Below are positions 1-64,000 of a stretch of 64,000 nucleotides of DNA, piece by piece. Position 1 is the stretch's first letter; the number at the start of each line of letters is the position of its first letter. Made by a program: the position numbers and the translations under genes. The notes under the pieces were generated by a model. The model ran no database searches and was not told the DNA's origin. It saw only the letters and a program-made list of their open reading frames with translations. Source of the stretch: Roseobacter sp. (GTDB lineage: Bacteria > Pseudomonadota > Alphaproteobacteria > Rhodobacterales > Rhodobacteraceae); contig JAGXGZ010000048.1 of the NCBI GenBank assembly GCA_024636495.1, positions 62,001 through 126,000 of the forward strand, read 5' to 3'.

Positions 1-633
1 TCCACATGGCGCGACCCGCTGACCCTGATCAAGGCAGAAACCCGGTTTCACAGCTTGCTTGATGCGCTGCCTTCGATGCCGCGCCGCACGCTCATCATCA
101 CATCCGAAGAACTGGGCGGCCATCTGCCCGGACGCGGCGATTTGATGGATTACAGTGCGATGCCGATCATCCTTTATAGCTTTTGGACGATTGCACGTGA
201 AAAGTTCCCGCAAGCCGATATTCAAATTTACCTGTCCACCCGCAATCAGGCCGATTGGCTTGTGTCGGCCTATTGGCAACATGTGAAATCCTCCTCAATG
301 ACGCTTGATCTGGATGCTTTTCTTGTCAAGTTTCATGATGCCGGAGATCTGGTTTCTATAGTTAACGAGATCGCCAGCCGTGTGCCTTGCCCTGTCCATC
401 ATTGCGCATTGGAAGACAGCCAGCATCGTCACCTGGGGCCTGCTGACCCCTTGTTGGATCTTTGTGAAATTCCCCAGAAGGTCCGTAATACATTGCAAGC
501 CGCCCCCGCCGAAAACATTCGCCCTGACATGGCGACACTGCTGGACTTGCTCGAGGTCAATAGAACTGTCAAAGACCCCGAAAAACGTGTCTCCATCAAG
601 ACAGCCATCATGGCAAAGGCCAATATCACATGA
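1..633 (+). CDS. Sulfotransferase-like protein, 5' end outside window
   Basis: The reading frame is open from base 1, so the N-terminus and any PAPS-binding loop lie upstream. The visible 210 residues include a beta strand followed by a Ser-Glu pair (near residue 37 of the visible part) and a segment reading STRNQADWLVSAYWQHVK. That segment resembles the 'R-x-x-x-D-W-x-x-S-x-Y' region of bacterial sulfotransferase-fold proteins. The stop codon overlaps the trmD start as ATGA, so the gene is probably translationally coupled to trmD. No substrate can be inferred. It could equally be a glycan-modifying sulfotransferase or an uncharacterised relative; the family call is moderate because the key P-loop is not in view. 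Confidence 0.5.
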   Translation, partial: STWRDPLTLIKAETRFHSLLDALPSMPRRTLIITSEELGGHLPGRGDLMDYSAMPIILYSFWTIAREKFPQADIQIYLSTRNQADWLVSAYWQHVKSSSMTLDLDAFLVKFHDAGDLVSIVNEIASRVPCPVHHCALEDSQHRHLGPADPLLDLCEIPQKVRNTLQAAPAENIRPDMATLLDLLEVNRTVKDPEKRVSIKTAIMAKANIT

Positions 634-1433
634 CTTCACCAAACCGATCCCATGGTCGTCAATCGGTCCGTGCAACGTTGAAGCCGCGCGAATTGATGCA
701 AGACACGCCTGATTATGCCGGCGTCTGGCGGGCCGAGGTCGTGACCCTCTTCCCCGAGCTGTTCCCCGGCGTACTGGGTGCCAGCCTGACCGGACGCGCT
801 TTGCAGGAAGGCACGTGGCAACTGCGCACGCATGATCTGCGCGGCTTTGGCGTGGGCAAACACCGCAATGTCGATGATACACCCGCCGGCGGCGGTGCGG
901 GCATGGTGATGCGCGCCGATGTGGTCGGCCCCGCAATCGAGGCTGCAATGGCGGGTGCGGCAGGACGCTGGCCGATCTTGTATATGTCCCCGCGCGGGAG
1001 GCGTTTTGATCAGGCGATGGCCGCCGATCTTGCCACCTGTTCCGGCGTCACCATGCTGTGTGGTCGGTTCGAGGGCGTGGACGAGCGCGTGATCGAACAC
1101 TACGGCATCACCGAAATATCCCTTGGCGATTTCGTGATGACCGGAGGCGAGTTGGCCGCGCAGGCGATGATCGACGCCACCGTGCGTCTGTTGCCCGGCG
1201 TGTTGGGCAATGCCGAAAGCACCGTCGAGGAAAGCCATTCATCCGGCCTGCTGGAGCATCCGCAATATACCAGACCCGCCGACTGGCAGGGCCACGAGAT
1301 TCCTCCGGTCCTTATGTCGGGAAACCACGGCGAGGTTGCCAAATGGCGCTTGGCCCAGGCCGAGCGGCTGACAGAACAGCGTCGCCCTGATATGTGGACA
1401 AAATACTTGGCCAAACCAAAGGGCAAATCATGA
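630..1433 (+). CDS. trmD: tRNA (guanine-N1-)-methyltransferase TrmD
   Basis: Methylates G37 at N1 in tRNAs reading CNN/GGN codons, using S-adenosylmethionine, which prevents +1 frameshifting. The 267-residue protein carries the SPOUT core: [14 protein letters not shown] at the start of the fold, [17 protein letters not shown], and the knot segment around [15 protein letters not shown] and [12 protein letters not shown]. An extra N-terminal arm of about 30 residues (SHGR...LKPRELM) precedes the domain, as I recall from roseobacter TrmD proteins, which supports the start at the ATGA overlap with the upstream gene. The stop again overlaps the purC start. Housekeeping gene, intact. Confidence 0.96.
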
Positions 1434-2389
1434 CAGACCTTAGCCGCATCCTTGACCATGCCCGCATTGACGAGCTGCCCAACCCCTATTTCGGCAAAGT
1501 CCGTGATTGCTATGATTTGCCTGATGACCGGCGCATTTTAATCTCGTCTGACCGGATTTCCGCGTTTGACCGCATCCTGACGTCGATCCCGTTCAAGGGC
1601 CAAGTTCTAACGCAAACGGCGCGGTTCTGGTTTGATCACACCAGCGATATCTGCCCCAATCATGTGCTGGAATACCCCGACCCCAATGTGGTGATCGGCA
1701 AGCATCTGACGATTTTGCCGATAGAGATTGTCGTGCGGGGGTATCTCGCGGGATCGACCGGCACGTCTGTTCTGACGCTTTATAAAAAGGGCGAGCGGGA
1801 AATGTATGGGCACACGTTCCCCGACGGGCTGCGCGACAATGAGGCATTGCCCCACGCGATCATCACGCCGACATCGAAGGAATTTGACGGCGGCCACGAC
1901 GCGCCGCTGACCGCGACCCAGATTGTCGAACAGGGCCTTCTGACCCAAGCGCAATGGGACCAGATCAGCGACATAGCCCTGCGTCTGTTTGCACGAGGTC
2001 AGGAAATGGCCGCCAAGAACGGTTTGATTTTGGTTGATACAAAGTACGAATTCGGCACCGATACAGACGGGAACATCCTGCTGGCCGATGAAATCCACAC
2101 GCCTGATAGTTCCCGTTTTTGGCTGGCCGACGGCTACCAAGCAGCGCTTGAGAACGGCACGCGCCCGCCATCGTTTGACAAGGATGTGATCCGGTCTTGG
2201 GTCGATGCGCGCTGCGATCCCTATCACGACGATATCCCTGAAATTCCCGCCGATCTGATCGCCGCAACGTCTCAGGTTTATATTGATGCGTATCAGGCGA
2301 TCACTGGCCAGACGTTCAAGCCCAATATGGACGGCGATACGGTGCTGGACCGTGTGCGCACCAATCTGGCACCGTATTTCACCCGCTAA
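1430..2389 (+). CDS. purC: SAICAR synthase PurC, long form
   Basis: Phosphoribosylaminoimidazole-succinocarboxamide synthase: condenses CAIR with aspartate in purine synthesis. Hallmarks are [20 protein letters not shown] and SAFDRIL near the N-terminus, [12 protein letters not shown], and the later VDTKYEFG and [14 protein letters not shown]. At 319 residues it is the long type resembling eukaryotic ADE1, rather than the usual bacterial PurC of about 240 residues. The start chosen (ATG overlapping the trmD stop as ATGA) gives MTDLSRIL; a longer frame from 1394 lies inside trmD and is unlikely. It is translationally coupled to trmD. A second, short purC elsewhere in the genome would be expected in this group but cannot be seen here. 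Confidence 0.93.
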
Positions 2390-2614
2390 AAGCGGCGCTT
2401 CGCCTCTTGATCCAACACCCTAACCCGCCTATACGCAGGCCAAGTCTGGAATCGCTTTGCGCGGCTCCAGCCTTTTCTGCATGCGCAGAAATCAAAAGCA
2501 AAGATGATGCTACCTTCGATGGGCCGCCATGGCAGGCCCGCCAGACAGACCGAAGCTCTGGGATTGCACAAAACTTCGTGGACTAACCACGAGCATTTAT
2601 TAGGAGTTGATCAG
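2390..2614 (+). promoter_or_regulatory. Leader region of rplS-rpmE
   Basis: This 225-base gap has no convincing ORF. It holds two short hairpins: GGGCC/GGCCC at 2521-2539 and TCGTGG/CCACGA with a 5-base loop at 2576-2592. The second lies just before the Shine-Dalgarno AGGAG (2602-2606) of rplS. Ribosomal protein leaders are often autoregulatory, but I do not recognise a known leader class, so a regulatory role is inference. Confidence 0.3.
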
Positions 2615-2998
2615 ATGAACCTGATTGCTGAAATCGAGGCGGAACAAATCGCCGAACTGGGCAAAGTGATCCCAGATTTCCGCGCCGGAGACACCATCCG
2701 CGTGGGCTTTAAAGTGACCGAAGGTACACGTACCCGCGTTCAGAACTATGAAGGCGTCTGCATCGCGCGCAACAACGGCAAAGGCATTGCCGGGTCGTTC
2801 ACCGTGCGCAAGATTTCCTTTGGCGAAGGTGTTGAGCGCGTATTCCCGCTGCACTCCACCAACATCGACACAATCGAAGTCGTCCGCCGTGGCCGCGTCC
2901 GGCGCGCCAAGCTGTACTATTTGCGCAGCCGTCGCGGCAAATCGGCACGTATTGTCGAGAACGCCCATTACAAGCCAAAATCTGGCGCGAACGCGTAA
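2615..2998 (+). CDS. rplS: 50S ribosomal protein L19
   Basis: L19 sits at the 30S-50S interface and contributes to a bridge near the aminoacyl-tRNA site. The 127-residue product has the typical [11 protein letters not shown] start, then [48 protein letters not shown] and [17 protein letters not shown]. The start at 2615 is chosen over a longer in-frame ATG at 2504 because AGGAG sits 8 bases upstream and the extension is unrelated to L19. The C-terminus is slightly extended compared with the E. coli protein. It is followed after 11 bases by rpmE, forming a two-gene ribosomal operon. Confidence 0.97.
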
Positions 2999-3009
2999 GG
3001 AGAGCTGTC

Positions 3010-3231
3010 ATGAAAGCCGATACACACCCCGAATACCACACGATCAACGTCAAATTGACCGACGGCACGATCCTGGAAATGAAATCGACCTACGGCAAAG
3101 AAGGCGACCAGCTGTCGCTTGATATTGACCCATCCGTGCACCCAGCATGGAACGGTGGCACCTCGCGTCTTATGGACACCGGTGGCCGCGTGTCGAAGTT
3201 CAAGAACAAATACGCAGGTCTGGGCTTCTAA
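3010..3231 (+). CDS. rpmE: 50S ribosomal protein L31 (cysteine-less type)
   Basis: L31 bridges the subunits at the central protuberance. The 73-residue product reads [15 protein letters not shown] near the start, followed by [11 protein letters not shown] and [11 protein letters not shown]. No cysteine is present, so the zinc-binding CxxC of the C+ type is missing; this is the C-minus form. AAGGAGAG precedes the ATG. It shares a transcript with rplS and is followed by a strong intrinsic terminator at 3259-3294. Confidence 0.95.
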
Positions 3232-3258
3232 ACCCACCTACGGCTTACAATTCAAAAC

Positions 3259-3294
3259 TGGCGTGTCCCAATCCGGGGCGCGCCATTTTGTTTT
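3259..3294 (+). terminator. Rho-independent terminator of rplS-rpmE
   Basis: A perfect 11-bp RNA stem (with G-U pairs) spans 3259-3285: TGGCGTGTCCC and GGGGCGCGCCA close a 5-base loop. It is followed directly by TTTTGTTTT. It lies 28 bases after the rpmE stop. Confidence 0.85.
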
Positions 3295-3472
3295 GAAGGG
3301 GTTCGGCTAGGCCCGTGTTCAATGGGTTTCTAAACCTGTGGCGCCATGACAAAGGCCGTAAGATAAACCCCGATAACAACGCGCAAGTGCTTTTAAATGG
3401 GCCATGGCTGCCATATGGTCATTGCCAAAGTGATCGCGCAGACAATTGCGGGAAGATAAGGGACAGTTGGCA

Positions 3473-4282
3473 ATGGCGCATATTATCGTCGTCGGAAATG
3501 AAAAAGGCGGGGCTGGAAAATCTACCGTCTCGATGCATGTGGCAACCGCCCTGTCGCGCATGGGGCACAAGACCAGCATGCTGGATCTGGACCTGCGCCA
3601 ACGGACCTTGGGCCGCTTTATCGATAACCGCAAAGCGTTTCTTGCTTCGGCCGACCTTGAATTGCCCTCCCCCACGATGCACGAGCTGCCCGAAGTGGAA
3701 GCAGAGGCAATCAAGCCCGGCGAGAACATCTTTGACCTCAGGCTCAGTGCTGCCGTCGCAAATCTTGAGCCTTTGAGCGATTTTATCCTGATCGACTGCC
3801 CCGGATCGCACACCCGTCTTAGCCAAGTGGCCCATTCGTTGGCGGACACTTTGATCACACCGCTGAACGATAGCTTCATCGACTTTGATCTTTTGGCCCA
3901 TACCGATGCAACGGGTGACAAAATCACCGGTCCATCGGTCTATTCCGAAATGGTCTGGAACGCGCGTCAATTACGGGCGCAGGCCGGGCTTGAGCCAATC
4001 GACTGGATCGTGGTGCGCAACCGAATGGGGGCGCAACGCATGGTCAACAAAGACAAGATGGAACGCGCGATCAAGAACTTGTCCAAGCGGATCGGCTTTC
4101 GCATTGCGCCCGGTTTCAACGAGCGTGTCATCTTTCGCGAATTGTTCCCGCGCGGCCTGACCCTTCTGGACCTCAAGGATATCGGGGTCAGCCAGCTCAA
4201 CATCTCGAACGTAGCGGCGCGTCAGGAATTGCGTGATCTGATGAAAGCGCTTAAATTGCCCGGTGTCGAAGTTAACTTCTGA
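3473..4282 (+). CDS. mipZ: Division-plane positioning ATPase MipZ
   Basis: ParA/MinD-family ATPase that forms a gradient from the ParB-bound poles and keeps FtsZ off the poles. The 269-residue product begins MAHIIVVGNEKGGAGKST, a deviant Walker A with signature lysine 11 and catalytic-loop lysine 16. It continues with MLDLDLRQRTLGRFIDNR, typical of MipZ rather than ParA, and then FILIDCPG. The start at 3473 is preferred over TTG at 3446 because it begins directly at the first strand of the fold. The gene stands alone and its 3' end overlaps the convergent DMT transporter gene by 11 bases. Confidence 0.92.
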   Translation: MAHIIVVGNEKGGAGKSTVSMHVATALSRMGHKTSMLDLDLRQRTLGRFIDNRKAFLASADLELPSPTMHELPEVEAEAIKPGENIFDLRLSAAVANLEPLSDFILIDCPGSHTRLSQVAHSLADTLITPLNDSFIDFDLLAHTDATGDKITGPSVYSEMVWNARQLRAQAGLEPIDWIVVRNRMGAQRMVNKDKMERAIKNLSKRIGFRIAPGFNERVIFRELFPRGLTLLDLKDIGVSQLNISNVAARQELRDLMKALKLPGVEVNF

Positions 4283-5141
4283 CCGGCCTGCGTCGCAACA
4301 GCACGATCATGTTCGACACGAAAAGCGTCACGGTCACCACCCCGCCGCCGACAAGCGCATAGGGGCCAGGGTCTTCGCCAATGACCGCCCAGACCAGAAG
4401 GGGCGCCAGCACTGATTCCAGAAGCACCAACAGCCCCACCTCTGCTGACGTTATATAACGGGGACCAAGCGCCAGAAAGATCGAGCTGAGCATGATGAAC
4501 GTACCGTGCATCAACACCAGCGGTACCTGCGAGACGGGCATCGCACCGGGATGCGCGAAAGGTGCGATAAGCACAGCCCCGATCAGATACGCCATCCCAA
4601 CCCCCGGCACCATCGAGATTGCCCTTGCATGACGCGCCGCCGTCAGCCCGGCGGCAAAGCAGGCCGATACGGCAAGCGCCAACAGATCGCCCGTCAGGCT
4701 CGCGTGGGCCGTTTCACCAGAGCCGTAAGCGATGATTGCAATGCCGACAGCAACAACTGCAATGGTCATCAACATCCGCTGGCTGATCGGCTCTGCCAGA
4801 AAGATGCGGCTGAAGATGCTGGCGAAAACCGGCAGTGACGCAAGAATAAAAACAACGTTGGCGACCGACGTCAGGCTGACGGCCAGCACGAACAGCACGC
4901 CACTTGCCCCCGTCCCGATCATATAGACCGCGCCGTATCGCCCGCTGTTCAGGACAGCGCGAAACGGACGCGGGCCTTGCAACGCCAGAACGCCAATACT
5001 GATCAACGCCCCCGCAAGCAGCAACCGCCAAAAGGCAATCGTCAGCGCAGGCGCATCAATCAGACGCACGAACAGCGAATCCGGCACCACGCATAGGATG
5101 CCGATCAGCGTAATAAGAAGGCCGCGCGCTTGATCTGTCAT
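4272..5141 (-). CDS. DMT/EamA-family membrane transporter
   Basis: A 289-residue protein with about ten hydrophobic segments, in two EamA-like halves (around residues 10-140 and 150-280). It starts [17 protein letters not shown] and has the characteristic [12 protein letters not shown] of DMT proteins near residue 35. These are inner-membrane exporters or permeases for metabolites; the substrate cannot be told from sequence. It lies 26 bases downstream of the MarR gene on the same strand, so the two are probably one transcript. It might export an intermediate or analogue of the neighbouring homogentisate pathway, which is inference only. Confidence 0.85.
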
Positions 5142-5167
5142 TGGCTATCGGTGGCGCTTTCCCGCGC

Positions 5168-5617
5168 TCAAGTAAAGTCCCTTGGCCGCGTCGCTGCAAG
5201 TTTTTGAAGCACGCCCCGAAGCATGTCGCGCTCGACCTCTGTCAGCCCCTCGGTCAACATCGCATCATAGCGCTGTGCAACGCGATGCAGGTCATCGTAG
5301 GCCCTGTGTCCAAAATCCGTCAACGTCAGATGTTCAAGACGGCGGTCGCCCTCATCCCGTGCGCGGGTCACAAAGCGGCGTTCGGTCAGTTTTTGAACCG
5401 CGCGGCTGATCTTGGTCTTGTGCATGTTGGCGCGCAGCCCGATCTCGCTGGCTGTCATCTGACCATATACCCCAAGATGAAACAGCACACGCCATTCTGT
5501 GCGCAACATGCCGTAGCGGTCCTTGTAGATCTGCTGAAACGCGAGGCTGCTTGCCTCTGCTGCCTGGTTCAACAGGTACGGCAGAAACAGATTGAGATCA
5601 AAATTATCGTCTGGCAT
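5168..5617 (-). CDS. MarR-family transcriptional regulator
   Basis: A 149-residue winged-helix protein. The DNA-binding core is [19 protein letters not shown] (helix-turn-helix, about residues 52-72), followed by the wing with [17 protein letters not shown]; the outer helices form the dimer interface. It is transcribed divergently from hmgA with only 69 bases between the two start codons, a typical arrangement for a repressor of an aromatic catabolic operon that also controls itself. Its likely ligand is an aromatic acid or homogentisate, by position only. It probably shares a transcript with the DMT transporter downstream. Confidence 0.9.
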
Positions 5618-5631
5618 CCATGCAATCGCTT

Positions 5632-5671
5632 GTTAGTTACAAAATCAACTATTACAAACGTAACAGATTTT
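5632..5671. promoter_or_regulatory. Candidate operator between marR and hmgA
   Basis: The short divergent region is AT-rich and structured. GTTAC at 5636-5640 faces GTAAC at 5660-5664, AAAATC at 5641-5646 faces GATTTT at 5666-5671, and TTACAAA occurs twice 15 bases apart (5637, 5652). MarR proteins bind such imperfect palindromes. The exact boundaries are uncertain. The hmgA Shine-Dalgarno AAGGGAGG follows at 5674-5681. Confidence 0.4.
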
Positions 5672-5686
5672 GCAAGGGAGGCTTTG

Positions 5687-7048
5687 ATGAACCGCCAACT
5701 GACCGCGTCCGACCTGACCACTGCCGCCAGCCCCATGGGCACAACCGCAGGGTATATGCCCGGTTTCGGCAATGACTTCGAGACAGAGGCCCTCCCCGGT
5801 GCATTGCCTCAAGGCATGAACAGCCCGCAAAAATGCAACTACGGTCTATATGGCGAACAACTGTCCGGAACAGCCTTCACCGCCCCCAGCCACCAGAACG
5901 AGCGCACGTGGTGCTACCGTATCCGGCCTTCGGTGAAACACTCGAACCGCTATGCAAAAATCGACCTGCCGTACTGGAAATCCGCGCCGCATATCCCGGC
6001 TGATGTCACTAGCCTGGGCCAGTACCGCTGGGATCCGGTGCCCCATTCCTCGGAAAAACTGACATGGCTGACCGGCATGCGCACTATGACAACGGCGGGG
6101 GATGTAAACACCCAAGTCGGCATGGCAAGCCACATCTATCTGGTCACCGACAGCATGGTCGACGCCTATTTCTATTCAGCCGACAGCGAAATGCTGATCG
6201 TCCCCCAAGAAGGCCGCCTGCGGTTTTGTACCGAACTGGGCGTGATCGATCTTGCGCCAAAGGAAATCGCGATCATCCCCCGCGGCCTTGTCTACCGGGT
6301 CGAAGTGCTGGAAGGCCCAGCGCGCGGCTTTGTCTGCGAAAACTACGGTCAGAAGTTCGAGCTACCGGGCCGAGGCCCCATCGGTGCCAACTGCATGGCC
6401 AACCGCCGCGATTTCAAAACCCCCGTTGCCGCGTTTGAAGACCGCGATGTGCCCTCGACCGTCACAATCAAATGGTGCGGGCAGTTCCACGAAACCAAGA
6501 TCGGCCATTCGCCCTTGGACGTGGTCGCATGGCACGGCAATTACGCACCTGTCAAATACGACCTGACCACCTATTGCCCGGTGGGTGCCGTACTGTTTGA
6601 CCACCCCGATCCGTCGATTTTTACTGTGCTGACTGCGCCGTCGGGTGTCGAAGGTACCGCTAATATCGACTTCGTGCTCTTCCGCGAACGCTGGATGGTC
6701 GCCGAAGATACCTTTCGCCCGCCATGGTACCACAAGAACGTCATGTCCGAACTGATGGGCAATATCTATGGCCAATATGACGCCAAGCCCAAGGGGTTCA
6801 TCCCCGGCGGCATGTCGCTGCACAACATGATGCTGCCCCACGGCCCGGACAAGAACGCCTTTGAAGGCGCATCAAATGCTGATCTTGAGGCGCGCAAACT
6901 CGACAATACGATGTCGTTCATGTTCGAAACCCGATTCCCGCAGCACCTGACGGAATTCGCCGCCAAGGAGGCCCCTCTTCAGGACGATTACATCGACTGC
7001 TGGCAAAGCCTGGAAAAGAAATTCGACGGCACCCCCGGAAAGAAATAG
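5687..7048 (+). CDS. hmgA: Homogentisate 1,2-dioxygenase
   Basis: Non-haem iron enzyme that opens the ring of homogentisate to maleylacetoacetate in tyrosine/phenylacetate catabolism. The 453-residue product has the family's opening [34 protein letters not shown] and [11 protein letters not shown]. Later blocks are [37 protein letters not shown] and the C-terminal [13 protein letters not shown] and [15 protein letters not shown], which carry the iron-binding His/Glu residues. The ATG at 5687, with AAGGGAGG 5 bases upstream, is chosen over a frame opening at 5141 that runs through the marR gene. First gene of the catabolic operon. Confidence 0.97.
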
Positions 7049-7107
7049 TTGCAACTGCCCGCATCGCCCTACGTCGAAACCAGCATGTACCACATCAAGG
7101 AATATCA

Positions 7108-8361
7108 ATGACACGTCTGACCTCATGGGTCGAAAGCGCCAACAGCGCCGACACCGATTTCCCGCTTAACAACCTGCCTTACGGCGTCTTCTCGACCAAT
7201 GCGCTCGAACCGCGCTGCGGCGTGGCGATTGGCGACATGGTGGTGGACATGGCCGCCCTTGAGGCCGAAGATCTGGTGCTGCTGCATTTCGACCCTGTGT
7301 TCGATGTCCCTTACTGGAACGACGTGATGGACCTTGGCCCAAAGACTTGGGCAGACCTGCGTGCCCGTCTGATCGAACTGCTGTCCGCCAACAGCCCGGA
7401 CCAAGCCAAAGTCGCCCCCCATCTGGTGCCCATGTCTGAAATCCACCTGCACATGCCGCTTGTGGTCAGCGAGTACACCGATTTCTACGCTGGCCGGCAT
7501 CACGCCACCAATGTCGGCACAATGTTTCGCGGCGCCGAAAACGCGCTGCCACCCAACTGGCTGCACATCCCCATCGGGTACAACGGTCGCGCCTCAACCG
7601 TGGTTGTCTCCGGCACCGACATCCACCGCCCCAATGGGCAATTAAAGGCGCCCGACGAAGACTTGCCTACATTTGGGCCGTCCAAGCGGCTTGATATTGA
7701 GCTTGAGATGGGGGCCATCGTCGGCACCTCGACCGACATGGGCGACACGATCAGCGTGGCCGAAGCAGACGAGATGATCTTTGGCTATGTCCTGCTTAAC
7801 GATTGGTCCGCCCGCGACATTCAGGCTTGGGAATATCAGCCGCTCGGGCCCTTTCAGGCCAAAGCCTTTGCCACCTCAATTTCGCCCTGGATCGTCACAT
7901 CTGCCGCGCTGGAACCCTTCCGGACCTCGACGCCCGAGCGCGAGAAGGACCTACTCCCCTACCTGCAAGAACCCAAACCGATGCTGTTTAACATAGACCT
8001 GTCGGTAATCCTCCAGCCCGAAGGCGGCACCCAAGAGGTGATTGCGCGCACAAACTACAACACGATGTATTATTCCGCCCCACAACAACTGGCGCATCAC
8101 GCATCATCGGGATGTGCGATGAACGCAGGCGATCTGCTGGGGTCCGGCACAATTTCCGGACCGGAAAAGCACGAACGCGGCAGCCTGCTGGAACTCAGCT
8201 GGGGCGGCGAGGAACCGATAACATTGCAAGACGGCAGCACCCGCAGCTTCATCGAAGACGGCGATACCATAATCCTTACCGGTCATGCCCAAGGCGCGGA
8301 GTACCGCATCGGTTTTGGGGCCTGCGCAGGCAAGATCCTTCCCGCCAAAACCAAATTCTGA
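7108..8361 (+). CDS. fahA: Fumarylacetoacetase
   Basis: Hydrolyses fumarylacetoacetate to fumarate and acetoacetate, the last step of the homogentisate route. The 417-residue product matches the family length. It has the N-terminal SH3-like domain (to about residue 115) and the FAH catalytic domain with EYTDFYAGRHHATNVG, LPPNWLHIPIGYNGRAS, ELEMGAIVG, VLLNDWSARDIQAWEY and GDLLGSGTISG. AAGGA precedes the ATG. It follows hmgA by 59 bases. The isomerase that normally links these two steps, maleylacetoacetate isomerase, is not encoded in this window. Confidence 0.97.
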   Translation: MTRLTSWVESANSADTDFPLNNLPYGVFSTNALEPRCGVAIGDMVVDMAALEAEDLVLLHFDPVFDVPYWNDVMDLGPKTWADLRARLIELLSANSPDQAKVAPHLVPMSEIHLHMPLVVSEYTDFYAGRHHATNVGTMFRGAENALPPNWLHIPIGYNGRASTVVVSGTDIHRPNGQLKAPDEDLPTFGPSKRLDIELEMGAIVGTSTDMGDTISVAEADEMIFGYVLLNDWSARDIQAWEYQPLGPFQAKAFATSISPWIVTSAALEPFRTSTPEREKDLLPYLQEPKPMLFNIDLSVILQPEGGTQEVIARTNYNTMYYSAPQQLAHHASSGCAMNAGDLLGSGTISGPEKHERGSLLELSWGGEEPITLQDGSTRSFIEDGDTIILTGHAQGAEYRIGFGACAGKILPAKTKF

Positions 8362-8442
8362 ACCCCTTTCATTTTGCCGGATAAACTCCCGCCGGAGGCT
8401 CCCATACCCGCCTCCCGCACCAAAGATAAACAAAGGAACACC

Positions 8443-9393
8443 ATGGCCAAGGCATTCGCATCCCAAGGGGACATGACCGAAAAAGAAATCTCCTTCACCG
8501 AAGTGGGTGAGGGTCTCTGGGCCTTCACCGCCCAAGGTGACCCGAACTCTGGCGTGATCATCGGCGATGACAGTGTCATGATCGTCGAGGCCCAAGCCAC
8601 CCCGCGTCTGGCCAACAAAGTCATCGAAAAAGTCCGCGAGGTCACCGACAAGCCGATCACCCATGTCGTCCTGACCCACTACCATGCGGTACGCGTGCTG
8701 GGGGCATCGGCTTTCAACGCGGATCAGATCATCATGTCCGACATGGCACGCGGCATGGTGAATGAACGCGGTCAAGAAGACTGGGACAGCGAATTCCAAC
8801 GCTTCCCCCGCCTGTTCGAGGGTCACGAATCCATCCCCGGCCTGACCTATCCCACCACCACCTTCAACGATCGCATGACTGTCTATCTTGGCAACCGCCG
8901 CATCGACCTGATGCACCTTGGCCGCGCCCATACCGCAGGCGATATCGTCGTCCATGTACCAGATGAAAACGTTATGTTCACCGGCGACATCGTCGAATAT
9001 CACTCCGCCTGCTATTGCGGCGACGGGTATTTCGCTGATTGGGGCAATACGTTGGACGCTATCAAAGCCTATGATGTAGCCGCCATCGCCCCCGGTCGCG
9101 GCGATGCTCTGGTCGGCACAGACATGGTTAACAAAGCCATCGAAAACACGCGTGATTTCGTCGACAGCACCTACCGCCCTGCGGCCCGCGTGGCCGCGCG
9201 CAACGGCACGCTCAAAGATGCATGGGACGCCGTGCGCGCCGAATGTGACCCGAAATTTGCAGACTATGCGATCTACGAACACTGCCTGCCGTTCAACGTC
9301 GCCCGCGCCTATGACGAGGCCCGCGGCATCAGCCATCCGCGTATCTGGACCGACAAGCGCGACGTCGAGATGTGGGAACAATTGCAAAGCTGA
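8443..9393 (+). CDS. Metallo-beta-lactamase-fold protein with altered metal motif
   Basis: A 316-residue MBL-fold protein. The order of motifs is right: THVVLTHYHAVR (residues 73-84), HTAGD (163-167) and FTGD (179-182). However, the signature HxHxDH reads H79-Y-H81-A-V-R84, so the aspartate and last histidine that bind the second metal are absent. It may bind one metal or have another catalytic plan. The start at 8443 has AAAGGA upstream; an upstream in-frame ATG at 8374 has no such support. It is embedded between fahA and the flavoprotein gene, so it probably takes part in the same aromatic pathway, for example as a thioester or lactone hydrolase; this is inference. Confidence 0.8.
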   Translation: MAKAFASQGDMTEKEISFTEVGEGLWAFTAQGDPNSGVIIGDDSVMIVEAQATPRLANKVIEKVREVTDKPITHVVLTHYHAVRVLGASAFNADQIIMSDMARGMVNERGQEDWDSEFQRFPRLFEGHESIPGLTYPTTTFNDRMTVYLGNRRIDLMHLGRAHTAGDIVVHVPDENVMFTGDIVEYHSACYCGDGYFADWGNTLDAIKAYDVAAIAPGRGDALVGTDMVNKAIENTRDFVDSTYRPAARVAARNGTLKDAWDAVRAECDPKFADYAIYEHCLPFNVARAYDEARGISHPRIWTDKRDVEMWEQLQS

Positions 9394-9403
9394 GATCGAA
9401 AAA

Positions 9404-11008
9404 ATGGCCTATGATTACGCCCCCTTTCCCTACTCGCCGCCTCCCGGCCTGACTGCGCCAGAACCACGGCACCCCGTGGTCATCGTCGGTGCCGGCCCGA
9501 TCGGCCTTGCGATGGCGATTGATCTGGCCCAGCACGGCGTGGCTTCGGTGGTGCTGGATGACAATAACGTTGTCTCGGTCGGGTCCCGCGCGATCTGCTG
9601 GGCCAAGCGCACGCTGGAAATCTTTGACCGTCTGGGCATTGGCGAACGTATGTTGGCCAAGGGCGTGACTTGGAAAATCGGGCGCAATTTCCATGGCGAC
9701 AAACAGGTCTACGCGTTCGATCTGTTACCGGAACCGGGCCATAAATATCCTGCGTTCATCAATCTCCAGCAATATTACGTCGAACAATATCTGGCCGAAC
9801 GCACACGGGATTTCCCCGACCTGATCGACCTGCGGTTCCTGAACAAAGTCACCGCCCACACCGATCACGGCGATCATGTCACCCTCGACATCGCGACCCC
9901 CGATGGCCACTACACGCTAACGACCGACTACTACATCGCCTGTGACGGTGCCGGGTCCGCGACCCGCAAACGCATGGACCTACCCTTCGAGGGGCAAACC
10001 TTCGAAGAGCATTTCCTGATCGTCGACGTCGAGATGGAAACCTCCCCTTTCGGCAACCACGACACGCCCGAACGCTGGTTCTGGTTCAATCCGCCCTTCC
10101 ACAACGGTCAATCCGCGCTACTGCACAAACAGCCCGACAATATCTACCGCATCGACCTGCAACTTGGCCCCGACACCGACCCCAAGCTAGAGGCAACCGA
10201 GGAAAAGGTCCTCCCCCGGATCAAGGCCATCGTGGGCGACACGCCCTTCCGCCTCGACTGGATGAGCGTCTATAAATTCCGCTGTGCCAAGCTGGATCGC
10301 TTTGTGCATAACCGCGTGATCTTCGTCGGCGACAGCGCCCATGTGGTCAGCCCTTTCGGCGCGCGCGGCGGCAATGGTGGCATTCAGGACGTGGATAATC
10401 TTGGCTGGAAAATTGCTGCCGTCTTGAACGGCCAAGCCCCCGAGAAACTCATCGAAAGCTACAACACTGAACGCGTACATGGCTCTGCCGAGAACATCCT
10501 GAATTCGGCCCGCGCCACGAATTTCATGACCCCTAAATCCCCGATCGAGGCGCTGTTCCGCAACGAAGTTCTTTCCCTTGCCGCAGACCACCCCTTTGCG
10601 CGCAAGCTGATCAACTCTGGTCGCTTGTCCCAACCCTGCGATCTGTCGTCGTCGCCGCTATCAACCGCAGGCGACGCGCCCATCGCCCCCGGCTTTCCGA
10701 TGATGGATGCGCCGCTTGACGGCCCGGATGGCCCAACGTGGCTGACCACCGCGGTGCAAGGCCATTTCACCCTAATGACCGCAAGCACCATGCCTTTGCC
10801 TGCGATCAAAGGCATTCACCGCATCGGCATTAATCAACAAGCAGATTACCCTTGCTTTGCGTCGGCCGGTGGCCACGCCGAAACGCGCTATGGCACAGAT
10901 AGAATCTATCTTCTGCGGCCCGACGGACATGTTTGCGCCGTGTTCGACACCGCCGATCCAGCTGCGATAAAGGCGGCTCGCGACCGCGCACTGGGGGTAA
11001 CCATATGA
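9404..11008 (+). CDS. FAD-dependent aromatic hydroxylase (possible MhaA-type)
   Basis: A 534-residue class A flavoprotein monooxygenase. The FAD motif GAGPIG is at residues 29-34, the DG motif YYIACDGAGSATRK lies in the middle, and the GD motif VIFVGDSAHVVSPFGARGG is followed by NLGWKIAAVL. A C-terminal thioredoxin-like tail of about 150 residues resembles that of MhpA/phenol hydroxylase relatives. The start ATG at 9404 lies 11 bases after the MBL gene; a longer frame within the MBL gene is rejected. The stop overlaps a DUF2783 gene as ATGA. In Pseudomonas putida U, 3-hydroxyphenylacetate 6-hydroxylase is a flavoprotein plus a small coupling protein that yields homogentisate. The context fits that role, but the substrate is unproven. 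Confidence 0.85.
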   Translation: MAYDYAPFPYSPPPGLTAPEPRHPVVIVGAGPIGLAMAIDLAQHGVASVVLDDNNVVSVGSRAICWAKRTLEIFDRLGIGERMLAKGVTWKIGRNFHGDKQVYAFDLLPEPGHKYPAFINLQQYYVEQYLAERTRDFPDLIDLRFLNKVTAHTDHGDHVTLDIATPDGHYTLTTDYYIACDGAGSATRKRMDLPFEGQTFEEHFLIVDVEMETSPFGNHDTPERWFWFNPPFHNGQSALLHKQPDNIYRIDLQLGPDTDPKLEATEEKVLPRIKAIVGDTPFRLDWMSVYKFRCAKLDRFVHNRVIFVGDSAHVVSPFGARGGNGGIQDVDNLGWKIAAVLNGQAPEKLIESYNTERVHGSAENILNSARATNFMTPKSPIEALFRNEVLSLAADHPFARKLINSGRLSQPCDLSSSPLSTAGDAPIAPGFPMMDAPLDGPDGPTWLTTAVQGHFTLMTASTMPLPAIKGIHRIGINQQADYPCFASAGGHAETRYGTDRIYLLRPDGHVCAVFDTADPAAIKAARDRALGVTI

Positions 11009-11190
11009 CTTTGGAAGATAAACTTGGCCCGAATGGCGACGCGTTTTACAATACCTTGATGAACACGCACGAGGGGCTGACAGATGCGCAAAGCCACGCG
11101 CTGAACGCGCGCCTTGTGCTGATCCTTGCAAACGAGATTGGCGATCTGCAAAAGCTTACGGCATTGCTGATGGCTGCAAAGGGTGTTTGA
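11005..11190 (+). CDS. DUF2783 small protein, possible hydroxylase partner
   Basis: A 61-residue protein, MTLEDKLGPNGDAFYNTLMN at the start, predicted to be two helices with a conserved LNARLVLILANEIGDL stretch. It belongs to the small family I recognise as DUF2783, which recurs next to flavoprotein hydroxylases. Its ATG overlaps the stop of the flavoprotein gene (ATGA), implying coupled, near-equal synthesis. By analogy with the small coupling protein MhaB, it may keep hydroxylation coupled to NADH oxidation. No catalytic residues are evident and the function is inferred. Confidence 0.75.
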   Translation: MTLEDKLGPNGDAFYNTLMNTHEGLTDAQSHALNARLVLILANEIGDLQKLTALLMAAKGV

Positions 11191-11195
11191 TCTTT

Positions 11196-12392
11196 ATGTC
11201 AGCAGGTGCAGCTTCTGTGATCCTTAAAAATATTGCTGTGCCGGTTTCGCTTGCGGGGCCTGATCTTGGCGGCACCCTGCAGGGCCAATGCCTTTATGGA
11301 GATCTTCATATTGTCCCGGATGGATCCAACAGATTGATCCCTTGCGAACCTTCGCCCCACGCCAAACTTGTTATCCCACACCTGACCGAAGCGCATTGCC
11401 ATCTCGACAAGTGTCACAGCATTAACAGGTTGGGGCCTGTCGGTGGCGATCTGCCGCAAGCCATTGAAGCACAAGCGAAAGACCGCAAGAACTGGACCAA
11501 AACAGATCTGCAAACGCGCATCACCAAAGGGTTACGCGAAGCCAGGGCGTCGCACTGTGGCGCGATCCGCAGCCATATCGATTGGGGCGAAGATGCGCAG
11601 CCCCCAATCGCTTGGCACGTCTTGGGTGAACTGGCAAACGACAGTGATCTGACCGTACAACGCAGCGCCCTCATGGGAATTGACAAGCTGGCTGATAGCG
11701 ATTTTTGCACGCAGGTTGCCTTGCACATCGCGCGCTCCCAAGGGGGCGTATTGGGTGGGTTTGTCCTTGCGCACCGAAATCGGGTTATGGGGATCGACAA
11801 TGTCATAAAACAGGCCATCCACCACGGCCTCCCGCTGGATTTTCACGTGGACGAAACACTGGAAGACATGGATGGCCTTAGCCTTATCGCGGATGCGATC
11901 CTTCGCCTTGATTATAAGGGTCCGGTTTTATGTGGCCATGCGTGCAACATGACGAATCTGTCGGGTGATCCGCTTGCACGTTTGATCGACAAATTGCTGA
12001 AGGCGGGTATTTCGATCTGCGCGCTCCCCACGACCAACCTGTACCTACAAGGGCGCACCGGTGGCACGCCGGACCGGCGCGGCATCACGCGGTTGCGCGA
12101 ACTGGACACGGCTGGCGTGCCGATTGTCCTTGCCTCCGACAACGTGGCCGATGCTTTTTGCCCGACCGGCCAACACGATCCTATGGCCGCCCTTCATCTC
12201 GGGGTGCTTGGCGCACATCTTGATCCCCCCTTTGACCGCTGGTTGCCTTCGATCACCAACAACGCGCGCCGCGCTATGGGATTGGACGGGATATTTGTGA
12301 AGACGGCCAAAGCGTCAGAGTTGCTGATATCGGACGCTACCAGCATTGCAGATCTTATTTCAGGGCGGGACGCCTTAACTTCGCTAGCCTAA
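11196..12392 (+). CDS. Amidohydrolase, cytosine-deaminase-like
   Basis: A 398-residue amidohydrolase-superfamily protein of the CodA/AtzC branch. HCHLDK (metal motif) follows TEAHCHL near residue 65, AIRSHIDWG follows further on, LDFHVDE near 210, CGHACNM near 245 and LASDNVADAFCPTG near 315. Together these supply the His/Glu/Asp metal and catalytic residues of the cytosine deaminase type. The substrate is not predictable; members act on cytosine, triazines or other cyclic amides. The ATG at 11196 lacks an obvious Shine-Dalgarno. It begins 5 bases after the DUF2783 gene and may be co-transcribed, although its chemistry does not obviously belong to homogentisate catabolism. Confidence 0.82.
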   Translation: MSAGAASVILKNIAVPVSLAGPDLGGTLQGQCLYGDLHIVPDGSNRLIPCEPSPHAKLVIPHLTEAHCHLDKCHSINRLGPVGGDLPQAIEAQAKDRKNWTKTDLQTRITKGLREARASHCGAIRSHIDWGEDAQPPIAWHVLGELANDSDLTVQRSALMGIDKLADSDFCTQVALHIARSQGGVLGGFVLAHRNRVMGIDNVIKQAIHHGLPLDFHVDETLEDMDGLSLIADAILRLDYKGPVLCGHACNMTNLSGDPLARLIDKLLKAGISICALPTTNLYLQGRTGGTPDRRGITRLRELDTAGVPIVLASDNVADAFCPTGQHDPMAALHLGVLGAHLDPPFDRWLPSITNNARRAMGLDGIFVKTAKASELLISDATSIADLISGRDALTSLA

Positions 12393-12498
12393 ACCGAGAT
12401 ATGCAGACCCCAGCGCCCGTTAGAGCCACCCGCCCAATCCTTTTACGCAGCCTTGCCCTTGACGCATTGCACCTCAACACCGACACTCCCTTATCCAA

Positions 12499-12512
12499 GC
12501 TTGGCACCAAGC
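12499..12512. promoter_or_regulatory. Inverted repeat upstream of the binding-protein gene
   Basis: GCTTGG-CA-CCAAGC is a perfect 6-bp inverted repeat in the 229-base gap before the 12622 gene. It is a plausible operator half-site pair. Nothing else recognisable is seen in this gap, and a 74-codon frame across it looks spurious. Confidence 0.3.
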
Positions 12513-12621
12513 CAAGTAATAGACGCAGAACAACTGCATCACCACATCTCGGGGCTTTGGCGCTGAGAAGCGAAAGTGAACCTCATATCGACGGGGTGAC
12601 ACATCAACAGAGAGGAAGATT

Positions 12622-14289
12622 ATGAGTTTTTTGACCCGTACCGGGAAACCACTGCCGCAGTCCATTTTGGAGTCTGCCGAGGCCGCCAAAAAAGATCCGG
12701 TTAACCGCCGCGAGTTTCTGGCCATCGCAAGTGCTTTTGGCGCCACGACAGCGACCGCTTATGCGATGATCGGCATGCCGACGCCCGCAAGCGCTGCGGC
12801 CCACAAAGAAGGCGGCACCGTGCGCATGCAGATGGAAGTACGCGCCCTGAAAGATCCCCGCACATATGACTGGTCGCAAATCGCGAACTTCTCGCGAGGC
12901 TGGCTTGAGTATCTGGCGATCTGGGAAAACGACGGCACATTCACCCCTGCCCTGCTGGAAAGCTGGGAAATCAACGATGATGCCACCGAATATACATTGA
13001 ACGTCCGCCAAGGCGTGACGTGGAATGATGGCACACCCTTTACCGCTGCGGATGTTGTGCGCAACATCGAAGGCTGGTGTGACAAATCGGTCGAGGGCAA
13101 CTCTATGGCGGGTCGCTTTGCAACGCTGATCGACGAAGCGACAGGCATGGCGATCGAAGGGGCGATCACGGCCACCGATGATCACACCGTCAAATTGATG
13201 CTGCCGCGCCCCGACATCACCTTGATCCCCGGCATGGCGGATTATCCTGCCGCGATTGTTCCCGCAGGCTTTGATCCTGAAACCATGCTCGATAACCCGG
13301 TTGGTACGGGTGCCTATTTGCCCGAATCCCTTGAGGTTGGCGTGAAAGGTGTGCTGGTCAAGAACCCCGATCACGCATGGTGGGGCACCGAAGTTTACGG
13401 CGGTCCATACATCGACCGGCTAGAATACATCGACTATGGGACCGATCCGTCGGCCTTTGTCGCGGCGGCCGAGGCTGATGAAATTGATGCGACCTATTCC
13501 ATCGAGGGTGAATTCATCGACGTGTTCGGCACTTTGGATGGGTGGAACGAAAACGAAATCGCAACAGCGGCAACCATCGTTATCCGCCCCAATCAGCTGG
13601 CCGAAGTCGATGGCAAGATGCCTTATGCGGACCCGCGTGTACGTCAGGCGATTTCGATGGCCGTCGACAATGCCGTTCTGCTGGAACTGGGCTATGCCGG
13701 ACGTGGTCTGGTCGCCGACAACCATCACGTTGGTCCGATGCACCCTGAATTCGCAGAAATCCCGCCGCGCAAGGTTGACCCCGCTGCCGCCAAGGCGCTC
13801 ATGGAAGAAGCAGGCATGGCCGATTTCGAACACGAACTGTTCTCGATCGACGATGCCTGGCGCAAAGACACGACCGATGCAGTCGCCGCGCAACTGCGTG
13901 ACGCTGGAATCAAGGTCAAGCGGACCATCCTGCCCGGTTCGACCTTTTGGAACGACTGGACGAAATATCCGTTCTCGTCGACCAACTGGAACGCCCGTCC
14001 CTTAGGTGTTCAGATCTGGGCGCTGGCTTATCGCTCTGGCGAAGCGTGGAACGAATTTGGCTGGGCCAACTCAGAGTTCGATGCCTTGTTGACCAAGGCC
14101 CTATCGGTGGCTGACGTTGAAAAACGGCGCGCAATCATGGCGGAAGGCGAAGCGCTGATTCAAAGCGAAGGCGTGACGATCCAGCCTTACTGGCGGTCGC
14201 TGTACAACCACACCAAAGTTGGTCTGGTTGGCGCAAATCATCACATCGGGTTCGAATATCACCCAGCACGTATGGCGTGGACCATGTGA
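12622..14289 (+). CDS. Tat-exported ABC substrate-binding protein (peptide/opine type)
   Basis: A 555-residue family-5 (OppA/DppA-type) solute-binding protein. Residues 28-33 (NRREFL), followed by a hydrophobic stretch and ASAAA near residue 60, form a twin-arginine signal, so it is exported folded to the periplasm. The SBP core shows ALLESWEINDDATEYTLNVR, GVTWNDGTPFTAADV and VRQAISMAVD. No permease or ATPase gene is adjacent, so it is an orphan receptor that may feed a transporter encoded elsewhere. GAGGAAG precedes the start. The ligand is unknown; the upstream amidohydrolase may share its substrate class. A terminator follows. Confidence 0.9.
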   Translation: MSFLTRTGKPLPQSILESAEAAKKDPVNRREFLAIASAFGATTATAYAMIGMPTPASAAAHKEGGTVRMQMEVRALKDPRTYDWSQIANFSRGWLEYLAIWENDGTFTPALLESWEINDDATEYTLNVRQGVTWNDGTPFTAADVVRNIEGWCDKSVEGNSMAGRFATLIDEATGMAIEGAITATDDHTVKLMLPRPDITLIPGMADYPAAIVPAGFDPETMLDNPVGTGAYLPESLEVGVKGVLVKNPDHAWWGTEVYGGPYIDRLEYIDYGTDPSAFVAAAEADEIDATYSIEGEFIDVFGTLDGWNENEIATAATIVIRPNQLAEVDGKMPYADPRVRQAISMAVDNAVLLELGYAGRGLVADNHHVGPMHPEFAEIPPRKVDPAAAKALMEEAGMADFEHELFSIDDAWRKDTTDAVAAQLRDAGIKVKRTILPGSTFWNDWTKYPFSSTNWNARPLGVQIWALAYRSGEAWNEFGWANSEFDALLTKALSVADVEKRRAIMAEGEALIQSEGVTIQPYWRSLYNHTKVGLVGANHHIGFEYHPARMAWTM

Positions 14290-14311
14290 ACCGTCTGATA
14301 TGAATTCAGGC

Positions 14312-14342
14312 AAAGGGCTGCGCATCGCGTGGCCCTTTTCGT
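14312..14342 (+). terminator. Intrinsic terminator after the binding-protein gene
   Basis: AAAGGGC pairs with GCCCTTT and the inner TGCGC with GCGTG (G-U pairs allowed), giving a 12-bp stem with a 3-base loop at 14312-14338. It is followed by TCGTTT. It separates the plus-strand genes from the minus-strand box locus. Confidence 0.75.
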
Positions 14343-14348
14343 TTCTAG

Positions 14349-15389
14349 CTAAAAGAAGCGGTGGAGATCTGGTGACGGTGACCACAGAACAGGATCGGCA
14401 GTTTTCAGGGCGCAAAGCCTTTGCGTGATCTCATTAACACCGATGGCTTTGGCGCGCTTTGTCAGATCTGGCAGCCCCAGTTTGTACAGTGTCAGTTGAT
14501 CAAGCGCATCGCGCGTCAAGCCGTCGTTCAGCAAGGGTGCCGCTGCATTCATCACCCCCAGGATCAATGCGTCTGCCGCCGCTGTAAGGGTCAGGTCGAC
14601 CGGATCAATACCGGCAAAGCGGGCCTCCTCGACCACCATATCCTCCATTAGCGGGTCGATCACCGCACCGCCGCCACCGGGGTATCTGTACCATCCAACG
14701 CCAATAGATCGTCCCAACCGACCCTCGCGCACCATGCGGTCAGCAACAAGCAGATCGGTTCCAGCAGCTCTGCGCCGCGCAAATGCAACCTCAAGCCCGA
14801 TCGCGTCCTGCGCTTTCAGCAGCCCTTGAGTGAACCCAGCCTCTTCCAACGCCTCGTCCAGTTCCCATGGTGTTATGCCCACCAACAAAAGCTTATCCAC
14901 CAGCGCAAGGGCTGCGTCTTGCAAAACAGCACCTGCAAAAACGTCTCTGCGCGCGCTGACCGAAAACGGAACATTCAGCTGGGTGACAAACCTCCGTGCC
15001 GCAGCACTACTCGGGTCCAAGGCGCTCCCAAGCGCGATCTCGGCAAAACGCGGATCAAGCAAGTCCATCGCGACAGTGCGGTCTGGTTCTGGGGCGGATA
15101 CCAGCGCAAGTGGCCCCTCAAGCAAAACGATCAAAGCGTCTGTTGGCGCTTTGGCTGCATGATCGCCACGACACAGGAATACGTCGCACTTGCCTTTGAT
15201 CCTCGCTAAAACTGGGACGTTCAGATCAGGCAACCGCCGCCCGATGATCTCGCCGACGCGCACGGCATCGTTTGGATCAGGTTCTACAACCGTGACTTTG
15301 TGACCTGTGGCGCACATCGCCACGATCAAATCCAGACTTGCTGTACCCAGATCATATAAAACCATATCCAAAGCTAGCGGTGCCGTCAC
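14349..15389 (-). CDS. Degenerate 3-hydroxyacyl-CoA-dehydrogenase-like protein
   Basis: A 346-residue protein whose C-terminal half has two hydroxyacyl-CoA dehydrogenase C-domain repeats: GITPWELDEALEEAGF, DAIGLEVAFARRR, RMVREGRLGRSIGVGWYRYP, then a second copy from about residue 250. The N-terminal Rossmann part (residues 8-45) lacks the GxGxxG loop, reading LYDLGTASLDLIVAM. The catalytic HxxNP segment is also missing. It may have lost dehydrogenase activity and bind acyl-CoA only. The GTG start overlaps the boxR stop (GTGA), so it is the last, coupled gene of the box locus. It could act in downstream dehydroadipyl-CoA oxidation or be a ligand-binding partner; neither is shown. Confidence 0.7.
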   Translation of the reverse strand: MTAPLALDMVLYDLGTASLDLIVAMCATGHKVTVVEPDPNDAVRVGEIIGRRLPDLNVPVLARIKGKCDVFLCRGDHAAKAPTDALIVLLEGPLALVSAPEPDRTVAMDLLDPRFAEIALGSALDPSSAAARRFVTQLNVPFSVSARRDVFAGAVLQDAALALVDKLLLVGITPWELDEALEEAGFTQGLLKAQDAIGLEVAFARRRAAGTDLLVADRMVREGRLGRSIGVGWYRYPGGGGAVIDPLMEDMVVEEARFAGIDPVDLTLTAAADALILGVMNAAAPLLNDGLTRDALDQLTLYKLGLPDLTKRAKAIGVNEITQRLCALKTADPVLWSPSPDLHRFF

Positions 15390-16276
15390 TTGCCCGGCGT
15401 TTCCAAGAAATGCCGCTTTTCAATAATCTTCAGTAGGTCTTTCAACGATGCGTTAACCGGGCGGTTTGATGTATTGATCTGCGCATCTGCGCGCTCATAA
15501 AGCGGTGTGCGGGTATCCAGAAGGTTTTTAAGCTGCGTCATCGCCGCCGGATTACCCTCCATCGGGCGCACGTCACCTTGGGCGCGCACACGCTGCATGT
15601 ATTCCGACGGGCTCGTATAGACCCAAATCGTGTGAAACCGCTGCAACAGTGTCGCATAAGTCGCTTGTTCTGCAACGATCCCACCGGCCACGGCCAAAAT
15701 CATTTTATCATGGGTGGCGCTGACCCGCTCCAGGGCCTCAGCCTCAAGTTCGCGGTAGCCTTCCTGACCGTACAGCGCCATCACCTCTGCAACGGGCATG
15801 TCGCTGGCCAGTTCGATCTCTTTGTTCAACTCTACAAAGGGAAGATCCAGCGCCACACCCGCAAGCCTGCCGAGTGTGGATTTGCCAGCCCCGCGCAACC
15901 CGATCAAGCAGATGCGCCCTGACCGCATCGCTGTTGGGCTTTGCTTTGACAGAAGAGCCCTGACCTGCTGTTGAACATCTGGATTTGCCTTGCTGAACAA
16001 CCGGGCAACCCTTTCAACATCGCGATCAAAGGGAACGGTTTCCGATAGCAAAGTTTCTATCTTGAGATCCAACGCGACGGCCACCCTTTGCAACAAAATG
16101 ACCGAGATGTTGCCCTCTCCGGCCTCAAGCTGCGCCAGATACCGAGGGGATACGCCTGATATTTCCGACAATACCCGGCGCGGCAATCCTCGCGCCTTGC
16201 GTGCCTCACGGACCCGCGCGGCAAGCCGTTGGATCAGATCTTGCGCTTGGTTTGCGGTATGGGACGTGTCTGACAT
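15386..16276 (-). CDS. boxR: BoxR/BzdR-type transcriptional regulator
   Basis: A 296-residue fusion regulator. An XRE helix-turn-helix domain (residues about 16-72, with LSEISGVSPRYLAQLEAGEG) is joined by a linker to a shikimate-kinase-like domain from about residue 120. That domain carries the P-loop GLRGAGKS (126-133) and EAEALERV. This is the architecture of BzdR and BoxR of Azoarcus, whose kinase-like domain senses benzoyl-CoA and releases DNA. It is therefore the presumed repressor of the box locus. Two TGCA-containing sites lie in the 77 bases upstream, suggesting autoregulation. It is coupled to the downstream dehydrogenase-like gene. Confidence 0.93.
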   Translation of the reverse strand: MSDTSHTANQAQDLIQRLAARVREARKARGLPRRVLSEISGVSPRYLAQLEAGEGNISVILLQRVAVALDLKIETLLSETVPFDRDVERVARLFSKANPDVQQQVRALLSKQSPTAMRSGRICLIGLRGAGKSTLGRLAGVALDLPFVELNKEIELASDMPVAEVMALYGQEGYRELEAEALERVSATHDKMILAVAGGIVAEQATYATLLQRFHTIWVYTSPSEYMQRVRAQGDVRPMEGNPAAMTQLKNLLDTRTPLYERADAQINTSNRPVNASLKDLLKIIEKRHFLETPGK

Positions 16277-16289
16277 GAAGGGCCCCTGA

Positions 16290-16303
16290 TGTACAATAAT
16301 GCA
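16290..16303 (-). promoter_or_regulatory. Secondary TGCA-N6-NNCA site before boxR
   Basis: On the minus strand the site reads TGCATTATTGTACA, a TGCA box and a TACA box six bases apart. It starts exactly 50 bases from the stronger site at 16340, on the promoter-proximal side, 14 bases upstream of the boxR start codon. Confidence 0.4.
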
Positions 16304-16339
16304 AACCTATTCAAAAAACCGCCAACATCAACCGATTTA

Positions 16340-16353
16340 TGCGAAAAAGTGCA
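16340..16353 (-). promoter_or_regulatory. Candidate BoxR operator upstream of boxR
   Basis: On the minus strand the site reads TGCACTTTTTCGCA, matching the motif TGCACT-N4-YGCR also found before boxC and bclA. It lies in the boxR-thioesterase gap, 64-77 bases upstream of the boxR start codon. Confidence 0.6.
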
Positions 16354-16779
16354 TTAGTCGGCGCGGATAAGCGGTTCAACCACCTTACGGATACGGTCTG
16401 GCGCGGGCATGCTTTTGAACACATCGGCTTGGGTGAAGACGCACGTGAAACTGCCTGTGAAACACAGCACGTCGTTCTGGAAAGCCTTCATACCAAAGGT
16501 TATTGATTTCGTCCCCAGCCGCGTCGGATATGTCTCGCACATCAAGCGATGGCGTGGGGTGACAGGGCTGGAAAAATCCATCGACAGGTTCACGAAGGGT
16601 GTGCCCATGTTGCGGTCGATCTCCATCTGGAACCAACCCTCACCGTCGAAATGTTCCTCCCACCACGCGTTGATCGCATCCAGCGCGAACCACGGCAGGC
16701 GGGCGGTATAAGCGATCTGCGCCGGGTCGCAATCGCCCCAAGTAACGCGAATTTCATGCACAAAAGGCTGTGTTGTCAT
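16354..16779 (-). CDS. 4-hydroxybenzoyl-CoA-type thioesterase
   Basis: A 141-residue hot-dog-fold acyl-CoA thioesterase. GDCDPAQIAY (residues 15-24) contains the aspartate of the 4-hydroxybenzoyl-CoA thioesterase active site, and FALDAINAWWEEHF follows on the long helix. It starts one base after the boxA stop and precedes boxR. In aerobic CoA-dependent aromatic pathways, such thioesterases hydrolyse dead-end CoA thioesters and recycle coenzyme A, which is its likely role here, on benzoyl-CoA or an epoxide derivative. Confidence 0.88.
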   Translation of the reverse strand: MTTQPFVHEIRVTWGDCDPAQIAYTARLPWFALDAINAWWEEHFDGEGWFQMEIDRNMGTPFVNLSMDFSSPVTPRHRLMCETYPTRLGTKSITFGMKAFQNDVLCFTGSFTCVFTQADVFKSMPAPDRIRKVVEPLIRAD

Positions 16780-17958
16780 TCAGTAGGTTTCCACATGATA
16801 GCGGCCGTCTTCGCGCATGGTGTCCCGCAGCGCTGTCCACTGCTGCCCCATGCTTTCGGCGATTGAAGTCATCGCCTTTTCAACACCTTCTTCCATGCCG
16901 CGCAACCCGCAGATGTAGATATAGGTGTGCGGGTCGGCCAGCAATTCCGCAACGGAATCCTGCTCGACCAAGATACGATCCTGAACATATTCCTTAGCGG
17001 TGCCGACCTCGCGGCTGAACACCAGATGCTGTTTCAGCAAGCTTTCAGGGACCTTCTTGAGCGGGCCAAAATAGGGCAGGCTTTTGGGCGTGCGCGCGCC
17101 AAAAAACATGGTCATCCCGCCTGTCGCACCGCTGCGCTGGCGCTGCATGGTAAAGGCGCGCATGGGGGCCGATCCGGTGCCGGTGCATATCAACAACAGG
17201 TGTGCCTTCGGATCGCTGGGCATGAGGAAGGTCGCGCCAAAGGGGCCGGTGACCTCGACCTCGGCCCCAGTTTCCAGATCACACAAGAAATTCGACGCCA
17301 ACCCCTGCGCCTCGCGTTTCACCGTAAGCGAGATGTTGTGGTAGCCGGAACGTTCGCCGTCTCGCGGGCTTGAGATCGAATAAAGCCGGGGCAAATGCGC
17401 CTTGCCCTCGGCATCGGTGCCGGGGGGGATAATGCCAACCGATTGCCCTTCGAGCACGGGAAAGGGCAGCGCACCGGGGTCAAGAATGATGTGGCGCACG
17501 TCATGGTCAGGGTCATCGGTCAGACGGTAATTGCCCTGCACCTTCATCTTGGCAGGCTTGCCAAGGTTATACATGTTCACTGCAGGCTTGCCCGCTGTGG
17601 CAGGCGCCTTGGCCTTGCCGCCCGCACCCTTATGCGCCTCGGCCAGAAGAGCCGCGATCGGATCAACCTCGCCGTCGTCACCCGAGGAAGTCGCAACCTC
17701 GATATCCTCTTGGTCGGGCAGTTCTTCCATCTCGTATTGCTGTTCCAGCGTGTAGGGCACATCGACCACGCGCCATTCGTCGATCGAGCCTGTGGGGCAA
17801 ACGGGAATACAATCCATGCAGAAATTACAGGTGTCGAAATTCACCACGACATTGTTGTCGTCATGTTCAATCGCACCCACTGGGCAGGTCATTTCGCAGG
17901 TGTAACAGCGAATGCAAATCTCGGGATCAATAAGGTGCTGTTTGACGGGCTGGTTCAT
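16780..17958 (-). CDS. boxA: Benzoyl-CoA epoxidase reductase component BoxA
   Basis: Iron-sulfur flavoprotein that passes electrons from NADPH to BoxB for 2,3-epoxidation of benzoyl-CoA. The 392-residue product has two [4Fe-4S] ferredoxin motifs, C15-x2-C18-x2-C21-x3-C25P and C44-x2-C47-x2-C50-x3-C54P. An acidic, Ala-rich linker (about 75-125) comes next. The ferredoxin-NADP reductase module has RLYSISSPRDGE for FAD and LLICTGTGSAPMRAF for NADP, and ends in Y, as in that family. The start at 17958 has AGGAG upstream; the longer frame has none. It lies between boxB and the thioesterase gene. Confidence 0.95.
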   Translation of the reverse strand: MNQPVKQHLIDPEICIRCYTCEMTCPVGAIEHDDNNVVVNFDTCNFCMDCIPVCPTGSIDEWRVVDVPYTLEQQYEMEELPDQEDIEVATSSGDDGEVDPIAALLAEAHKGAGGKAKAPATAGKPAVNMYNLGKPAKMKVQGNYRLTDDPDHDVRHIILDPGALPFPVLEGQSVGIIPPGTDAEGKAHLPRLYSISSPRDGERSGYHNISLTVKREAQGLASNFLCDLETGAEVEVTGPFGATFLMPSDPKAHLLLICTGTGSAPMRAFTMQRQRSGATGGMTMFFGARTPKSLPYFGPLKKVPESLLKQHLVFSREVGTAKEYVQDRILVEQDSVAELLADPHTYIYICGLRGMEEGVEKAMTSIAESMGQQWTALRDTMREDGRYHVETY

Positions 17959-17981
17959 TACATACGCTCCTGCGGCTAAGA

Positions 17982-18043
17982 TGCATATGGGCGGGCCAAA
18001 GCCCACCCACCATTTTTTCAGCGTAGGGTGGGTGCAACCCACC
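17982..18043 (-). repeat. Intercistronic hairpins between boxB and boxA
   Basis: GGTGGGT-GCA-ACCCACC at 18027-18043 is a perfect 7-bp hairpin. A second ACCCACC at 18005-18011 can compete for the same GGTGGGT. GGGC/GCCC around a CAAA loop lies just beyond. These structures sit just after the boxB stop in the transcript and may slow decay or partly terminate. The GGTGGGT/ACCCACC core looks like a dispersed intergenic repeat, which needs a genome search. Confidence 0.55.
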
Positions 18044-18050
18044 GCCCGCT

Positions 18051-19502
18051 TTAGGCCATGTGCAACTTCACATATTCAAAGTCACCGGGCTTATTGTCGA
18101 TCCCGACCTTGGGTGGGGCGATCCAGCTGGCGTATTTACCGGGCTCATAGCACGGCTTCATCAGGGACTGGATATAGTCGCCATCCGCTTTCGTGGGCAG
18201 CCATTCATCGCGGCGCTTGTGCCATTCGTCGGCCGATATGATGGTGCCCGCGGGGTCAACGGCGACGGCGCTGAACACGCCGATCTGACGGTGGAAGCCT
18301 TCGTGCGGCATCTTGAATTCAAAATCCACGCCCGCCTTCTGGATCTGCTTGTTCCAACGGCCCACACCACCAGCGGCGTCTCGGACATAATCGTCGCGCA
18401 AACGCATGTTGATCGCGGTCAAGGCAGGCACGTCCTCGGTGACGATCTTGCCTTCCTTGATAGACGTCACAGCATAGGTATCGCTTTGCAGCTTATGATC
18501 ATCGTCAATGCGCTGCTCCATATAGCGGCCTTTGATGCCATAGTTGAAAGCATTGGCCGCGTTGGTCGACACTTCCTGACCGAACAGATCAAGCGACAAT
18601 GTGTAGTGTAGGTTCAGCTTTTTCTGGATCGTCGGCAGGTCAATCACGCCCAGATCACGGATCTTGTTGATGTCATAGGGATCAGTGATGCCGTGCTTGT
18701 TCATCGCCTCAAGCGTAGCCTGAATGGTGCGGCCCACGCCGGTTTCGCCGACAAACATGTGGTGCGCTTCTTCGGTCAGCATAAAGCGACAGGTACGCGA
18801 CAGCGGGTCAAAACCGGATTGGGCAAGGCTTTCAAGCTGCATCTTACCGTCACGGTCAGTGAAATAAGTGAACATGAAGAAGGACAGCCAGTCCGGCGTT
18901 TCCTCGTTGAAGGCCCCCAACATGCGCGGGCTATCGTCCGAGCCGGAGGAGCGTACCAGCAGGTCATCCGCTTCTTCGCGACCATCACGGCCGAAATACT
19001 TTTGCAGCAGATAGACCATTGCCCACAGGTGGCGGCCTTCTTCGACATTGACCTGAAACAGGTTGCGCATGTCATAAAGCGACGGTGCCGTCAGGCCAAG
19101 GAAACGCTGCTGTTCAACCGACCCTGGCTCTGTGTCGCCCTGGATTACGATCAGCCGCTTAAGCATATTGCGGTATTCGCCCGGCACTTCCTGCCATGCA
19201 GCTTCACCGTAATGTTCGCCCATGGGGATTTTGCGATCTTCAACGGCGGGGGCCAGCAAAACGCCCCAACGGTATTCGGGCATCTTCACATAGTCGAATT
19301 TTGCCCAACCTTTGGGGTCCACCGACACGGCGGTGCGCAGATAAACCATGGATTCCTGAAAGTTCTGTGGGATCAGATCGTTCCACCAGTTGATGTAACC
19401 GGGGTGCCATTTTTCCAGCGCTTTGAGCACCTTTTTGTCTTGGCTCAGGTTCACGTTATTGGGGATCTGGGTGTCGTAGCTTACATTGATCAGGTCGAGC
19501 AT
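18051..19502 (-). CDS. boxB: Benzoyl-CoA 2,3-epoxidase oxygenase component BoxB
   Basis: Di-iron oxygenase that converts benzoyl-CoA to 2,3-epoxybenzoyl-CoA with O2 and electrons from BoxA. The 483-residue product is of family length. The metal-binding ExxH pairs are visible at E155-G-R-H158 (in VNVEEGRHLW) and at E244..H247 (in MLTEEAHHMF). GAGGAG precedes the ATG. Transcription order is boxC-boxB-boxA, with structured gaps on both sides of boxB. Confidence 0.96.
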   Translation of the reverse strand: MLDLINVSYDTQIPNNVNLSQDKKVLKALEKWHPGYINWWNDLIPQNFQESMVYLRTAVSVDPKGWAKFDYVKMPEYRWGVLLAPAVEDRKIPMGEHYGEAAWQEVPGEYRNMLKRLIVIQGDTEPGSVEQQRFLGLTAPSLYDMRNLFQVNVEEGRHLWAMVYLLQKYFGRDGREEADDLLVRSSGSDDSPRMLGAFNEETPDWLSFFMFTYFTDRDGKMQLESLAQSGFDPLSRTCRFMLTEEAHHMFVGETGVGRTIQATLEAMNKHGITDPYDINKIRDLGVIDLPTIQKKLNLHYTLSLDLFGQEVSTNAANAFNYGIKGRYMEQRIDDDHKLQSDTYAVTSIKEGKIVTEDVPALTAINMRLRDDYVRDAAGGVGRWNKQIQKAGVDFEFKMPHEGFHRQIGVFSAVAVDPAGTIISADEWHKRRDEWLPTKADGDYIQSLMKPCYEPGKYASWIAPPKVGIDNKPGDFEYVKLHMA

Positions 19503-19521
19503 TTGTTTTCTCCTCGGGGGT

Positions 19522-19563
19522 CAAAATCTTTGAAGATTTTGGGACGGATTATTTAAATAATCC
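19522..19563 (-). repeat. Two perfect palindromes between boxC and boxB
   Basis: CAAAATCTT-TG-AAGATTTTG at 19522-19541 is a perfect 9-bp hairpin. GGATTATTTAAATAATCC at 19546-19563 is a perfect 18-bp palindrome. They fill most of the 68-base gap just upstream of the boxB Shine-Dalgarno. Tandem hairpins here could mark an RNase processing site or bind a regulator. Confidence 0.7.
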
Positions 19564-19570
19564 GAGCCCG

Positions 19571-21229
19571 TTACACACGTTCCATATTATATTCGCCACG
19601 CACGCCTGTACCGTAGCGTTGCAGCGCACCGTCTTTTCCTACCGCATTGGGACGCTGGAAAATCCAGTTCTGCCACGCGGTGAGGCGACCGAAAATGCGG
19701 GTCTCCATGGTTTCGGGGCCGGCGAAACGCAGGTTCGCCTCCATCCCCGTCATTGCATCCGGGCTAAAGCTGGCGCGCTCTTCCATGAACAAGCGCACCT
19801 CATCTTCCCAGTCGATATCGTCGTAGATGTAAGTAACCAACCCTGCTTCGTCCGCTGCATCAGCCTCAAGCGCCTCACCTTTGAGGGCTTCCAGCTTGGC
19901 GATATCCTCGGGCGTACCCAGAAACCGTGTTTCAAGACGGGTCAGGTCGTTGCCCATCTTGTAGGTGCCGAAATTACCATCGGTCAGAGTCACGGTCGCC
20001 AAGGGGCGGTTGTCGCCGTCAAATTCCTCTAGCATCATATAGCTACGATCCACGGACCACAGCAGTTCCGCCAAAGGTCCCGCAAAGCACGATCCATGTT
20101 CCACAATCGCCACCAAGCTGCGCGAGGTCATATCGATACGTTTCAGCAGACGCTTCCAGTATTGCAGGATTTCATTGGCCAGCCAGTGATCCTTGTTGGT
20201 CAGCAACAACGCTTCATGCGCGACCAGTAGTTCGGGGTCTCCCTGGGTCTGGAATTCGATCAAGCCCAGTTCTTTTTCATTATTGCGCAGGTGCAGTATC
20301 GCGTCGTCAAGCTCGCGCGCGCAGCGCAAAATCCACGCCTCGGCTCCCTCTGCTGTCAGCGCGTTCATGTCGGCAGGGGCCGCCACATCAGGGCCTTTGA
20401 TCGTCACGGTGGCCCGTTTTGCAGCGCGGTGCAGAACGACCTCGACCGTGGAATAGCTGATGCCATCTGCCGCAAACGTGCGGGCAATGGGGGTCAATTC
20501 AACACCCTTGCTGACGTCCGCCTTGGACGACGCAGCAGCCATCTCTTTCGCCCGTTCGACCACGGTTTCGTCAAACTTCGAATTCGGGATCACCTCATCG
20601 ACCAGACGCCAATCCTTGGCGCGCTTGCCTTTCACGCCTTCCTCGATCGAGCAGAATACGTCGGCGCGGTCGCGGCGCACCATTCGTTTGTCGGTAACAC
20701 GGGTGAGGCCACCAGTACCGGGCAAAACCGCCAACAACGGCACCTCGGGCAAAGATACAGAGGACGTGCTGTCATCGGTCAGCATGATGTAGTTGCATGC
20801 CAGCGCCAGTTCATAGCCGCCACCGGCGCAGGCACCCTTCACAGCGCAGATATAGTTCTGACCACTGTCGGCCATCGCGGCCTCGAAGGTATTGCGCGTT
20901 TCGTTAGTGAACTTACAGAAGTTGACCTTGTGGCTGTGCGCCGCACCGCCCAGCATCCGGATGTTGGCACCGGCGCAGAAAACCTTTTCCTTGGCCGATT
21001 GCATGACCACGACCTTGATCTCGGGGTGCTCGAACCGCATCCGCTGAACGATATCGGCCAGTTCAATATCGACGCCCAGATCATAGGAGTTGAGTTTTAG
21101 CTCGTACCCTTCGAACAAACCGCCTTTTTCGTCCACGTCCATATACAAGTTCGCGATGGGACCATCGTATTCGATTTTCCAATGGCGGTACTTCGACGGG
21201 TCAGTTTGAAAGTCGATAATCTTGGTCAC
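19571..21229 (-). CDS. boxC: 2,3-epoxybenzoyl-CoA dihydrolase BoxC
   Basis: Ring-opening enzyme: adds two waters to 2,3-epoxybenzoyl-CoA, giving 3,4-dehydroadipyl-CoA semialdehyde and formate. The 552-residue product is the double-size crotonase typical of BoxC. It has KEKVFCAGANIRMLGG as first oxyanion-hole loop (about residues 80-95), AVKGACAGGGYELALACNY, and a second crotonase-like half with VAIVEHGSCFAGPLAELLW. The GTG at 21229 is taken as start because AAGGAGA lies upstream and the protein then begins VTKIIDFQTDPSKYRHW. The ORF open to 21310 adds an unrelated arm. A candidate BoxR operator lies 130-143 bases upstream. Confidence 0.95.
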   Translation of the reverse strand: MTKIIDFQTDPSKYRHWKIEYDGPIANLYMDVDEKGGLFEGYELKLNSYDLGVDIELADIVQRMRFEHPEIKVVVMQSAKEKVFCAGANIRMLGGAAHSHKVNFCKFTNETRNTFEAAMADSGQNYICAVKGACAGGGYELALACNYIMLTDDSTSSVSLPEVPLLAVLPGTGGLTRVTDKRMVRRDRADVFCSIEEGVKGKRAKDWRLVDEVIPNSKFDETVVERAKEMAAASSKADVSKGVELTPIARTFAADGISYSTVEVVLHRAAKRATVTIKGPDVAAPADMNALTAEGAEAWILRCARELDDAILHLRNNEKELGLIEFQTQGDPELLVAHEALLLTNKDHWLANEILQYWKRLLKRIDMTSRSLVAIVEHGSCFAGPLAELLWSVDRSYMMLEEFDGDNRPLATVTLTDGNFGTYKMGNDLTRLETRFLGTPEDIAKLEALKGEALEADAADEAGLVTYIYDDIDWEDEVRLFMEERASFSPDAMTGMEANLRFAGPETMETRIFGRLTAWQNWIFQRPNAVGKDGALQRYGTGVRGEYNMERV

Positions 21230-21318
21230 GGGCAGTCTCCTTGAGCAGGCTCGGTCTTGGCTGCGGTTTGGCCAATGCGGCCCTTGAGGTTCATAATCCA
21301 AATATGGCATGATACTGC

Positions 21319-21332
21319 CACATATATTTGCG
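21319..21332 (-). promoter_or_regulatory. Weak secondary site before boxC
   Basis: On the minus strand the site reads CGCAAATATATGTG, a poor match to the paired TGCA-type boxes. It lies 40 bases from the main site at 21359. Listed because similar secondary sites occur at spacings of 50 and 51 at the other two promoters. Confidence 0.25.
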
Positions 21333-21351
21333 AATCCCTCGCGTAATCGAC

Positions 21352-21831
21352 CTAAATTTGCGCTATAGTGCAGTCCATCGCAGACTTTCGGGTGCAGGAG
21401 GCCATTTGTGCAACTTCCTGCACATGCATCCCCAGAATCGCTTGGTGCCCATCACATTGTGCCAAATGGCTTACGACCATCTCGCAAAGCCGCAAGCTGG
21501 CCCGGGGTTTGCCCATCTTGAGTTTAAGCCGAGCATTCGCCAGCTGGATCACTGCTTGCGTCAAAGCCCGTTCTGGCGACGCGTCAGGGCAGCGCATCCA
21601 GACAGCTTCCAAAACCTCGTGGCATTCCCAGAAATATCCTGCATCAAGATAGGCGCGCCCCGCCAACCAAGCCGACGTTTGGCCAAGCGCGTCGACTTGT
21701 ACATCAGGTGTCACACTCGCCTTGATCCCGTCGAACCAGTCTTCGGGATGACGCGCGTTCTGCCCCGGTACATAGGCGTGTGGTGGCATTGGGGTAAATG
21801 CCACCGGATCAGGCCATTTGCACAGTTTCAC
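21352..21831 (-). CDS. DUF309 family protein
   Basis: A 159-residue protein with the DUF309 signature YFWECHEVLEAVWM (about residues 66-79), a helical bundle with an H-E pair that may bind metal. Family function is unknown. The start overlaps the end of the alpha/beta hydrolase gene by 23 bases. An internal ATG at 21789 (beginning MPPHAYVPGQ) would avoid the overlap and is a real alternative. The 3' end carries the candidate boxC operator. Its position between the hydrolase and boxC genes suggests co-expression with the box pathway. Confidence 0.75.
   Translation of the reverse strand: MKLCKWPDPVAFTPMPPHAYVPGQNARHPEDWFDGIKASVTPDVQVDALGQTSAWLAGRAYLDAGYFWECHEVLEAVWMRCPDASPERALTQAVIQLANARLKLKMGKPRASLRLCEMVVSHLAQCDGHQAILGMHVQEVAQMASCTRKSAMDCTIAQI
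21359..21372 (-). promoter_or_regulatory. Candidate BoxR operator upstream of boxC
   Basis: On the minus strand the site reads TGCACTATAGCGCA, matching TGCACT-N4-YGCR. It overlaps the last codons of the DUF309 gene and lies 130-143 bases before the boxC GTG, so a boxC promoter inside the operon is likely. Confidence 0.55.
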
Positions 21832-22633
21832 GTTCGATCCGGTCCAGACGCAAGCAGAATTCGCTGATAGCTTCCAACGTCGCGTGCGGCTGGTCCAGAT
21901 GCGGTGCGTGTCCGCAACTGTCTAAAATCGCCGTTTCAACAGGGGAATAAATCCGGGTCTCGATTTCTTCGATCTGGGCAAGCGTACCGTATGCATCTTC
22001 GCGGCCCTGAATGGCCAGAACGGGGATGCGCAGATGGTCAATTGCATCCGCAACATTCCACGCCTCGAACCCCGGATCGGTCCAAGCATCGTGCCAACCG
22101 CTGAAGGCCACGTCGACGTTTGCATGATATTTCGACAGCTTAGCTTTTAGGTCTCCCGTGGCATAGGCTTTGCCCGCCGCTTTGATCGCAGCCAGCCCCA
22201 TGGGTTCGGTAAAGAAATGCGGGGCCATCAGGATCAACGACCGAATGCGCATGTCAGAGACCGATCCGGCGTAGATCGTGGCAATGGTCGCCCCGTCGGA
22301 GTGTCCCAACAGCACAGCCTGCTCTATCCCAGCTGAATCCAGCACATCGCCAAAGGCTTCCGTCGCCTCGCGCGTCATGTAATCCAGCGGGCGCGGCAGA
22401 TCGACGGGGGCAGACCCGCCATAGCCCGCCCGCGAATAGGCCAGCACACCAAAGCCAGTCGCATCGACCAAGGCCTGCGGGAAATCGCGCCAAAGGGCAA
22501 CAGACCCCAATCCTTCGTGCAGCAGCACCAGCGTCGGTGCCTCGGACGGCTTTGGGCCCCAAGCCGCATATTCCAGCGTTTTGCCACCCGCCTGAAGCGT
22601 CAGCCCCGCGTCATTTGACCAAGTCACGCCCAT
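21809..22633 (-). CDS. Alpha/beta hydrolase
   Basis: A 274-residue alpha/beta-hydrolase-fold enzyme. LVLLHEGLGSVALW holds the oxyanion region (about residue 38), LLGHSDGATIA the nucleophile serine (about residue 108), and CGHAPHLDQP the catalytic histidine near the C-terminus. The ATG at 22633 overlaps the bclA stop as TGATG and has GGAGG eight bases upstream, better than the ATG at 22639. It is coupled to bclA. It may hydrolyse a lactone or CoA thioester side product of the box pathway; some box clusters contain a lactonase. No direct evidence for the substrate. Confidence 0.85.
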   Translation of the reverse strand: MGVTWSNDAGLTLQAGGKTLEYAAWGPKPSEAPTLVLLHEGLGSVALWRDFPQALVDATGFGVLAYSRAGYGGSAPVDLPRPLDYMTREATEAFGDVLDSAGIEQAVLLGHSDGATIATIYAGSVSDMRIRSLILMAPHFFTEPMGLAAIKAAGKAYATGDLKAKLSKYHANVDVAFSGWHDAWTDPGFEAWNVADAIDHLRIPVLAIQGREDAYGTLAQIEEIETRIYSPVETAILDSCGHAPHLDQPHATLEAISEFCLRLDRIERETVQMA

Positions 22634-24171
22634 CAACATCCCTCCCGCAATTTGAACCGCTGTATCTTCCCCGTCGCCGTCTTAGGTAGATCTTCGACAA
22701 CCTCGATCCAGCGGGGGTATTTCCATTTGCCGACCTTGTCTTTCACATGGTCCTTTAGTTCAGCCAACAATGCATCGTCTGCCGGACCGTTCTTGAGCAC
22801 AATGAACGCTTTGGGTTTCTCCAGACCATCCGCATCTTGGGCGGCGACCACCGCCGCTTCGAGCACGCGCGGATGGCTGATCAACGCGCCTTCAACCTCG
22901 AAGGGGGACAGCCAGATGCCGGACACTTTGAACATATCGTCGGTACGCCCACAGTAGATATAGCGCCCATCATGGCCCAGCTCGTATTTGTCGCCTGTGC
23001 GCGTCCACACCCCTTCGAATGTGCTGCGGGATTTGTCGCGCTGGTTCCAATAGCAATTGGCCGCCGACGCCCCGCTGACAAGCAGTTCACCAACGCCGCC
23101 GGGCATGACATCAAGGCCCTCCTCGTCCACCAGCCGCAAGGCATAGCCCGGCACGGCAACGCCAGAGGTCCCATAAACCAGATCGTTTTTGCGGTTGCTG
23201 AGAAAGATATGCAGCATTTCTGTCGACCCGACCCCGTCCAGAATGGCCGTGCCAGTATGTTTTTCCCACCTCAACCCAACCTCTTCGGGCAGGGCTTCGC
23301 CTGCGGAAATACAGGTGCGTAACGGCGCTGTCACCGGACCGTTTTTATCCATATGAGCCACAATTGCGGCAAAAAGCGTTGGCACGCCGCAGAAAATAGT
23401 CGGCTGTTCGGTATTAATGATCTCAACCATATCATCGGGTGTCGGGCGGCCAGCGAACAACAATGTGGTCGCACCAACAGACAAAGGAAAGGTCATCGCA
23501 TTGCCCAAGCCGTAGGCGAAAAAGAACTTGGCGGCCGAGAAGACCAGATCATCTTCAGCGATCTCAAGCACTTGTTTGCCATAGGTATCCGACGTTGCAC
23601 GCAAGGCTGAGTGGACATGGGCAACGCCCTTGGGTTGCCCAGTGGAGCCAGAAGAATAGAGCCAGAAGGCGACCTCGTCAGGGCAGACGGGCAAGGTTTC
23701 CGCAGGTGTGGCACCGTCCAGAAAGTCATCATAGGGCGTGGAGCCGTCAACAACGTCACCAATCACAACGACCTGCCGCAAATAGGGGTTATCTGCGACT
23801 GCGTCCTTTACGACATCCCACAAAGCGGCCGAAACAAAAAGGATAGCAGCCCGAGCATCGCGTAAGATCGCGTCATAGACAGACGTCGCCAAAAGCGTGT
23901 TCAAAGGTACCGGGATCACGCCGCATTTCAGCGCACCCCAGAATATCTGAGGAAACTCGATATGATCCAGCACCAGCATCGCGGCGCGTTCTTCGGCGCG
24001 GACCCCCGCCTTGCGCAATGCGCCTGCGACCTGCGTCGCCCCGCTCGCCAAATCGCCGTAGCTTAGGCTGCGCCCGCTGCCAATTTCACGATAGGCGATC
24101 TTGCCGCCGCGCCCTTCGTCGATATGGCGATCTACAAAGTACGTTACAGCATTAGCAGTGGCGGTGATCAT
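22633..24171 (-). CDS. bclA: Benzoate-CoA ligase
   Basis: Activates benzoate to benzoyl-CoA with ATP, the entry step of the pathway. The 512-residue ANL-superfamily enzyme has YSSGSTGQPKGVAHVHSAL (P-loop-like AMP motif), DGVGSTEMLHIFLSN (A5 region), RTGDKYELGHDGRYIYCGR (A7) and KTATGKIQRFKLRE with the catalytic lysine near the C-terminus. The start at 24171 is preceded by GGGAGGA; the ATG at 24210 is not. Two TGCA-type sites lie within 90 bases upstream, so transcription probably starts here as well as upstream. It heads the bclA-hydrolase-DUF309-boxCBA series. Confidence 0.93.
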   Translation of the reverse strand: MITATANAVTYFVDRHIDEGRGGKIAYREIGSGRSLSYGDLASGATQVAGALRKAGVRAEERAAMLVLDHIEFPQIFWGALKCGVIPVPLNTLLATSVYDAILRDARAAILFVSAALWDVVKDAVADNPYLRQVVVIGDVVDGSTPYDDFLDGATPAETLPVCPDEVAFWLYSSGSTGQPKGVAHVHSALRATSDTYGKQVLEIAEDDLVFSAAKFFFAYGLGNAMTFPLSVGATTLLFAGRPTPDDMVEIINTEQPTIFCGVPTLFAAIVAHMDKNGPVTAPLRTCISAGEALPEEVGLRWEKHTGTAILDGVGSTEMLHIFLSNRKNDLVYGTSGVAVPGYALRLVDEEGLDVMPGGVGELLVSGASAANCYWNQRDKSRSTFEGVWTRTGDKYELGHDGRYIYCGRTDDMFKVSGIWLSPFEVEGALISHPRVLEAAVVAAQDADGLEKPKAFIVLKNGPADDALLAELKDHVKDKVGKWKYPRWIEVVEDLPKTATGKIQRFKLREGC

Positions 24172-24192
24172 CGCAGTCCTCCCAAACATCGA

Positions 24193-24206
24193 TGCTTTAT
24201 TTTGCA
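24193..24206 (-). promoter_or_regulatory. Secondary TGCA-type site before bclA
   Basis: On the minus strand the site reads TGCAAAATAAAGCA, inside a larger palindrome GATGC...GCATC (24191-24208). It lies 51 bases from the main site at 24244, towards the start codon. Confidence 0.45.
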
Positions 24207-24243
24207 TCAAATCCGGAGGTCCGCAAGGATTGCGGCATAATGA

Positions 24244-24257
24244 CGCATTTTAGTGCA
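24244..24257 (-). promoter_or_regulatory. Candidate BoxR operator upstream of bclA
   Basis: On the minus strand the site reads TGCACTAAAATGCG, matching TGCACT-N4-YGCR. It sits just after the stop of the upstream acyl-CoA ligase gene and 73-86 bases before the bclA start. Confidence 0.6.
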
Positions 24258-26072
24258 TTAAATTGCTGAAATGCGTGCCGTATCTTCTGTGTCGTAGATG
24301 CGCGCGACCAAATCAGCACGGCGCATCAGAATTTTGGGAAAGTTAAGGTTGCCTTTGGCCGTTGCTTCACCGTCGCCCATGGACGGCGGATCGGTCATGA
24401 TCAGCGCCGCCGCGACGCGGTTGGCACTGCCGCTGGTCTTCGCCGCAAGCACCGACAGCCGTGCGCCGATTTCCGCCATCAAGGGCGCGCAGATCATCGC
24501 ACCGTTGTCGTCCGTTGCCTCCCAGCCCTTTGCCGCCATGGTGGCACGGTTGGGCACGATCAACATGCCCACCTGTTCGCGCCCCTGCCCGGTCAACACC
24601 AGATCAGTCACGTAGGGTGCCAAAGCGGCCAGCAGATCAAGGCGCAGCTGTGCGGCGCGTACCCATGTGCCGGTCATCAATTTGAAATCCTCGGACATCC
24701 GCCCGTCAAACATTAGCCCGCGCGAGGGATCTTTGGCGTCGATCAGACGCATCGCGTCACCGCTGATGAAAAACCCTTCGTCGTCAAAAGCCTCGGCGGA
24801 TTTGGCGGGGTTATTGTGATAACCTTTAGTGATCGTATCGCCGGCAATGCGCACATCGCAGCGCCCGTCGGCATCGGGGATCAACTTGACCGTGACACCG
24901 GGCAAAGGCACACCCACGATGCCCGCCCCTTTGGCAGGTTCATGCTGCAACAAGGCGGCGGGCGCAGATTCTGTCAGCCCCCAGGACGAGTTGATCAGCG
25001 GCAGCTTGCCACGGGTCTCCATCGCAAGGCGTTCAAGTTCAGCCCAAGTCGCCTGCGGCAAGGAGGCGCCTGCATAAAAGATCATGTCGAGCTCGGCAAA
25101 GTAGCGGTCACACAGCTTTTTGTCCTCGTTCAGCGCCGTGACAAGCTGGGCAAACCCCACGGGCACGTTGAAGCTGATCGTCGCGGACACCTCGCGCAGG
25201 TTGGCGAGGGTTTTGTCAAACATTCCCGGCGCAGGCTTGCCGTCGTCGATGTAGAAACTGCCGCCATTGGCCAGCATCAGGTTAAAGTTATGCGAGCCGC
25301 CAAAGACGTGGTTCCACGGCAGCCAATCCACCAAGACCGGCGGGCGCGCGGTGACAAAGGGCAACGCTTGAGCCAGCTGCGCCTGGTTCGTGGTCATCAT
25401 CTTTTGCGTCGTCAGAACCCCTTTGGGGTCAGAAGTCGAACCTGACGTCATCAGGATTTTGGCCAGCGTATCGGGCGTGATCTTGGCAAAGGTCGCATCG
25501 ACATCCGCGCCACTGGGGGTCAGAAAATCGTTAAAATTGGTCGCGCCGCTGTCGCCGGGAAGCGACGACAGCTTTTCCGCATCCGCAAGGCTCTCCAGCG
25601 CGAACGCATCAGCATAACGCGGTGCATCATCGGCGTAGACCATGCCGGGTTTCACCAGTTTGACCACATAATCCAAGCGCGGCAAAGCGGCGGGGATCAG
25701 GGAATATTGCTCGGCAACGGGAACGGTCGGCACGCCCGCATATTGCGCGGCCAGCGACAAAAGCGCGTGGTCGATGCTGTTGCCCGACACAATCAGAATC
25801 GGCTTGTCAGGTCCCAGATCACGCGAGATCAGGTGGCCCGCAATGCTGCGCACCATTTCCAAAACCTGCACATAAGTCAGCTTGCGCCAGCCATCGCCGG
25901 ACCGTTCAGCCAAGAAGACATGATCGGGGGTTTTCGCCGCCCAATGGTGCAACCAATCCCCGGTACACCGCGCGACGGGCCCCAGTTCGTAGCCTGATGT
26001 CAGCAAAATGGAGCCATCTTCACGATCCGTGCGCGTGACGTTATGCGGTAAGAAATTCACATGATCGGTCAT
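24258..26072 (-). CDS. Feruloyl-CoA-synthase-like acyl-CoA ligase
   Basis: A 604-residue ANL-superfamily ligase. LGPVARCTGDWLHHWA and DHVFLAER near the N-terminus, LMTSGSTSDPKGVLTTQ (AMP motif), LINSSWGLTESAPAA, FISGDAMRLID and FDGRMSEDFKL fit the feruloyl-CoA synthase branch, which is longer than benzoate-CoA ligase. The C-terminal region contains AKGNLNFPKILMRR in place of the usual K-motif. The start at 26072 has GAGGG upstream; the frame open to 26153 would begin with TTG. It lies between TRAP and bclA genes and probably activates a second aromatic acid (hydroxycinnamate or hydroxybenzoate type) imported by the TRAP system. Confidence 0.8.
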   Translation of the reverse strand: MTDHVNFLPHNVTRTDREDGSILLTSGYELGPVARCTGDWLHHWAAKTPDHVFLAERSGDGWRKLTYVQVLEMVRSIAGHLISRDLGPDKPILIVSGNSIDHALLSLAAQYAGVPTVPVAEQYSLIPAALPRLDYVVKLVKPGMVYADDAPRYADAFALESLADAEKLSSLPGDSGATNFNDFLTPSGADVDATFAKITPDTLAKILMTSGSTSDPKGVLTTQKMMTTNQAQLAQALPFVTARPPVLVDWLPWNHVFGGSHNFNLMLANGGSFYIDDGKPAPGMFDKTLANLREVSATISFNVPVGFAQLVTALNEDKKLCDRYFAELDMIFYAGASLPQATWAELERLAMETRGKLPLINSSWGLTESAPAALLQHEPAKGAGIVGVPLPGVTVKLIPDADGRCDVRIAGDTITKGYHNNPAKSAEAFDDEGFFISGDAMRLIDAKDPSRGLMFDGRMSEDFKLMTGTWVRAAQLRLDLLAALAPYVTDLVLTGQGREQVGMLIVPNRATMAAKGWEATDDNGAMICAPLMAEIGARLSVLAAKTSGSANRVAAALIMTDPPSMGDGEATAKGNLNFPKILMRRADLVARIYDTEDTARISAI

Positions 26073-26155
26073 AAAACCCTCTGCCCACATCGTACGCGTG
26101 ACGGGCGCATAAGTTGGTGAAGCCTTGCACACATGACGCAAAGCAAAGGCCAAGC

Positions 26156-27475
26156 CTAGCTTGGCAAAAGAAACAGCGTGATCGCCGGGAACATCACAAG
26201 AATGACCACGCGCACGATGTCAGAGCCTACAAAATACATCACGGCCTTGTAGGTTTCGGTCATCGGTGTTTCGCGGTCCATCGAGTTGATGATAAACAGG
26301 TTCATCCCCACCGGCGGCGTGATCAGCCCCACCTCGACCACGATCAGCACGAGGATGCCGAACCAGATCGCCAGATGTTCGGTGCTCATCCCGAAATCCA
26401 TCGCGGAAATCACCGGAAAGAAGATCGGCACGGTCAGCAGGATCATCGAAAGGCTGTCCATCAAACAGCCGAAGATCAGATAGAAAATGAGGATAATCGT
26501 CAGAACCAACCATGGGCTATAATCTTGGCCCACGACCCAATCGGCCATGAACTGGGGCACACCCGACAGGGCCAAAAAGCCATTATAGAATCCTGCCCCC
26601 AAGACGATGAAAAAAATCATTCCAGTGGTTTTCGCCGTCCCCAGCAGGCTTTCGCGCAACACAGACCAATTCAAGCTGCCCGCCAACAAGGCAGCCAGCC
26701 CCGTGCCAGCTGCCCCGATGGCTGATCCTTCGGTCGGCGTGAACCACCCTAGATAGATGCCCCCCACCACGATGAAGAAGATCACCAGCACAGGCCACGT
26801 ATCGGCCAAAGCACGAAAACGATCTGCCATGGGAACGGCAGGGCGTGTGCCTGCGGAATTGGGGTTCAAGCGCACATAAATCGAAATCGTGAGGATGTAG
26901 CCCAGTGCCGCGAGAATCCCCGGGACGAAGGCAGCCAAGAACAGCTTGGCGATGTTTTGCTCGGTCAGAATGGCGTATATGACCAAAATCACCGATGGTG
27001 GGATCAAGATGCCCAGCGTGCCCCCTGCTGCCAAGGTGGCCGTCGAAAACCCACCAGAATAGCCGTAGCGGCGCAGCTCTGGCAGGGCGACTTTGGACAT
27101 CGTCGCGGCTGTTGCAAGCGAGCTGCCGCAAATTGCACCAAAGCCCGCGCAGGCACCGACCGCGGCCATGGCGACACCGCCACGGCGGTGCCCTAGGAAA
27201 CTTTCAGCGGCTTTGAAAAGTGCCGTGGACATGCCCGACAAGGTCGCGAACTGCCCCATCAGCAAGAACATCGGAATAATTGTCAGCGAATAGCTGGAAA
27301 ACGTCGAGTAGGTCTCGGACTTCAGCTTGGCGAGCAGGGGCGTAGGATTTCCCCCCATCGCCATATACCAGCCCCCAAAACCGCACAGCAGCATCGCAAG
27401 CCCGATAGGCGCGCGCAAAAAGATCATCAACAAAAGGACGGGGAAGGACCAAAAGCCCATTTCTAGATTGGTCAC
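26156..27475 (-). CDS. dctM: TRAP transporter large permease DctM
   Basis: A 439-residue inner-membrane protein with about twelve hydrophobic segments. Blocks such as FLRAPIGLAMLLCG, GACAGFGAICGSSLATAATM, TLAAGGTLGILIPPSV and FTPTEGSAIGAAGTG are characteristic of DctM. It uses the sodium gradient to import acids delivered by DctP. The GTG at 27475, one base after the dctQ stop and with AAGGGG upstream, is taken as start; an ATG at 27460 is the alternative. Organised dctP-dctQ-dctM in transcript order. Confidence 0.94.
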   Translation of the reverse strand: MTNLEMGFWSFPVLLLMIFLRAPIGLAMLLCGFGGWYMAMGGNPTPLLAKLKSETYSTFSSYSLTIIPMFLLMGQFATLSGMSTALFKAAESFLGHRRGGVAMAAVGACAGFGAICGSSLATAATMSKVALPELRRYGYSGGFSTATLAAGGTLGILIPPSVILVIYAILTEQNIAKLFLAAFVPGILAALGYILTISIYVRLNPNSAGTRPAVPMADRFRALADTWPVLVIFFIVVGGIYLGWFTPTEGSAIGAAGTGLAALLAGSLNWSVLRESLLGTAKTTGMIFFIVLGAGFYNGFLALSGVPQFMADWVVGQDYSPWLVLTIILIFYLIFGCLMDSLSMILLTVPIFFPVISAMDFGMSTEHLAIWFGILVLIVVEVGLITPPVGMNLFIINSMDRETPMTETYKAVMYFVGSDIVRVVILVMFPAITLFLLPS

Positions 27476-27476
27476 G

Positions 27477-28058
27477 TCAATGCGCCCCTTGTTCGCTGGG
27501 TAGAATGTTTCCACCTGTCACAGCTTCAATCACGCGAATGACCGCACAATAAACGGCAACGATGCACGAGATGATGCCAGCAGCAAAGCTGGCCGCGTAG
27601 GCCCACCAGACAGGGAATTGCAAAAACAATGTCGTCTCGCCGTTGCCGATATAGCGCTGCATCCCCTCGAAAAGCCGCCAGATGATCAGAAGAATAACCG
27701 CTGTCAGAATGACTTCCCAAAAGGCGGCGATCCAGCGGTTGGCCCGCTGCGACAGAAACGAGGTAAAAACATCGACACTCGCGTGTGAACCGTAAAACTG
27801 GCAGATCGGCAAAAACGAGAAGATCGCAAACGCAACACCGGCTTCAAGAAGCTCGTAATTGCCGTTGATCTCGCCAAGGCCCAGATCAAGAAGCGTCTGT
27901 GACAAGCCTGTCAACTGAGACTGGAAAAAGTCGGTATGAAGCACCTTGTTGATGGTGCGCCCAATGATTGAAACAGTTGTCATCAGGATCAGCCCTGTCA
28001 AAACAAGACCCCCGATCACTGCTGTAAACCGGGCAAGAAACTGGATCAGCCGATGCAT
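27477..28058 (-). CDS. dctQ: TRAP transporter small permease DctQ
   Basis: A 193-residue membrane protein with four hydrophobic segments and the WWAYAASFAAGI segment near the C-terminus typical of DctQ. It scaffolds DctM in the TRAP complex. The ATG at 28058 (MHRLIQFLARF) is chosen over a TTG ten codons upstream. It follows dctP after 82 bases, which contain a small hairpin. Confidence 0.88.
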   Translation of the reverse strand: MHRLIQFLARFTAVIGGLVLTGLILMTTVSIIGRTINKVLHTDFFQSQLTGLSQTLLDLGLGEINGNYELLEAGVAFAIFSFLPICQFYGSHASVDVFTSFLSQRANRWIAAFWEVILTAVILLIIWRLFEGMQRYIGNGETTLFLQFPVWWAYAASFAAGIISCIVAVYCAVIRVIEAVTGGNILPSEQGAH

Positions 28059-28098
28059 ATGAAGTCTCTTTTTTTGGGAAATCGTCAAGGCGAAGGGC

Positions 28099-28121
28099 CT
28101 GCCGCGCTAATTGCGCAGCAG
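28099..28121 (-). repeat. Intercistronic hairpin between dctP and dctQ
   Basis: CTGC-x-GCGC pairs with GCGC-x-GCAG around a 5-base loop with one mismatch. It lies between dctP and dctQ, where such hairpins often protect the abundant binding-protein mRNA. Confidence 0.45.
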
Positions 28122-28140
28122 ACCGTTTTTCCAAGATGGC

Positions 28141-29175
28141 TTACTTTCCGTAAGCGTCCATCAGCGATTTGGCTTCGTCAATCAGCGCTTGGCCGTCGAT
28201 GCCCTTGGTCTGCATGTCAGCAACCCAGCTTTCATAGATCGGCTGGGATGCGTCGCGCCAAACCTGAGTTTCTTCTGCGGTCAGCGTCACGATATTGTTG
28301 TTCAGATCAACGGCAATTTGACGTGCGGGGCCATCAGCATCCGCTTGTGTGCCGCCTGCAAAGATCGAGAATTCCAGCCCGGAGTTGTCATCGATAACTT
28401 TCTTCAAATCATCTGGCAGGCTGTCATACTTGTCTTTGTTCATCGCAAGAACGAACGTCAGCGTATAAAGAGCAGCCCCTGTGAATTCTGTGTGGTTCTT
28501 CACCAGCTCAGGTACTTTCAGCGCAGTCGTCACTTCCCAAGGGATGGTTGTCCCGTCAATCACACCCTTGGAAAGACCTTCGGGAATCGCCGGAACGGGC
28601 ATACCGACAGGCGTCGCACCGGTAGTTTCCAAAAGCTGGTTCACCAGACGCGATCCACCGCGAATTTTCAAACCCTGCATGTCGTCAGGCGTGCGAACTT
28701 CTTTGTTGGTATGCAGCAGGCCCGGTCCATGTACCCATGTTCCCAAGATGTGAACGTCTTTGAATTCTGTGTCTTTCATGTGGGTTTCGAACATCTGCCA
28801 ATAGGCAGAGCTGGCTGCACGCGCATCTGTCACCATAAATGGCAGCTCGAACACTTCGGTCGATGGATAGCGGCCCGGCGTATAGCCGACGACAGTCCAG
28901 ACAATATCGGCAACGCCATCAATTGCCTGATCCATCAACTCCGGCGGTGTGCCGCCAAGCTGCATGGACGCAAAGCGATCGATCTTGATCCGGTCGCCAC
29001 TATCGGCCTCTACCTTGTCAGCCCAGACATCTAGCACCTGCACTGGCACGTTGGCCTGTGGGGGCAGAAACTGGTGCATCCGCAGTGTCACTTCTTGTGC
29101 TAAAGCGCTTGTTGCGCCCAAACCGACAGCAAGCGCTGCGGCAGCGGCACCCATGAGGGTTCTTCTAAAAATCAT
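28141..29175 (-). CDS. dctP: TRAP transporter periplasmic binding protein DctP
   Basis: A 344-residue solute-binding protein. A Sec signal (MIFRRTLMGAAAAALAVGLG, cleavage likely near ALAQE) precedes a DctP domain with LKIRGGSRLVNQLLETTGA, which includes the arginine that usually salt-bridges the ligand carboxylate, and PIPEGLSKGVIDGT-like geometry. The start at 29175 has GGGAGAG upstream; the frame open to 29265 has none. Ligand unknown. Linkage to two aryl-CoA ligase genes and the box operon suggests an aromatic carboxylate. Confidence 0.93.
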   Translation of the reverse strand: MIFRRTLMGAAAAALAVGLGATSALAQEVTLRMHQFLPPQANVPVQVLDVWADKVEADSGDRIKIDRFASMQLGGTPPELMDQAIDGVADIVWTVVGYTPGRYPSTEVFELPFMVTDARAASSAYWQMFETHMKDTEFKDVHILGTWVHGPGLLHTNKEVRTPDDMQGLKIRGGSRLVNQLLETTGATPVGMPVPAIPEGLSKGVIDGTTIPWEVTTALKVPELVKNHTEFTGAALYTLTFVLAMNKDKYDSLPDDLKKVIDDNSGLEFSIFAGGTQADADGPARQIAVDLNNNIVTLTAEETQVWRDASQPIYESWVADMQTKGIDGQALIDEAKSLMDAYGK

Positions 29176-29450
29176 TTGGTCTCTCCCTAGTAGTTTGTCG
29201 TTTGGACCGCACTTATCACGTTCGGTTCCAGTTGGTTCGTTCGTCACAAAAACACACAAGCCCATGCTTGTCGTTAAAGAAATTTGACCTCAGTCCTTGG
29301 TAAGGCTGCAAACGGTACATCCCGCCCCGGACCGCCAGAAACAAACGGTCATCAGGATTTTTTGCGTACCCTGCTATAAACTTTGGTTTCCTCGTCTCCC
29401 CTTCGGACACTCACGTATAGGGCTTATAAAGTGACGCTGCGTCTGTCTTG

Positions 29451-29479
29451 AAATATTGTTAGGCCATCTAACAATATTT
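29451..29479. promoter_or_regulatory. Perfect 12-5-12 inverted repeat upstream of dctP
   Basis: AAATATTGTTAG and CTAACAATATTT are perfect complements separated by GCCAT. The symmetry and lack of a T-tract on either side favour a protein operator over a terminator. It lies 276 bases upstream of the dctP start. Confidence 0.6.
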
Positions 29480-29555
29480 GTCATCCACTATTCTAAGCCA
29501 ATCACAAAACTACGATTGAAGGGGGATTGCATGTCGTTCCCCAGCCCTTTCTTTT

Positions 29556-29569
29556 TGCACTTTCATGCA
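29556..29569. promoter_or_regulatory. Fourth TGCACT-N4-YGCR site, TRAP operon region
   Basis: TGCACTTTCATGCA on the plus strand contains two perfect TGCA boxes six bases apart and fits the motif found before bclA, boxC and boxR. It lies 381 bases upstream of the dctP start and in the opposite orientation to the others. Confidence 0.45.
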
Positions 29570-29699
29570 AGCTAGCAAGCGTGACGACGAGATCGTCAAA
29601 TTAAAAGGGCTTAAACTGCAGTATAAAGCATCACTGACTGCACGGATCCTGGACCCATCTGATGAAACAGCAAAAGCATCAATGTTTAGATGGATTAGA

Positions 29700-29776
<77 letters not shown>

Positions 29777-29838
29777 ATCGTTGTGCGGATTATGACAGGC
29801 CTCGGCCCCCGTCAAGGGCCAAAACCCATCAATCGTCC

Positions 29839-30888
29839 TCAAGCTTGTTCGCGAACGGTATCAATCATCAGCTGAACGTTGTCCGGATTGGCGTCTGGCG
29901 TGATGCCATGGCCCAAGTTGAAAATATGCGGCCCCTTGGAAAAGGCCTTCACGATCGTGCGTGTTTCATCAACCAATCCCTGCCCGCCTGTAACCATATG
30001 GCTGGACGCTAGGTTGCCCTGAACGCAGCCATCAACCTGCACATTCGCTGCGGCCCAGTCTGCCGAAACTGAATTATCCAGCGCCACGCAATCCACGCCC
30101 GTCGCCTTGGCAAAGCCAATGTATTTATCGCCCGCCTCGCGCGGGAAACCGATGATAGGGATGCCGGGATGGCGCTTTTTCAGCTCTTGCGTGATTTCAC
30201 GCGCGGGCTCCAACGCATATTTCTGGAACGCCTCTCCCGACAGCGAACCTGCCCAGCTGTCAAAAATCTTCATGACCTCGGCACCGGCCTCGATCTGTGC
30301 GGACATATATTCAATTGTCGCTTTGGTGATCAAATCCAGCAGCTTTTCAAACAGCGGGTTATCGTCGATACGCAACTGATGCGCAGGCCCCTGATCTTTG
30401 GTGCCTTGGCCCGCGATCATATAGGTCGCCACAGTCCACGGTGCCCCGGCAAAGCCGATCAGCGTGGTTTCAGACGGCAAGGCCCCCGAAAGGTTGCGCA
30501 CCGTCTGATAGATCGGGTTCAGCGTCTCGTGAATATCACTCACCGGCTTTAGCTTATCGAAATCGGCCTGCGTGGTCACCGTAGACAGACGCGGCCCCTC
30601 GCCTGTGACAAACCACAGATCAGCGCCCAAAGCTTGGGGCACCAGCAAAATATCCGCAAACAGGATCGCTGCATCGAATCCATAGCGCCGGATCGGCTGC
30701 AACGTCACTTCGGTTGCAAGATCAGGATTGTAGCACAGCGACAGGAAATCCCCTGCTTCGGCGCGTGTCGCTTTGTATTCGGGCAGGTATCGGCCGGCTT
30801 GGCGCATCATCCAGATTGGTGGGGTCTGCAATGTTTCACCCGCCAAAGCGCGCAAAATGGTTTTCGTAGGGGGGGTGTTCTGCGCCAT
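29839..30888 (-). CDS. hemE: Uroporphyrinogen decarboxylase
   Basis: Decarboxylates uroporphyrinogen III to coproporphyrinogen III in haem and bacteriochlorophyll synthesis. The 349-residue product has [19 protein letters not shown] at the N-terminus (family signature), [14 protein letters not shown] with the catalytic aspartate, and [19 protein letters not shown] precedes the ATG. It is divergent from hemC across 109 bases, a common arrangement in Rhodobacterales. Confidence 0.97.
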
Positions 30889-30962
30889 GGGTACGCTCCT
30901 CAGGAAATCTTTTGCCTTTGGTCAAGATGTAAGGGGTGGAAGTCAAGACGCAGGCGCCGCAT

Positions 30963-30980
30963 TGTCAGATAAAATTGACA
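30963..30980. promoter_or_regulatory. Inverted repeat in the hemE-hemC divergent region
   Basis: TGTCA-N8-TGACA lies 18-35 bases upstream of the hemC start. It could be an operator or part of a promoter. It does not match the FNR consensus. Confidence 0.3.
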
Positions 30981-30997
30981 TACTTAAAGAGAACTTC

Positions 30998-31951
30998 ATG
31001 ATCCCGAACTTGCCCACACCCGAAAATCCCTTGCGCATCGGTACGCGCGGTTCCCCCCTTGCAATGGCGCAAGCGTATGAAACACGCGCCCGCCTGTCCG
31101 CCGCGTTTGAACTTCCCCAAACAGCGTTCGAGATTGTCGTGATCAAAGTGACAGGTGACCTCATTCAGGATCGCCCGCTCAAGGATATCGGCGGCAAAGG
31201 CCTGTTCACCCGCGAGATCGAGGAGGACCTGCTGGCTGGCAAGATCGACATCGCCGTTCATTCGATGAAAGACATGCCAACGATCCAGCCCGGTGGCCTG
31301 CTTTTGGATACGTTCCTTCCGCGCGAAGATCCTCGTGATGCGTTCGTGGCGCCCATGCTATCCGCGCTTGATCAACTGTCCGAAGGCGCCGTTGTCGGCA
31401 CATCAAGCCTGCGCCGCCGGGCGCAGTTGCTGCACAAACGCCCTGACCTAAACGTGGTTGAATTTCGGGGTAACGTGCAGACTCGCCTGAAAAAGCTCTC
31501 TGACGGTGTGGCTGAATGCACATTTCTGGCGATGGCAGGGCTGAACCGTCTGGGCATGGAGAACGTACCCGCCACCCCGATTGCGGACACAGATATGCTG
31601 CCCGCCGTTGCCCAAGGCGCAATCGGCATCGAACGTCGTGCGGGGGACGCAGACGTAGAAATGCTGCTTGCCGCAATTCATGACGCACCCACAGGCCACC
31701 GCCTGACTGCAGAGCGTGCATTTCTTCTGACGCTGGACGGGTCGTGCGAAACGCCCATCGCCGGTCTGGCCGTGATAGACGGTGACAGCTTGCACCTGCG
31801 CGGTGAAGTGCTGCGCCCCGATGGCTCCGAAGTCATCTCTGGCGACCGGACAGGACCGATCAGCGAGGGCGGCCAAATGGGGGTCGATCTGGCGCAGGAA
31901 CTGCTTTCCCAAGCCGGACCACATTTTTTCGATTGGCATGCGACTGGATAA
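30998..31951 (+). CDS. hemC: Porphobilinogen deaminase (hydroxymethylbilane synthase)
   Basis: Polymerises four porphobilinogens into hydroxymethylbilane. The 317-residue product has LRIGTRGSPLAMAQA, GGKGLFTREIEEDLL, IAVHSMKDMP and VGTSSLRRRAQL. The dipyrromethane-cofactor cysteine lies in LDGSCETPIAGLA. The ATG at 30998 (MIPNLPTPENPLRIG) is chosen over a frame reaching into hemE. Intact. Confidence 0.97.
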   Translation: MIPNLPTPENPLRIGTRGSPLAMAQAYETRARLSAAFELPQTAFEIVVIKVTGDLIQDRPLKDIGGKGLFTREIEEDLLAGKIDIAVHSMKDMPTIQPGGLLLDTFLPREDPRDAFVAPMLSALDQLSEGAVVGTSSLRRRAQLLHKRPDLNVVEFRGNVQTRLKKLSDGVAECTFLAMAGLNRLGMENVPATPIADTDMLPAVAQGAIGIERRAGDADVEMLLAAIHDAPTGHRLTAERAFLLTLDGSCETPIAGLAVIDGDSLHLRGEVLRPDGSEVISGDRTGPISEGGQMGVDLAQELLSQAGPHFFDWHATG

Positions 31952-32055
31952 CATTCCCGTGTGGCCAGCACTACTCCTGCAACCATCCGGCACCTCGCCG
32001 CGTTTCTTAACCATGATCGATCAACGATCGCGAAAAAGAAAATCAGGAGTATACC

Positions 32056-32622
32056 ATGACTTTCACCAAAAAGATGATGACCGCAACAGCAGCTCTCGCC
32101 CTTACAGCAGGCGCTGCATTTGCTGATGCACATAAAATGAACCCAATGGTCGGCGGCGCCGAAATGTCCATGGACATGAACATTGTTGAAAACGCAGCAA
32201 ATTCTGCCGATCACACCACCTTGGTTGCAGCGGTCCAAGCTGCAGGTCTGGCCGAAACACTGTCTGGTGAAGGTCCATTCACGGTATTTGCCCCAACGAA
32301 CGAAGCGTTTGACCGCCTTGAGCCAGGCACAGTCGAAACATTGCTGATGCCAGAGAACAAAGAGATGCTGGTAAAGATTCTGACCTGCCACGTGGTCGCA
32401 GCCGACGTGATGTCTGACGCTATTGTTGGCATGATCGAAGCCGACGGCGGCACACATGCTGTTACCACACTTGGTGGTTGCGTCCTGCAAGCTTCTGTCG
32501 AAGACGACATGGTGAAACTGGTCGATGAAAACGAGAACGCGGCATTTGTAGAAATTGCTGATGTAAAACAGTCCAACGGCGTGATCCATGTGATCAACGG
32601 CGTCATGCTGCCAAAGCAATAA
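32056..32622 (+). CDS. Secreted fasciclin (FAS1) domain protein
   Basis: A 188-residue protein with a Sec signal peptide (KKMMTATAALALTAGAAFA, cleavage about residue 23) and a single FAS1 domain. FTVFAPTNEAFDRLEPG is the H1 motif and VIHVINGVMLPKQ the H2-like end. FAS1 proteins are cell-surface or periplasmic adhesion or polymer-binding domains; exact function unknown. AGGAG lies 7 bases before the ATG. A strong terminator follows, so it is monocistronic, between hemC and convergent hemF. Confidence 0.92.
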   Translation: MTFTKKMMTATAALALTAGAAFADAHKMNPMVGGAEMSMDMNIVENAANSADHTTLVAAVQAAGLAETLSGEGPFTVFAPTNEAFDRLEPGTVETLLMPENKEMLVKILTCHVVAADVMSDAIVGMIEADGGTHAVTTLGGCVLQASVEDDMVKLVDENENAAFVEIADVKQSNGVIHVINGVMLPKQ

Positions 32623-32652
32623 TAGTTTTAGCTTACAGCTAAACACCAAATT

Positions 32653-32689
32653 AAGGCCCCTCCGACGCATCCGACGGAGGGGCCTTTTT
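32653..32689 (+). terminator. Intrinsic terminator after the fasciclin gene
   Basis: AAGGCCCCTCCG pairs perfectly with CGGAGGGGCCTT (12 bp, 10-base loop, 32653-32686) and runs into TTTTT. It lies between convergent genes and could also slow minus-strand transcripts from hemF. Confidence 0.88.
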
Positions 32690-32765
32690 AATATCTTCCA
32701 GATGGCAATAAATCCTGGGGGAGTCCGCAGGACGGGGGCTGGCCCCCTCTTTTGTACTTATGCAG

Positions 32766-33659
32766 TCACACCCACTTCGCGAGGGGCGGCAGACTCATCA
32801 ACACAGCATTTGCATCATGCCCGGTCTCTAGCCCGAATTTCGTTCCACGATCATAGACCAAGTTATATTCCGCATAGAGCCCGCGATGCACAAGCTGCGC
32901 GTCTTTATCCGCCTCTGTCCAATCCTGCGTTTTACGTTTTTCAACCAAAGGCACATAGGCGGGCAAAAACGCGCGCCCGATATCCTTGGTCAGGGCAAAA
33001 TCAGCTTCCCAATCGCCCGTACAGTGATCATCCATAAAGATACCGCCCACGCCGCGTGCCCGGTGACGATGGGGGATATAGAAATATTCGTCAGCCCATT
33101 CCTTTAGCTTTGGATAAAGCGCGTTCCCATGCGGGTCGAGATGGGCCTTTTGCTGATCATGAAAATGCGTCGTGTCCTCGGCATATTCGATGCAGGGGTT
33201 CAGATCTGATCCGCCGCCGAACCACCACGCATGAGGCGTCCAGAACATACGTGTATTCATGTGCACAGCGGGCGCGTGGGGGTTTTGCATATGCGCCACC
33301 AGACTTATCCCTGCGGCCCAGAACCGCGGGTCATCTTTCATCCCCGGAATGCCCTTGCGTGCCGCCATGGCCATCTGGGCGCGCTCGCCCAACGTGCCAT
33401 AAACAGTCGAGATATTGACCCCAACCTTCTCGAACACCCGGCCGCCACGCATAACGCTCATCAGTCCGCCGCCCGCGTCAGACCCGTCATCGCTGCTGCG
33501 GGTGGTCTCGGTCACGTCAAACCGGCCCGGCGCGCCATCCGCCAAGGGCCCCTTATCGTGACTTTCTTCCAAGCCTTCAAAGGCACCTACAATCTCATCA
33601 CGTAATTCGCGAAACCACGCCGCCGCGCGTGCCTTTTCAGCATCGAAACTTTCTGTCAT
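32766..33659 (-). CDS. hemF: Oxygen-dependent coproporphyrinogen III oxidase
   Basis: Oxidative decarboxylation of coproporphyrinogen III to protoporphyrinogen IX with O2. The 297-residue product has VGVNISTVYGTLGERA, MNTRMFWTPHAWWFGGGSDL, HKALDPHG-like helix HFHDQQKAHLDPHG, PHRHRARGVGGIFMDDH and GLYAEYNLVYDRGTKFGLE. These match the HemF signature blocks and indicate an intact aerobic enzyme. It is the third haem gene within 4 kb. Confidence 0.97.
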   Translation of the reverse strand: MTESFDAEKARAAAWFRELRDEIVGAFEGLEESHDKGPLADGAPGRFDVTETTRSSDDGSDAGGGLMSVMRGGRVFEKVGVNISTVYGTLGERAQMAMAARKGIPGMKDDPRFWAAGISLVAHMQNPHAPAVHMNTRMFWTPHAWWFGGGSDLNPCIEYAEDTTHFHDQQKAHLDPHGNALYPKLKEWADEYFYIPHRHRARGVGGIFMDDHCTGDWEADFALTKDIGRAFLPAYVPLVEKRKTQDWTEADKDAQLVHRGLYAEYNLVYDRGTKFGLETGHDANAVLMSLPPLAKWV

Positions 33660-33747
33660 TCAATCTTTGCCTTATCTTCGCGCAGTCTGCGCAGGGTTGG
33701 ACCAATTTGACTGGATCAACGCAAGAAGGTCAATGCAACACAATCGG

Positions 33748-34548
33748 TTAATGCGCCGGAGCGGTGGCGGCATCCAGCAACGATCGGCCCCCATCCACCA
33801 CGATCACTTCACCCGTCATAAAGCTGGAGCTGTCCGCCGCTAGATACTGGATCGTATCAGTCAATTCTGACGGCGACGCGATCCGGCCCAACGGTGTGTG
33901 GCCACGGATGTCATCGCGCCATTCGCGGTTATCTGCCACCGCCGCCTTCAAAGACCCGCTCATCACCGATCCGAATGCAACCGCGTTGACCCGAATGCGG
34001 TGCGGTGCAAGCGTCAGCGCCATTGACCGCGTCATCTGCTCAAGTGCAGCGGCTGCCATTGAATACGCCATCAATTCGGGTCGTGTGTGGCGCGAAGCAA
34101 TCGAGCTTAGGTTAATGATGCTGCCCACAGCCCCCTCCGGCTGATCTTCGGACTGTTTGATCATGCGTTTTGACACCTGCTGTGTCAGTTGCAGCGCAGT
34201 CATCACGTTTTCTTGCCAAAGCGTCTCAACGCTGGTGTCGTCGCCATCCAACGCATCTGTCGGCAGAAAATGCCGCGAGGCATTGACCAAGACATCGACC
34301 TCGTCAAAGGCATCAATTGTTGCAGAAACAAGATTAGCAATGGTCAGGCGCTGGCGCAGATCGCCCGCGAAAAAACGGATATTGCCTTCGTCCTTGGCAT
34401 CGCCCAATTCCTCTGCCAGCGCTTTTTCATCGGTATCGGCGCACATCACATTGGCACCCTTGTCGGCGAACTGACGCGCGATAGCCAGACCGATGCCGTT
34501 CGCAGCACCTGTTACGATGACATTTTTGCCCTTGATCGAAAAAGACAT
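33748..34548 (-). CDS. SDR-family protein lacking the catalytic lysine
   Basis: A 266-residue short-chain dehydrogenase/reductase fold. The nucleotide loop TGAANGIG (about residues 14-21) and the serine motif NLSSIAS are intact. The active-site YxxxK reads Y-S-M-A-A: the lysine position (codon 34051-34053) encodes alanine. The rest of the fold, including RIRVNAVAFGSVMSGSL and VIVVDGGRSL, is well preserved. It may therefore be a non-catalytic binding protein or use a different proton relay. It lies upstream of hemF on the same strand, with 88 bases between. Substrate unknown. Confidence 0.88.
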   Translation of the reverse strand: MSFSIKGKNVIVTGAANGIGLAIARQFADKGANVMCADTDEKALAEELGDAKDEGNIRFFAGDLRQRLTIANLVSATIDAFDEVDVLVNASRHFLPTDALDGDDTSVETLWQENVMTALQLTQQVSKRMIKQSEDQPEGAVGSIINLSSIASRHTRPELMAYSMAAAALEQMTRSMALTLAPHRIRVNAVAFGSVMSGSLKAAVADNREWRDDIRGHTPLGRIASPSELTDTIQYLAADSSSFMTGEVIVVDGGRSLLDAATAPAH

Positions 34549-34579
34549 GAAGATTGTTCCTTATGCGCCAAAGGGCGTT

Positions 34580-35572
34580 CTAGCGACGTTTACGCAAAGG
34601 GCGCGCCGCATGAAACAGCTTGAAACGCGCATCTCCACCGATCTCTTCGACATGGGCGAAACGAGTTTTAAGTTCCGCCTCATAAGGCAAATGTCGGTTC
34701 GCAACCATCCAAAGCTTGCCTTGACCCGATAAGACCCGCGCAGCGGCCGCAACAAAAGCCTGACCGATCTGTGGTTCGGCGGCTCGGCCCGCGTGAAACG
34801 GAGGGTTCATCACGACGGCATCCAGACCGTGCGGAGGTTGCCATGTAATTGCATCCTCCCACAAAAACTCGGCGCGGTCGTCGGTAACATTGCGGCGCGC
34901 GCATTCCAGCGCCATGTTGCCTGCCTCGACAACATATAGCTTTTCAATGTTTTTACGCGTCAGGATGTGCGCTGACAAAAAGCCCCACCCCGCCCCAAGA
35001 TCCGCAACCTCGGCCCCCAGTTTTTCAGGAAGCGCTTCGACCAGAAGTGCAGAGGCAAGATCGACGCCATCCGCAGAAAACACCCCCGGCGCTGTCCAAA
35101 AGCCACCCTCTGTCTGCGCAGGCCCCTGCTTCCAATCAACAAAGAAATCCGCGGCAGGTTCCGATATCCAGAACATCTTGCCATGTGCCTTGGAAATCGG
35201 TCCTTTGATCGTCACGCGCTGGCGCATCTCACGCAGGATGCTGTCTGCACCATCTGTCTTTTGGCCATCAATCACGACAACCCCGTCACACACTTCGCAT
35301 GCATCAGCGATCAGCGCGCGCGCTTCGGCCTTCGCGCGTGGCAAGCAAACGATACAGGCCGCATAGCGGTCTTTGATCTGGCGTACGACATCGTACCCCC
35401 GCGCAACCCATGCATCAAAATCAGGTTTGAAATCGTGGATGATCTGAACGCGGTCTTTATCCAGACCCGGCAGATCACTGTCGCGTGGCGGCTGAAAAAC
35501 GGCAATCGTCCCTTCAGCCGGCAATTCCAAGCCGTCGCCTTCCAGCGCCAGCTGCAAACGTGAATCGATCAC
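34580..35572 (-). CDS. RsmC-like class I methyltransferase
   Basis: A 330-residue protein with an N-terminal methyltransferase-like pseudo-domain (to about residue 160) and a catalytic C-terminal domain: ADLGAGWGFLSAHIL (SAM motif I), LYVVEAGNMALECARRN and VVMNPPFHAGR (the NPPF motif of RNA/DNA N-methyltransferases). This matches RsmC/RlmG, which methylate guanine in 16S or 23S rRNA. The GTG start lies 3 bases after the clpS stop, so the two are likely co-transcribed. Confidence 0.85.
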   Translation of the reverse strand: MIDSRLQLALEGDGLELPAEGTIAVFQPPRDSDLPGLDKDRVQIIHDFKPDFDAWVARGYDVVRQIKDRYAACIVCLPRAKAEARALIADACEVCDGVVVIDGQKTDGADSILREMRQRVTIKGPISKAHGKMFWISEPAADFFVDWKQGPAQTEGGFWTAPGVFSADGVDLASALLVEALPEKLGAEVADLGAGWGFLSAHILTRKNIEKLYVVEAGNMALECARRNVTDDRAEFLWEDAITWQPPHGLDAVVMNPPFHAGRAAEPQIGQAFVAAAARVLSGQGKLWMVANRHLPYEAELKTRFAHVEEIGGDARFKLFHAARPLRKRR

Positions 35573-35575
35573 CCG

Positions 35576-35917
35576 CTACTCTTCTTTTTCCATTGTGCAC
35601 TGAAGCGGGTGCTGGTGCCTGCGTGCAAAATCCATGACTTGGGCAACTTTCGTTTCTGCGATCTCGTGGCTGAACACGCCAACAACGGCGAGGCCCTTTT
35701 TATGAACAGTCAACATGATCTCGAACGCTTGTGCGTGGTTCAACCCAAAAAAACGCTCAAGGACATGGACGACAAATTCCATCGGCGTGAAATCATCGTT
35801 CAGCAACATCACCTTATAAAGCGGTGGTCGCTTTGTCTTTGGTTTGACCTTGGTCAACAGATCGACATCTTCGTCGTCGCGATCCTTGTCGGCCATCATA
35901 ATATCATCGAGGCGCAT
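35576..35917 (-). CDS. clpS: ATP-dependent Clp protease adaptor ClpS
   Basis: Delivers N-degron substrates to ClpAP. The 113-residue product has an acidic flexible N-terminus, then [43 protein letters not shown] and [13 protein letters not shown], the binding pocket for N-terminal hydrophobic residues. The ATG at 35917 has AGGAG upstream; the frame open to 36169 runs into the divergent HAD gene. clpA is not adjacent, unlike in E. coli. Confidence 0.95.
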
Positions 35918-36008
35918 TACTGCTCCTGTTTCGAGAAGAGGTTTCAAGTGAGTCGTATGACGGTGTATATAGCCTGAATCGAAAATTAGAAAAGAGGCTG
36001 CGCCAAAG

Positions 36009-36713
36009 ATGGCCAAACAACTGACAACGATCGGTTTCGATGCCGATGACACGCTTTGGCACAATGAGCGATTCTTTGTTTTGACACAGGACAGATTTGC
36101 GAATCTTCTGCGTGACCATACTGACCCAGATACCTTGATGGACCGTCTGCTGACCGCAGAGCGGCGCAATATTCCACATTATGGATTTGGAATCAAAGGC
36201 TTCACCCTTTCAATGATCGAAACCGCCATTGATGTGACGAACGGAAAAGTTCCCGCGACGGTGATTGCCGAGATACTGCAGGCAGGGCGCGAAATGCTGG
36301 CGCATCCTGTCGAATTGTTGCCCCAAGCGCAAACTACGCTTGAGGCGCTTCATGGCCACTATACCCTGGTCTTGATCACCAAAGGGGATTTGCTGGATCA
36401 GGAACGTAAACTTGCCGAATCCGGCTTGCGAGATCTGTTTGATGCCATCGAAATCGTGTCGGACAAGACCCCGGACGTCTATCATCGATTGTTTGACGCA
36501 TATGGTGACGGGGCGGCACGGGGGATGATGGTGGGGAATTCAATGAAATCGGATGTTGTCCCGATGATTGATGCAGGTGGCTGGGGTGTACATGTCCCTC
36601 ACGGTCAGACTTGGGCTATAGAACACGCCGAAACGCCGGATAATGCACCGCGTTTTAAGCAGATCGATAATTTGTCCGAATTGAAACAAATTTTAGACCA
36701 AATTACGGGGTAA
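36009..36713 (+). CDS. HAD-superfamily hydrolase
   Basis: A 234-residue haloacid-dehalogenase-fold phosphatase. D11-A-D13-D-T15 is the DxDxT nucleophile motif, LVLITKGDL holds the motif II threonine, and SDKTP plus [10 protein letters not shown] are motifs III and IV. The cap is the helical C1 type. Likely a phosphatase for a small phosphorylated metabolite; the specific substrate is unknown. Divergent from clpS. Confidence 0.88.
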
Positions 36714-36747
36714 AAATTTCAGTCGAGATTCGCTTTAGTTACGCCCC

Positions 36748-36769
36748 ATTCCCGCCACATTCCTGCCAC
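36748..36769. repeat. Tandem 11-bp direct repeat upstream of the carboxypeptidase gene
   Basis: ATTCCCGCCAC is followed directly by ATTCCTGCCAC (one mismatch). It lies in the 238-base gap, 183-204 bases before the ATG at 36952. The period of about one helical turn suggests cooperative binding of a regulator. Confidence 0.5.
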
Positions 36770-36951
36770 AATAGCCCCCCTAGTGCTGACAATCCCCACA
36801 CCCCCTAAATATGGCTCATGGAATTTTCATCTTTTGGTGCGATCCTTGTTTTCAAAGGCTTTATCGCAAAATCGACCTGTGTTACTCTGATTTCAATAAT
36901 CAGAGGCCAGTCGAAAAATCGGCGGTCCAAGGCAGAGCAAAGGCAGTTATC

Positions 36952-38424
36952 ATGAGAGCGCGGCGCGTGCAGCCGGCCCGTTATGGGCTATTTATTCTTG
37001 CGGCTATTTGGATCCTGGTGGTGCTTCCGCTAAGCGCCATGGCAGCGCCCTATGCCGCTTATGTCATCGACGCACGAACTGGCGAAGTGCTGCATTCGCG
37101 CAATGCAGACACACGTCTTCATCCTGCATCCCTGACTAAAATGATGACGCTATATATAGCATTCGATGCGATAAAGCGCGGCGAAATATCTTTGGATAGC
37201 CAAGTCAAGATCAGCCAACACGCGGCATCTGAACCCCCCAGCAAACTAGGCTTGAAAGCGGGCCAAACGATTGCGCTGCGGTATTTGATCCGTGCCGCAG
37301 CGGTAAAATCGGCAAACGATGCAGCGACCGCAATTGGCGAAGCAATTTCAGGGTCCGAGGCAAAGTTTGCCCGCAGGATGAACCAGACTGCAAAAGCCCT
37401 TGGCATGACCAACTCTACGTTCAAGAACGCACATGGCCTGACAGAGACGGGCCACATGTCAACGGCAAAGGATATGACAACGATGGGGCGCCATCTGCTG
37501 TATGATTTCCCCGAGTACTACAATCTATTCTCCCGGATTACAGCCGATGCAGGCGTGCGCAAAGTCAGCCACACGAACCGCCGTTTTCTGGCCTCGTACA
37601 AAGGGGCGGACGGGATCAAAACAGGCTATACGCGTGCCGCAGGGTTCAATCTGACAGCGTCAGCCGAGCGCGGAAATGAACGTGTAATCGTCACCGTGTT
37701 TGGCGGAACATCGACCACCGCGCGAAATGCGAAAGTCGCTGAGTTGATGGACTTGGGCTTTCGCCGTGCCCCTTCCAAAGCGCCTTTGGTCAAACCTACG
37801 AAGCCTGTCTTTGCGGACGTCGAGGATAACTTGGTTGCCGCTAACACTGCGCCCACCCCGGGCGGAGCAGGCAAGACAATCCGCTTGGTCGGCGCCGTTA
37901 CAACCTCCAAACGCCCCCAGTTGCGCCCCGCTGCCACTCAACAAGTCGTCGTCGCCACGGCTGAGGCACCACAAGCCACATCGGCGCTTTTGCCGTCCGA
38001 CATAACCGCCGCGATCAAAGAAGCCGTCAAGACAGCCCCAGAAGCAGCTTTGAAAACGGCCAGCCTTGCTTCGGTTTCCCAACGTCCAACAGTGCGCCCT
38101 AAAGGCCTGATCGACTCTATTAATCCAATCAAAACCAAAAAACAGCCCGCCCAGCAAGAGGTCGTGACCCGTGTCTCGACATCAGGCGGACGGCATTGGG
38201 GCGTCAACATAGGCCGCTTCCCAAGCCGCAATGCAGCTGAAACGGTGCTTGTCAAAACGGCCCTGTCGGAAATTTCGACCCTGGATGGGACGTTGCGGAA
38301 GGTCGTCCAGCGGCCCCAAGGATTTGATGCAAACTTTTTGGGTATGACCCGCGAAACCGCAGACCTTGCCTGCCGCAGATTGGCAGCACGCCAAGTCAGC
38401 TGCTTTATGATAGGACCCGGCTGA
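36952..38424 (+). CDS. D-alanyl-D-alanine carboxypeptidase with SPOR domain
   Basis: A penicillin-binding protein of the DacF/DacA type that trims pentapeptides in peptidoglycan. The 490-residue product has a signal anchor (about 11-32), then S60-L-T-K63 (SxxK), S120-A-N (SxN) and K223-T-G (KTG), all catalytic motifs intact. A Pro/Ala-rich linker of about 100 residues follows. A C-terminal SPOR-like domain (from about residue 410, GRHWGVNIGRFPSRNAAE) probably targets septal denuded glycan. The ATG at 36952 is chosen because it immediately precedes the signal sequence; a longer frame from 36811 is unlikely. Confidence 0.93.
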   Translation: MRARRVQPARYGLFILAAIWILVVLPLSAMAAPYAAYVIDARTGEVLHSRNADTRLHPASLTKMMTLYIAFDAIKRGEISLDSQVKISQHAASEPPSKLGLKAGQTIALRYLIRAAAVKSANDAATAIGEAISGSEAKFARRMNQTAKALGMTNSTFKNAHGLTETGHMSTAKDMTTMGRHLLYDFPEYYNLFSRITADAGVRKVSHTNRRFLASYKGADGIKTGYTRAAGFNLTASAERGNERVIVTVFGGTSTTARNAKVAELMDLGFRRAPSKAPLVKPTKPVFADVEDNLVAANTAPTPGGAGKTIRLVGAVTTSKRPQLRPAATQQVVVATAEAPQATSALLPSDITAAIKEAVKTAPEAALKTASLASVSQRPTVRPKGLIDSINPIKTKKQPAQQEVVTRVSTSGGRHWGVNIGRFPSRNAAETVLVKTALSEISTLDGTLRKVVQRPQGFDANFLGMTRETADLACRRLAARQVSCFMIGPG

Positions 38425-38533
38425 AAGTCACGTGCTGTTCTTGACCTTCTGACAACCAGTATCGTTGCCAGATTGGTTTAACGAAAAGCCACCGAAGATC
38501 TAAAATGAGGTCTGCACGAGGCTGCAATTGTGA

Positions 38534-40126
38534 TCAGGTCGTCGCCTGCAACAACGCCCGTGTGTAATCCGACGTCGGATTGTCATAAAGCGTATCGACA
38601 TCGCCATATTCAACGACATCGCCGCGCTTCATGACCATCACCTTGTGCGACATCGCGCGCACGACTTTCAAATCGTGGCTGATGAACAAATAAGCTAAAC
38701 CGTATTTGCGCTGAAGGTTGCGCAGCAATTCCACGATCTGCACCTGCACGGTCATATCCAGAGCCGAGGTAGGCTCGTCCAGAACCAGCAGTTTCGGGCG
38801 GAGCACCATCGCCCGCGCAATCGCGATGCGCTGACGTTGACCACCGGAAAACTCATGCGGGTAACGGTCCATCGTGGTCGGATCCAGCCCCACTTCCACC
38901 ATCACGTCATGCACCAACTCGCGCGGATTGCGGTCTGGGTCAACGTTATGGATCGTCAGGCCTTCACTAATGATCTGCATGCAGGTCATGCGCGGGCTCA
39001 GGCTGCCGAACGGATCCTGAAACACGATCTGCATGTCTTTGCGCAGACGCCTTAGTTCCCGCGTAGACCAGCCGCGAACATCCTGACCCATAAAGTTGAT
39101 CCCCCCTTCAGAAGCAATCAACCGCATAATCGCCAGCGCTATCGTCGTCTTGCCTGACCCCGATTCACCAACAATTCCGATTGTTTCCCCTGCCCGGACA
39201 GACAAGCTTGCGTCATTGACCGCCTTTACATGATCCACAGTCTTACGCAGAAATCCTTGTTGGATCGGAAACCAGACCTTCAGATGATCGGTGCTGGCAA
39301 TCACCGGCGCACCCGAAGGCACGGGGTCGGGCCTGCCGGACGGCTCGGCCGCCAACAGCTTTTGCGTATAGGGGTGTTGCGGTCTATCAAAAATCTCGGC
39401 TGTCGGGCCTTGTTCGACAATTTCGCCATGTTGCATCACGCAAACGCGGTCGGCGATGCGTCGTACAATGCCAAGGTCGTGGGTGATAAACAAAAGCCCC
39501 ATGCCTTCGCTGTCTTTCAGCTCTTTCAACAGGTCTAAAATCTGCGCCTGAATGGTCACATCCAGCGCCGTGGTCGGTTCATCCGCGATCAAAACGTCAG
39601 GCTTGTTTGCCAACGCCATCGCAATCATAACCCGCTGGCGTTGCCCGCCAGACAGTTGATGCGGATAGGCACCCAGACGGCTTTCAGCGTCGTTGATCCC
39701 AACCTTTTCCAGCAACTCAACAATGCGCAAACGCGCACCTGAGCCGACAACCCCTTGGTGCAGCGCCAGCGATTCGCCAAGCTGTTTTTCGATTGTATGC
39801 AGCGGATTAAGCGAGGTCATAGGCTCTTGAAAGATAAAGCTGATGTCATTGCCGCGCACCTTACGCAGCAGTTTATCGTCAGCCCCAATCATTTGCTGCC
39901 CGTCATACAGAACCGAACCAGACACCTCGGCACTGTCGCCCAGCAACGACACCGCACTTAGCGCCGAAACTGATTTACCAGAACCGGATTCGCCGACAAG
40001 CGCTACGGTCTCTCCCCGGTTCAGAGTGAAACTGATGCCCTTTACAGCATGGGTTAGGGCACCCTCCTGACGGAATGATACGCGAAGGTCTTTGACGTCA
40101 AGCAGGGCAGAGGGGCGTTGTGTCAT
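38534..40126 (-). CDS. yejF: Peptide ABC transporter ATPase (two ABC domains), YejF
   Basis: A 530-residue protein with two complete nucleotide-binding domains: [12 protein letters not shown] and [15 protein letters not shown] in the first, [14 protein letters not shown] and [15 protein letters not shown] in the second. This is the fused oligopeptide-type ATPase of the yej system, whose E. coli counterpart imports peptides including microcin C. The ATG at 40126 overlaps the stop of the small membrane-protein gene (ATGA). It is the last gene of the operon. Confidence 0.93.
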
Positions 40127-40425
40127 GGTATGAACGACATCAAGGCGAATACGCCCCATGCGGCCATCGGTGCGCATAGGATACGTAGCCAGACACTGGG
40201 CCATCTCATCAACGCAAGGCTCCAGCAGCCCAAAATGACTACGAAAGTGCTGGGCAGAAAACGCGTCTCAAGCACTCTGAACAAGAAACCGATCGTGTCC
40301 CCCGGAGCGGTGAAGATCAAAAAGCAGATGCGCAAGGTCACAGCAATCGCCACCCCCACAGAACAGATATAGGAAATTGTCGCGAAAATACGCAGCGGGG
40401 AAGGGCGGGAAACAGCACCAGTCAT
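40123..40425 (-). CDS. Small membrane protein inside the yej operon
   Basis: A 100-residue protein with three hydrophobic segments (about residues 11-35, 42-65 and 73-98). I do not recognise a family. It overlaps yejE at its start and yejF at its end, both as ATGA, so it is under the same tight translational coupling as the transporter genes and is unlikely to be a random frame. It might be an accessory subunit of the permease or ATPase. Function unknown. Confidence 0.8.
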   Translation of the reverse strand: MTGAVSRPSPLRIFATISYICSVGVAIAVTLRICFLIFTAPGDTIGFLFRVLETRFLPSTFVVILGCWSLALMRWPSVWLRILCAPMAAWGVFALMSFIP

Positions 40426-41528
40426 GAAAACGTCTTTCTGGGGTCGAATGCGTCGCGGATGCCTTCAAAGATGAAGATCAGCAAGGACAACATGATCGCG
40501 AAGGTAAAAAATGCCGTAAACGCAAGCCACGGCGCTTGCAGGTTTTGCTTGGCCTGAAGAGTCAATTCGCCCAGTGACGGGGCCGAAGATGGCAAACCGA
40601 AACCCAGAAAATCAAGGATGGCCAACGTGCTGATCGTGCCCGTGATGATAAACGGCAGCATTGTCAGCATCGCAACCATTGCGTTGGGCAGCATATGGCG
40701 AAACATGATCGTGACGTTGCCCACACCAAGAGCACGGGCCGCCCGCACGTACTCCAAATTACGCGCGCGCAGAAATTCGGCGCGCACCACGCCCACCAAA
40801 GAAGTCCAACTGAACAGCACCAGTAGAAACACCAGCAGCCAGAAACTGCGCCCCAGAATGGCGAACATGATGATGATCACATACAGCGACGGGGTGGATG
40901 ACCAGATCTCGATCACGCGCTGAAAGATCAGATCGGTCCAGCCGCCAAAGAAGCCTTGGACAGCGCCTGCGATGATACCGATCAGCGATGCCGCCCCGGT
41001 GACGATCAGGGTAAAGATGATCGACAGCCGGAAGCCATGGACAACCCGCGCCATCACATCGCGTTTGGTACCGTCGGTGCCCAGCCAATTTTGCGCATTA
41101 GGCGGCAAGGGGGCAGCACCGGGACGGTCAACGGCAGTGTTGAACGAATAGGGAATGATCGGCCAGATCGACCAACCTTTTTCAATCTCGGCCCCGTCTA
41201 TTACCCCGTCTTGTGCATCTTCGATCAACAGATCAGGTTCGTCGAAACACGCGTCCATGCCGCCGGTCGCAATCAGGCATTTGACCTCCGGGTCGCGGTA
41301 AACTGCCTCGGTCTGGAAGTCGCCGCCAAATTCTGTCTCGGGATAGAACTTGAAGATCGGCATAAAGTATTCGCCGCGGTAATTCACCAGAATCGGTTTG
41401 TCATTGGCGACGAATTCGGCAAACAGCGAGATGCCGAAAAGAATGGCGAAAATCCATAGGCTCCAATAGGCGCGGCGATTGCGGGTGAAATTGCGCCAAC
41501 GCCGTTGGTTGAGGGGAGAGAGTGCCAT
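40422..41528 (-). CDS. yejE: Peptide ABC transporter permease YejE
   Basis: A 368-residue permease. One N-terminal membrane helix (AYWSLWIFAILFGISLF) is followed by a large periplasmic insert of about 110 residues. The binding-protein-dependent transport domain follows, with EYVRAARALGVGNVTIMFRH (the EAA loop contacting the ATPase). The long insert and order match YejE. The ATG at 41528 follows the yejB stop by 4 bases; the longer frame overlaps yejB. Confidence 0.92.
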   Translation of the reverse strand: MALSPLNQRRWRNFTRNRRAYWSLWIFAILFGISLFAEFVANDKPILVNYRGEYFMPIFKFYPETEFGGDFQTEAVYRDPEVKCLIATGGMDACFDEPDLLIEDAQDGVIDGAEIEKGWSIWPIIPYSFNTAVDRPGAAPLPPNAQNWLGTDGTKRDVMARVVHGFRLSIIFTLIVTGAASLIGIIAGAVQGFFGGWTDLIFQRVIEIWSSTPSLYVIIIMFAILGRSFWLLVFLLVLFSWTSLVGVVRAEFLRARNLEYVRAARALGVGNVTIMFRHMLPNAMVAMLTMLPFIITGTISTLAILDFLGFGLPSSAPSLGELTLQAKQNLQAPWLAFTAFFTFAIMLSLLIFIFEGIRDAFDPRKTFS

Positions 41529-41532
41529 CAAA

Positions 41533-42621
41533 TCACCCTTCGCGCTTTTCAAAGTCGATGCGCGGATCGACGAAAACATACATCAAATCGGACAATATCC
41601 CGACCAGCAGGCCAATCAGGCCGAAGATAAACAGGGTGCCAAAGACGATGGGATAATCGCGCGCAACGGCGGCTTCGAACCCCAGACGGCCCAGCCCATC
41701 AAGGCTGAATATCGTCTCAATGATCAGTGATCCGCCAAAGAAAACGCCGATGAACACCGCAGGAAAGCCCGCAATCACAATCAGCATCGCGTTGCGGAAC
41801 ACGTGCCCGTACAGCACCTTGCGTTCCGACAGCCCCTTGGCGCGGGCGGTCATGACGTATTGCTTTTTGATTTCGTCGAGAAAACTATTTTTGGTCAGCA
41901 ATGTCAGTGTCGCAAACGCGCTGATGGTCGAAGCAAGCACCGGCAAAGTGATGTGCCAGAAGTAATCACCTACCTTTGCCAGCGGGCTTAGCTGATCAAA
42001 GTTGTCCGACGTTAGCCCTCGGAGCGGGAAAACCTGCCAATATGACCCGCCCGCAAACAACACCAACAACAGGATCGCGAACAAAAACCCCGGGATCGCA
42101 TAAGCCGCAATGATCGCGCCGGATGTCCATGTGTCAAACGCCGTGCCGTCTTTGACCGCCTTGCGGATGCCAAGCGGGATCGACACCAGATAGGCGATTA
42201 CGGTCGACCAAAGGCCTAGCGTGATGGACACTGGCAGCTTTTCCTTGATCAGCTCAATCACTGAAATCGACCGGAAATAGCTCTCTCCGAAATCGAAGCG
42301 CATGTAGTTCCACATCATATTGAGGAACCGTTCAAGCGGCGGTTTGTCAAAGCCGAACTCTTTCTCAAGCTCTGCAATAAATTCAGGTGGCAAGCCCCGC
42401 GCACCGACATAGTTTTCGTTCGCAGTGGCGACATCCGCGTTGCCCGCATCATTGCCACTGCCAGAGAACCCTTCGAACACATTGCCGCCGCCTTGGATAC
42501 GGGCGATCGCCTGTTCAACCGGGCCACCGGGCACGAACTGCACCAGCGCAAAATTGATCAGCATGATCCCGATCAACGTCGGGATAATTAGCAAAAGCCG
42601 TCGAAGGATGTAGGCGCCCAT
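41533..42621 (-). CDS. yejB: Peptide ABC transporter permease YejB
   Basis: A 362-residue permease of the OppB type with six predicted helices. It starts [19 protein letters not shown] and has [20 protein letters not shown] as EAA loop. It forms the membrane channel with YejE. It lies 9 bases after yejA. Confidence 0.94.
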
Positions 42622-42630
42622 GTTTGGCGT

Positions 42631-44571
42631 TTACCGCAACGCACCAGCAGCGCGCAAGGCGGCTGCTTTGTCTTCGTTGTACCACCAGAAATCAAGATAT
42701 CCCAAAGCATACGCAGGCTGCCCTTCTGGGTGTTCGTACTGGTCGTAATATGCCGTCCAAAAGGTATCATTGTACCACGCGGGGATCATGAAAAACTCGT
42801 ACCGCAAAGCCCGGTCAAGCGCCGTCATGCTGGCGTCTTCCTCCTCTTTGGTTTGGGCGCTAAGCGACTTCTCGATGATCGCATCAATCAAAGGACTGGC
42901 CAGACCTGCTGGATTGAAAAGCGAAAAGGCAGCCGCTTTTGATCCGTAGCGCTGCGCAAGCCCGGTTCCGGTGCCCAAGAACGCACCATAAGCGTCAAAC
43001 ACCAGATCATAGTCGCGATCCCTTTCGCGGGCCGTATATTGCGAGCTGTCGACTTTCTCGAGCACGGCATCAATGCCCATGTTGCCAAGGTTGGACATAA
43101 AGTTTTCGATCACAGCCGACAGGGTCGCCGAGCCCGAGGAATTCAGCAAGAATGTCAGCCTCAGCGGCTTGCCATTCGCATCATAGCGCTTGCCATCGTC
43201 GCCCACGGCCCAACCCGCCTCGTCCAGCAACGACATGGCGCGGCGCAGGTTGCGACGGTCCAAAAGCCGTGTCGGATCAGAGGTATGAGGCGTGACTGCG
43301 GGTTCGGTCAACATCTGCGGTGGGACCAGATCACCAAGGGATTGCAGCACAGCAAGCTCCATCCCTTCGGGCGCGCCCATAGCCATGATCGGGGTATCTT
43401 GGGTGAAGGACGCGCGCGGCTTGAACAAGCCATATTGCAAGGATTCGTTGGTCCATTCAAAGTTGAAACCCAACGCAACAGCCTCGCGTACGCGCTTGTC
43501 TTGCAAGACCTCGCGGCCCAGATTGAAAACGATCCCCGATGGCGACGGGGGAGAGCCGTCGGGAATATCTTCTTTGACGACATAGCCCGCATCGACCTTG
43601 GGAAACTCATAGGCCGACGCCCACTGCTTTGAGTTTCCTTCGACCCGGAAGGTGTATTCGCCTGCCTTGAACGCCTCAAAAGCGGAATTTTCATCACCGA
43701 AATACTCCACCCGAATGGTGTCGAAATTATTCCGGCCCACGTTGAAAGGCAGGTCTTTGCCCCAATAATCAGGGTTACGTTTGTAGACGATGCGGCGGTT
43801 CACGTCGACGTCGTCAATCACATATGGGCCAGAACCGGGTGATGTCATCAAACGCGATTCGTCCAGACGTGCGCCAGTTTCGTCGTACCACTTCTTGGAC
43901 CATGCGGGCACACCGCCCACTTGATCAATCAAGCTCCGGCGGGAAATGCCAGGCGTGAAGTAAAATTTAATCGTGTAATCATCAATCACTTCGACCTTAG
44001 GGATGCGTTCGCGCACGGCATCCGCATAAGACTTCAGTCCCTGATCCAACAACAAGTTATGACTGAATGCGATGTCATTGGCCGTGACCGGATCACCGGT
44101 CGAAAACTTGGCGTCCTTGCGCATGTGGAAAATCACCCAGTCCTTGCTTTCGGGGTATTCAAGACTTTCGCAAAGCAAACAGTAGGATTCGCCATAGACG
44201 TCAGCAGGTGCCGGCTCGCTGCCCGTCCCCTCGCCCAGCAAGCTTTCGTACATGACCGTGCTCAGCGCACCTCCGCGCCCTTTGCGCGAATAGGGGTTCA
44301 TCGAATCAAACGTGCCCAAGGTAGAAATCGAAATCTCTCCGCCTTTGGGGGCGTCTGGGTTTACATAGTCAAAATGGCTGTAGTCCGCCGGGTATTTCAG
44401 ATCGCCATAGAACGAATAGCCGTGACTGCGGATCATCTTGTCGTCTTGGGCCTGGGCCGCGACACCGATCAACGCAGCCCCAAAGACCAAAAGCGTCGTC
44501 CACAAAATCTTAGATGTCGTATCGCGAGAGCGGGTTACTACGCGGGCGTTTGTCCGTGGCATCAGGCTCAT
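42631..44571 (-). CDS. yejA: Peptide ABC transporter binding protein YejA
   Basis: A 646-residue family-5 solute-binding protein. A Sec signal near residues 18-42 (ending AAQAQ) precedes HGYSFYGDLKYPADYSHFDY, the YejA hallmark, and VNPDAPKGGEISI. Later FSTGDPVTANDIAFS and KVREAVALGF-like helices are typical. GAAGG precedes the ATG. It delivers oligopeptides to YejBEF and is the first gene of the operon. Confidence 0.94.
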   Translation of the reverse strand: MSLMPRTNARVVTRSRDTTSKILWTTLLVFGAALIGVAAQAQDDKMIRSHGYSFYGDLKYPADYSHFDYVNPDAPKGGEISISTLGTFDSMNPYSRKGRGGALSTVMYESLLGEGTGSEPAPADVYGESYCLLCESLEYPESKDWVIFHMRKDAKFSTGDPVTANDIAFSHNLLLDQGLKSYADAVRERIPKVEVIDDYTIKFYFTPGISRRSLIDQVGGVPAWSKKWYDETGARLDESRLMTSPGSGPYVIDDVDVNRRIVYKRNPDYWGKDLPFNVGRNNFDTIRVEYFGDENSAFEAFKAGEYTFRVEGNSKQWASAYEFPKVDAGYVVKEDIPDGSPPSPSGIVFNLGREVLQDKRVREAVALGFNFEWTNESLQYGLFKPRASFTQDTPIMAMGAPEGMELAVLQSLGDLVPPQMLTEPAVTPHTSDPTRLLDRRNLRRAMSLLDEAGWAVGDDGKRYDANGKPLRLTFLLNSSGSATLSAVIENFMSNLGNMGIDAVLEKVDSSQYTARERDRDYDLVFDAYGAFLGTGTGLAQRYGSKAAAFSLFNPAGLASPLIDAIIEKSLSAQTKEEEDASMTALDRALRYEFFMIPAWYNDTFWTAYYDQYEHPEGQPAYALGYLDFWWYNEDKAAALRAAGALR

Positions 44572-44690
44572 CCTTCACAAGAAACAACAGTGTATGGCAG
44601 TTCTACTATGTCATGTAAGCTAACGATCCTGAACGCCAAGATACAAGTTGCGAATATGTTATCTGAGTGAAATCTATCCGCAGAAAAGCA

Positions 44691-44719
44691 AAAGGCCGCC
44701 CAACATTAAGGCGGCCTTT
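44691..44719 (-). terminator. Intrinsic terminator after the cytochrome c gene
   Basis: AAAGGCCGCC and GGCGGCCTTT form a perfect 10-bp stem with a 9-base loop. On the minus strand it is followed by TGCTTTTC. It lies 22 bases beyond the cytochrome stop. Confidence 0.8.
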
Positions 44720-44740
44720 ATAAAATCAGTATCTGAAAGA

Positions 44741-45250
44741 TTACTCGTCTAGGCTGTCGAGATAGGCGATGACATTCGCGCGATCTTCAACCTTGTTCAG
44801 GCCCGCAAAACCCATCGTTGTCCCAGGTGCCCAAGCCGCTGGCTTTTCAAGAAAGGCGTTCAGGTTCTCTGGGGTCCAGACGTCTGCGCTTTGCTCAAGG
44901 TTGCCAGAGTAAGATGTATATCCCTCGGCACTGTCGATATCACGACCAACCACACCATAAAGGTACGGACCCACGGCATTTTCGCCCTGCACTGCTTTGT
45001 GGCATGCGCTGCATTTGCGGAAAACCTTTTCGCCTTCGCCAATATCGGCCGAAGCCAATACAACAGAGAAATCTACGGCTTCTTCTTCGGGCGCGTCTTC
45101 TTCCGCCGAGGCTACTTCAATCACATAGCCAGCCTCACCATGTACTTCGTTATGGTAAACTTCTTCACTTACAAATTTGCCAAGCAAAAGAACAAGCCAA
45201 GCACCGAACAAGCCGGCAGCTACTTTGGTAATAGTCATTGTATCGAACAT
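44741..45250 (-). CDS. Membrane-anchored cytochrome c (CycM/cy-type)
   Basis: A 169-residue class I cytochrome c. One uncleaved N-terminal helix (about residues 8-28) anchors it. An acidic Ala/Glu-rich linker (45-60) leads to the haem domain with C80-S-A-C83-H84 and the axial methionine in TTMGFAGL. Such proteins carry electrons from the bc1 complex to cytochrome oxidase along the membrane. The ATG at 45250 is chosen because a longer frame runs into pheA on the opposite strand. Single gene, divergent from pheA. Confidence 0.93.
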   Translation of the reverse strand: MFDTMTITKVAAGLFGAWLVLLLGKFVSEEVYHNEVHGEAGYVIEVASAEEDAPEEEAVDFSVVLASADIGEGEKVFRKCSACHKAVQGENAVGPYLYGVVGRDIDSAEGYTSYSGNLEQSADVWTPENLNAFLEKPAAWAPGTTMGFAGLNKVEDRANVIAYLDSLDE

Positions 45251-45382
45251 GCGTGAAGGTCCATCGTTGGTATTCGGGCATCGTGTTGACGGTTTATCTA
45301 TTGCTTTCCCTCCGGAGGGGCAAGGTGTAGTTACCGCGACGAAACGCCCCCATCGGTAAAAGTCTGATAAAGGACGCCTAAA

Positions 45383-46231
45383 ATGAGCCATATAATTGCA
45401 CCTCGGATCGCTTTTCAGGGTGCTTTGGGCGCTTACAGCCACGAGGCTTGCCTGCAAGCGCGTCCTGATATGACGCCCGTCCCCTGCATGACATTCGAAG
45501 ATGTGTTTCATGCCGTGCGCGAAGGCCGCGCCGATCTTGCAATGCTTCCGGTTGAAAACACCACGTACGGGCGGGTTGCCGATATCCATCGTTTGCTGCC
45601 CAAAAGCGGGCTTCACATCATCGCCGAAGCTTTTGTGCGCGTCAGGATCAGCCTGATGGCCAAACCCGGTGTGCCGCTTGAAGATATCAAACATGTACGT
45701 GCCCATATGGTGCTGATCCCGCAAGCGCGCAGTTGGCTGGATGCACATGGCATAACGTCAGAAGCAGCGACGGACAGTGCCGGCGCCGCTGAGGAGCTTG
45801 CCAATTCGGATGAACGCCATGTCGGTGTGTTGGCAAGCGACGTGGCCGCAGAAATCCACGGGCTGCATGTTCTGGCACGTAACATCGAGGATCTGGACCA
45901 CAACACCACACGATTTTTGCTGATGGCCCCCAACATCGATTTGTCGCGCAGAACCCAGAACATGATGACCACATTCGTGTTCGAAGTACGCAACATTCCG
46001 GCGGCTTTGTACAAAGCTATGGGGGGCTTTGCGACCAATGGCGTGAACATGACCAAGCTTGAAAGCTACATGGTCGGCGGATCATTTACAGCGACGCAGT
46101 TTTACGCAGACATAGAGGGGCATCCTGACGATGCGGGCGTGAAACGCGCTTTGGATGAATTGGGATATTTTACCAATATGCTTGAGGTGTTGGGTGTCTA
46201 TCCGTCGCACCCAGACAGACATGGGGCCTAG
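45383..46231 (+). CDS. pheA: Prephenate dehydratase
   Basis: Converts prephenate to phenylpyruvate in phenylalanine synthesis. The 282-residue monofunctional enzyme has IAFQGALGAYSHEA, MLPVENTTYGRV, and the catalytic HNTTRFLLM block, followed by a C-terminal ACT domain. The ACT domain's usual ESRP, which contacts phenylalanine, reads ESYM, so allosteric feedback may differ. AAAGGA precedes the ATG. Confidence 0.95.
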   Translation: MSHIIAPRIAFQGALGAYSHEACLQARPDMTPVPCMTFEDVFHAVREGRADLAMLPVENTTYGRVADIHRLLPKSGLHIIAEAFVRVRISLMAKPGVPLEDIKHVRAHMVLIPQARSWLDAHGITSEAATDSAGAAEELANSDERHVGVLASDVAAEIHGLHVLARNIEDLDHNTTRFLLMAPNIDLSRRTQNMMTTFVFEVRNIPAALYKAMGGFATNGVNMTKLESYMVGGSFTATQFYADIEGHPDDAGVKRALDELGYFTNMLEVLGVYPSHPDRHGA

Positions 46232-46285
46232 AACACCTGAGTTTTGGCTAAGACCGGTCCAACAATGCCTTAGCGACGATCCACG

Positions 46286-46753
46286 TCATTTTGACTTCTG
46301 ATACCGATCTTCCATGTCTTTGGTGTACTCAGCGACACGCAGCTTGTACTTTTTGGTCAACGAGGTCTTTGCGAGTTTCAATGACTGTACCAAAAGGCGC
46401 GCCGACAATGTCTTTGGCTTGATCTCAAGCGTCGAGACAAGGCGCGTTCGGCTGCGTGAAAGCGCCATCAACTCAAATGCCATCTCTCCAACCAGACCTG
46501 GCGAAACGGTCTCTAGCCGCATTTCGGTGGGTTTTTCGAACGATACCATTTCGATTTTCACCTCACGGCGTTTGCCGCGCATATCAAAAGCGGCTTCCCA
46601 CTTCATGCCGGTGGCAGGATCGGTCAGTTTATCAACACGCTGCACTTCTGCACCGCGCCGCATCGCTGACCGCTCGAACGTATCAAATTCGCATAGCATT
46701 CCGAAAACAACGTCAATCGGTGCTTCGATATCTTCTTTAGTCGAGAACTTCAT
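46286..46753 (-). CDS. SRPBCC-fold (START-like) protein
   Basis: A 155-residue protein beginning MKFSTKEDIEAPIDVVFGML, the first strand and helix of the helix-grip fold, with a hydrophobic pocket pattern and a basic C-terminal helix. Members bind lipids, polyketides or act as chaperone-like factors; nothing here singles out a ligand. It is 33 bases downstream of nudC on the same strand and may be co-transcribed. Confidence 0.82.
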   Translation of the reverse strand: MKFSTKEDIEAPIDVVFGMLCEFDTFERSAMRRGAEVQRVDKLTDPATGMKWEAAFDMRGKRREVKIEMVSFEKPTEMRLETVSPGLVGEMAFELMALSRSRTRLVSTLEIKPKTLSARLLVQSLKLAKTSLTKKYKLRVAEYTKDMEDRYQKSK

Positions 46754-46786
46754 GCGCTTGCCCGTTCATTTTTCGTAAGGATCACT

Positions 46787-47755
46787 TCAATCAAGCGTAT
46801 CTGCAAGCCAATTTTCCAGCAAGAAATGTGCTATTGCTCCCTTGCGGGCTGGCAATATTGTGGTGTGTTGCCCTGCAAATATGTCCATCATCTCTTCTCG
46901 GGTGACCCAAACCGCGTCTTCGATCTCTTTTGGATCAATCGTAATTTCCCGACTTGTTGCAACACCAGCACAACCAAACATTAGCGATGCGGGAAAAGGC
47001 CAAGGCTGACTCGCTAAATAGTTGACTTGGCCGACCTTTATACCGGATTCCTCAAAGACTTCGCGCCGTACGGCGGCTTCCAGCGTCTCTCCCGGCTCGA
47101 CAAACCCGGCAAGCAGCGAATACATGCCCGCAGGCCAACCCGGCGAGCGCCCCATCAGCACCGAATTTCCATGCGTGATCAGCATGATGACAACAGGGTC
47201 GGTGCGCGGAAAATGCGAGGCGCGACAAGCGGGGCAATTGCGCTGCCACCCTGCATCATTGATCACCGTCTCAAACCCGCAGCGCGCGCAAAACCCGTGG
47301 CTTTCGTGCCACGACAAGATCGCTTTGCCCGTCGCCGCCAATTCTGCATCGCGCGGGTTCAACCACGTCATCACCCGGCGCAGTTCAACAAAAACATATT
47401 CCTGCGACAGCAGCGGGTGGCGTTGTTCGCTGGGGTCAAGAAACTGGCCCAGCTGTCGCGGATCAACATCATCCGGCAGCCAACTCGACAGATCATAGGC
47501 GAAACGGCCAGATCCGTCCTCGCGCCCCAAAAAGATCGGTGTGCCAGACGCGTCCTCAAGGGCAGGATGATCCAAAGGCAAGCGGACAAGCGAAGCAGGC
47601 CGTGCAGGGTCGATCAAGACCTTCCCGCGCCAGAACAAAATCGCCCGCGCAGAATCGTCCGCTTTCAATGCGGCAACGGCGTGCTTGTCCGCCCGAACCT
47701 CACCGGCACGGTCAAGCGCCGACCCCCCGAAAGTTACCGTTTCAGCGTGTTTCAT
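46787..47755 (-). CDS. nudC: NADH pyrophosphatase / RNA deNADding enzyme NudC
   Basis: Nudix hydrolase that splits NAD(H) to NMN and AMP and can remove NAD caps from RNA. The 322-residue product has the zinc ribbon CARCG...CPAC (about residues 160-185) and the Nudix box GFVEPGETLEAAVRREVFEE. SQPWPFPASLMFGC after the box is the NudC signature. GAGGGA precedes the ATG at 47755. Confidence 0.95.
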   Translation of the reverse strand: MKHAETVTFGGSALDRAGEVRADKHAVAALKADDSARAILFWRGKVLIDPARPASLVRLPLDHPALEDASGTPIFLGREDGSGRFAYDLSSWLPDDVDPRQLGQFLDPSEQRHPLLSQEYVFVELRRVMTWLNPRDAELAATGKAILSWHESHGFCARCGFETVINDAGWQRNCPACRASHFPRTDPVVIMLITHGNSVLMGRSPGWPAGMYSLLAGFVEPGETLEAAVRREVFEESGIKVGQVNYLASQPWPFPASLMFGCAGVATSREITIDPKEIEDAVWVTREEMMDIFAGQHTTILPARKGAIAHFLLENWLADTLD

Positions 47756-47866
47756 TGCGTCCCTCACATCAAAGCTGAGCCCTGACTAGTCAGCATCTTG
47801 CCTAAAGCCAAGCCCACCCCGAACGCACCAGCGCCATAATTTCAACGTCTCTTTGGTTAATACAAC

Positions 47867-47886
47867 TTAATTCAACCTTGAGTTAA
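47867..47886. promoter_or_regulatory. Near-palindrome between nudC and the nucleotidase gene
   Basis: TTAATTCAA-CC-TTGAGTTAA has 9-bp arms with one mismatch. It is in the 210-base divergent gap, 80 bases before the start at 47966. Likely operator; no known consensus assigned. Confidence 0.35.
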
Positions 47887-47965
47887 ATGGAGGCCAGCGT
47901 GCCACTCTACGCAATAAGACACTTTAGTTTTCCCTCTGCGTTCCCGTTCGGGGCGTCGTGAGGCA

Positions 47966-49747
47966 ATGCCAAGTGTAACTGCAAAACTACGCATTCTTGC
48001 GACAACCGATGTTCACATGAACTTGTCGGGCTTTGATTATGCCTCAGATGATCAGGGGCCAAGCTGGGGGCTTGCCGGTATCAGCACCCTGATTTCAAAG
48101 GCCCGCACTCAAGCCGACCAAGAGGGGCGGAGCAGCATTCTGGTCGATAACGGCGACTTCTTGCAAGGCACGCCCTTGGCCGATTGGCAAAGCACGCGCA
48201 AGGTTACATCAGATCATCCCCTTGTCGCGACCTTTAACGCGATGGGTTATGACGCAATTGGTTTGGGCAATCACGATCTTGATTATCATGGCGACTATTT
48301 ATCTCAAATTATCAAGGCTTTGAATGCGCCCGTGATTTCGACGAACCTTGAACTCGAGGGGATGCGTGGGCTTGAAAAGAATACTATCCTTACGCGGATA
48401 GTAGAAACCTCGCAGGGTGCCAAGCCCCTCAAGATCGGGATGATTTCAGCGCTGCCGGTCGAAACGGAGGTTTGGAATCGGATGGATTTGCCAAGCGGAT
48501 CAACCGTGAAAGACCCCCTGCGTGCACTGGGAAAAGCCGCCGATCTGTTGCGCAAACAAGGTGCCGATTTGATCATCGCATTGGCGCATATGGGGCTAGG
48601 CCAAACCGGTGCGGCTAATATAACAGGAGAAAACGGTGCGCGGTTGCTTGGAAAGATGTCGGGCATTGATGTTGTGATCGCGGGCCATACACACCAGCGA
48701 TTTGCCCAGACAGATCCAACCGGGCAAATACCCGCGACATCCTGCCCGACTGTTATGCCGGGAAGTGCTGCGGCAGACCTTGGATTTGTTGATCTTGACC
48801 TTGTACAAGGCGATGATGGCCGTTGGCAGATCAGCCATCATCAAAGCCAACTTTGGCCGCAGACAGAAACGCTGCGGCCCGACACAGAAATCATCACAAA
48901 AAGCAAAGCGGCGCATCAGGCCACACGCGCCTACCTGGCCGAGGAAATAGGCCAGACAAAGTACGATTTGCACAGCTATTTTGCGCTGCTTCGCCCCAGC
49001 AACACTATGGGTTTATCGGCGCGTGCAAAAGCGATGGAGGTTGCGCATGCGCTGCTCGGTCGGCCCGAAAGCAGTCTTCCGCTTCTGGCCACCGCAACGG
49101 CGCGGGCCGTTGGCGGAATGCAAGACCCGCTAAACTATATACATATCCCGAAAGGTCCGGTTTTTAGGCGGCATCTGACGCGTTTTGCCCCTTCCGGCAA
49201 TCGCATTTGCGCAGTGCGCGTAACCGGGGCTGATCTGCGAAAGTGGCTTGAACAGTCTGCCCGCATTTACAATTACTTGTCGCCAAGCGATCCGCATCAA
49301 TTGTTGTTGGACGACAATCAGCCAAGCTTCATATTCGACACCATTTACGGGCTGGACTATCAGATTGATCCCTCTCAGCCCGTGGGACGGCGGATCACGT
49401 CACTGATGTTTGACCAAACCCCGATCGACCCTGACCAACCCTTCATTCTTGCGACAAACCATTTTCGCGCGGCGGGCGGTGGTGGGTACGACCAAATCCA
49501 CCTGCCCGAACCATTGTTTTACAGCACCCGCAGCCCAACCGACCTGATCAGGCAAGCGCTTCTATCGGATGATCTCGCGGGGTGGATGTCAGCGACACCT
49601 TGGCGGCTAGCGTGCGAAAAACCGGTGCAGGCGGAATTCGAATGCAGCCCTAATGCGGCGCGTTATATCGAAGACATCCGGGCGTTGTCCCCAAAAAATC
49701 TTGGACGCACAGACACCGGATTTGACCGTATTCAGATTACGCTCTGA
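47966..49747 (+). CDS. UshA/CpdB-family 5'-nucleotidase without signal peptide
   Basis: A 593-residue calcineurin-like phosphoesterase plus C-terminal 5'-nucleotidase domain. LATTDVHMNL supplies D-x-H, VDNGDFLQGTPLAD the GD motif, GLGNHDLDYH the GNHD motif, and IAGHTHQRF the C-terminal GHTH; LATNHFRAAGGGGYD lies in the nucleotide-binding domain. CpdB-like enzymes hydrolyse 2',3'-cyclic nucleotides and 3'-nucleotides in the periplasm. Here no Sec or Tat signal precedes the metal motif, which begins only about 12 residues in, so either the protein is cytoplasmic or the start lies upstream. Confidence 0.9.
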   Translation: MPSVTAKLRILATTDVHMNLSGFDYASDDQGPSWGLAGISTLISKARTQADQEGRSSILVDNGDFLQGTPLADWQSTRKVTSDHPLVATFNAMGYDAIGLGNHDLDYHGDYLSQIIKALNAPVISTNLELEGMRGLEKNTILTRIVETSQGAKPLKIGMISALPVETEVWNRMDLPSGSTVKDPLRALGKAADLLRKQGADLIIALAHMGLGQTGAANITGENGARLLGKMSGIDVVIAGHTHQRFAQTDPTGQIPATSCPTVMPGSAAADLGFVDLDLVQGDDGRWQISHHQSQLWPQTETLRPDTEIITKSKAAHQATRAYLAEEIGQTKYDLHSYFALLRPSNTMGLSARAKAMEVAHALLGRPESSLPLLATATARAVGGMQDPLNYIHIPKGPVFRRHLTRFAPSGNRICAVRVTGADLRKWLEQSARIYNYLSPSDPHQLLLDDNQPSFIFDTIYGLDYQIDPSQPVGRRITSLMFDQTPIDPDQPFILATNHFRAAGGGGYDQIHLPEPLFYSTRSPTDLIRQALLSDDLAGWMSATPWRLACEKPVQAEFECSPNAARYIEDIRALSPKNLGRTDTGFDRIQITL

Positions 49748-49768
49748 TCCTTGCGCTTTGAAATTCGC

Positions 49769-49774
49769 TATACT
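49769..49774 (+). promoter_or_regulatory. -10 element for the SRP RNA gene
   Basis: TATACT lies 13 bases before the start of the ffs helix. No good -35 hexamer at standard spacing was seen. Confidence 0.4.
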
Positions 49775-49781
49775 ATATGAA

Positions 49782-49882
49782 GGTCGAGAGGTTGGTGCGG
49801 GCAGGTGCCTCGCCAACCCGGTCAGATCCGGAAGGAAGCAGCCGTAACGAGCCCCACTTGGGTCGTTATCAGCCTCTCACCT
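49782..49882 (+). ncRNA. ffs: Signal recognition particle 4.5S RNA
   Basis: The conserved domain IV core GGTCAGATCCGGAAGGAAGC, with the GGAA tetraloop, is followed by CAGCC. Terminal strands GAGAGG (49786-49791) and CCTCTC (49873-49878) pair, with GGT/ACC outside. The RNA binds Ffh and directs nascent membrane proteins to FtsY. End points are approximate. Confidence 0.95.
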
Positions 49883-49910
49883 TAGCGTTATTGCACTGCA
49901 AAAACGCTAA
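49882..49910. repeat. Inverted repeat just after ffs
   Basis: TTAGCGTT and AACGCTAA pair perfectly, with an inner TTGCA/TGCAA. No T-run follows on the plus strand, so a standard terminator is doubtful. It may still end or mark the SRP RNA transcript, or act as an operator. Confidence 0.4.
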
Positions 49911-49953
49911 AGCAGCTTGCGAGGGGTAGGTCCCTTATTGTGCCTTACCACCC

Positions 49954-50778
49954 TCAAAGCCGATCCGCAGCGAATGTATCGCATTGACCTACATTCCCGC
50001 TGTCATAGCCCCTTTGAAACCACCCCGACCGCTGTGCGGATGTGCCATGGGTAAAGGTATGCGGTTGCGGCGCGCGACCAGCCTGCTTTTGCAGATAATC
50101 ATCGCCGATCTTGCGGGCTGCATTCAACGCCTCATCCAGATCGCCCCGCTCCATCAAACCTTTGACATTGGCCGCCCAAATACCAGACAGACAGTCCGCC
50201 ATCAGCTCAAGCCGGACGGTCAGCGCATTTGCTTCGGCCGTTGAAGACTGGCGGCGCAGCGCGTCTACTTTGGGCAAGATACCCAACTGGTTTTGCACAT
50301 GATGAGCGACCTCATGGGCGATCACATACGCCGCGGCAAAGTCGCCCCCTGCCCCCATGCGCTGCGCCAACATGTCAAAAAACTGCGTATCCAGATAGGC
50401 TTTTTGATCCGCAGGGCAGTAAAATGGTCCCGAAGCGCCCGATGCCCCCCCGCACGCGCTTTGCGTTACGTTTGAAAAAACCACCAGTTGCGGCGGCACA
50501 TAGGGACGCCCCAACTGTTCGGGAAACACCCTGCCCCAGACATCTTCAGTTGTGGCAAGAACCTGCGCTGAAAACTGGGTGGCCTTTGCATCGCCTTCGC
50601 TGACCGTCGTGCCTTGCTGGGATCCGGTTCCGCCAACCAGAGACGACACATCAATGCCGGTGAAATAGCCGATTGCCAAAACCGCCAGCACACCAACGAT
50701 TCCTATTCCGCCCTTGCGCGCACCGCCGCCACCGCGCACTTCGACATTCTTGCTTCGCCGTATCCCCCGCAGCCGCAT
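49954..50778 (-). CDS. Neutral zinc metallopeptidase, YpfJ type
   Basis: A 274-residue membrane-anchored protein. A short basic N-terminus is followed by a glycine-rich stretch and one helix (about residues 23-42). The protease domain contains VIAHEVAHHVQNQLG, the HExxH zinc motif, and LELMADCLSGIWA with the third ligand. Active domain predicted outside the membrane. AAGGAG precedes the ATG. Family substrate unknown. Confidence 0.9.
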   Translation of the reverse strand: MRLRGIRRSKNVEVRGGGGARKGGIGIVGVLAVLAIGYFTGIDVSSLVGGTGSQQGTTVSEGDAKATQFSAQVLATTEDVWGRVFPEQLGRPYVPPQLVVFSNVTQSACGGASGASGPFYCPADQKAYLDTQFFDMLAQRMGAGGDFAAAYVIAHEVAHHVQNQLGILPKVDALRRQSSTAEANALTVRLELMADCLSGIWAANVKGLMERGDLDEALNAARKIGDDYLQKQAGRAPQPHTFTHGTSAQRSGWFQRGYDSGNVGQCDTFAADRL

Positions 50779-50948
50779 CGCGTGCTCCTTGTGTGTTTTC
50801 TAATCTCGTTGGATCATGCTTACCCTCTGTGCCCCGTTGCTTTCAACATTTAAGACATGCGCCTTGTGAATCGGCACGCCAACAACGGTGGACGCTGCCC
50901 TGCCCCCGTCCTATCTTGAAGAGCAACCCGAATCCCCAAAGGATCCTC

Positions 50949-52685
50949 ATGTCAGCACCTTCCGCATACCGCGTTCTTGCCCGCAAATACCGGCCCGAAA
51001 CCTTTGTCGATCTGGTCGGGCAAGATGCCATGGTGCGCACGTTGAAAAACGCCTTTGCGGCAGACCGTATCGCGCAGGCTTTCATCATGACGGGCATCCG
51101 TGGCACCGGCAAAACCACCACCGCACGGATCATCGCCAAGGGAATGAACTGCATCGGACCGGACGGAAACGGCGGCCCGACGACCGAACCCTGCGGCGTT
51201 TGCGAACATTGCGTGGCAATCATGGAAGGCCGCCATGTCGACGTGATGGAGATGGACGCCGCGTCAAATACAGGCGTCGGCAACATTCGCGAAATCATTG
51301 ACAGTGTGCACTACCGCGCCGCCTCTGCCCGCTACAAAGTCTATATCATCGACGAAGTGCACATGCTGTCCACAGGTGCGTTCAATGCCCTGCTGAAAAC
51401 GCTGGAAGAACCGCCCGAGCACGTCAAATTTATTTTCGCCACGACTGAGATTCGCAAGGTTCCGGTAACCGTGCTGTCGCGCTGCCAACGCTTTGATTTG
51501 CGCCGGATCGAACCCGAAGTGATGATCGCACTGCTGCAAAAGATCGCCGCTTCTGAAAACGCGCAAATTGCCGATGATGCCTTGGCGCTGATCACCCGCG
51601 CCGCAGAAGGGTCTGCCCGCGACGCTACATCCCTGCTGGACCAAGCCATCAGCCACGGTGCCGGAGAGACAACGGCAAACCAAGTTCGCGCCATGTTGGG
51701 GTTGGCCGACCGGGGCCGGGTGCTGGATCTGTTCGACATGATCCTGCGCGGCGATGCCGCGGGCGCGCTGAACGAGCTGAGCAGTCAGTATTCTGACGGT
51801 GCCGACCCGATGGCTGTGCTGCGCGATCTCGCTGAAATCACCCATTGGGTGTCGGTCGTCAAGATCACGCCAGACGCAGCCGAAGACCCCACCGTTTCAC
51901 CCGAAGAACGCAGTCGCGGTCTGACCATGGCCGAAACCTTGCCCATGCGCGTGCTGACCCGGTTGTGGCAAATGTTGCTGAAAGCGCTCGACGAAGTTGC
52001 AAGCGCGCCCAACGCGATGATGGCCGCCGAAATGGCCGTGATCCGCCTGACCCATGTCGCCGACCTGCCCAGCCCGGAAGAGCTTGTGCGCAAACTTGGC
52101 AACACATCGCCGCCGCCCGCTGCCCCGCCAATGGCACAAAGCGGCGGCAGCGGTGCCACGAATGCCACTGCTACCCACCATGTGCAAAGCGTTGGGTCGT
52201 CGTCTGGCGCCACGATGACGGCAACGGCCCCTGCCATAGATCAGGCCCTCGCCCGTTTTCCCAGCTTTGAGCATGTCATCGAACTGATCCGCGCCAACCG
52301 CGATGTCAAACTGCTGGTCGAGGTTGAAACGACGCTCCGCCTCTCTGCCTATCAGCCCGGACGTATTGAATTTGCGCCCACAGATGCCGCACCCCGCGAT
52401 CTTGCGCAGCGCCTTGGAACGCGGCTGCAATTGTGGACCGGCAACCGTTGGGCCGTTTCCGTTGTGGGTACAAGCCCTGCGAAAACGATTGCCGAAATTC
52501 GCGATTCCAAAGAAAATGCCCTGAAATCAGAGGCTGAGAATCATCCGTTGATGCAAGCGGTCATGGCCACGTTTCCGGGTGCCAAGATCCTGTCGATCCG
52601 CACCCCCGAAGACATTGCCGCCGCCGCCGTGTCCGAGGCATTGCCCGAGGTCGAAGATGAATGGGATCCGTTCGAAGACAACTGA
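50949..52685 (+). CDS. dnaX: DNA polymerase III subunit tau/gamma
   Basis: Clamp-loader ATPase. The 578-residue product starts MSAPSAYRVLARKYRPETF. GIRGTGKTTTARI (Walker A) follows, then the zinc site with CGVCEHC, YIIDEVHMLS (Walker B), LEEPPEHVKFIFATTE and LSRCQRFDLRR (sensor and arginine finger). A linker and a C-terminal tau domain follow. The ATG at 50949 has AAAGGA upstream; the frame opening at 50673 is spurious. It is followed by ybaB and recR, the classical recombination-repair string. Confidence 0.95.
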   Translation: MSAPSAYRVLARKYRPETFVDLVGQDAMVRTLKNAFAADRIAQAFIMTGIRGTGKTTTARIIAKGMNCIGPDGNGGPTTEPCGVCEHCVAIMEGRHVDVMEMDAASNTGVGNIREIIDSVHYRAASARYKVYIIDEVHMLSTGAFNALLKTLEEPPEHVKFIFATTEIRKVPVTVLSRCQRFDLRRIEPEVMIALLQKIAASENAQIADDALALITRAAEGSARDATSLLDQAISHGAGETTANQVRAMLGLADRGRVLDLFDMILRGDAAGALNELSSQYSDGADPMAVLRDLAEITHWVSVVKITPDAAEDPTVSPEERSRGLTMAETLPMRVLTRLWQMLLKALDEVASAPNAMMAAEMAVIRLTHVADLPSPEELVRKLGNTSPPPAAPPMAQSGGSGATNATATHHVQSVGSSSGATMTATAPAIDQALARFPSFEHVIELIRANRDVKLLVEVETTLRLSAYQPGRIEFAPTDAAPRDLAQRLGTRLQLWTGNRWAVSVVGTSPAKTIAEIRDSKENALKSEAENHPLMQAVMATFPGAKILSIRTPEDIAAAAVSEALPEVEDEWDPFEDN

Positions 52686-52749
52686 CCCCTTGTCGGGTCG
52701 CCCCCTGACCCGCATATAAGTTCAAACACAAATTTCAGGAGACGACGAG

Positions 52750-53094
52750 ATGTTAAAAGGTTTGGGTGCCATGGGTGATATGGCAAAGATGATGAAAGCC
52801 GCGCAGGAAATGCAGGGAAAGATGGCGCAGTTGCAAGAAGACATGCACAACATCATCGTGACGGGCGAATCCGGCGCGGGCCTTGTCAAAGCGACCTGCA
52901 CAGCCAAAGGCGAGCTTAAATCACTCGACATCGACCCGTCCATTTTCAACGGCGATGAAAAGGAAGTCGTCGAAGACCTGATCCTTGCAGCGATCAAAGA
53001 CGCACAGTCCAAAGCTACAGATCGCGCCCAATCCGAGATGAGCAAGCTGACCGAAGGCATGGGCCTGCCCGCCGACATGAAGTTGCCGTTCTAA
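52750..53094 (+). CDS. Nucleoid-associated protein YbaB/EbfC
   Basis: A 114-residue DNA-binding dimer of the YbaB/EbfC family. Its helical start (MLKGLGAMGDMAKMMKAAQE) and the strands around LVKATCTAKGELKSLDIDPS are typical. AGGAG precedes the ATG. It lies between dnaX and recR, its standard position. Confidence 0.95.
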   Translation: MLKGLGAMGDMAKMMKAAQEMQGKMAQLQEDMHNIIVTGESGAGLVKATCTAKGELKSLDIDPSIFNGDEKEVVEDLILAAIKDAQSKATDRAQSEMSKLTEGMGLPADMKLPF

Positions 53095-53168
53095 ATCTTC
53101 CAAATGGGTCTAAATCCTCTCCGAAGGCATAAAACCTCTTTTGGACTCCCCCAGCGAGGATCGCATTC

Positions 53169-53762
53169 TTGAGCAGCACACGCGACATCGACGCCCTGAT
53201 TGATCTGATGTCGAGGCTTCCGGGCCTTGGCCCCAGATCTGCGCGGCGCGCGGTGCTGCACCTGATCCGCAAACGGGCGCTGCTGCTGACCCCTTTGGCC
53301 GATATGATGCAGACGGTTGCAGCCACCGCAAGGGAATGCCTGAATTGCGGAAATGTGGGTACGACAGATGTTTGTGATATATGCACCTCAGAAAAACGCG
53401 CCAACGGTGAAATCTGCGTGGTAGAAGACGTGGCCGATCTTTGGGCGATGGAACGCTCCGGCGTGTTCAAAGGCCGATATCATGTGCTGGGCGGCACACT
53501 TTCGGCACTTGATGCGATTGGCCCACAGGAACTGCGCATCCCGCGCCTGATTGATCGCGTGTCGACCGAAGATATCTCCGAGGTCATTCTGGCCCTGAAC
53601 GTCACCATCGATGGCCAAACCACAGCGCATTACATCGCAGACCAGTTGGACGGCCAAGTGCGCCTGACCTCGCTTGCACAAGGCGTACCGATTGGTGGCG
53701 AACTTGATTATCTTGATGACGGCACGATCACCGCCGCGATGCGGGCGCGCAAATCAATCTGA
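53169..53762 (+). CDS. recR: Recombination protein RecR
   Basis: RecFOR-pathway protein that loads RecA on gapped DNA. The 197-residue product has a helix-hairpin-helix ([16 protein letters not shown]), a zinc site C-x2-C...C-x2-C (CLNCG and CDIC) and a Toprim domain ([15 protein letters not shown]). It must start at the TTG at 53169, preceded by AGGA; no ATG precedes the conserved N-terminus. Its end overlaps the convergent dehydrogenase gene by 9 bases. Confidence 0.95.
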
Positions 53763-54671
53763 TTTCTGCCGCAGCCTGGCCAAGGCGATCAATGCGGCGT
53801 CACGTTCGGCCTCCAATTGGGCAATACTACGTCCTGCGGCCTCTTGCATTACGCCGTGCACCAGCTGTTCACGCACCGCAGGTGTCAGGCTGGGATTTCC
53901 CAAACTCGCCCAGCGTTTTTCCTGACTTGGGCCCAAGTGATCCAGATAAGCGGCCATGCCACCCGGGCCACCTCCCAGATGATAGGCCATATGCGGCCCC
54001 AAAACCGACCACCGCAGCCCAGGACCATTAATTAACGCCTTATCCACCGCCTCTACATCCGCGATACCTTGCGCCACAATATGCACCGCTTCGCGCCACA
54101 GCGCCGATGCCAAACGGTTCGCAATATGACCAACCGCATCTTTCTTGAGCCGCACGGGGACCGACCCTAGCCCCTCATAAAACGCCTCTGCCCACGCAAC
54201 GACCTCATCGTCGTTGCCAAAAATTTCGACCAGCGGGACAAGATGCGGCGGATTGAACGGATGCGCCGTGATCAGGCGTGCGGGATGCTGCATGCCAACT
54301 GATAGATCAGACCAAGGGTGTGCGGACGTGCTGGACGCGATGATCACATCTGCGCCTACGACCGCTTCGATCTGCTGGTATAGCGACTGTTTCAACGCAA
54401 CATTCTCGGGCGCGTTTTCCTGCACCAATGCAGCACCTTGCACGCAAGCGCCCAAGTCAGGGCACATAGCCAAAGCGCCTTGCGGCTCTTTTTCGCCACC
54501 AATCTCGGTCAACTGCGCCAAAGGGACCGCCACGCGGTTCTCGAAGTTCGCCAGCGCATCAGGATTGGGATCCCAAGCGCGCACATGATGCCCCGCGCGC
54601 AAGAAAAGCGCCGCCCAGCTTGCGCCGATCAGTCCACAACCCACAACTGCAACGGTTATCTTTTGGCTCAT
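53754..54671 (-). CDS. 3-hydroxyacyl-CoA dehydrogenase family oxidoreductase
   Basis: A 305-residue NAD-dependent dehydrogenase related to L-carnitine/L-gulonate 3-dehydrogenase. [21 protein letters not shown] is the Rossmann loop. The catalytic His and Glu lie in [16 protein letters not shown], the serine in ASSTSAHPW, and the Asn in [11 protein letters not shown]. All key residues are present, in contrast to the box-locus paralogue. Substrate probably a small 3-hydroxy acid or its CoA ester. Confidence 0.87.
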
Positions 54672-54717
54672 CTCAGGTGCCTCTCAAGGGGAACTGCGCA
54701 TTGGATAACCAAGCAGA

Positions 54718-55305
54718 CTAGACCGCGTTGTCCAGTTCCAAAACCGTTTCAATCCCATCTTCCAACACATAGACACAGCCCTGACGGTTGGTCAGCCCCC
54801 CCATCTCTGCGCGGCTAAGTCCGCACAACTCTGCGCGCAGCAATTGACCACTTAGGCCATGTGCGACAATCACAGTCGGCTCGGTCAATGTCGCAACAAA
54901 ATCGCGAACCCTCGCCTGAAACCTCTCAAACCCTTCGCCGCCCGGTGCCGCGCTGTAAAACTCTATATGCGGGCTGTCGGGCGTAATCCCTTGAGGCAGG
55001 TCATTATAGATATCAGCGCGCAATTGCCCTTCCCACGCACCGGCAAAGACCTCCTTTAAGCGGTCATCGGTTTCGTATGCCCGGCCCGCCAGCGCGATAT
55101 CTGCCGTCTGCCGGGTCCGTTTAAGCGGGGATACGAAACAAGGCGGGTTTAGGGTCAATATCGGGGCCATCAATTCGGCCTGCTGCCGTGCATGCTGCAC
55201 GCCACGGGCGGACAGAACCGATTGTGTCTGCCCTTGCACCCGACCTTCAGCGTTCCATTCGGTTTCGCCATGGCGCAAAAACCAGACTTTGGGATATGTT
55301 TTCAT
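54718..55305 (-). CDS. Histidine phosphatase family protein
   Basis: A 195-residue phosphoglycerate-mutase-like phosphatase. LRHGETEWN holds the phospho-accepting histidine, SPLKRTRQTA the second arginine, and VIVAHGLSGQLLR the second histidine. The start at 55305 (MKTYPKVWFLRHGE) has AAGGA upstream. Could be a cobalamin-related or general metabolite phosphatase. Confidence 0.88.
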   Translation of the reverse strand: MKTYPKVWFLRHGETEWNAEGRVQGQTQSVLSARGVQHARQQAELMAPILTLNPPCFVSPLKRTRQTADIALAGRAYETDDRLKEVFAGAWEGQLRADIYNDLPQGITPDSPHIEFYSAAPGGEGFERFQARVRDFVATLTEPTVIVAHGLSGQLLRAELCGLSRAEMGGLTNRQGCVYVLEDGIETVLELDNAV

Positions 55306-55397
55306 ATGCGAGGTTCCTTGTGGTAGGCGGCTGGTTTCCGTCAGTTTCACCCAACCGCACCCAGAAGGCCACCCGCACCGAAAGCTAAATCCAAGAC

Positions 55398-56225
55398 CTA
55401 GCTATCATAGCCCGGATTGGTCCGCTTGAGCTTGCGCATCAGGCCCGGCCAGACCAGATTATCGCCTGAACCCGGCGTGAATGCCCCCGCCGCCTGACGC
55501 GCCACCAGATCCGCCATGTCTTGCGTTTCCTCATGCAGGTGCTCTTCACCGCCCGCGGCCTGCGCAAAAATCTGCGTTTTGCAGGCGTTTTCGAGGAAAT
55601 ACATCCGCAGGAATGCCAGCGCACAGTTCGGCCCAACCGTCAGCGTGCCGTGGTTGCGCAACATCAACAGGCTTTTATCGCCAATGTCATTCACGATCCG
55701 TTCACGTTCATCAAGGTTCAGCGCGATGCCTTCGTAGTCGTGATAAGCCAGATCGTTATTCACAATCATCGAGAACTGCGTATAGCGACGTAAACCGCCT
55801 TTCTGCACCGACACCGCCACACCGTAAGGCGTGTGAACATGAATGACACAGCCTGCATCATGGCGCGCAGCGTGAATGGCCGAATGGATAGTAAACCCTG
55901 CCGGATTGATAAAATACGGCGTTTCCTGACAGATATTGCCGTCCAGATCGATCTTCACCAAGGCTGACGCGGTCATTTCATCGAACATCAACCCGTATGG
56001 ATTGATCAAGAACCGTTCCTGCCCGTCTTCATCCGGCAGGCGGGCCGAAATATGGGTAAACACCAGATCGGTCCAGCCGTGCATCGCGCACAGCCGGTAA
56101 GTCGCAGCCAACTCGCAGCGCAACTTCCATTCCGCGTCAGATACTTTGCCTTTCAGGCTGGGTAGATCGGCCGGGTCTGGAATATCAAAGCCGGTCCCCC
56201 GCTGCATCGCTGATTGATCGTTCAT
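55398..56225 (-). CDS. Class II aldolase/adducin domain protein
   Basis: A 275-residue protein with THISARLPDE, INPYGLMFDEMTAS, the zinc-binding HVHTPYG and LRNHGTLTVG, the pattern of class II aldolases and adducin heads. Members cleave or epimerise sugar phosphates, but many stand-alone copies are uncharacterised. The ATG at 56225 has GGGAGGAG upstream. Confidence 0.88.
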   Translation of the reverse strand: MNDQSAMQRGTGFDIPDPADLPSLKGKVSDAEWKLRCELAATYRLCAMHGWTDLVFTHISARLPDEDGQERFLINPYGLMFDEMTASALVKIDLDGNICQETPYFINPAGFTIHSAIHAARHDAGCVIHVHTPYGVAVSVQKGGLRRYTQFSMIVNNDLAYHDYEGIALNLDERERIVNDIGDKSLLMLRNHGTLTVGPNCALAFLRMYFLENACKTQIFAQAAGGEEHLHEETQDMADLVARQAAGAFTPGSGDNLVWPGLMRKLKRTNPGYDS

Positions 56226-56406
56226 CTCATGCTCCTCCCTTGTATTTGGGGGGAGTATAGCGCGGCAAGGGGCAGATGAGGCAAGCATCAATACCAGAAA
56301 ACCCCCTGTCGTCCGGATAAATTCACAGTATATCTGATACAGTTGAGGTGGATATTTCTGCTTTAGTGTACTATTGCATACCAAACTTCCTGAAAGGCGC
56401 GAAAAC

Positions 56407-58620
56407 ATGGCTGATACGACCACACCCGACATCATTTACACCAAGGTTGATGAGGCGCCAGAACTGGCATCCTATTCCCTGCTGCCGATCATCCGCAGCT
56501 TTGCCGATGCCGCAGGCGTGTCAGTCGGCACCCGCGACATTTCGCTTGCCGGGCGTATTCTGGCGGCTTTTCCAGACGCTCTGAACGCGGACCAAAAGCA
56601 GTCGGACGACTTGGCCTTGATGGGCGATCTGGTAAAGCAGCCCGACGCCAACGTGATCAAACTGCCAAACATCTCGGCTTCGGTCCCGCAGTTGGTGGCG
56701 GCGGTGAAAGAATTGCAAAGCCAGGGCTACGCAATCCCCGACTATCCCGAAGCGCCCAGCACCGACGCCGAAAAAAAGGCCCGCGCCGCCTATGACGCGA
56801 TCAAAGGCTCGGCCGTGAACCCCGTTCTGCGCGAAGGTAATTCAGACCGCCGCGCGGCAAGTGCAGTTAAGAAATACGCGATGGCCAACCCCCATTCGAT
56901 GGGCACATGGTCCAAGGACAGCAAAACCAAGGTGTCCGCGATGTCCGGTGGTGATTTCTTCTCGAACGAAAAATCCCTGACGCTGTCTGACGCCCAAGCC
57001 GGTGCTGCAAAAATCGTGCATGTGGCCGCTGACGGGTCCGAAACCGTGTTGAAAGATGGTGTTACCTTCCCTGCGGGCACTGTTGTTGACACCACATTCA
57101 TGTCTGCACGTGCGCTGGACACCTTCCTCGCCGAACAGATCGAAGAAACCAAAGCCGATGGCACGCTATTTTCGCTGCACATGAAAGCGACGATGATGAA
57201 GGTGTCAGACCCGATCATCTTTGGTCATGCGGTACGCGTCTTTCTGAAGCCCGTGTTCGACAAATATGACGCTGAGCTGAAAGCCGCAGGCGTGAACCCC
57301 AACGCGGGCATCGGCGACATGATGGGCCGCATCGAAGGTCACCCCGAGATCGTGAAAGCCGTCAAAGATGCCATGGCCGCGCAGCCGCCCATGTATATGG
57401 TAAATTCCGACAAGGGCATCACCAACCTGCACGTGCCATCCGACGTGATCATCGACGCGTCGATGCCAGCGTTGATCCGTGCAGGCGGCAAGGGCTGGGG
57501 CCCGGACAACAAGGAACATGACACCAACTGTGTGATCCCTGATAATTCCTACGCCCCCGTTTACGACGAAAGCATCAAGTACTTTAAAGAAACCGGCGCG
57601 CTGGATCCGACAACATCAGGCACCGTGCAAAACATCGGTCTGATGGCCCAAAAAGCCGAAGAATACGGCTCGCACCCGACCACTTTTGAAATCCCTGCCG
57701 ATGGCACGGTCAAGATGATCGCAGCCAATGGCGATGTGATCTCTGAACATGCGGTCGAGGCGGGCGATATCTGGCGGGCTGCATCGGCCCGCAAGGCACC
57801 GATCGAAGACTGGGTACAACTGGCCATCGACCGCCAAAAAGCCGAAGGCTGCGAGGCGATTTTCTGGCTCGACGCAGACCGCGCCCATGACGCAGAGCTG
57901 ATCGCCTATGTCAAACCGATCCTTGAAGCCAAAGGCGTGGCAGACAAGTTCCAGATCATGTCGCCCGCCAAGGCCACGCGCCAAACGCTTGAAACCATCC
58001 GCAAGGGCGAAAACTCAATCGCGATCACAGGCAACGTGCTGCGCGACTATCTGACCGACCTGTTCCCGATCCTCGAGCTGGGCACATCGGCCAAGATGCT
58101 GTCGATTGTGAAACTGATGCAGGGCGGCGGCTTGTTTGAAACCGGTGCAGGTGGCTCTGCGCCCAAGCACGTTCAGCAGCTGGTCGACGAGAACCATTTG
58201 CGGTGGGATTCGCTGGGTGAATTCTGCGCCTTGGGTGAAAGCCTCAAGTTCTTGGCCGATCAAAAGAACAACGAAAAGGCGCGGATTTTGGGCAAGGCCG
58301 TTGATGACGCCACGCAAGGTATCCTTGACAACAACAAATCGCCCTCGCGCAAAGTCGGACAGCCCGACAACCGCGCCAGCCACTACTATTTTGCGATGTA
58401 TTGGGCACAGGCACTTGCCGCACAGACCGGCGATGCCGATCTGGCCGCGCATTTCAAACCCATCGCGGAAAAGCTGGCCGCAAACGAGGATCAGATCATG
58501 GCCGAACTGGCCGAGGTTCAGGGCAAAGCGGTAGATCTGGGCGGCTACTTCCACTCTGATCCAGCCAAGACCGAAGCTGTGATGCGCCCCTCAGCCACGC
58601 TGAACGCGATTATCGGATAA
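56407..58620 (+). CDS. icd: NADP-dependent isocitrate dehydrogenase, monomeric
   Basis: TCA-cycle enzyme forming 2-oxoglutarate and NADPH. The 737-residue length and blocks such as [46 protein letters not shown] and [13 protein letters not shown] identify the monomeric type (IDH-II). Start at 56407 ([18 protein letters not shown]); GAAAGG lies upstream. A strong terminator follows. Confidence 0.97.
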
Positions 58621-58628
58621 TCCAAACG

Positions 58629-58660
58629 CCCCGCCCCCAGACAACGGGGGCGGGGTTTTT
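58629..58660 (+). terminator. Intrinsic terminator after icd
   Basis: CCCCGCCCCC and GGGGGCGGGG form a 10-bp stem with a 7-base loop at 58629-58655, followed by TTTTT. Confidence 0.92.
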
Positions 58661-58680
58661 CATTGCCACAGGAGGCCCCC

Positions 58681-59607
58681 ATGACCCGCTTTTCCCTTGC
58701 CGTGCATGGTGGTGCCGGAACGATCCTGAAATCCTCCATGACGCCCGAACTTGAGGTCGCGTATCACGCGGGTCTGCGCCGCGCGTTGGACGCAGGCCAT
58801 GCGGTTCTTGCGAAAAACGGCAGCGCGCTTGATGCCGTGACCGAAGCTGTTTGCGCGCTCGAGGACGAACCGCTGTTTAACGCGGGTCGCGGCGCCGTTT
58901 TCACCAGTGACGGCAAACAGGAAATGGACGCAGCCATCATGGAAGGCTTGGGCCGCCAGGCCGGAGCAGTCGGCAGTATCTTTGGCCCGCGCAACCCGAT
59001 CCGCGCCGCGCGTGCGGTGATGGAACAGACCGACCATGTGTTTCTGATCGGCCCGAACGCGTTGAAGCTGGCCCAGGATGCCGGCCTCCCCTTTGAGGAC
59101 ACGGCTTATTTCTTTACCCAATCCCGCTGGGACGCGCTGCAATCCACGCTCAAGATGCGCGCAGATGGCACGGTTGACGATGATCCTGCGCGTCGTCACG
59201 GCACCGTCGGTGCCGTCGCCTGCGATGCACAAGGCACGCTGGCCGCCGCGACGTCGACCGGGGGCATGACAGCCAAAGCGCCGGGGCGTGTCGGCGACAC
59301 CCCGGTGATCGGTGCGGGAACCTATGCCGACAACGCCACCTGCGCCGTTTCAGGCACGGGCCATGGCGAGGTGTTTATCCGCTACACCGCAGCCGCCGAG
59401 ATTGCCGCCCGGATGCGCCACGCCGGTCAGTCGCTTGAAGACGCCGCCGCCCATGTGGTGAACGTTGATCTGGGCCAAAATGACGGGTCAGGCGGGATCA
59501 TTGCAGTCGATGCACGGGGCAACATCACGATGCCCTTCAACTGCGATGGCATGTACCGTGGGTCAGTCACGCAAGACGGCGCGTTTGAAACCCTTATATA
59601 CCGTTAG
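58681..59607 (+). CDS. Isoaspartyl peptidase / plant-type L-asparaginase
   Basis: A 308-residue Ntn-hydrolase precursor. HGGAGTI opens the fold, LFNAGRGAVFTSDGKQEMDA follows, and self-cleavage is expected before T175 (RRHGTVGAVACD), freeing the nucleophile. STGGMTAKAPGRVGDTPVIG and GTGHGEVFIR complete the signature. It hydrolyses isoaspartyl dipeptides and asparagine. AGGAGG precedes the ATG at 58681. Followed by an M20 peptidase, which suggests a peptide/amino acid salvage pair. Confidence 0.94.
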   Translation: MTRFSLAVHGGAGTILKSSMTPELEVAYHAGLRRALDAGHAVLAKNGSALDAVTEAVCALEDEPLFNAGRGAVFTSDGKQEMDAAIMEGLGRQAGAVGSIFGPRNPIRAARAVMEQTDHVFLIGPNALKLAQDAGLPFEDTAYFFTQSRWDALQSTLKMRADGTVDDDPARRHGTVGAVACDAQGTLAAATSTGGMTAKAPGRVGDTPVIGAGTYADNATCAVSGTGHGEVFIRYTAAAEIAARMRHAGQSLEDAAAHVVNVDLGQNDGSGGIIAVDARGNITMPFNCDGMYRGSVTQDGAFETLIYR

Positions 59608-59641
59608 CACCAAAAATAGTCCTATCCCTCAGGAAACCAAC

Positions 59642-61018
59642 ATGACCCGCAACGCTGCCATTGATCATGCAACCGCTTATTTCGAAACCGGCCAGCTAAA
59701 GTCTGATCTGGCGGGACTTGTCGCCTTTCAAACGGAAAGCCAAACGCCGGATCAAAAACCGCAGCTTGGCCGCTATTTAAGCCAAGCGATCCAGCCACGA
59801 TTGCAAGCAATCGGTTTCACCTGCGAAATACACGACAATCCTGACCCGTCGGGGGGCCCGCTGTTGGTGGGGCTGCGGATCGAAGACCCGGCATTTACAA
59901 CCGTGCTTACCTATGGCCACGGCGATGTCACGCGCGCGCAAAAGGACCAATGGCGAGACGGCTTAAGCCCCTTCGATCTGACCGAAGAAGGCGATCGTTG
60001 GTACGGGCGCGGCGCTGCCGACAACAAGGTCCAGCATCTGATCAACATCTCAGCCCTTGAAAGCGTGCTGGCGATGCGCGGCTGCCTTGGGTTCAACGTC
60101 AAGATCATCCTGGAGATGAGCGAGGAAGTAGGCTCTCCGGGGCTTGCGGCCTTTATCAAAGATCGCAAGGAGCAGCTTGTGGCCGACGTTTTGATTGCCT
60201 CTGACGGGCCACGCTTGCGCCCAGACCGTGCAACCATGTTCATGGGTGCGCGCGGTGCAGCATCGTTTGATCTGGTCGTCGACCTGCGCGACGGTGCGCA
60301 TCATTCGGGCAACTGGGGCGGGCTGCTCGCGGACCCGGCCATGCTGCTGGCCCACGCGATTGCATCGATCAGTGATGCCCGCGGACAGTTGCGCATTCCC
60401 GAGTGGCGGCCCGACAGCCTGACCCAATCCATCCGCGATGCATTGAACGGGTTGCCCATTGTCGAAGGAAGCAATCCGTCCGTAGACGAAGACTGGGGCG
60501 AGGCAACGCTGACCCCGGCAGAACGCGCCTATGGCTGGAATTCCTTTGCAGTTCTTGCAATGACCAGTGGCGTGCCGGATGCACCGGTCAACGCGATTGC
60601 GTCCAAGGCACGCGCGACCTGTCAGTTGCGCTATGTCGTGGGCACCGACCCTGACGCGCTGTTGCCGGCCTTGCGCAGGCATCTGGACGCGGCAGGCCTG
60701 CAAAAAGTCCAGATCGTTCCGCACGCCGAGATCTTTCCAGCCACACGTCTTGATCCGGACCACCCTTGGGTCGCCTACGTCAAAACCTCGATCACGCAAA
60801 CAACCGGAGTGGCCCCGCATGTTCTGCCGAACCTGGCAGGGTCGCTGCCGAACGAATGTTTTTCCGATATTTTGGGGCTTCCAACGGTATGGGTGCCGCA
60901 CAGCTATCTGGGCTGCAATCAACACGCACCGAATGAACATGTGCTGAAATCAGTCTGCAAAAGCGGCCTGCAGATTATGGCAGGGCTGTTCTGGGATATT
61001 GGCGAAGGCACCCCCTGA
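59642..61018 (+). CDS. M20-family peptidase
   Basis: A 458-residue zinc-dependent peptidase or deacylase. TYGHGDV supplies the first His and Asp, GRGAADNKVQH the bridging Asp, and EMSEEVGSPG the catalytic and metal Glu; the dimerisation lid lies between about 220 and 340. AGGAAACC precedes the ATG at 59642. Coupled in position to the isoaspartyl peptidase. Substrate probably a dipeptide or N-acyl amino acid. Confidence 0.9.
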   Translation: MTRNAAIDHATAYFETGQLKSDLAGLVAFQTESQTPDQKPQLGRYLSQAIQPRLQAIGFTCEIHDNPDPSGGPLLVGLRIEDPAFTTVLTYGHGDVTRAQKDQWRDGLSPFDLTEEGDRWYGRGAADNKVQHLINISALESVLAMRGCLGFNVKIILEMSEEVGSPGLAAFIKDRKEQLVADVLIASDGPRLRPDRATMFMGARGAASFDLVVDLRDGAHHSGNWGGLLADPAMLLAHAIASISDARGQLRIPEWRPDSLTQSIRDALNGLPIVEGSNPSVDEDWGEATLTPAERAYGWNSFAVLAMTSGVPDAPVNAIASKARATCQLRYVVGTDPDALLPALRRHLDAAGLQKVQIVPHAEIFPATRLDPDHPWVAYVKTSITQTTGVAPHVLPNLAGSLPNECFSDILGLPTVWVPHSYLGCNQHAPNEHVLKSVCKSGLQIMAGLFWDIGEGTP

Positions 61019-61040
61019 TCAGGATGCCTTCGCCATGTTT

Positions 61041-61586
61041 TCAGGCGCGTGACAAAACGCTTGCTGGGCGTGCTTTTGCAAGTGCGGCAGTGATAAGCCC
61101 CGCAAGCACCGCTTTGATCAGATCGCCGGGGATGAACACCATCACCAAAGATGCCGCTTCCAGCGGTGTTTTACCAAGTGCAAAAGCCAGACCAGCAATG
61201 CCAAAGATGTATAGCACCACGATCCCGCCAATCACCGACGCAACTCCTGCCACAATCGCAAGCGACGGTCCGCGCCACTTTTCAACGATAAGACCCGTCA
61301 CAAACGCGGCAAAAGGAAAGCCGATCAGAAAGCCCGAAGACGGCAGCATGAACGCGCCCAAACCCCCACGGCCCCCCGCCAACAAGGGCAACCCCATCGC
61401 CACGAGCAGCATAAACAAAAGCACTGCCAACGCGCCGCGTTTGGCCCCCAGCACCGTGCCGCACAACATAATACCCAAACTTTGGGCGGTAATTGGCACA
61501 CCAAAGGCAAGTGTGAACTGCGGGATCAGCGCCAAGGCCGCGATTAGCGCAGCAAACAGGGCAACAAGGGTAAGATTACGTTCCAT
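61041..61586 (-). CDS. bioY: Biotin transporter subunit BioY
   Basis: A 181-residue membrane S-component with about six helices. It has VPITAQSLGIMLCGTVLG, the PITxQ-type segment of BioY, and GGRGGLGAFMLPSSGFLIG. It binds biotin and works alone or with an ECF module. BioM/BioN are not adjacent. It lies downstream of cobQ on the same strand. Confidence 0.94.
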   Translation of the reverse strand: MERNLTLVALFAALIAALALIPQFTLAFGVPITAQSLGIMLCGTVLGAKRGALAVLLFMLLVAMGLPLLAGGRGGLGAFMLPSSGFLIGFPFAAFVTGLIVEKWRGPSLAIVAGVASVIGGIVVLYIFGIAGLAFALGKTPLEAASLVMVFIPGDLIKAVLAGLITAALAKARPASVLSRA

Positions 61587-61653
61587 TTTCGATTGGTCCT
61601 TTGTTCATTTCGCGCATCTATCCCCATGAAGCTGCCAAAACGCAAGGATACTC

Positions 61654-63123
61654 TTAGTTTGGAACACCCACTGGCCCGGCACAGTCCAGCAGTGCCGAGA
61701 CATCCAGATGTTGCTCCATATGCGCGGCAAGCTGGTCCAGCGTGTCCTCTACGGTTTGACTGTATGACGTCGATGCAGCAGCCAAGCCGAATTTTGCCAG
61801 CCATGCCTTTCGAAAGACGTCATTGGCAAAAAGCCCATGCAGGTACGTGCCTGTGACCTTGCCATCGCGCGACGTCGCGCCATCAGGTACGCCGTCGATC
61901 TGCGCAAAGGGGCGCGCGCAATCAACGCCAGTGGTCTGGCCGATGTGGATCTCGTAGCCATCAATTTGCGCGCCCGTATCTGAATGGGTCGCGCACACGC
62001 GGGTCAGCGTTTTGTCCGCTGCCATCCGGGTGGAAACGTCTAACAAGCCAAGCCCAGCGTCGCGCCCCGAACCACCTTCATGGCCAGCCGGATCATCCAC
62101 CACCTGCCCCAGCATCTGATATCCGCCACAAATTCCCAGCACATGGCCCCCGCGCCGCACATGGGCGCGCAGGTCAATGTCCCAGCCTTGGGCGCGTAAA
62201 AACGCGAGGTCCCCGCGTGTGGACTTGGTGCCCGGCAAGATCACCAGATCAGCATCCGCAGGCAGCGGTGTGCCGGGCGGGATCATTGTCAGTCGCACAG
62301 ACGGTTCTGCGGCAAGCGGGTCAAGGTCATCAAAGTTTGAAATCCGCGAAAGCATCGGGCAAACGATATGAAACGCGCCATCAGATCTGGCCCGCGCCAG
62401 ATCAACGGCATCTTCGGCAGGTAACAGATGTGCCCCGTAGAACCAAGGCAGCACGCCAAAACCAGACCAACCCGTCCGGTGCTGGATATCCAGATATCCC
62501 TCATCAAACAGCGCGACATCACCGCGAAATTTATTGATCAAAAACCCTTTGATCATCGCTGTATCTGACGGGTCCATTACCGCTTGTGTGCCTACGATTT
62601 GCGCAATCACACCGCCCCGATCAATGTCCCCCGCCAGCACCACGGGTACATTCGCAGCACGGGCAAAACCCATATTCGCAATGTCGCCCTTTCGTAAATT
62701 CGTCTCGGCGGGGCTGCCTGCGCCCTCGACGATGATCAGATCGGCGGTTTTTGCAAGGATACCAAAGCTTTCCAAAACGGGCTTAAGTAACACGCCACGC
62801 GCGCCCCCGAAATCACGCGCCTCAAGACGGCTTTGCGCCTTTCCCTGGATCACGATCTGCGACCCCGTGTCTGTCTCGGGTTTCAGCAGAACCGGGTTCA
62901 TATGCACCGACGGGGTGCGCCCTGACGCCATCGCTTGCAGCGCTTGGGCGCGGCCAATCTCGCCCCCTTCATCCGTCACAGCGGCATTGTTCGACATATT
63001 TTGCGGCTTGAACGGTGCCACGGATATGCCCCGCCGAAGGGCCGCACGGCACAGCCCTGCCACCAACATCGACTTGCCCACATTTGAGCCGGTACCTTGA
63101 ATCATAATTGCGCGCGTTGGCAT
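61654..63123 (-). CDS. cobQ: Cobyric acid synthase
   Basis: Glutamine-dependent amidation of adenosylcobyrinic a,c-diamide at four sites in B12 synthesis. The 489-residue product has the P-loop-like [27 protein letters not shown], and the triad-type glutaminase domain with [10 protein letters not shown], whose cysteine is the nucleophile. The start at 63123 ([10 protein letters not shown]) has AAAGG upstream. It implies cobalamin synthesis in this organism, though other cob genes are outside the window. Confidence 0.95.
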
Positions 63124-63160
63124 GGCCGATACCTTTTTAATGGTCATCGGCCATGTGGTG

Positions 63161-64000
63161 TCAGCCGCAGCGTTGCAGGTCAAGAGCGCCTGAAGAAGCC
63201 CGGAAACCCTCCGTGATCAAACTCTGCCAACGGCTTGCAAAAACGGCCTCAAGGCGGTCACATGACTGCAAAGGCTGCGGCAATTGGGTCGGGTCAATGC
63301 GGGCAAGCGTCTCAATCTCTTTGCGCCATGCCTCGACAGTGGGCTCGGTGACAACATGCGCACCAAGTGCGACGTGATCAGCCAGACCATCAATGCCACT
63401 GACCGACAGCTGGCGGCCCGCGCTTAGGGCTTCGATCGCCACAAGCCCGTAGGCCTCCCAAAGCGAGGGCATCGCAACAGCATCGACATTAGCAATTGCC
63501 TGCACCGGATCAGCCCAGCCCATAAATTTGATGCGTGCGTCATTTCCGGCCAACAGGCGCAGCGCGCGTTCTTCCGATCCTTCACCATAAATATGCAAGG
63601 CTAATGACGGGTCTAGTGTTGTGCGAAAGGCCTGCACCAGCAAGTGAAATCCCTTCTGACGGTCTAGACGCCCGATTGCCCCTATGACCCGCACCGGATG
63701 TTTCACCGGTGCCACAGCCCGAAATGCTGACAGATCAACACAGGACTGGATCACAGCAAGCTTGTCTTGTGACATAGCACCGCTTTGAACAAACCACGCA
63801 CCTTGGGCATGACTGACGGCCACAACCTTGTTGAACAGGCGGTAGGCCGTTTTCAAAAGCGTTGCAAACCGCACTGCATTGGTCACATTTTCCTGCACAA
63901 AGCCAGCAGTATAGCTGTGTTCAATATGGATCATCGGGACCAAAGGGTGCAGCCTGCGCAGGGCTACAAGCATCGGCATGGCACCCCAGCTGATTGCCAA
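63161..64000 (-). CDS. Glycosyltransferase family 4, 5' end outside window
   Basis: The frame is open at the right edge of the window, so the N-terminus is missing. The visible 279 residues include the GT4 nucleotide-sugar domain: [43 protein letters not shown] and [16 protein letters not shown] with the conserved E-x7-E. It probably builds a surface polysaccharide or glycolipid. It ends 38 bases before the cobQ start on the same strand. Confidence 0.88.

Follow-up and report, generated by a model that had tools for sequence, protein, structure and literature searches.

The palindrome TGCA-N6-TGCA, imperfect copies of which recur in the 64,000-nt window of Roseobacter sp. analyzed here (the window being the whole stretch of DNA), is in our estimate, with a probability of roughly 93%, the operator of BoxR. 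This repressor, which controls benzoate-degradation genes, is of the XRE/shikimate-kinase type, and its gene lies within the cluster itself. The assignment is based on sequence comparison, above all on conservation of the sites, which supports the proposal of a first-pass annotation that a repeated string at this locus is a candidate BoxR operator. Assignment of the sites before the TRAP-transporter operon to BoxR is less sure.

The first-pass annotation described the repeat as TGCACT-N4-YGCR and counted four copies by eye. Exactly four matches occur in the window, comprising the three minus-strand copies it had located (16340-16353, 21359-21372, and 24244-24257) and one on the plus strand (29556-29569). 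Its estimate was about 0.5 chance copies per window; dinucleotide shuffles gave a mean of 1.00, and four copies exceed all 100 shuffles (largest, 3; four reached in 0/100). With one mismatch allowed, the window contains 20 matches versus 25.3 expected, and the whole genome contains 26 exact copies versus 34 for a reversed control pattern; thus, the string alone is unenriched. It is a loose, partial view of a better-defined palindrome, and we rejected it as the motif for being both too loose and too strict: the CT is not conserved, and the right arm is TGCA.

De novo motif finding in box promoters of other species, with the window and its three closest relatives excluded from training, returned tt.TGCA.TATA.TGCA.aa. 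The resulting position weight matrix (PWM) agrees with the published BoxR/BzdR motif of Betaproteobacteria, ATGCACTATAGTGCAT (PMC6449761). Expectation maximization (EM) was made palindromic for this purpose, and other starts led to a different palindrome of lower score. A dyad count not constrained to palindromes found TGCA-N6-TGCA in 35/122 box upstream regions and in 3/194 controls. This count omitted upstream regions that were shorter than 150 bases or ran off the contig, as well as genes whose BLAST match started beyond query residue 40; each gene contributed a single region per locus, and thioesterase, acs, and trapP genes were in neither set. The consensus first proposed needs correction: CT is not fixed after the TGCA arm, TGCA-N6-TGCA around a TATA-like center forms the core, and the sites are arranged in helically phased sets.

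All genes of the cluster lie collinearly on the minus strand of the window, as in nearly all family loci where both parts are seen. The BoxR gene reported by the first-pass annotation is present at 15386..16276 (NCBIfam NF006015, 358.9 bits against a cutoff of 204; Pfam HTH_3 and SKI). Its product combines the N-terminal XRE helix-turn-helix and the C-terminal shikimate-kinase-like domain with Walker A motif of BoxR/BzdR regulators; the helix-turn-helix is conserved in 70 sequences, and Walker A (GLRGAGKSTLG) likewise in 70. Upstream follow a thioesterase-like gene (16354..16779; Pfam 4HBT_2), found at the same place in many family loci, the boxA open reading frame (ORF) (16780..18042; TIGR03224 from ORF residue 33, so that the true start is probably further in), boxB (18051..19502; TIGR03225), and boxC (19571..21229; TIGR03222 from ORF residue 32), with a likely GTG start at 21229 preceded by AAGGAG. 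Next are a DUF309 ORF (21352..21831; PF03745), an alpha/beta hydrolase (21809..22639; Pfam Abhydrolase) that is probably a lactonase, judging from clusters in the literature, and the benzoate-CoA ligase gene bclA (22633..24171; TIGR02262), with a likely ATG start at 24171 preceded by GGGAGGA. A PRK12582-like acyl-CoA synthetase (24258..26153; 628 bits, below the model cutoff of 777) and the TRAP transporter genes dctM, dctQ, and dctP (26156..29175; Pfam DctM, DctQ, and DctP) complete the set.

When the other-species PWM was run over the window, the four copies ranked 1, 2, 5, and 8, and the nine best positions all fell in the box locus. The scan also revealed a partner site, overlooked in the first-pass annotation, 50 to 61 bp from each copy. 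Single scores are unexceptional, as the best score averages 14.8 bits (largest, 23.7) in 30 simulated 64-kb sequences, and the window is no richer in hits of at least 8 bits (19 versus 20.8 in simulations). Thus, for the window sites, it is their placing that counts, not score or number. They are imperfect copies, and only that at 29556 has exact TGCA-N6-TGCA.

The placements of the minus-strand copies before boxR, boxC, and bclA hold. At boxR, the predicted distal operator (16337..16356, minus strand; 18.1 bits, rank 2) contains the copy at 16340-16353, 64 bp before the gene, and aligns with a similar TAATGCAYTTTT site in two related loci (L031 and L032); it was missing from a search with the published palindrome because it has four mismatches. 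The predicted proximal operator (16287..16306, minus strand; 17.8 bits, rank 3) lies 50 bp away, has three mismatches to the published palindrome, and has a scored counterpart at about the same place in L031, L032, L033, and L034. The predicted distal boxC operator (21356..21375, minus strand; 15.6 bits, rank 5) has a single mismatch to that palindrome, the best in the genome among the 50 of 56 matches listed; the copy within it is located in the last codons of the DUF309 ORF, with 130 bp between it and the likely start of boxC. Its predicted partner, 53 bp away (21303..21322, minus strand; 10.9 bits, rank 12), is degenerate, and L032 keeps a TGGCA-N6-TGCCA palindrome here with a changed center. 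The DUF309 ORF itself may contain a third boxC site (21406..21425, minus strand; 14.3 bits, rank 9), but this candidate is weak and not conserved in L032.

The predicted distal bclA operator (24241..24260, minus strand; 18.1 bits, rank 1), to which L032 has a similar site, contains the copy located just past the stop of the acyl-CoA synthetase ORF and 73 bp before the likely bclA ATG. Its predicted proximal partner (24190..24209, minus strand; 15.5 bits, rank 7) is 51 bp away, and L032 has a 12.4-bit site at equal spacing. Hits also overlap at a 10-bp step (24241 and 24251), but we rejected such stepping as a general property of the sites: over 139 regions, with both sides counted, an exact TGCA turns up only 2 times at the +10 offset past the best site, which equals the mean of 2.03 per offset. 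The hit at 24251 (rank 4) therefore most likely echoes the arm that the two positions share. The fourth copy lies between tRNA-Met and the TRAP operon, about 380 to 390 bp upstream of the likely start of dctP (29175), within a candidate operator (29553..29572, plus strand; 14.6 bits, rank 8). A second candidate (29614..29633, plus strand; 15.5 bits, rank 6) is located 61 bp from it and has three mismatches to the published palindrome. In the relatives scanned, TRAP sites lie closer to dctP than these two do.

Conservation before the box genes of relatives, which the first-pass annotation had set beforehand as a test, is strong. Within the host's family, PWM sites precede 38/38 boxC, 32/47 boxR, and 26/37 bclA regions, most of them in the training set; the held-out trapP regions contain a site in 13/15 cases, and control gene sets yield 0 to 3 sites each. 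Outside the family, sites precede 43/57 boxR, boxC, or bclA genes versus 0/56 control genes, while 300 permuted PWMs give a mean of 1.3 and a maximum of 21. For this outside sample, 20 of the detected BoxR loci were chosen, each family group contributing one to three; in five loci, one site was counted for both boxR and bclA, and counts across loci are not fully independent because the loci are related by descent. At the thresholds used, no site was found in 15/47 boxR and 11/37 bclA family regions or in 14/57 outside regions. A scan of genome contigs gave two loci only, and the wider relatives came from a genome search. In a plasmid collection, near-full-length BoxR relatives occur in 10/83 matching records; one of the two records opened, from Methylobacterium, carries a BoxR relative but has neither a site nor any of the other query genes.

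A genome scan for unrelated copies, also proposed at the outset, gives a divided answer: the raw string has its 26 copies, whereas the refined core TGCANTATANTGCA is rare and lies near box and TRAP genes. The exact core occurs at 16 places in 198 family genomes, in 12/46 BoxR-positive versus 3/152 BoxR-negative genomes, and in the positive genomes a box or TRAP gene follows within 300 bp at 12/13 places. There is no exact copy in the window's own genome. Four further candidates in that genome (C3:7029, C94:43803, C81:130143, and C81:144757) have no cluster gene in the surrounding stretches by tblastn with the window's cluster proteins. A genome-wide scan with a 20-position profile gave no hit at an E value of 10, which reflects only a lack of power, as the same model run on the window alone reaches at best 0.31; the genome-wide results thus come from pattern searches.

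Neighboring sites keep helical phase. Pair spacings in the window are 50 (boxR), 53 (boxC), 51 (bclA), and 61 bp (TRAP), and several sites per promoter stand at whole helical turns. Across the host's family, spacing has a period of about 10.7 bp (102 pairs; R = 0.62; 0/5000 random sets), and outside it phasing is also evident (32 pairs; R = 0.66; 0/5000 random sets). The phasing is also visible with exact TGCA alone.

The best-surviving alternative, although improbable, is that the sites serve another benzoate regulator, either of the BenR/XylS type or global. BenR half-sites also contain the TGCA word (PMC6449761 and PMC6678401), and BenR/XylS sites control benzoate or toluate genes. However, those regulators belong to another family and use asymmetric TGCA-N6-GGNTA repeats, a pattern that the sites here do not follow; the TGCA arms are symmetrical, with TGCA as the right arm even in the unbiased dyad count. 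The exact core tracks BoxR, as the genome counts above indicate. Sites also precede boxR in loci without boxA, boxB, or boxC in the 20 kb examined (L047, L055, and L072), and they precede boxC in genomes where BoxR is encoded elsewhere (G148, G153, and G169). In G102, a genome where BoxC but no BoxR was found, the 955 bp between the DUF309 and boxC matches contain no site; this is a single informative case in which absence of BoxR is uncertain because the draft consists of about 870 contigs. A second such genome (G019) is unusable as a control because the contig breaks off where boxC begins.

It is less probable still, and quite unlikely, that the palindromes are core promoters with the TATA center as a -10 element. 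TATAAT does stand at the center of 22/189 scored sites, but none of the three -35-like words tried (TTGAC, TTGCC, and TTGTC) accumulates at a constant distance upstream of the sites, several phased copies occur per promoter, and the TGCA arms are kept on both sides. A sigma-70 scan gave 10 matches versus 8.3 expected, no signal above chance. Overlap of operator and -10 element is possible. Finally, that a loosely defined string fell near box genes by chance would fit its lack of enrichment and the random occurrence of such single PWM scores in 64 kb, but is hardly credible given nine top positions in the box locus from an independent other-species motif, the outside-family counts, the phasing, and out-of-sample conservation before the same genes.

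BoxR operators of this type are already known from Betaproteobacteria, where, as in the window, they follow the TGCA-N6-TGCA core with multiple sites at multiturn spacing, mainly three to five turns (Suvorova and Gelfand 2019, PMC6449761). The betaproteobacterial clusters likewise hold boxR, boxCBA, and bclA together, but are divergent and include ABC-transporter or benK genes (PMC6449761). In the window, the divergent boxR-boxCBA/bclA arrangement is absent; the genes share one direction, predicted operators occupy four places, and the TRAP transporter probably belongs to the set. In Azoarcus sp. CIB, BzdR operators were located by footprint, and the PN promoter carries several (OR1 to OR3), of which OR2 and OR3 are TGCA(N6)TGCA, like the core described here; OR1 covers the start region, and OR2 and OR3 are needed for release by benzoyl-CoA (PMC6678401). 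That system differs in serving an anaerobic operon, bzd, and in combining three operators with a site for AcpR (PMC6678401); the box promoters here are aerobic and carry their predicted operators in pairs.

Binding, repression, cooperativity, and the benzoyl-CoA response are proposed for BoxR by analogy with the Azoarcus BzdR/BoxR work. A BoxR dimer probably recognizes the palindrome with its A/T-rich center, and two such predicted sites stand before each of boxR, boxC, bclA, and the TRAP operon. With some five helical turns between them, or six at the TRAP operon, paired sites would lie on one face of the DNA, and dimers on them would jointly block transcription. The dimers would be released when benzoyl-CoA, the product of BclA, binds to the shikimate-kinase-like domain; the first intermediate of the pathway would thus induce it, and boxR would control itself. 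More speculatively, and with considerable doubt, BoxR of the host group may form an assembly on one DNA face in which spacing drifts from two to eight turns while phase is kept; dimers at four promoters over 13 kb may bridge, and the cluster and TRAP importer might be silenced and released by benzoyl-CoA as one unit.

What is new is the occurrence of this operator type in the host's family of Alphaproteobacteria, the probable TRAP target, and a measurement of the helical phasing. A string noticed by eye has become a quantitative operator model valid beyond the class of its first description, with a simple rule on offer: the phase between sites is kept and the spacing is free. The model predicts BoxR-controlled genes in the host's family, including a TRAP importer whose substrate is probably benzoate or an acid related to it.

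The box locus is a single collinear minus-strand run of genes, in the order dctP-dctQ-dctM (the TRAP transporter genes trapP, trapQ, and trapM), acyl-CoA synthetase, bclA, a hydrolase that is probably a lactonase, a DUF309 gene, boxC, boxB, boxA, a thioesterase-like gene, boxR, and a gene at 14349-15389 that overlaps the end of boxR. The sole Pfam match of the last product is a 3-hydroxyacyl-CoA dehydrogenase C-terminal domain; its kin adjoin boxR in many family loci, and it is a candidate for a missing step after the box pathway. BoxR scored 358.9 bits against NF006015 (cutoff, 204) and contains HTH_3 and shikimate-kinase domains. The likely starts of boxC, bclA, and dctP are 21229, 24171, and 29175, respectively, as indicated by profile positions, a Shine-Dalgarno-like sequence, or an N terminus resembling a signal peptide. 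A tRNA-Met gene occupies 29700-29776.

The first-pass annotation had singled out the string TGCACT-N4-YGCR. Four exact copies occur in the 64-kb window, a number reached by none of 100 dinucleotide shuffles (mean, 1.00). Three minus-strand copies lie at or just past the ends of the preceding genes and, as had been reported, before boxR (16340-16353), boxC (21359-21372), and bclA (24244-24257); the fourth (29556-29569, plus strand) lies between tRNA-Met and dctP. Taken alone, the string is poor evidence, because copies with one mismatch show no excess in the window (20 versus 25.3 expected) and the genome-wide scan that the annotation had suggested told against it, with 26 exact copies in 3.88 Mb versus 34 for a reversed control pattern.

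An unbiased test was made in related genomes. BoxR (E ≤ 1e-40) was present in 46 of 198 family genomes, including the window's own. Loci of up to 20 kb around boxR were fetched from the 45 others, together with two named Roseobacter metagenome-assembled genome (MAG) loci (BoxR identity, 82%); gene order was mostly like that of the window. When tetramer dyads were counted in 122 regions upstream of boxR, boxC, and bclA and in 194 control regions, words with TGCA ranked at the top, and TGCA-N6-TGCA was found in 35/122 and 3/194 regions, respectively. A palindromic EM search of the same upstream regions (40 starts), omitting the window and its closest relatives (L031 to L033), gave tt.TGCA.TATA.TGCA.aa in the 7 best of the 12 best runs shown (log-likelihood gain, ∼1,253), while runs 8 to 12 gave another palindrome (gain, 1,223).

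With the palindromic model (PWM) trained on other species, sites of at least 8 bits preceded boxC in 38/38, boxR in 32/47, and bclA in 26/37 family regions, which are mostly training data, and trapP in 13/15 regions, which were held out of training. Control regions were nearly devoid of sites: boxB (1/40), boxA (1/39), thioesterase (3/32), lactonase (0/35), DUF309 (1/31), trapM (0/21), trapQ (1/20), acs (0/14), and hyp346 (0/8). BoxR loci beyond the family were drawn from searches with hits in 53/385 and 39/398 genomes (own-family members included); the outside set consisted of 20 of these loci plus two loci on plasmids, of which one comes from Mycetohabitans endofungorum, a betaproteobacterium. 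At 11 bits, 43/57 regions before boxC (17/18), boxR (19/22), and bclA (7/17) contained a site, 5 of the 43 being counted twice because boxR and bclA share one site in five loci, versus 0/56 control regions. Among 300 column-permuted PWMs, the mean was 1.3 and the maximum 21. This conservation within and outside the family upholds the earlier proposal of a candidate BoxR operator.

Within the window, the nine top PWM positions all fell in the box locus, within or adjoining its four gene-start regions. They comprised the four string copies (24244, rank 1; 16340, rank 2; 21359, rank 5; 29556, rank 8), partner sites at 16287-16306 (rank 3), 29614-29633 (rank 6), and 24190-24209 (rank 7), position 24251 (rank 4), which overlaps the rank 1 site, and 21406-21425 (rank 9). 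Rank 10 was inside the hydrolase gene, and 21303-21322 ranked 12th. The top scores were unexceptional (the best per simulated 64-kb sequence averages 14.8; largest, 23.7; n = 30), and the 19 matches of at least 8 bits did not exceed the simulated 20.8; thus, the placing of the sites, not their number, carries weight. Of the nearest relatives, L031 and L032 preserve the boxR pair, and L032 preserves the proximal boxC palindrome but not the 21406 site.

Betaproteobacterial BoxR/BzdR sites are described as the palindrome ATGCACTATAGTGCAT, nearly always multiple and spaced mainly 3 to 5 turns apart (Suvorova and Gelfand, PMC6449761). When the genome was searched with the core of this published palindrome, TGCACTATAGTGCA, the boxC site alone came closest (one mismatch). 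At up to 3 mismatches, the total of 56 places was not enriched (95 with the reversed pattern), and five lay in the box locus (16290, 21359, 24244, 29556, and 29617), where by our calculation ∼0.2 would be expected in 15 kb; the boxR site at 16340 is absent from the 56 because it has 4 mismatches. The exact core TGCANTATANTGCA, which has no copy in the window's own genome, occurred in 12/46 BoxR-positive and 3/152 BoxR-negative family genomes (16 places in total). In the BoxR-positive genomes, 12/13 places were within 300 bp before boxC, boxR, boxB, bclA, or trapP, and the remaining one (G005) was between trapM and acs.

BoxC (E ≤ 1e-150) was also found in 46 family genomes, 44 of them shared with BoxR. 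Strong sites before boxC are retained where the box cluster is ∼1 Mb from boxR (G148) or on a separate contig (G153 and G169). Where BoxC was found but BoxR was not, G102 was the informative genome (the contig of G019 ends at the boxC start); no site (best, 1.1 bits) lay in the 955 bp separating its DUF309 match from its boxC match. In the stretch before boxC in such a genome (L204:1956-2910), six of the open reading frames were scanned and gave no Pfam match. The helix-turn-helix segment around SxRYLAQLExGxGNIS is at least 80% conserved per letter in 70 BoxR sequences. In L047, L055, and L072, boxR stands apart from boxABC, yet an operator-like site precedes it, adjoining TRAP genes in L047. 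In G080, the box genes are divided over two contigs (L061 and L208) in complementary, interleaved fashion, which may be an assembly oddity.

The sites are also helically phased. In the family, 102 spacings between neighboring nonoverlapping sites of at least 11 bits grouped at 19-23, 29-34, 40-43, 50-54, 61-64, 73-79, and 84-86 bp, and eight were dispersed over 96-121 bp. The best period was 10.7 bp (R, 0.62; 0/5,000 uniform random sets as high), and reducing identical spacings to one per gene left 58 (R, 0.55; 0/5,000). Outside the family, 32 spacings gave an R of 0.66 at the period fixed beforehand (0/5,000), and the same peaks were recovered when just the exact TGCA words surrounding the best site were counted (139 regions). 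The window spacings match this phasing: 50 (boxR), 51 (bclA), 53 (boxC, proximal pair), and 61 (TRAP) bp.

BoxR represses box genes in a benzoyl-CoA-dependent manner (PMC4424350). In Azoarcus, BzdR dimers bind operators with TGCA palindromes cooperatively, forming a large complex; OR1 is enough to repress, and release by benzoyl-CoA requires OR2 and OR3 (PMC6678401). By likeness to this system, we infer binding, repression, and ligand response in Roseobacter sp., the same mechanism being the simplest reading of the locus. Paired BoxR dimers would occupy the same DNA face at each predicted operator pair and would repress boxR, boxC, and bclA until benzoyl-CoA is present. The TRAP operon is probably repressed likewise; this is the least sure step, since the window sites lie ∼390 and ∼450 bp before dctP, compared with mostly 30-140 bp before trapP in the relatives scanned. 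Between these candidate operators and dctP lies an inverted repeat, AAATATTGTTAG-N5-CTAACAATATTT (29451-29479), possibly the site of another regulator. Its core, TTGTTAG-N5-CTAACAA, has a single exact copy in the genome and, among the 212 loci compared, is absent except from L080, a stretch of the same genome.

The operator type is already known. A literature search covering few subscription journals found no description of BoxR sites in Alphaproteobacteria or Rhodobacteraceae; passages of PMC10803450 treat mostly gene context. Added here are the extension of the operator to the Rhodobacteraceae and other families, a collinear arrangement in which four operator regions occur, the measured helical phasing of the sites, and the TRAP transporter as a probable member of the regulon.
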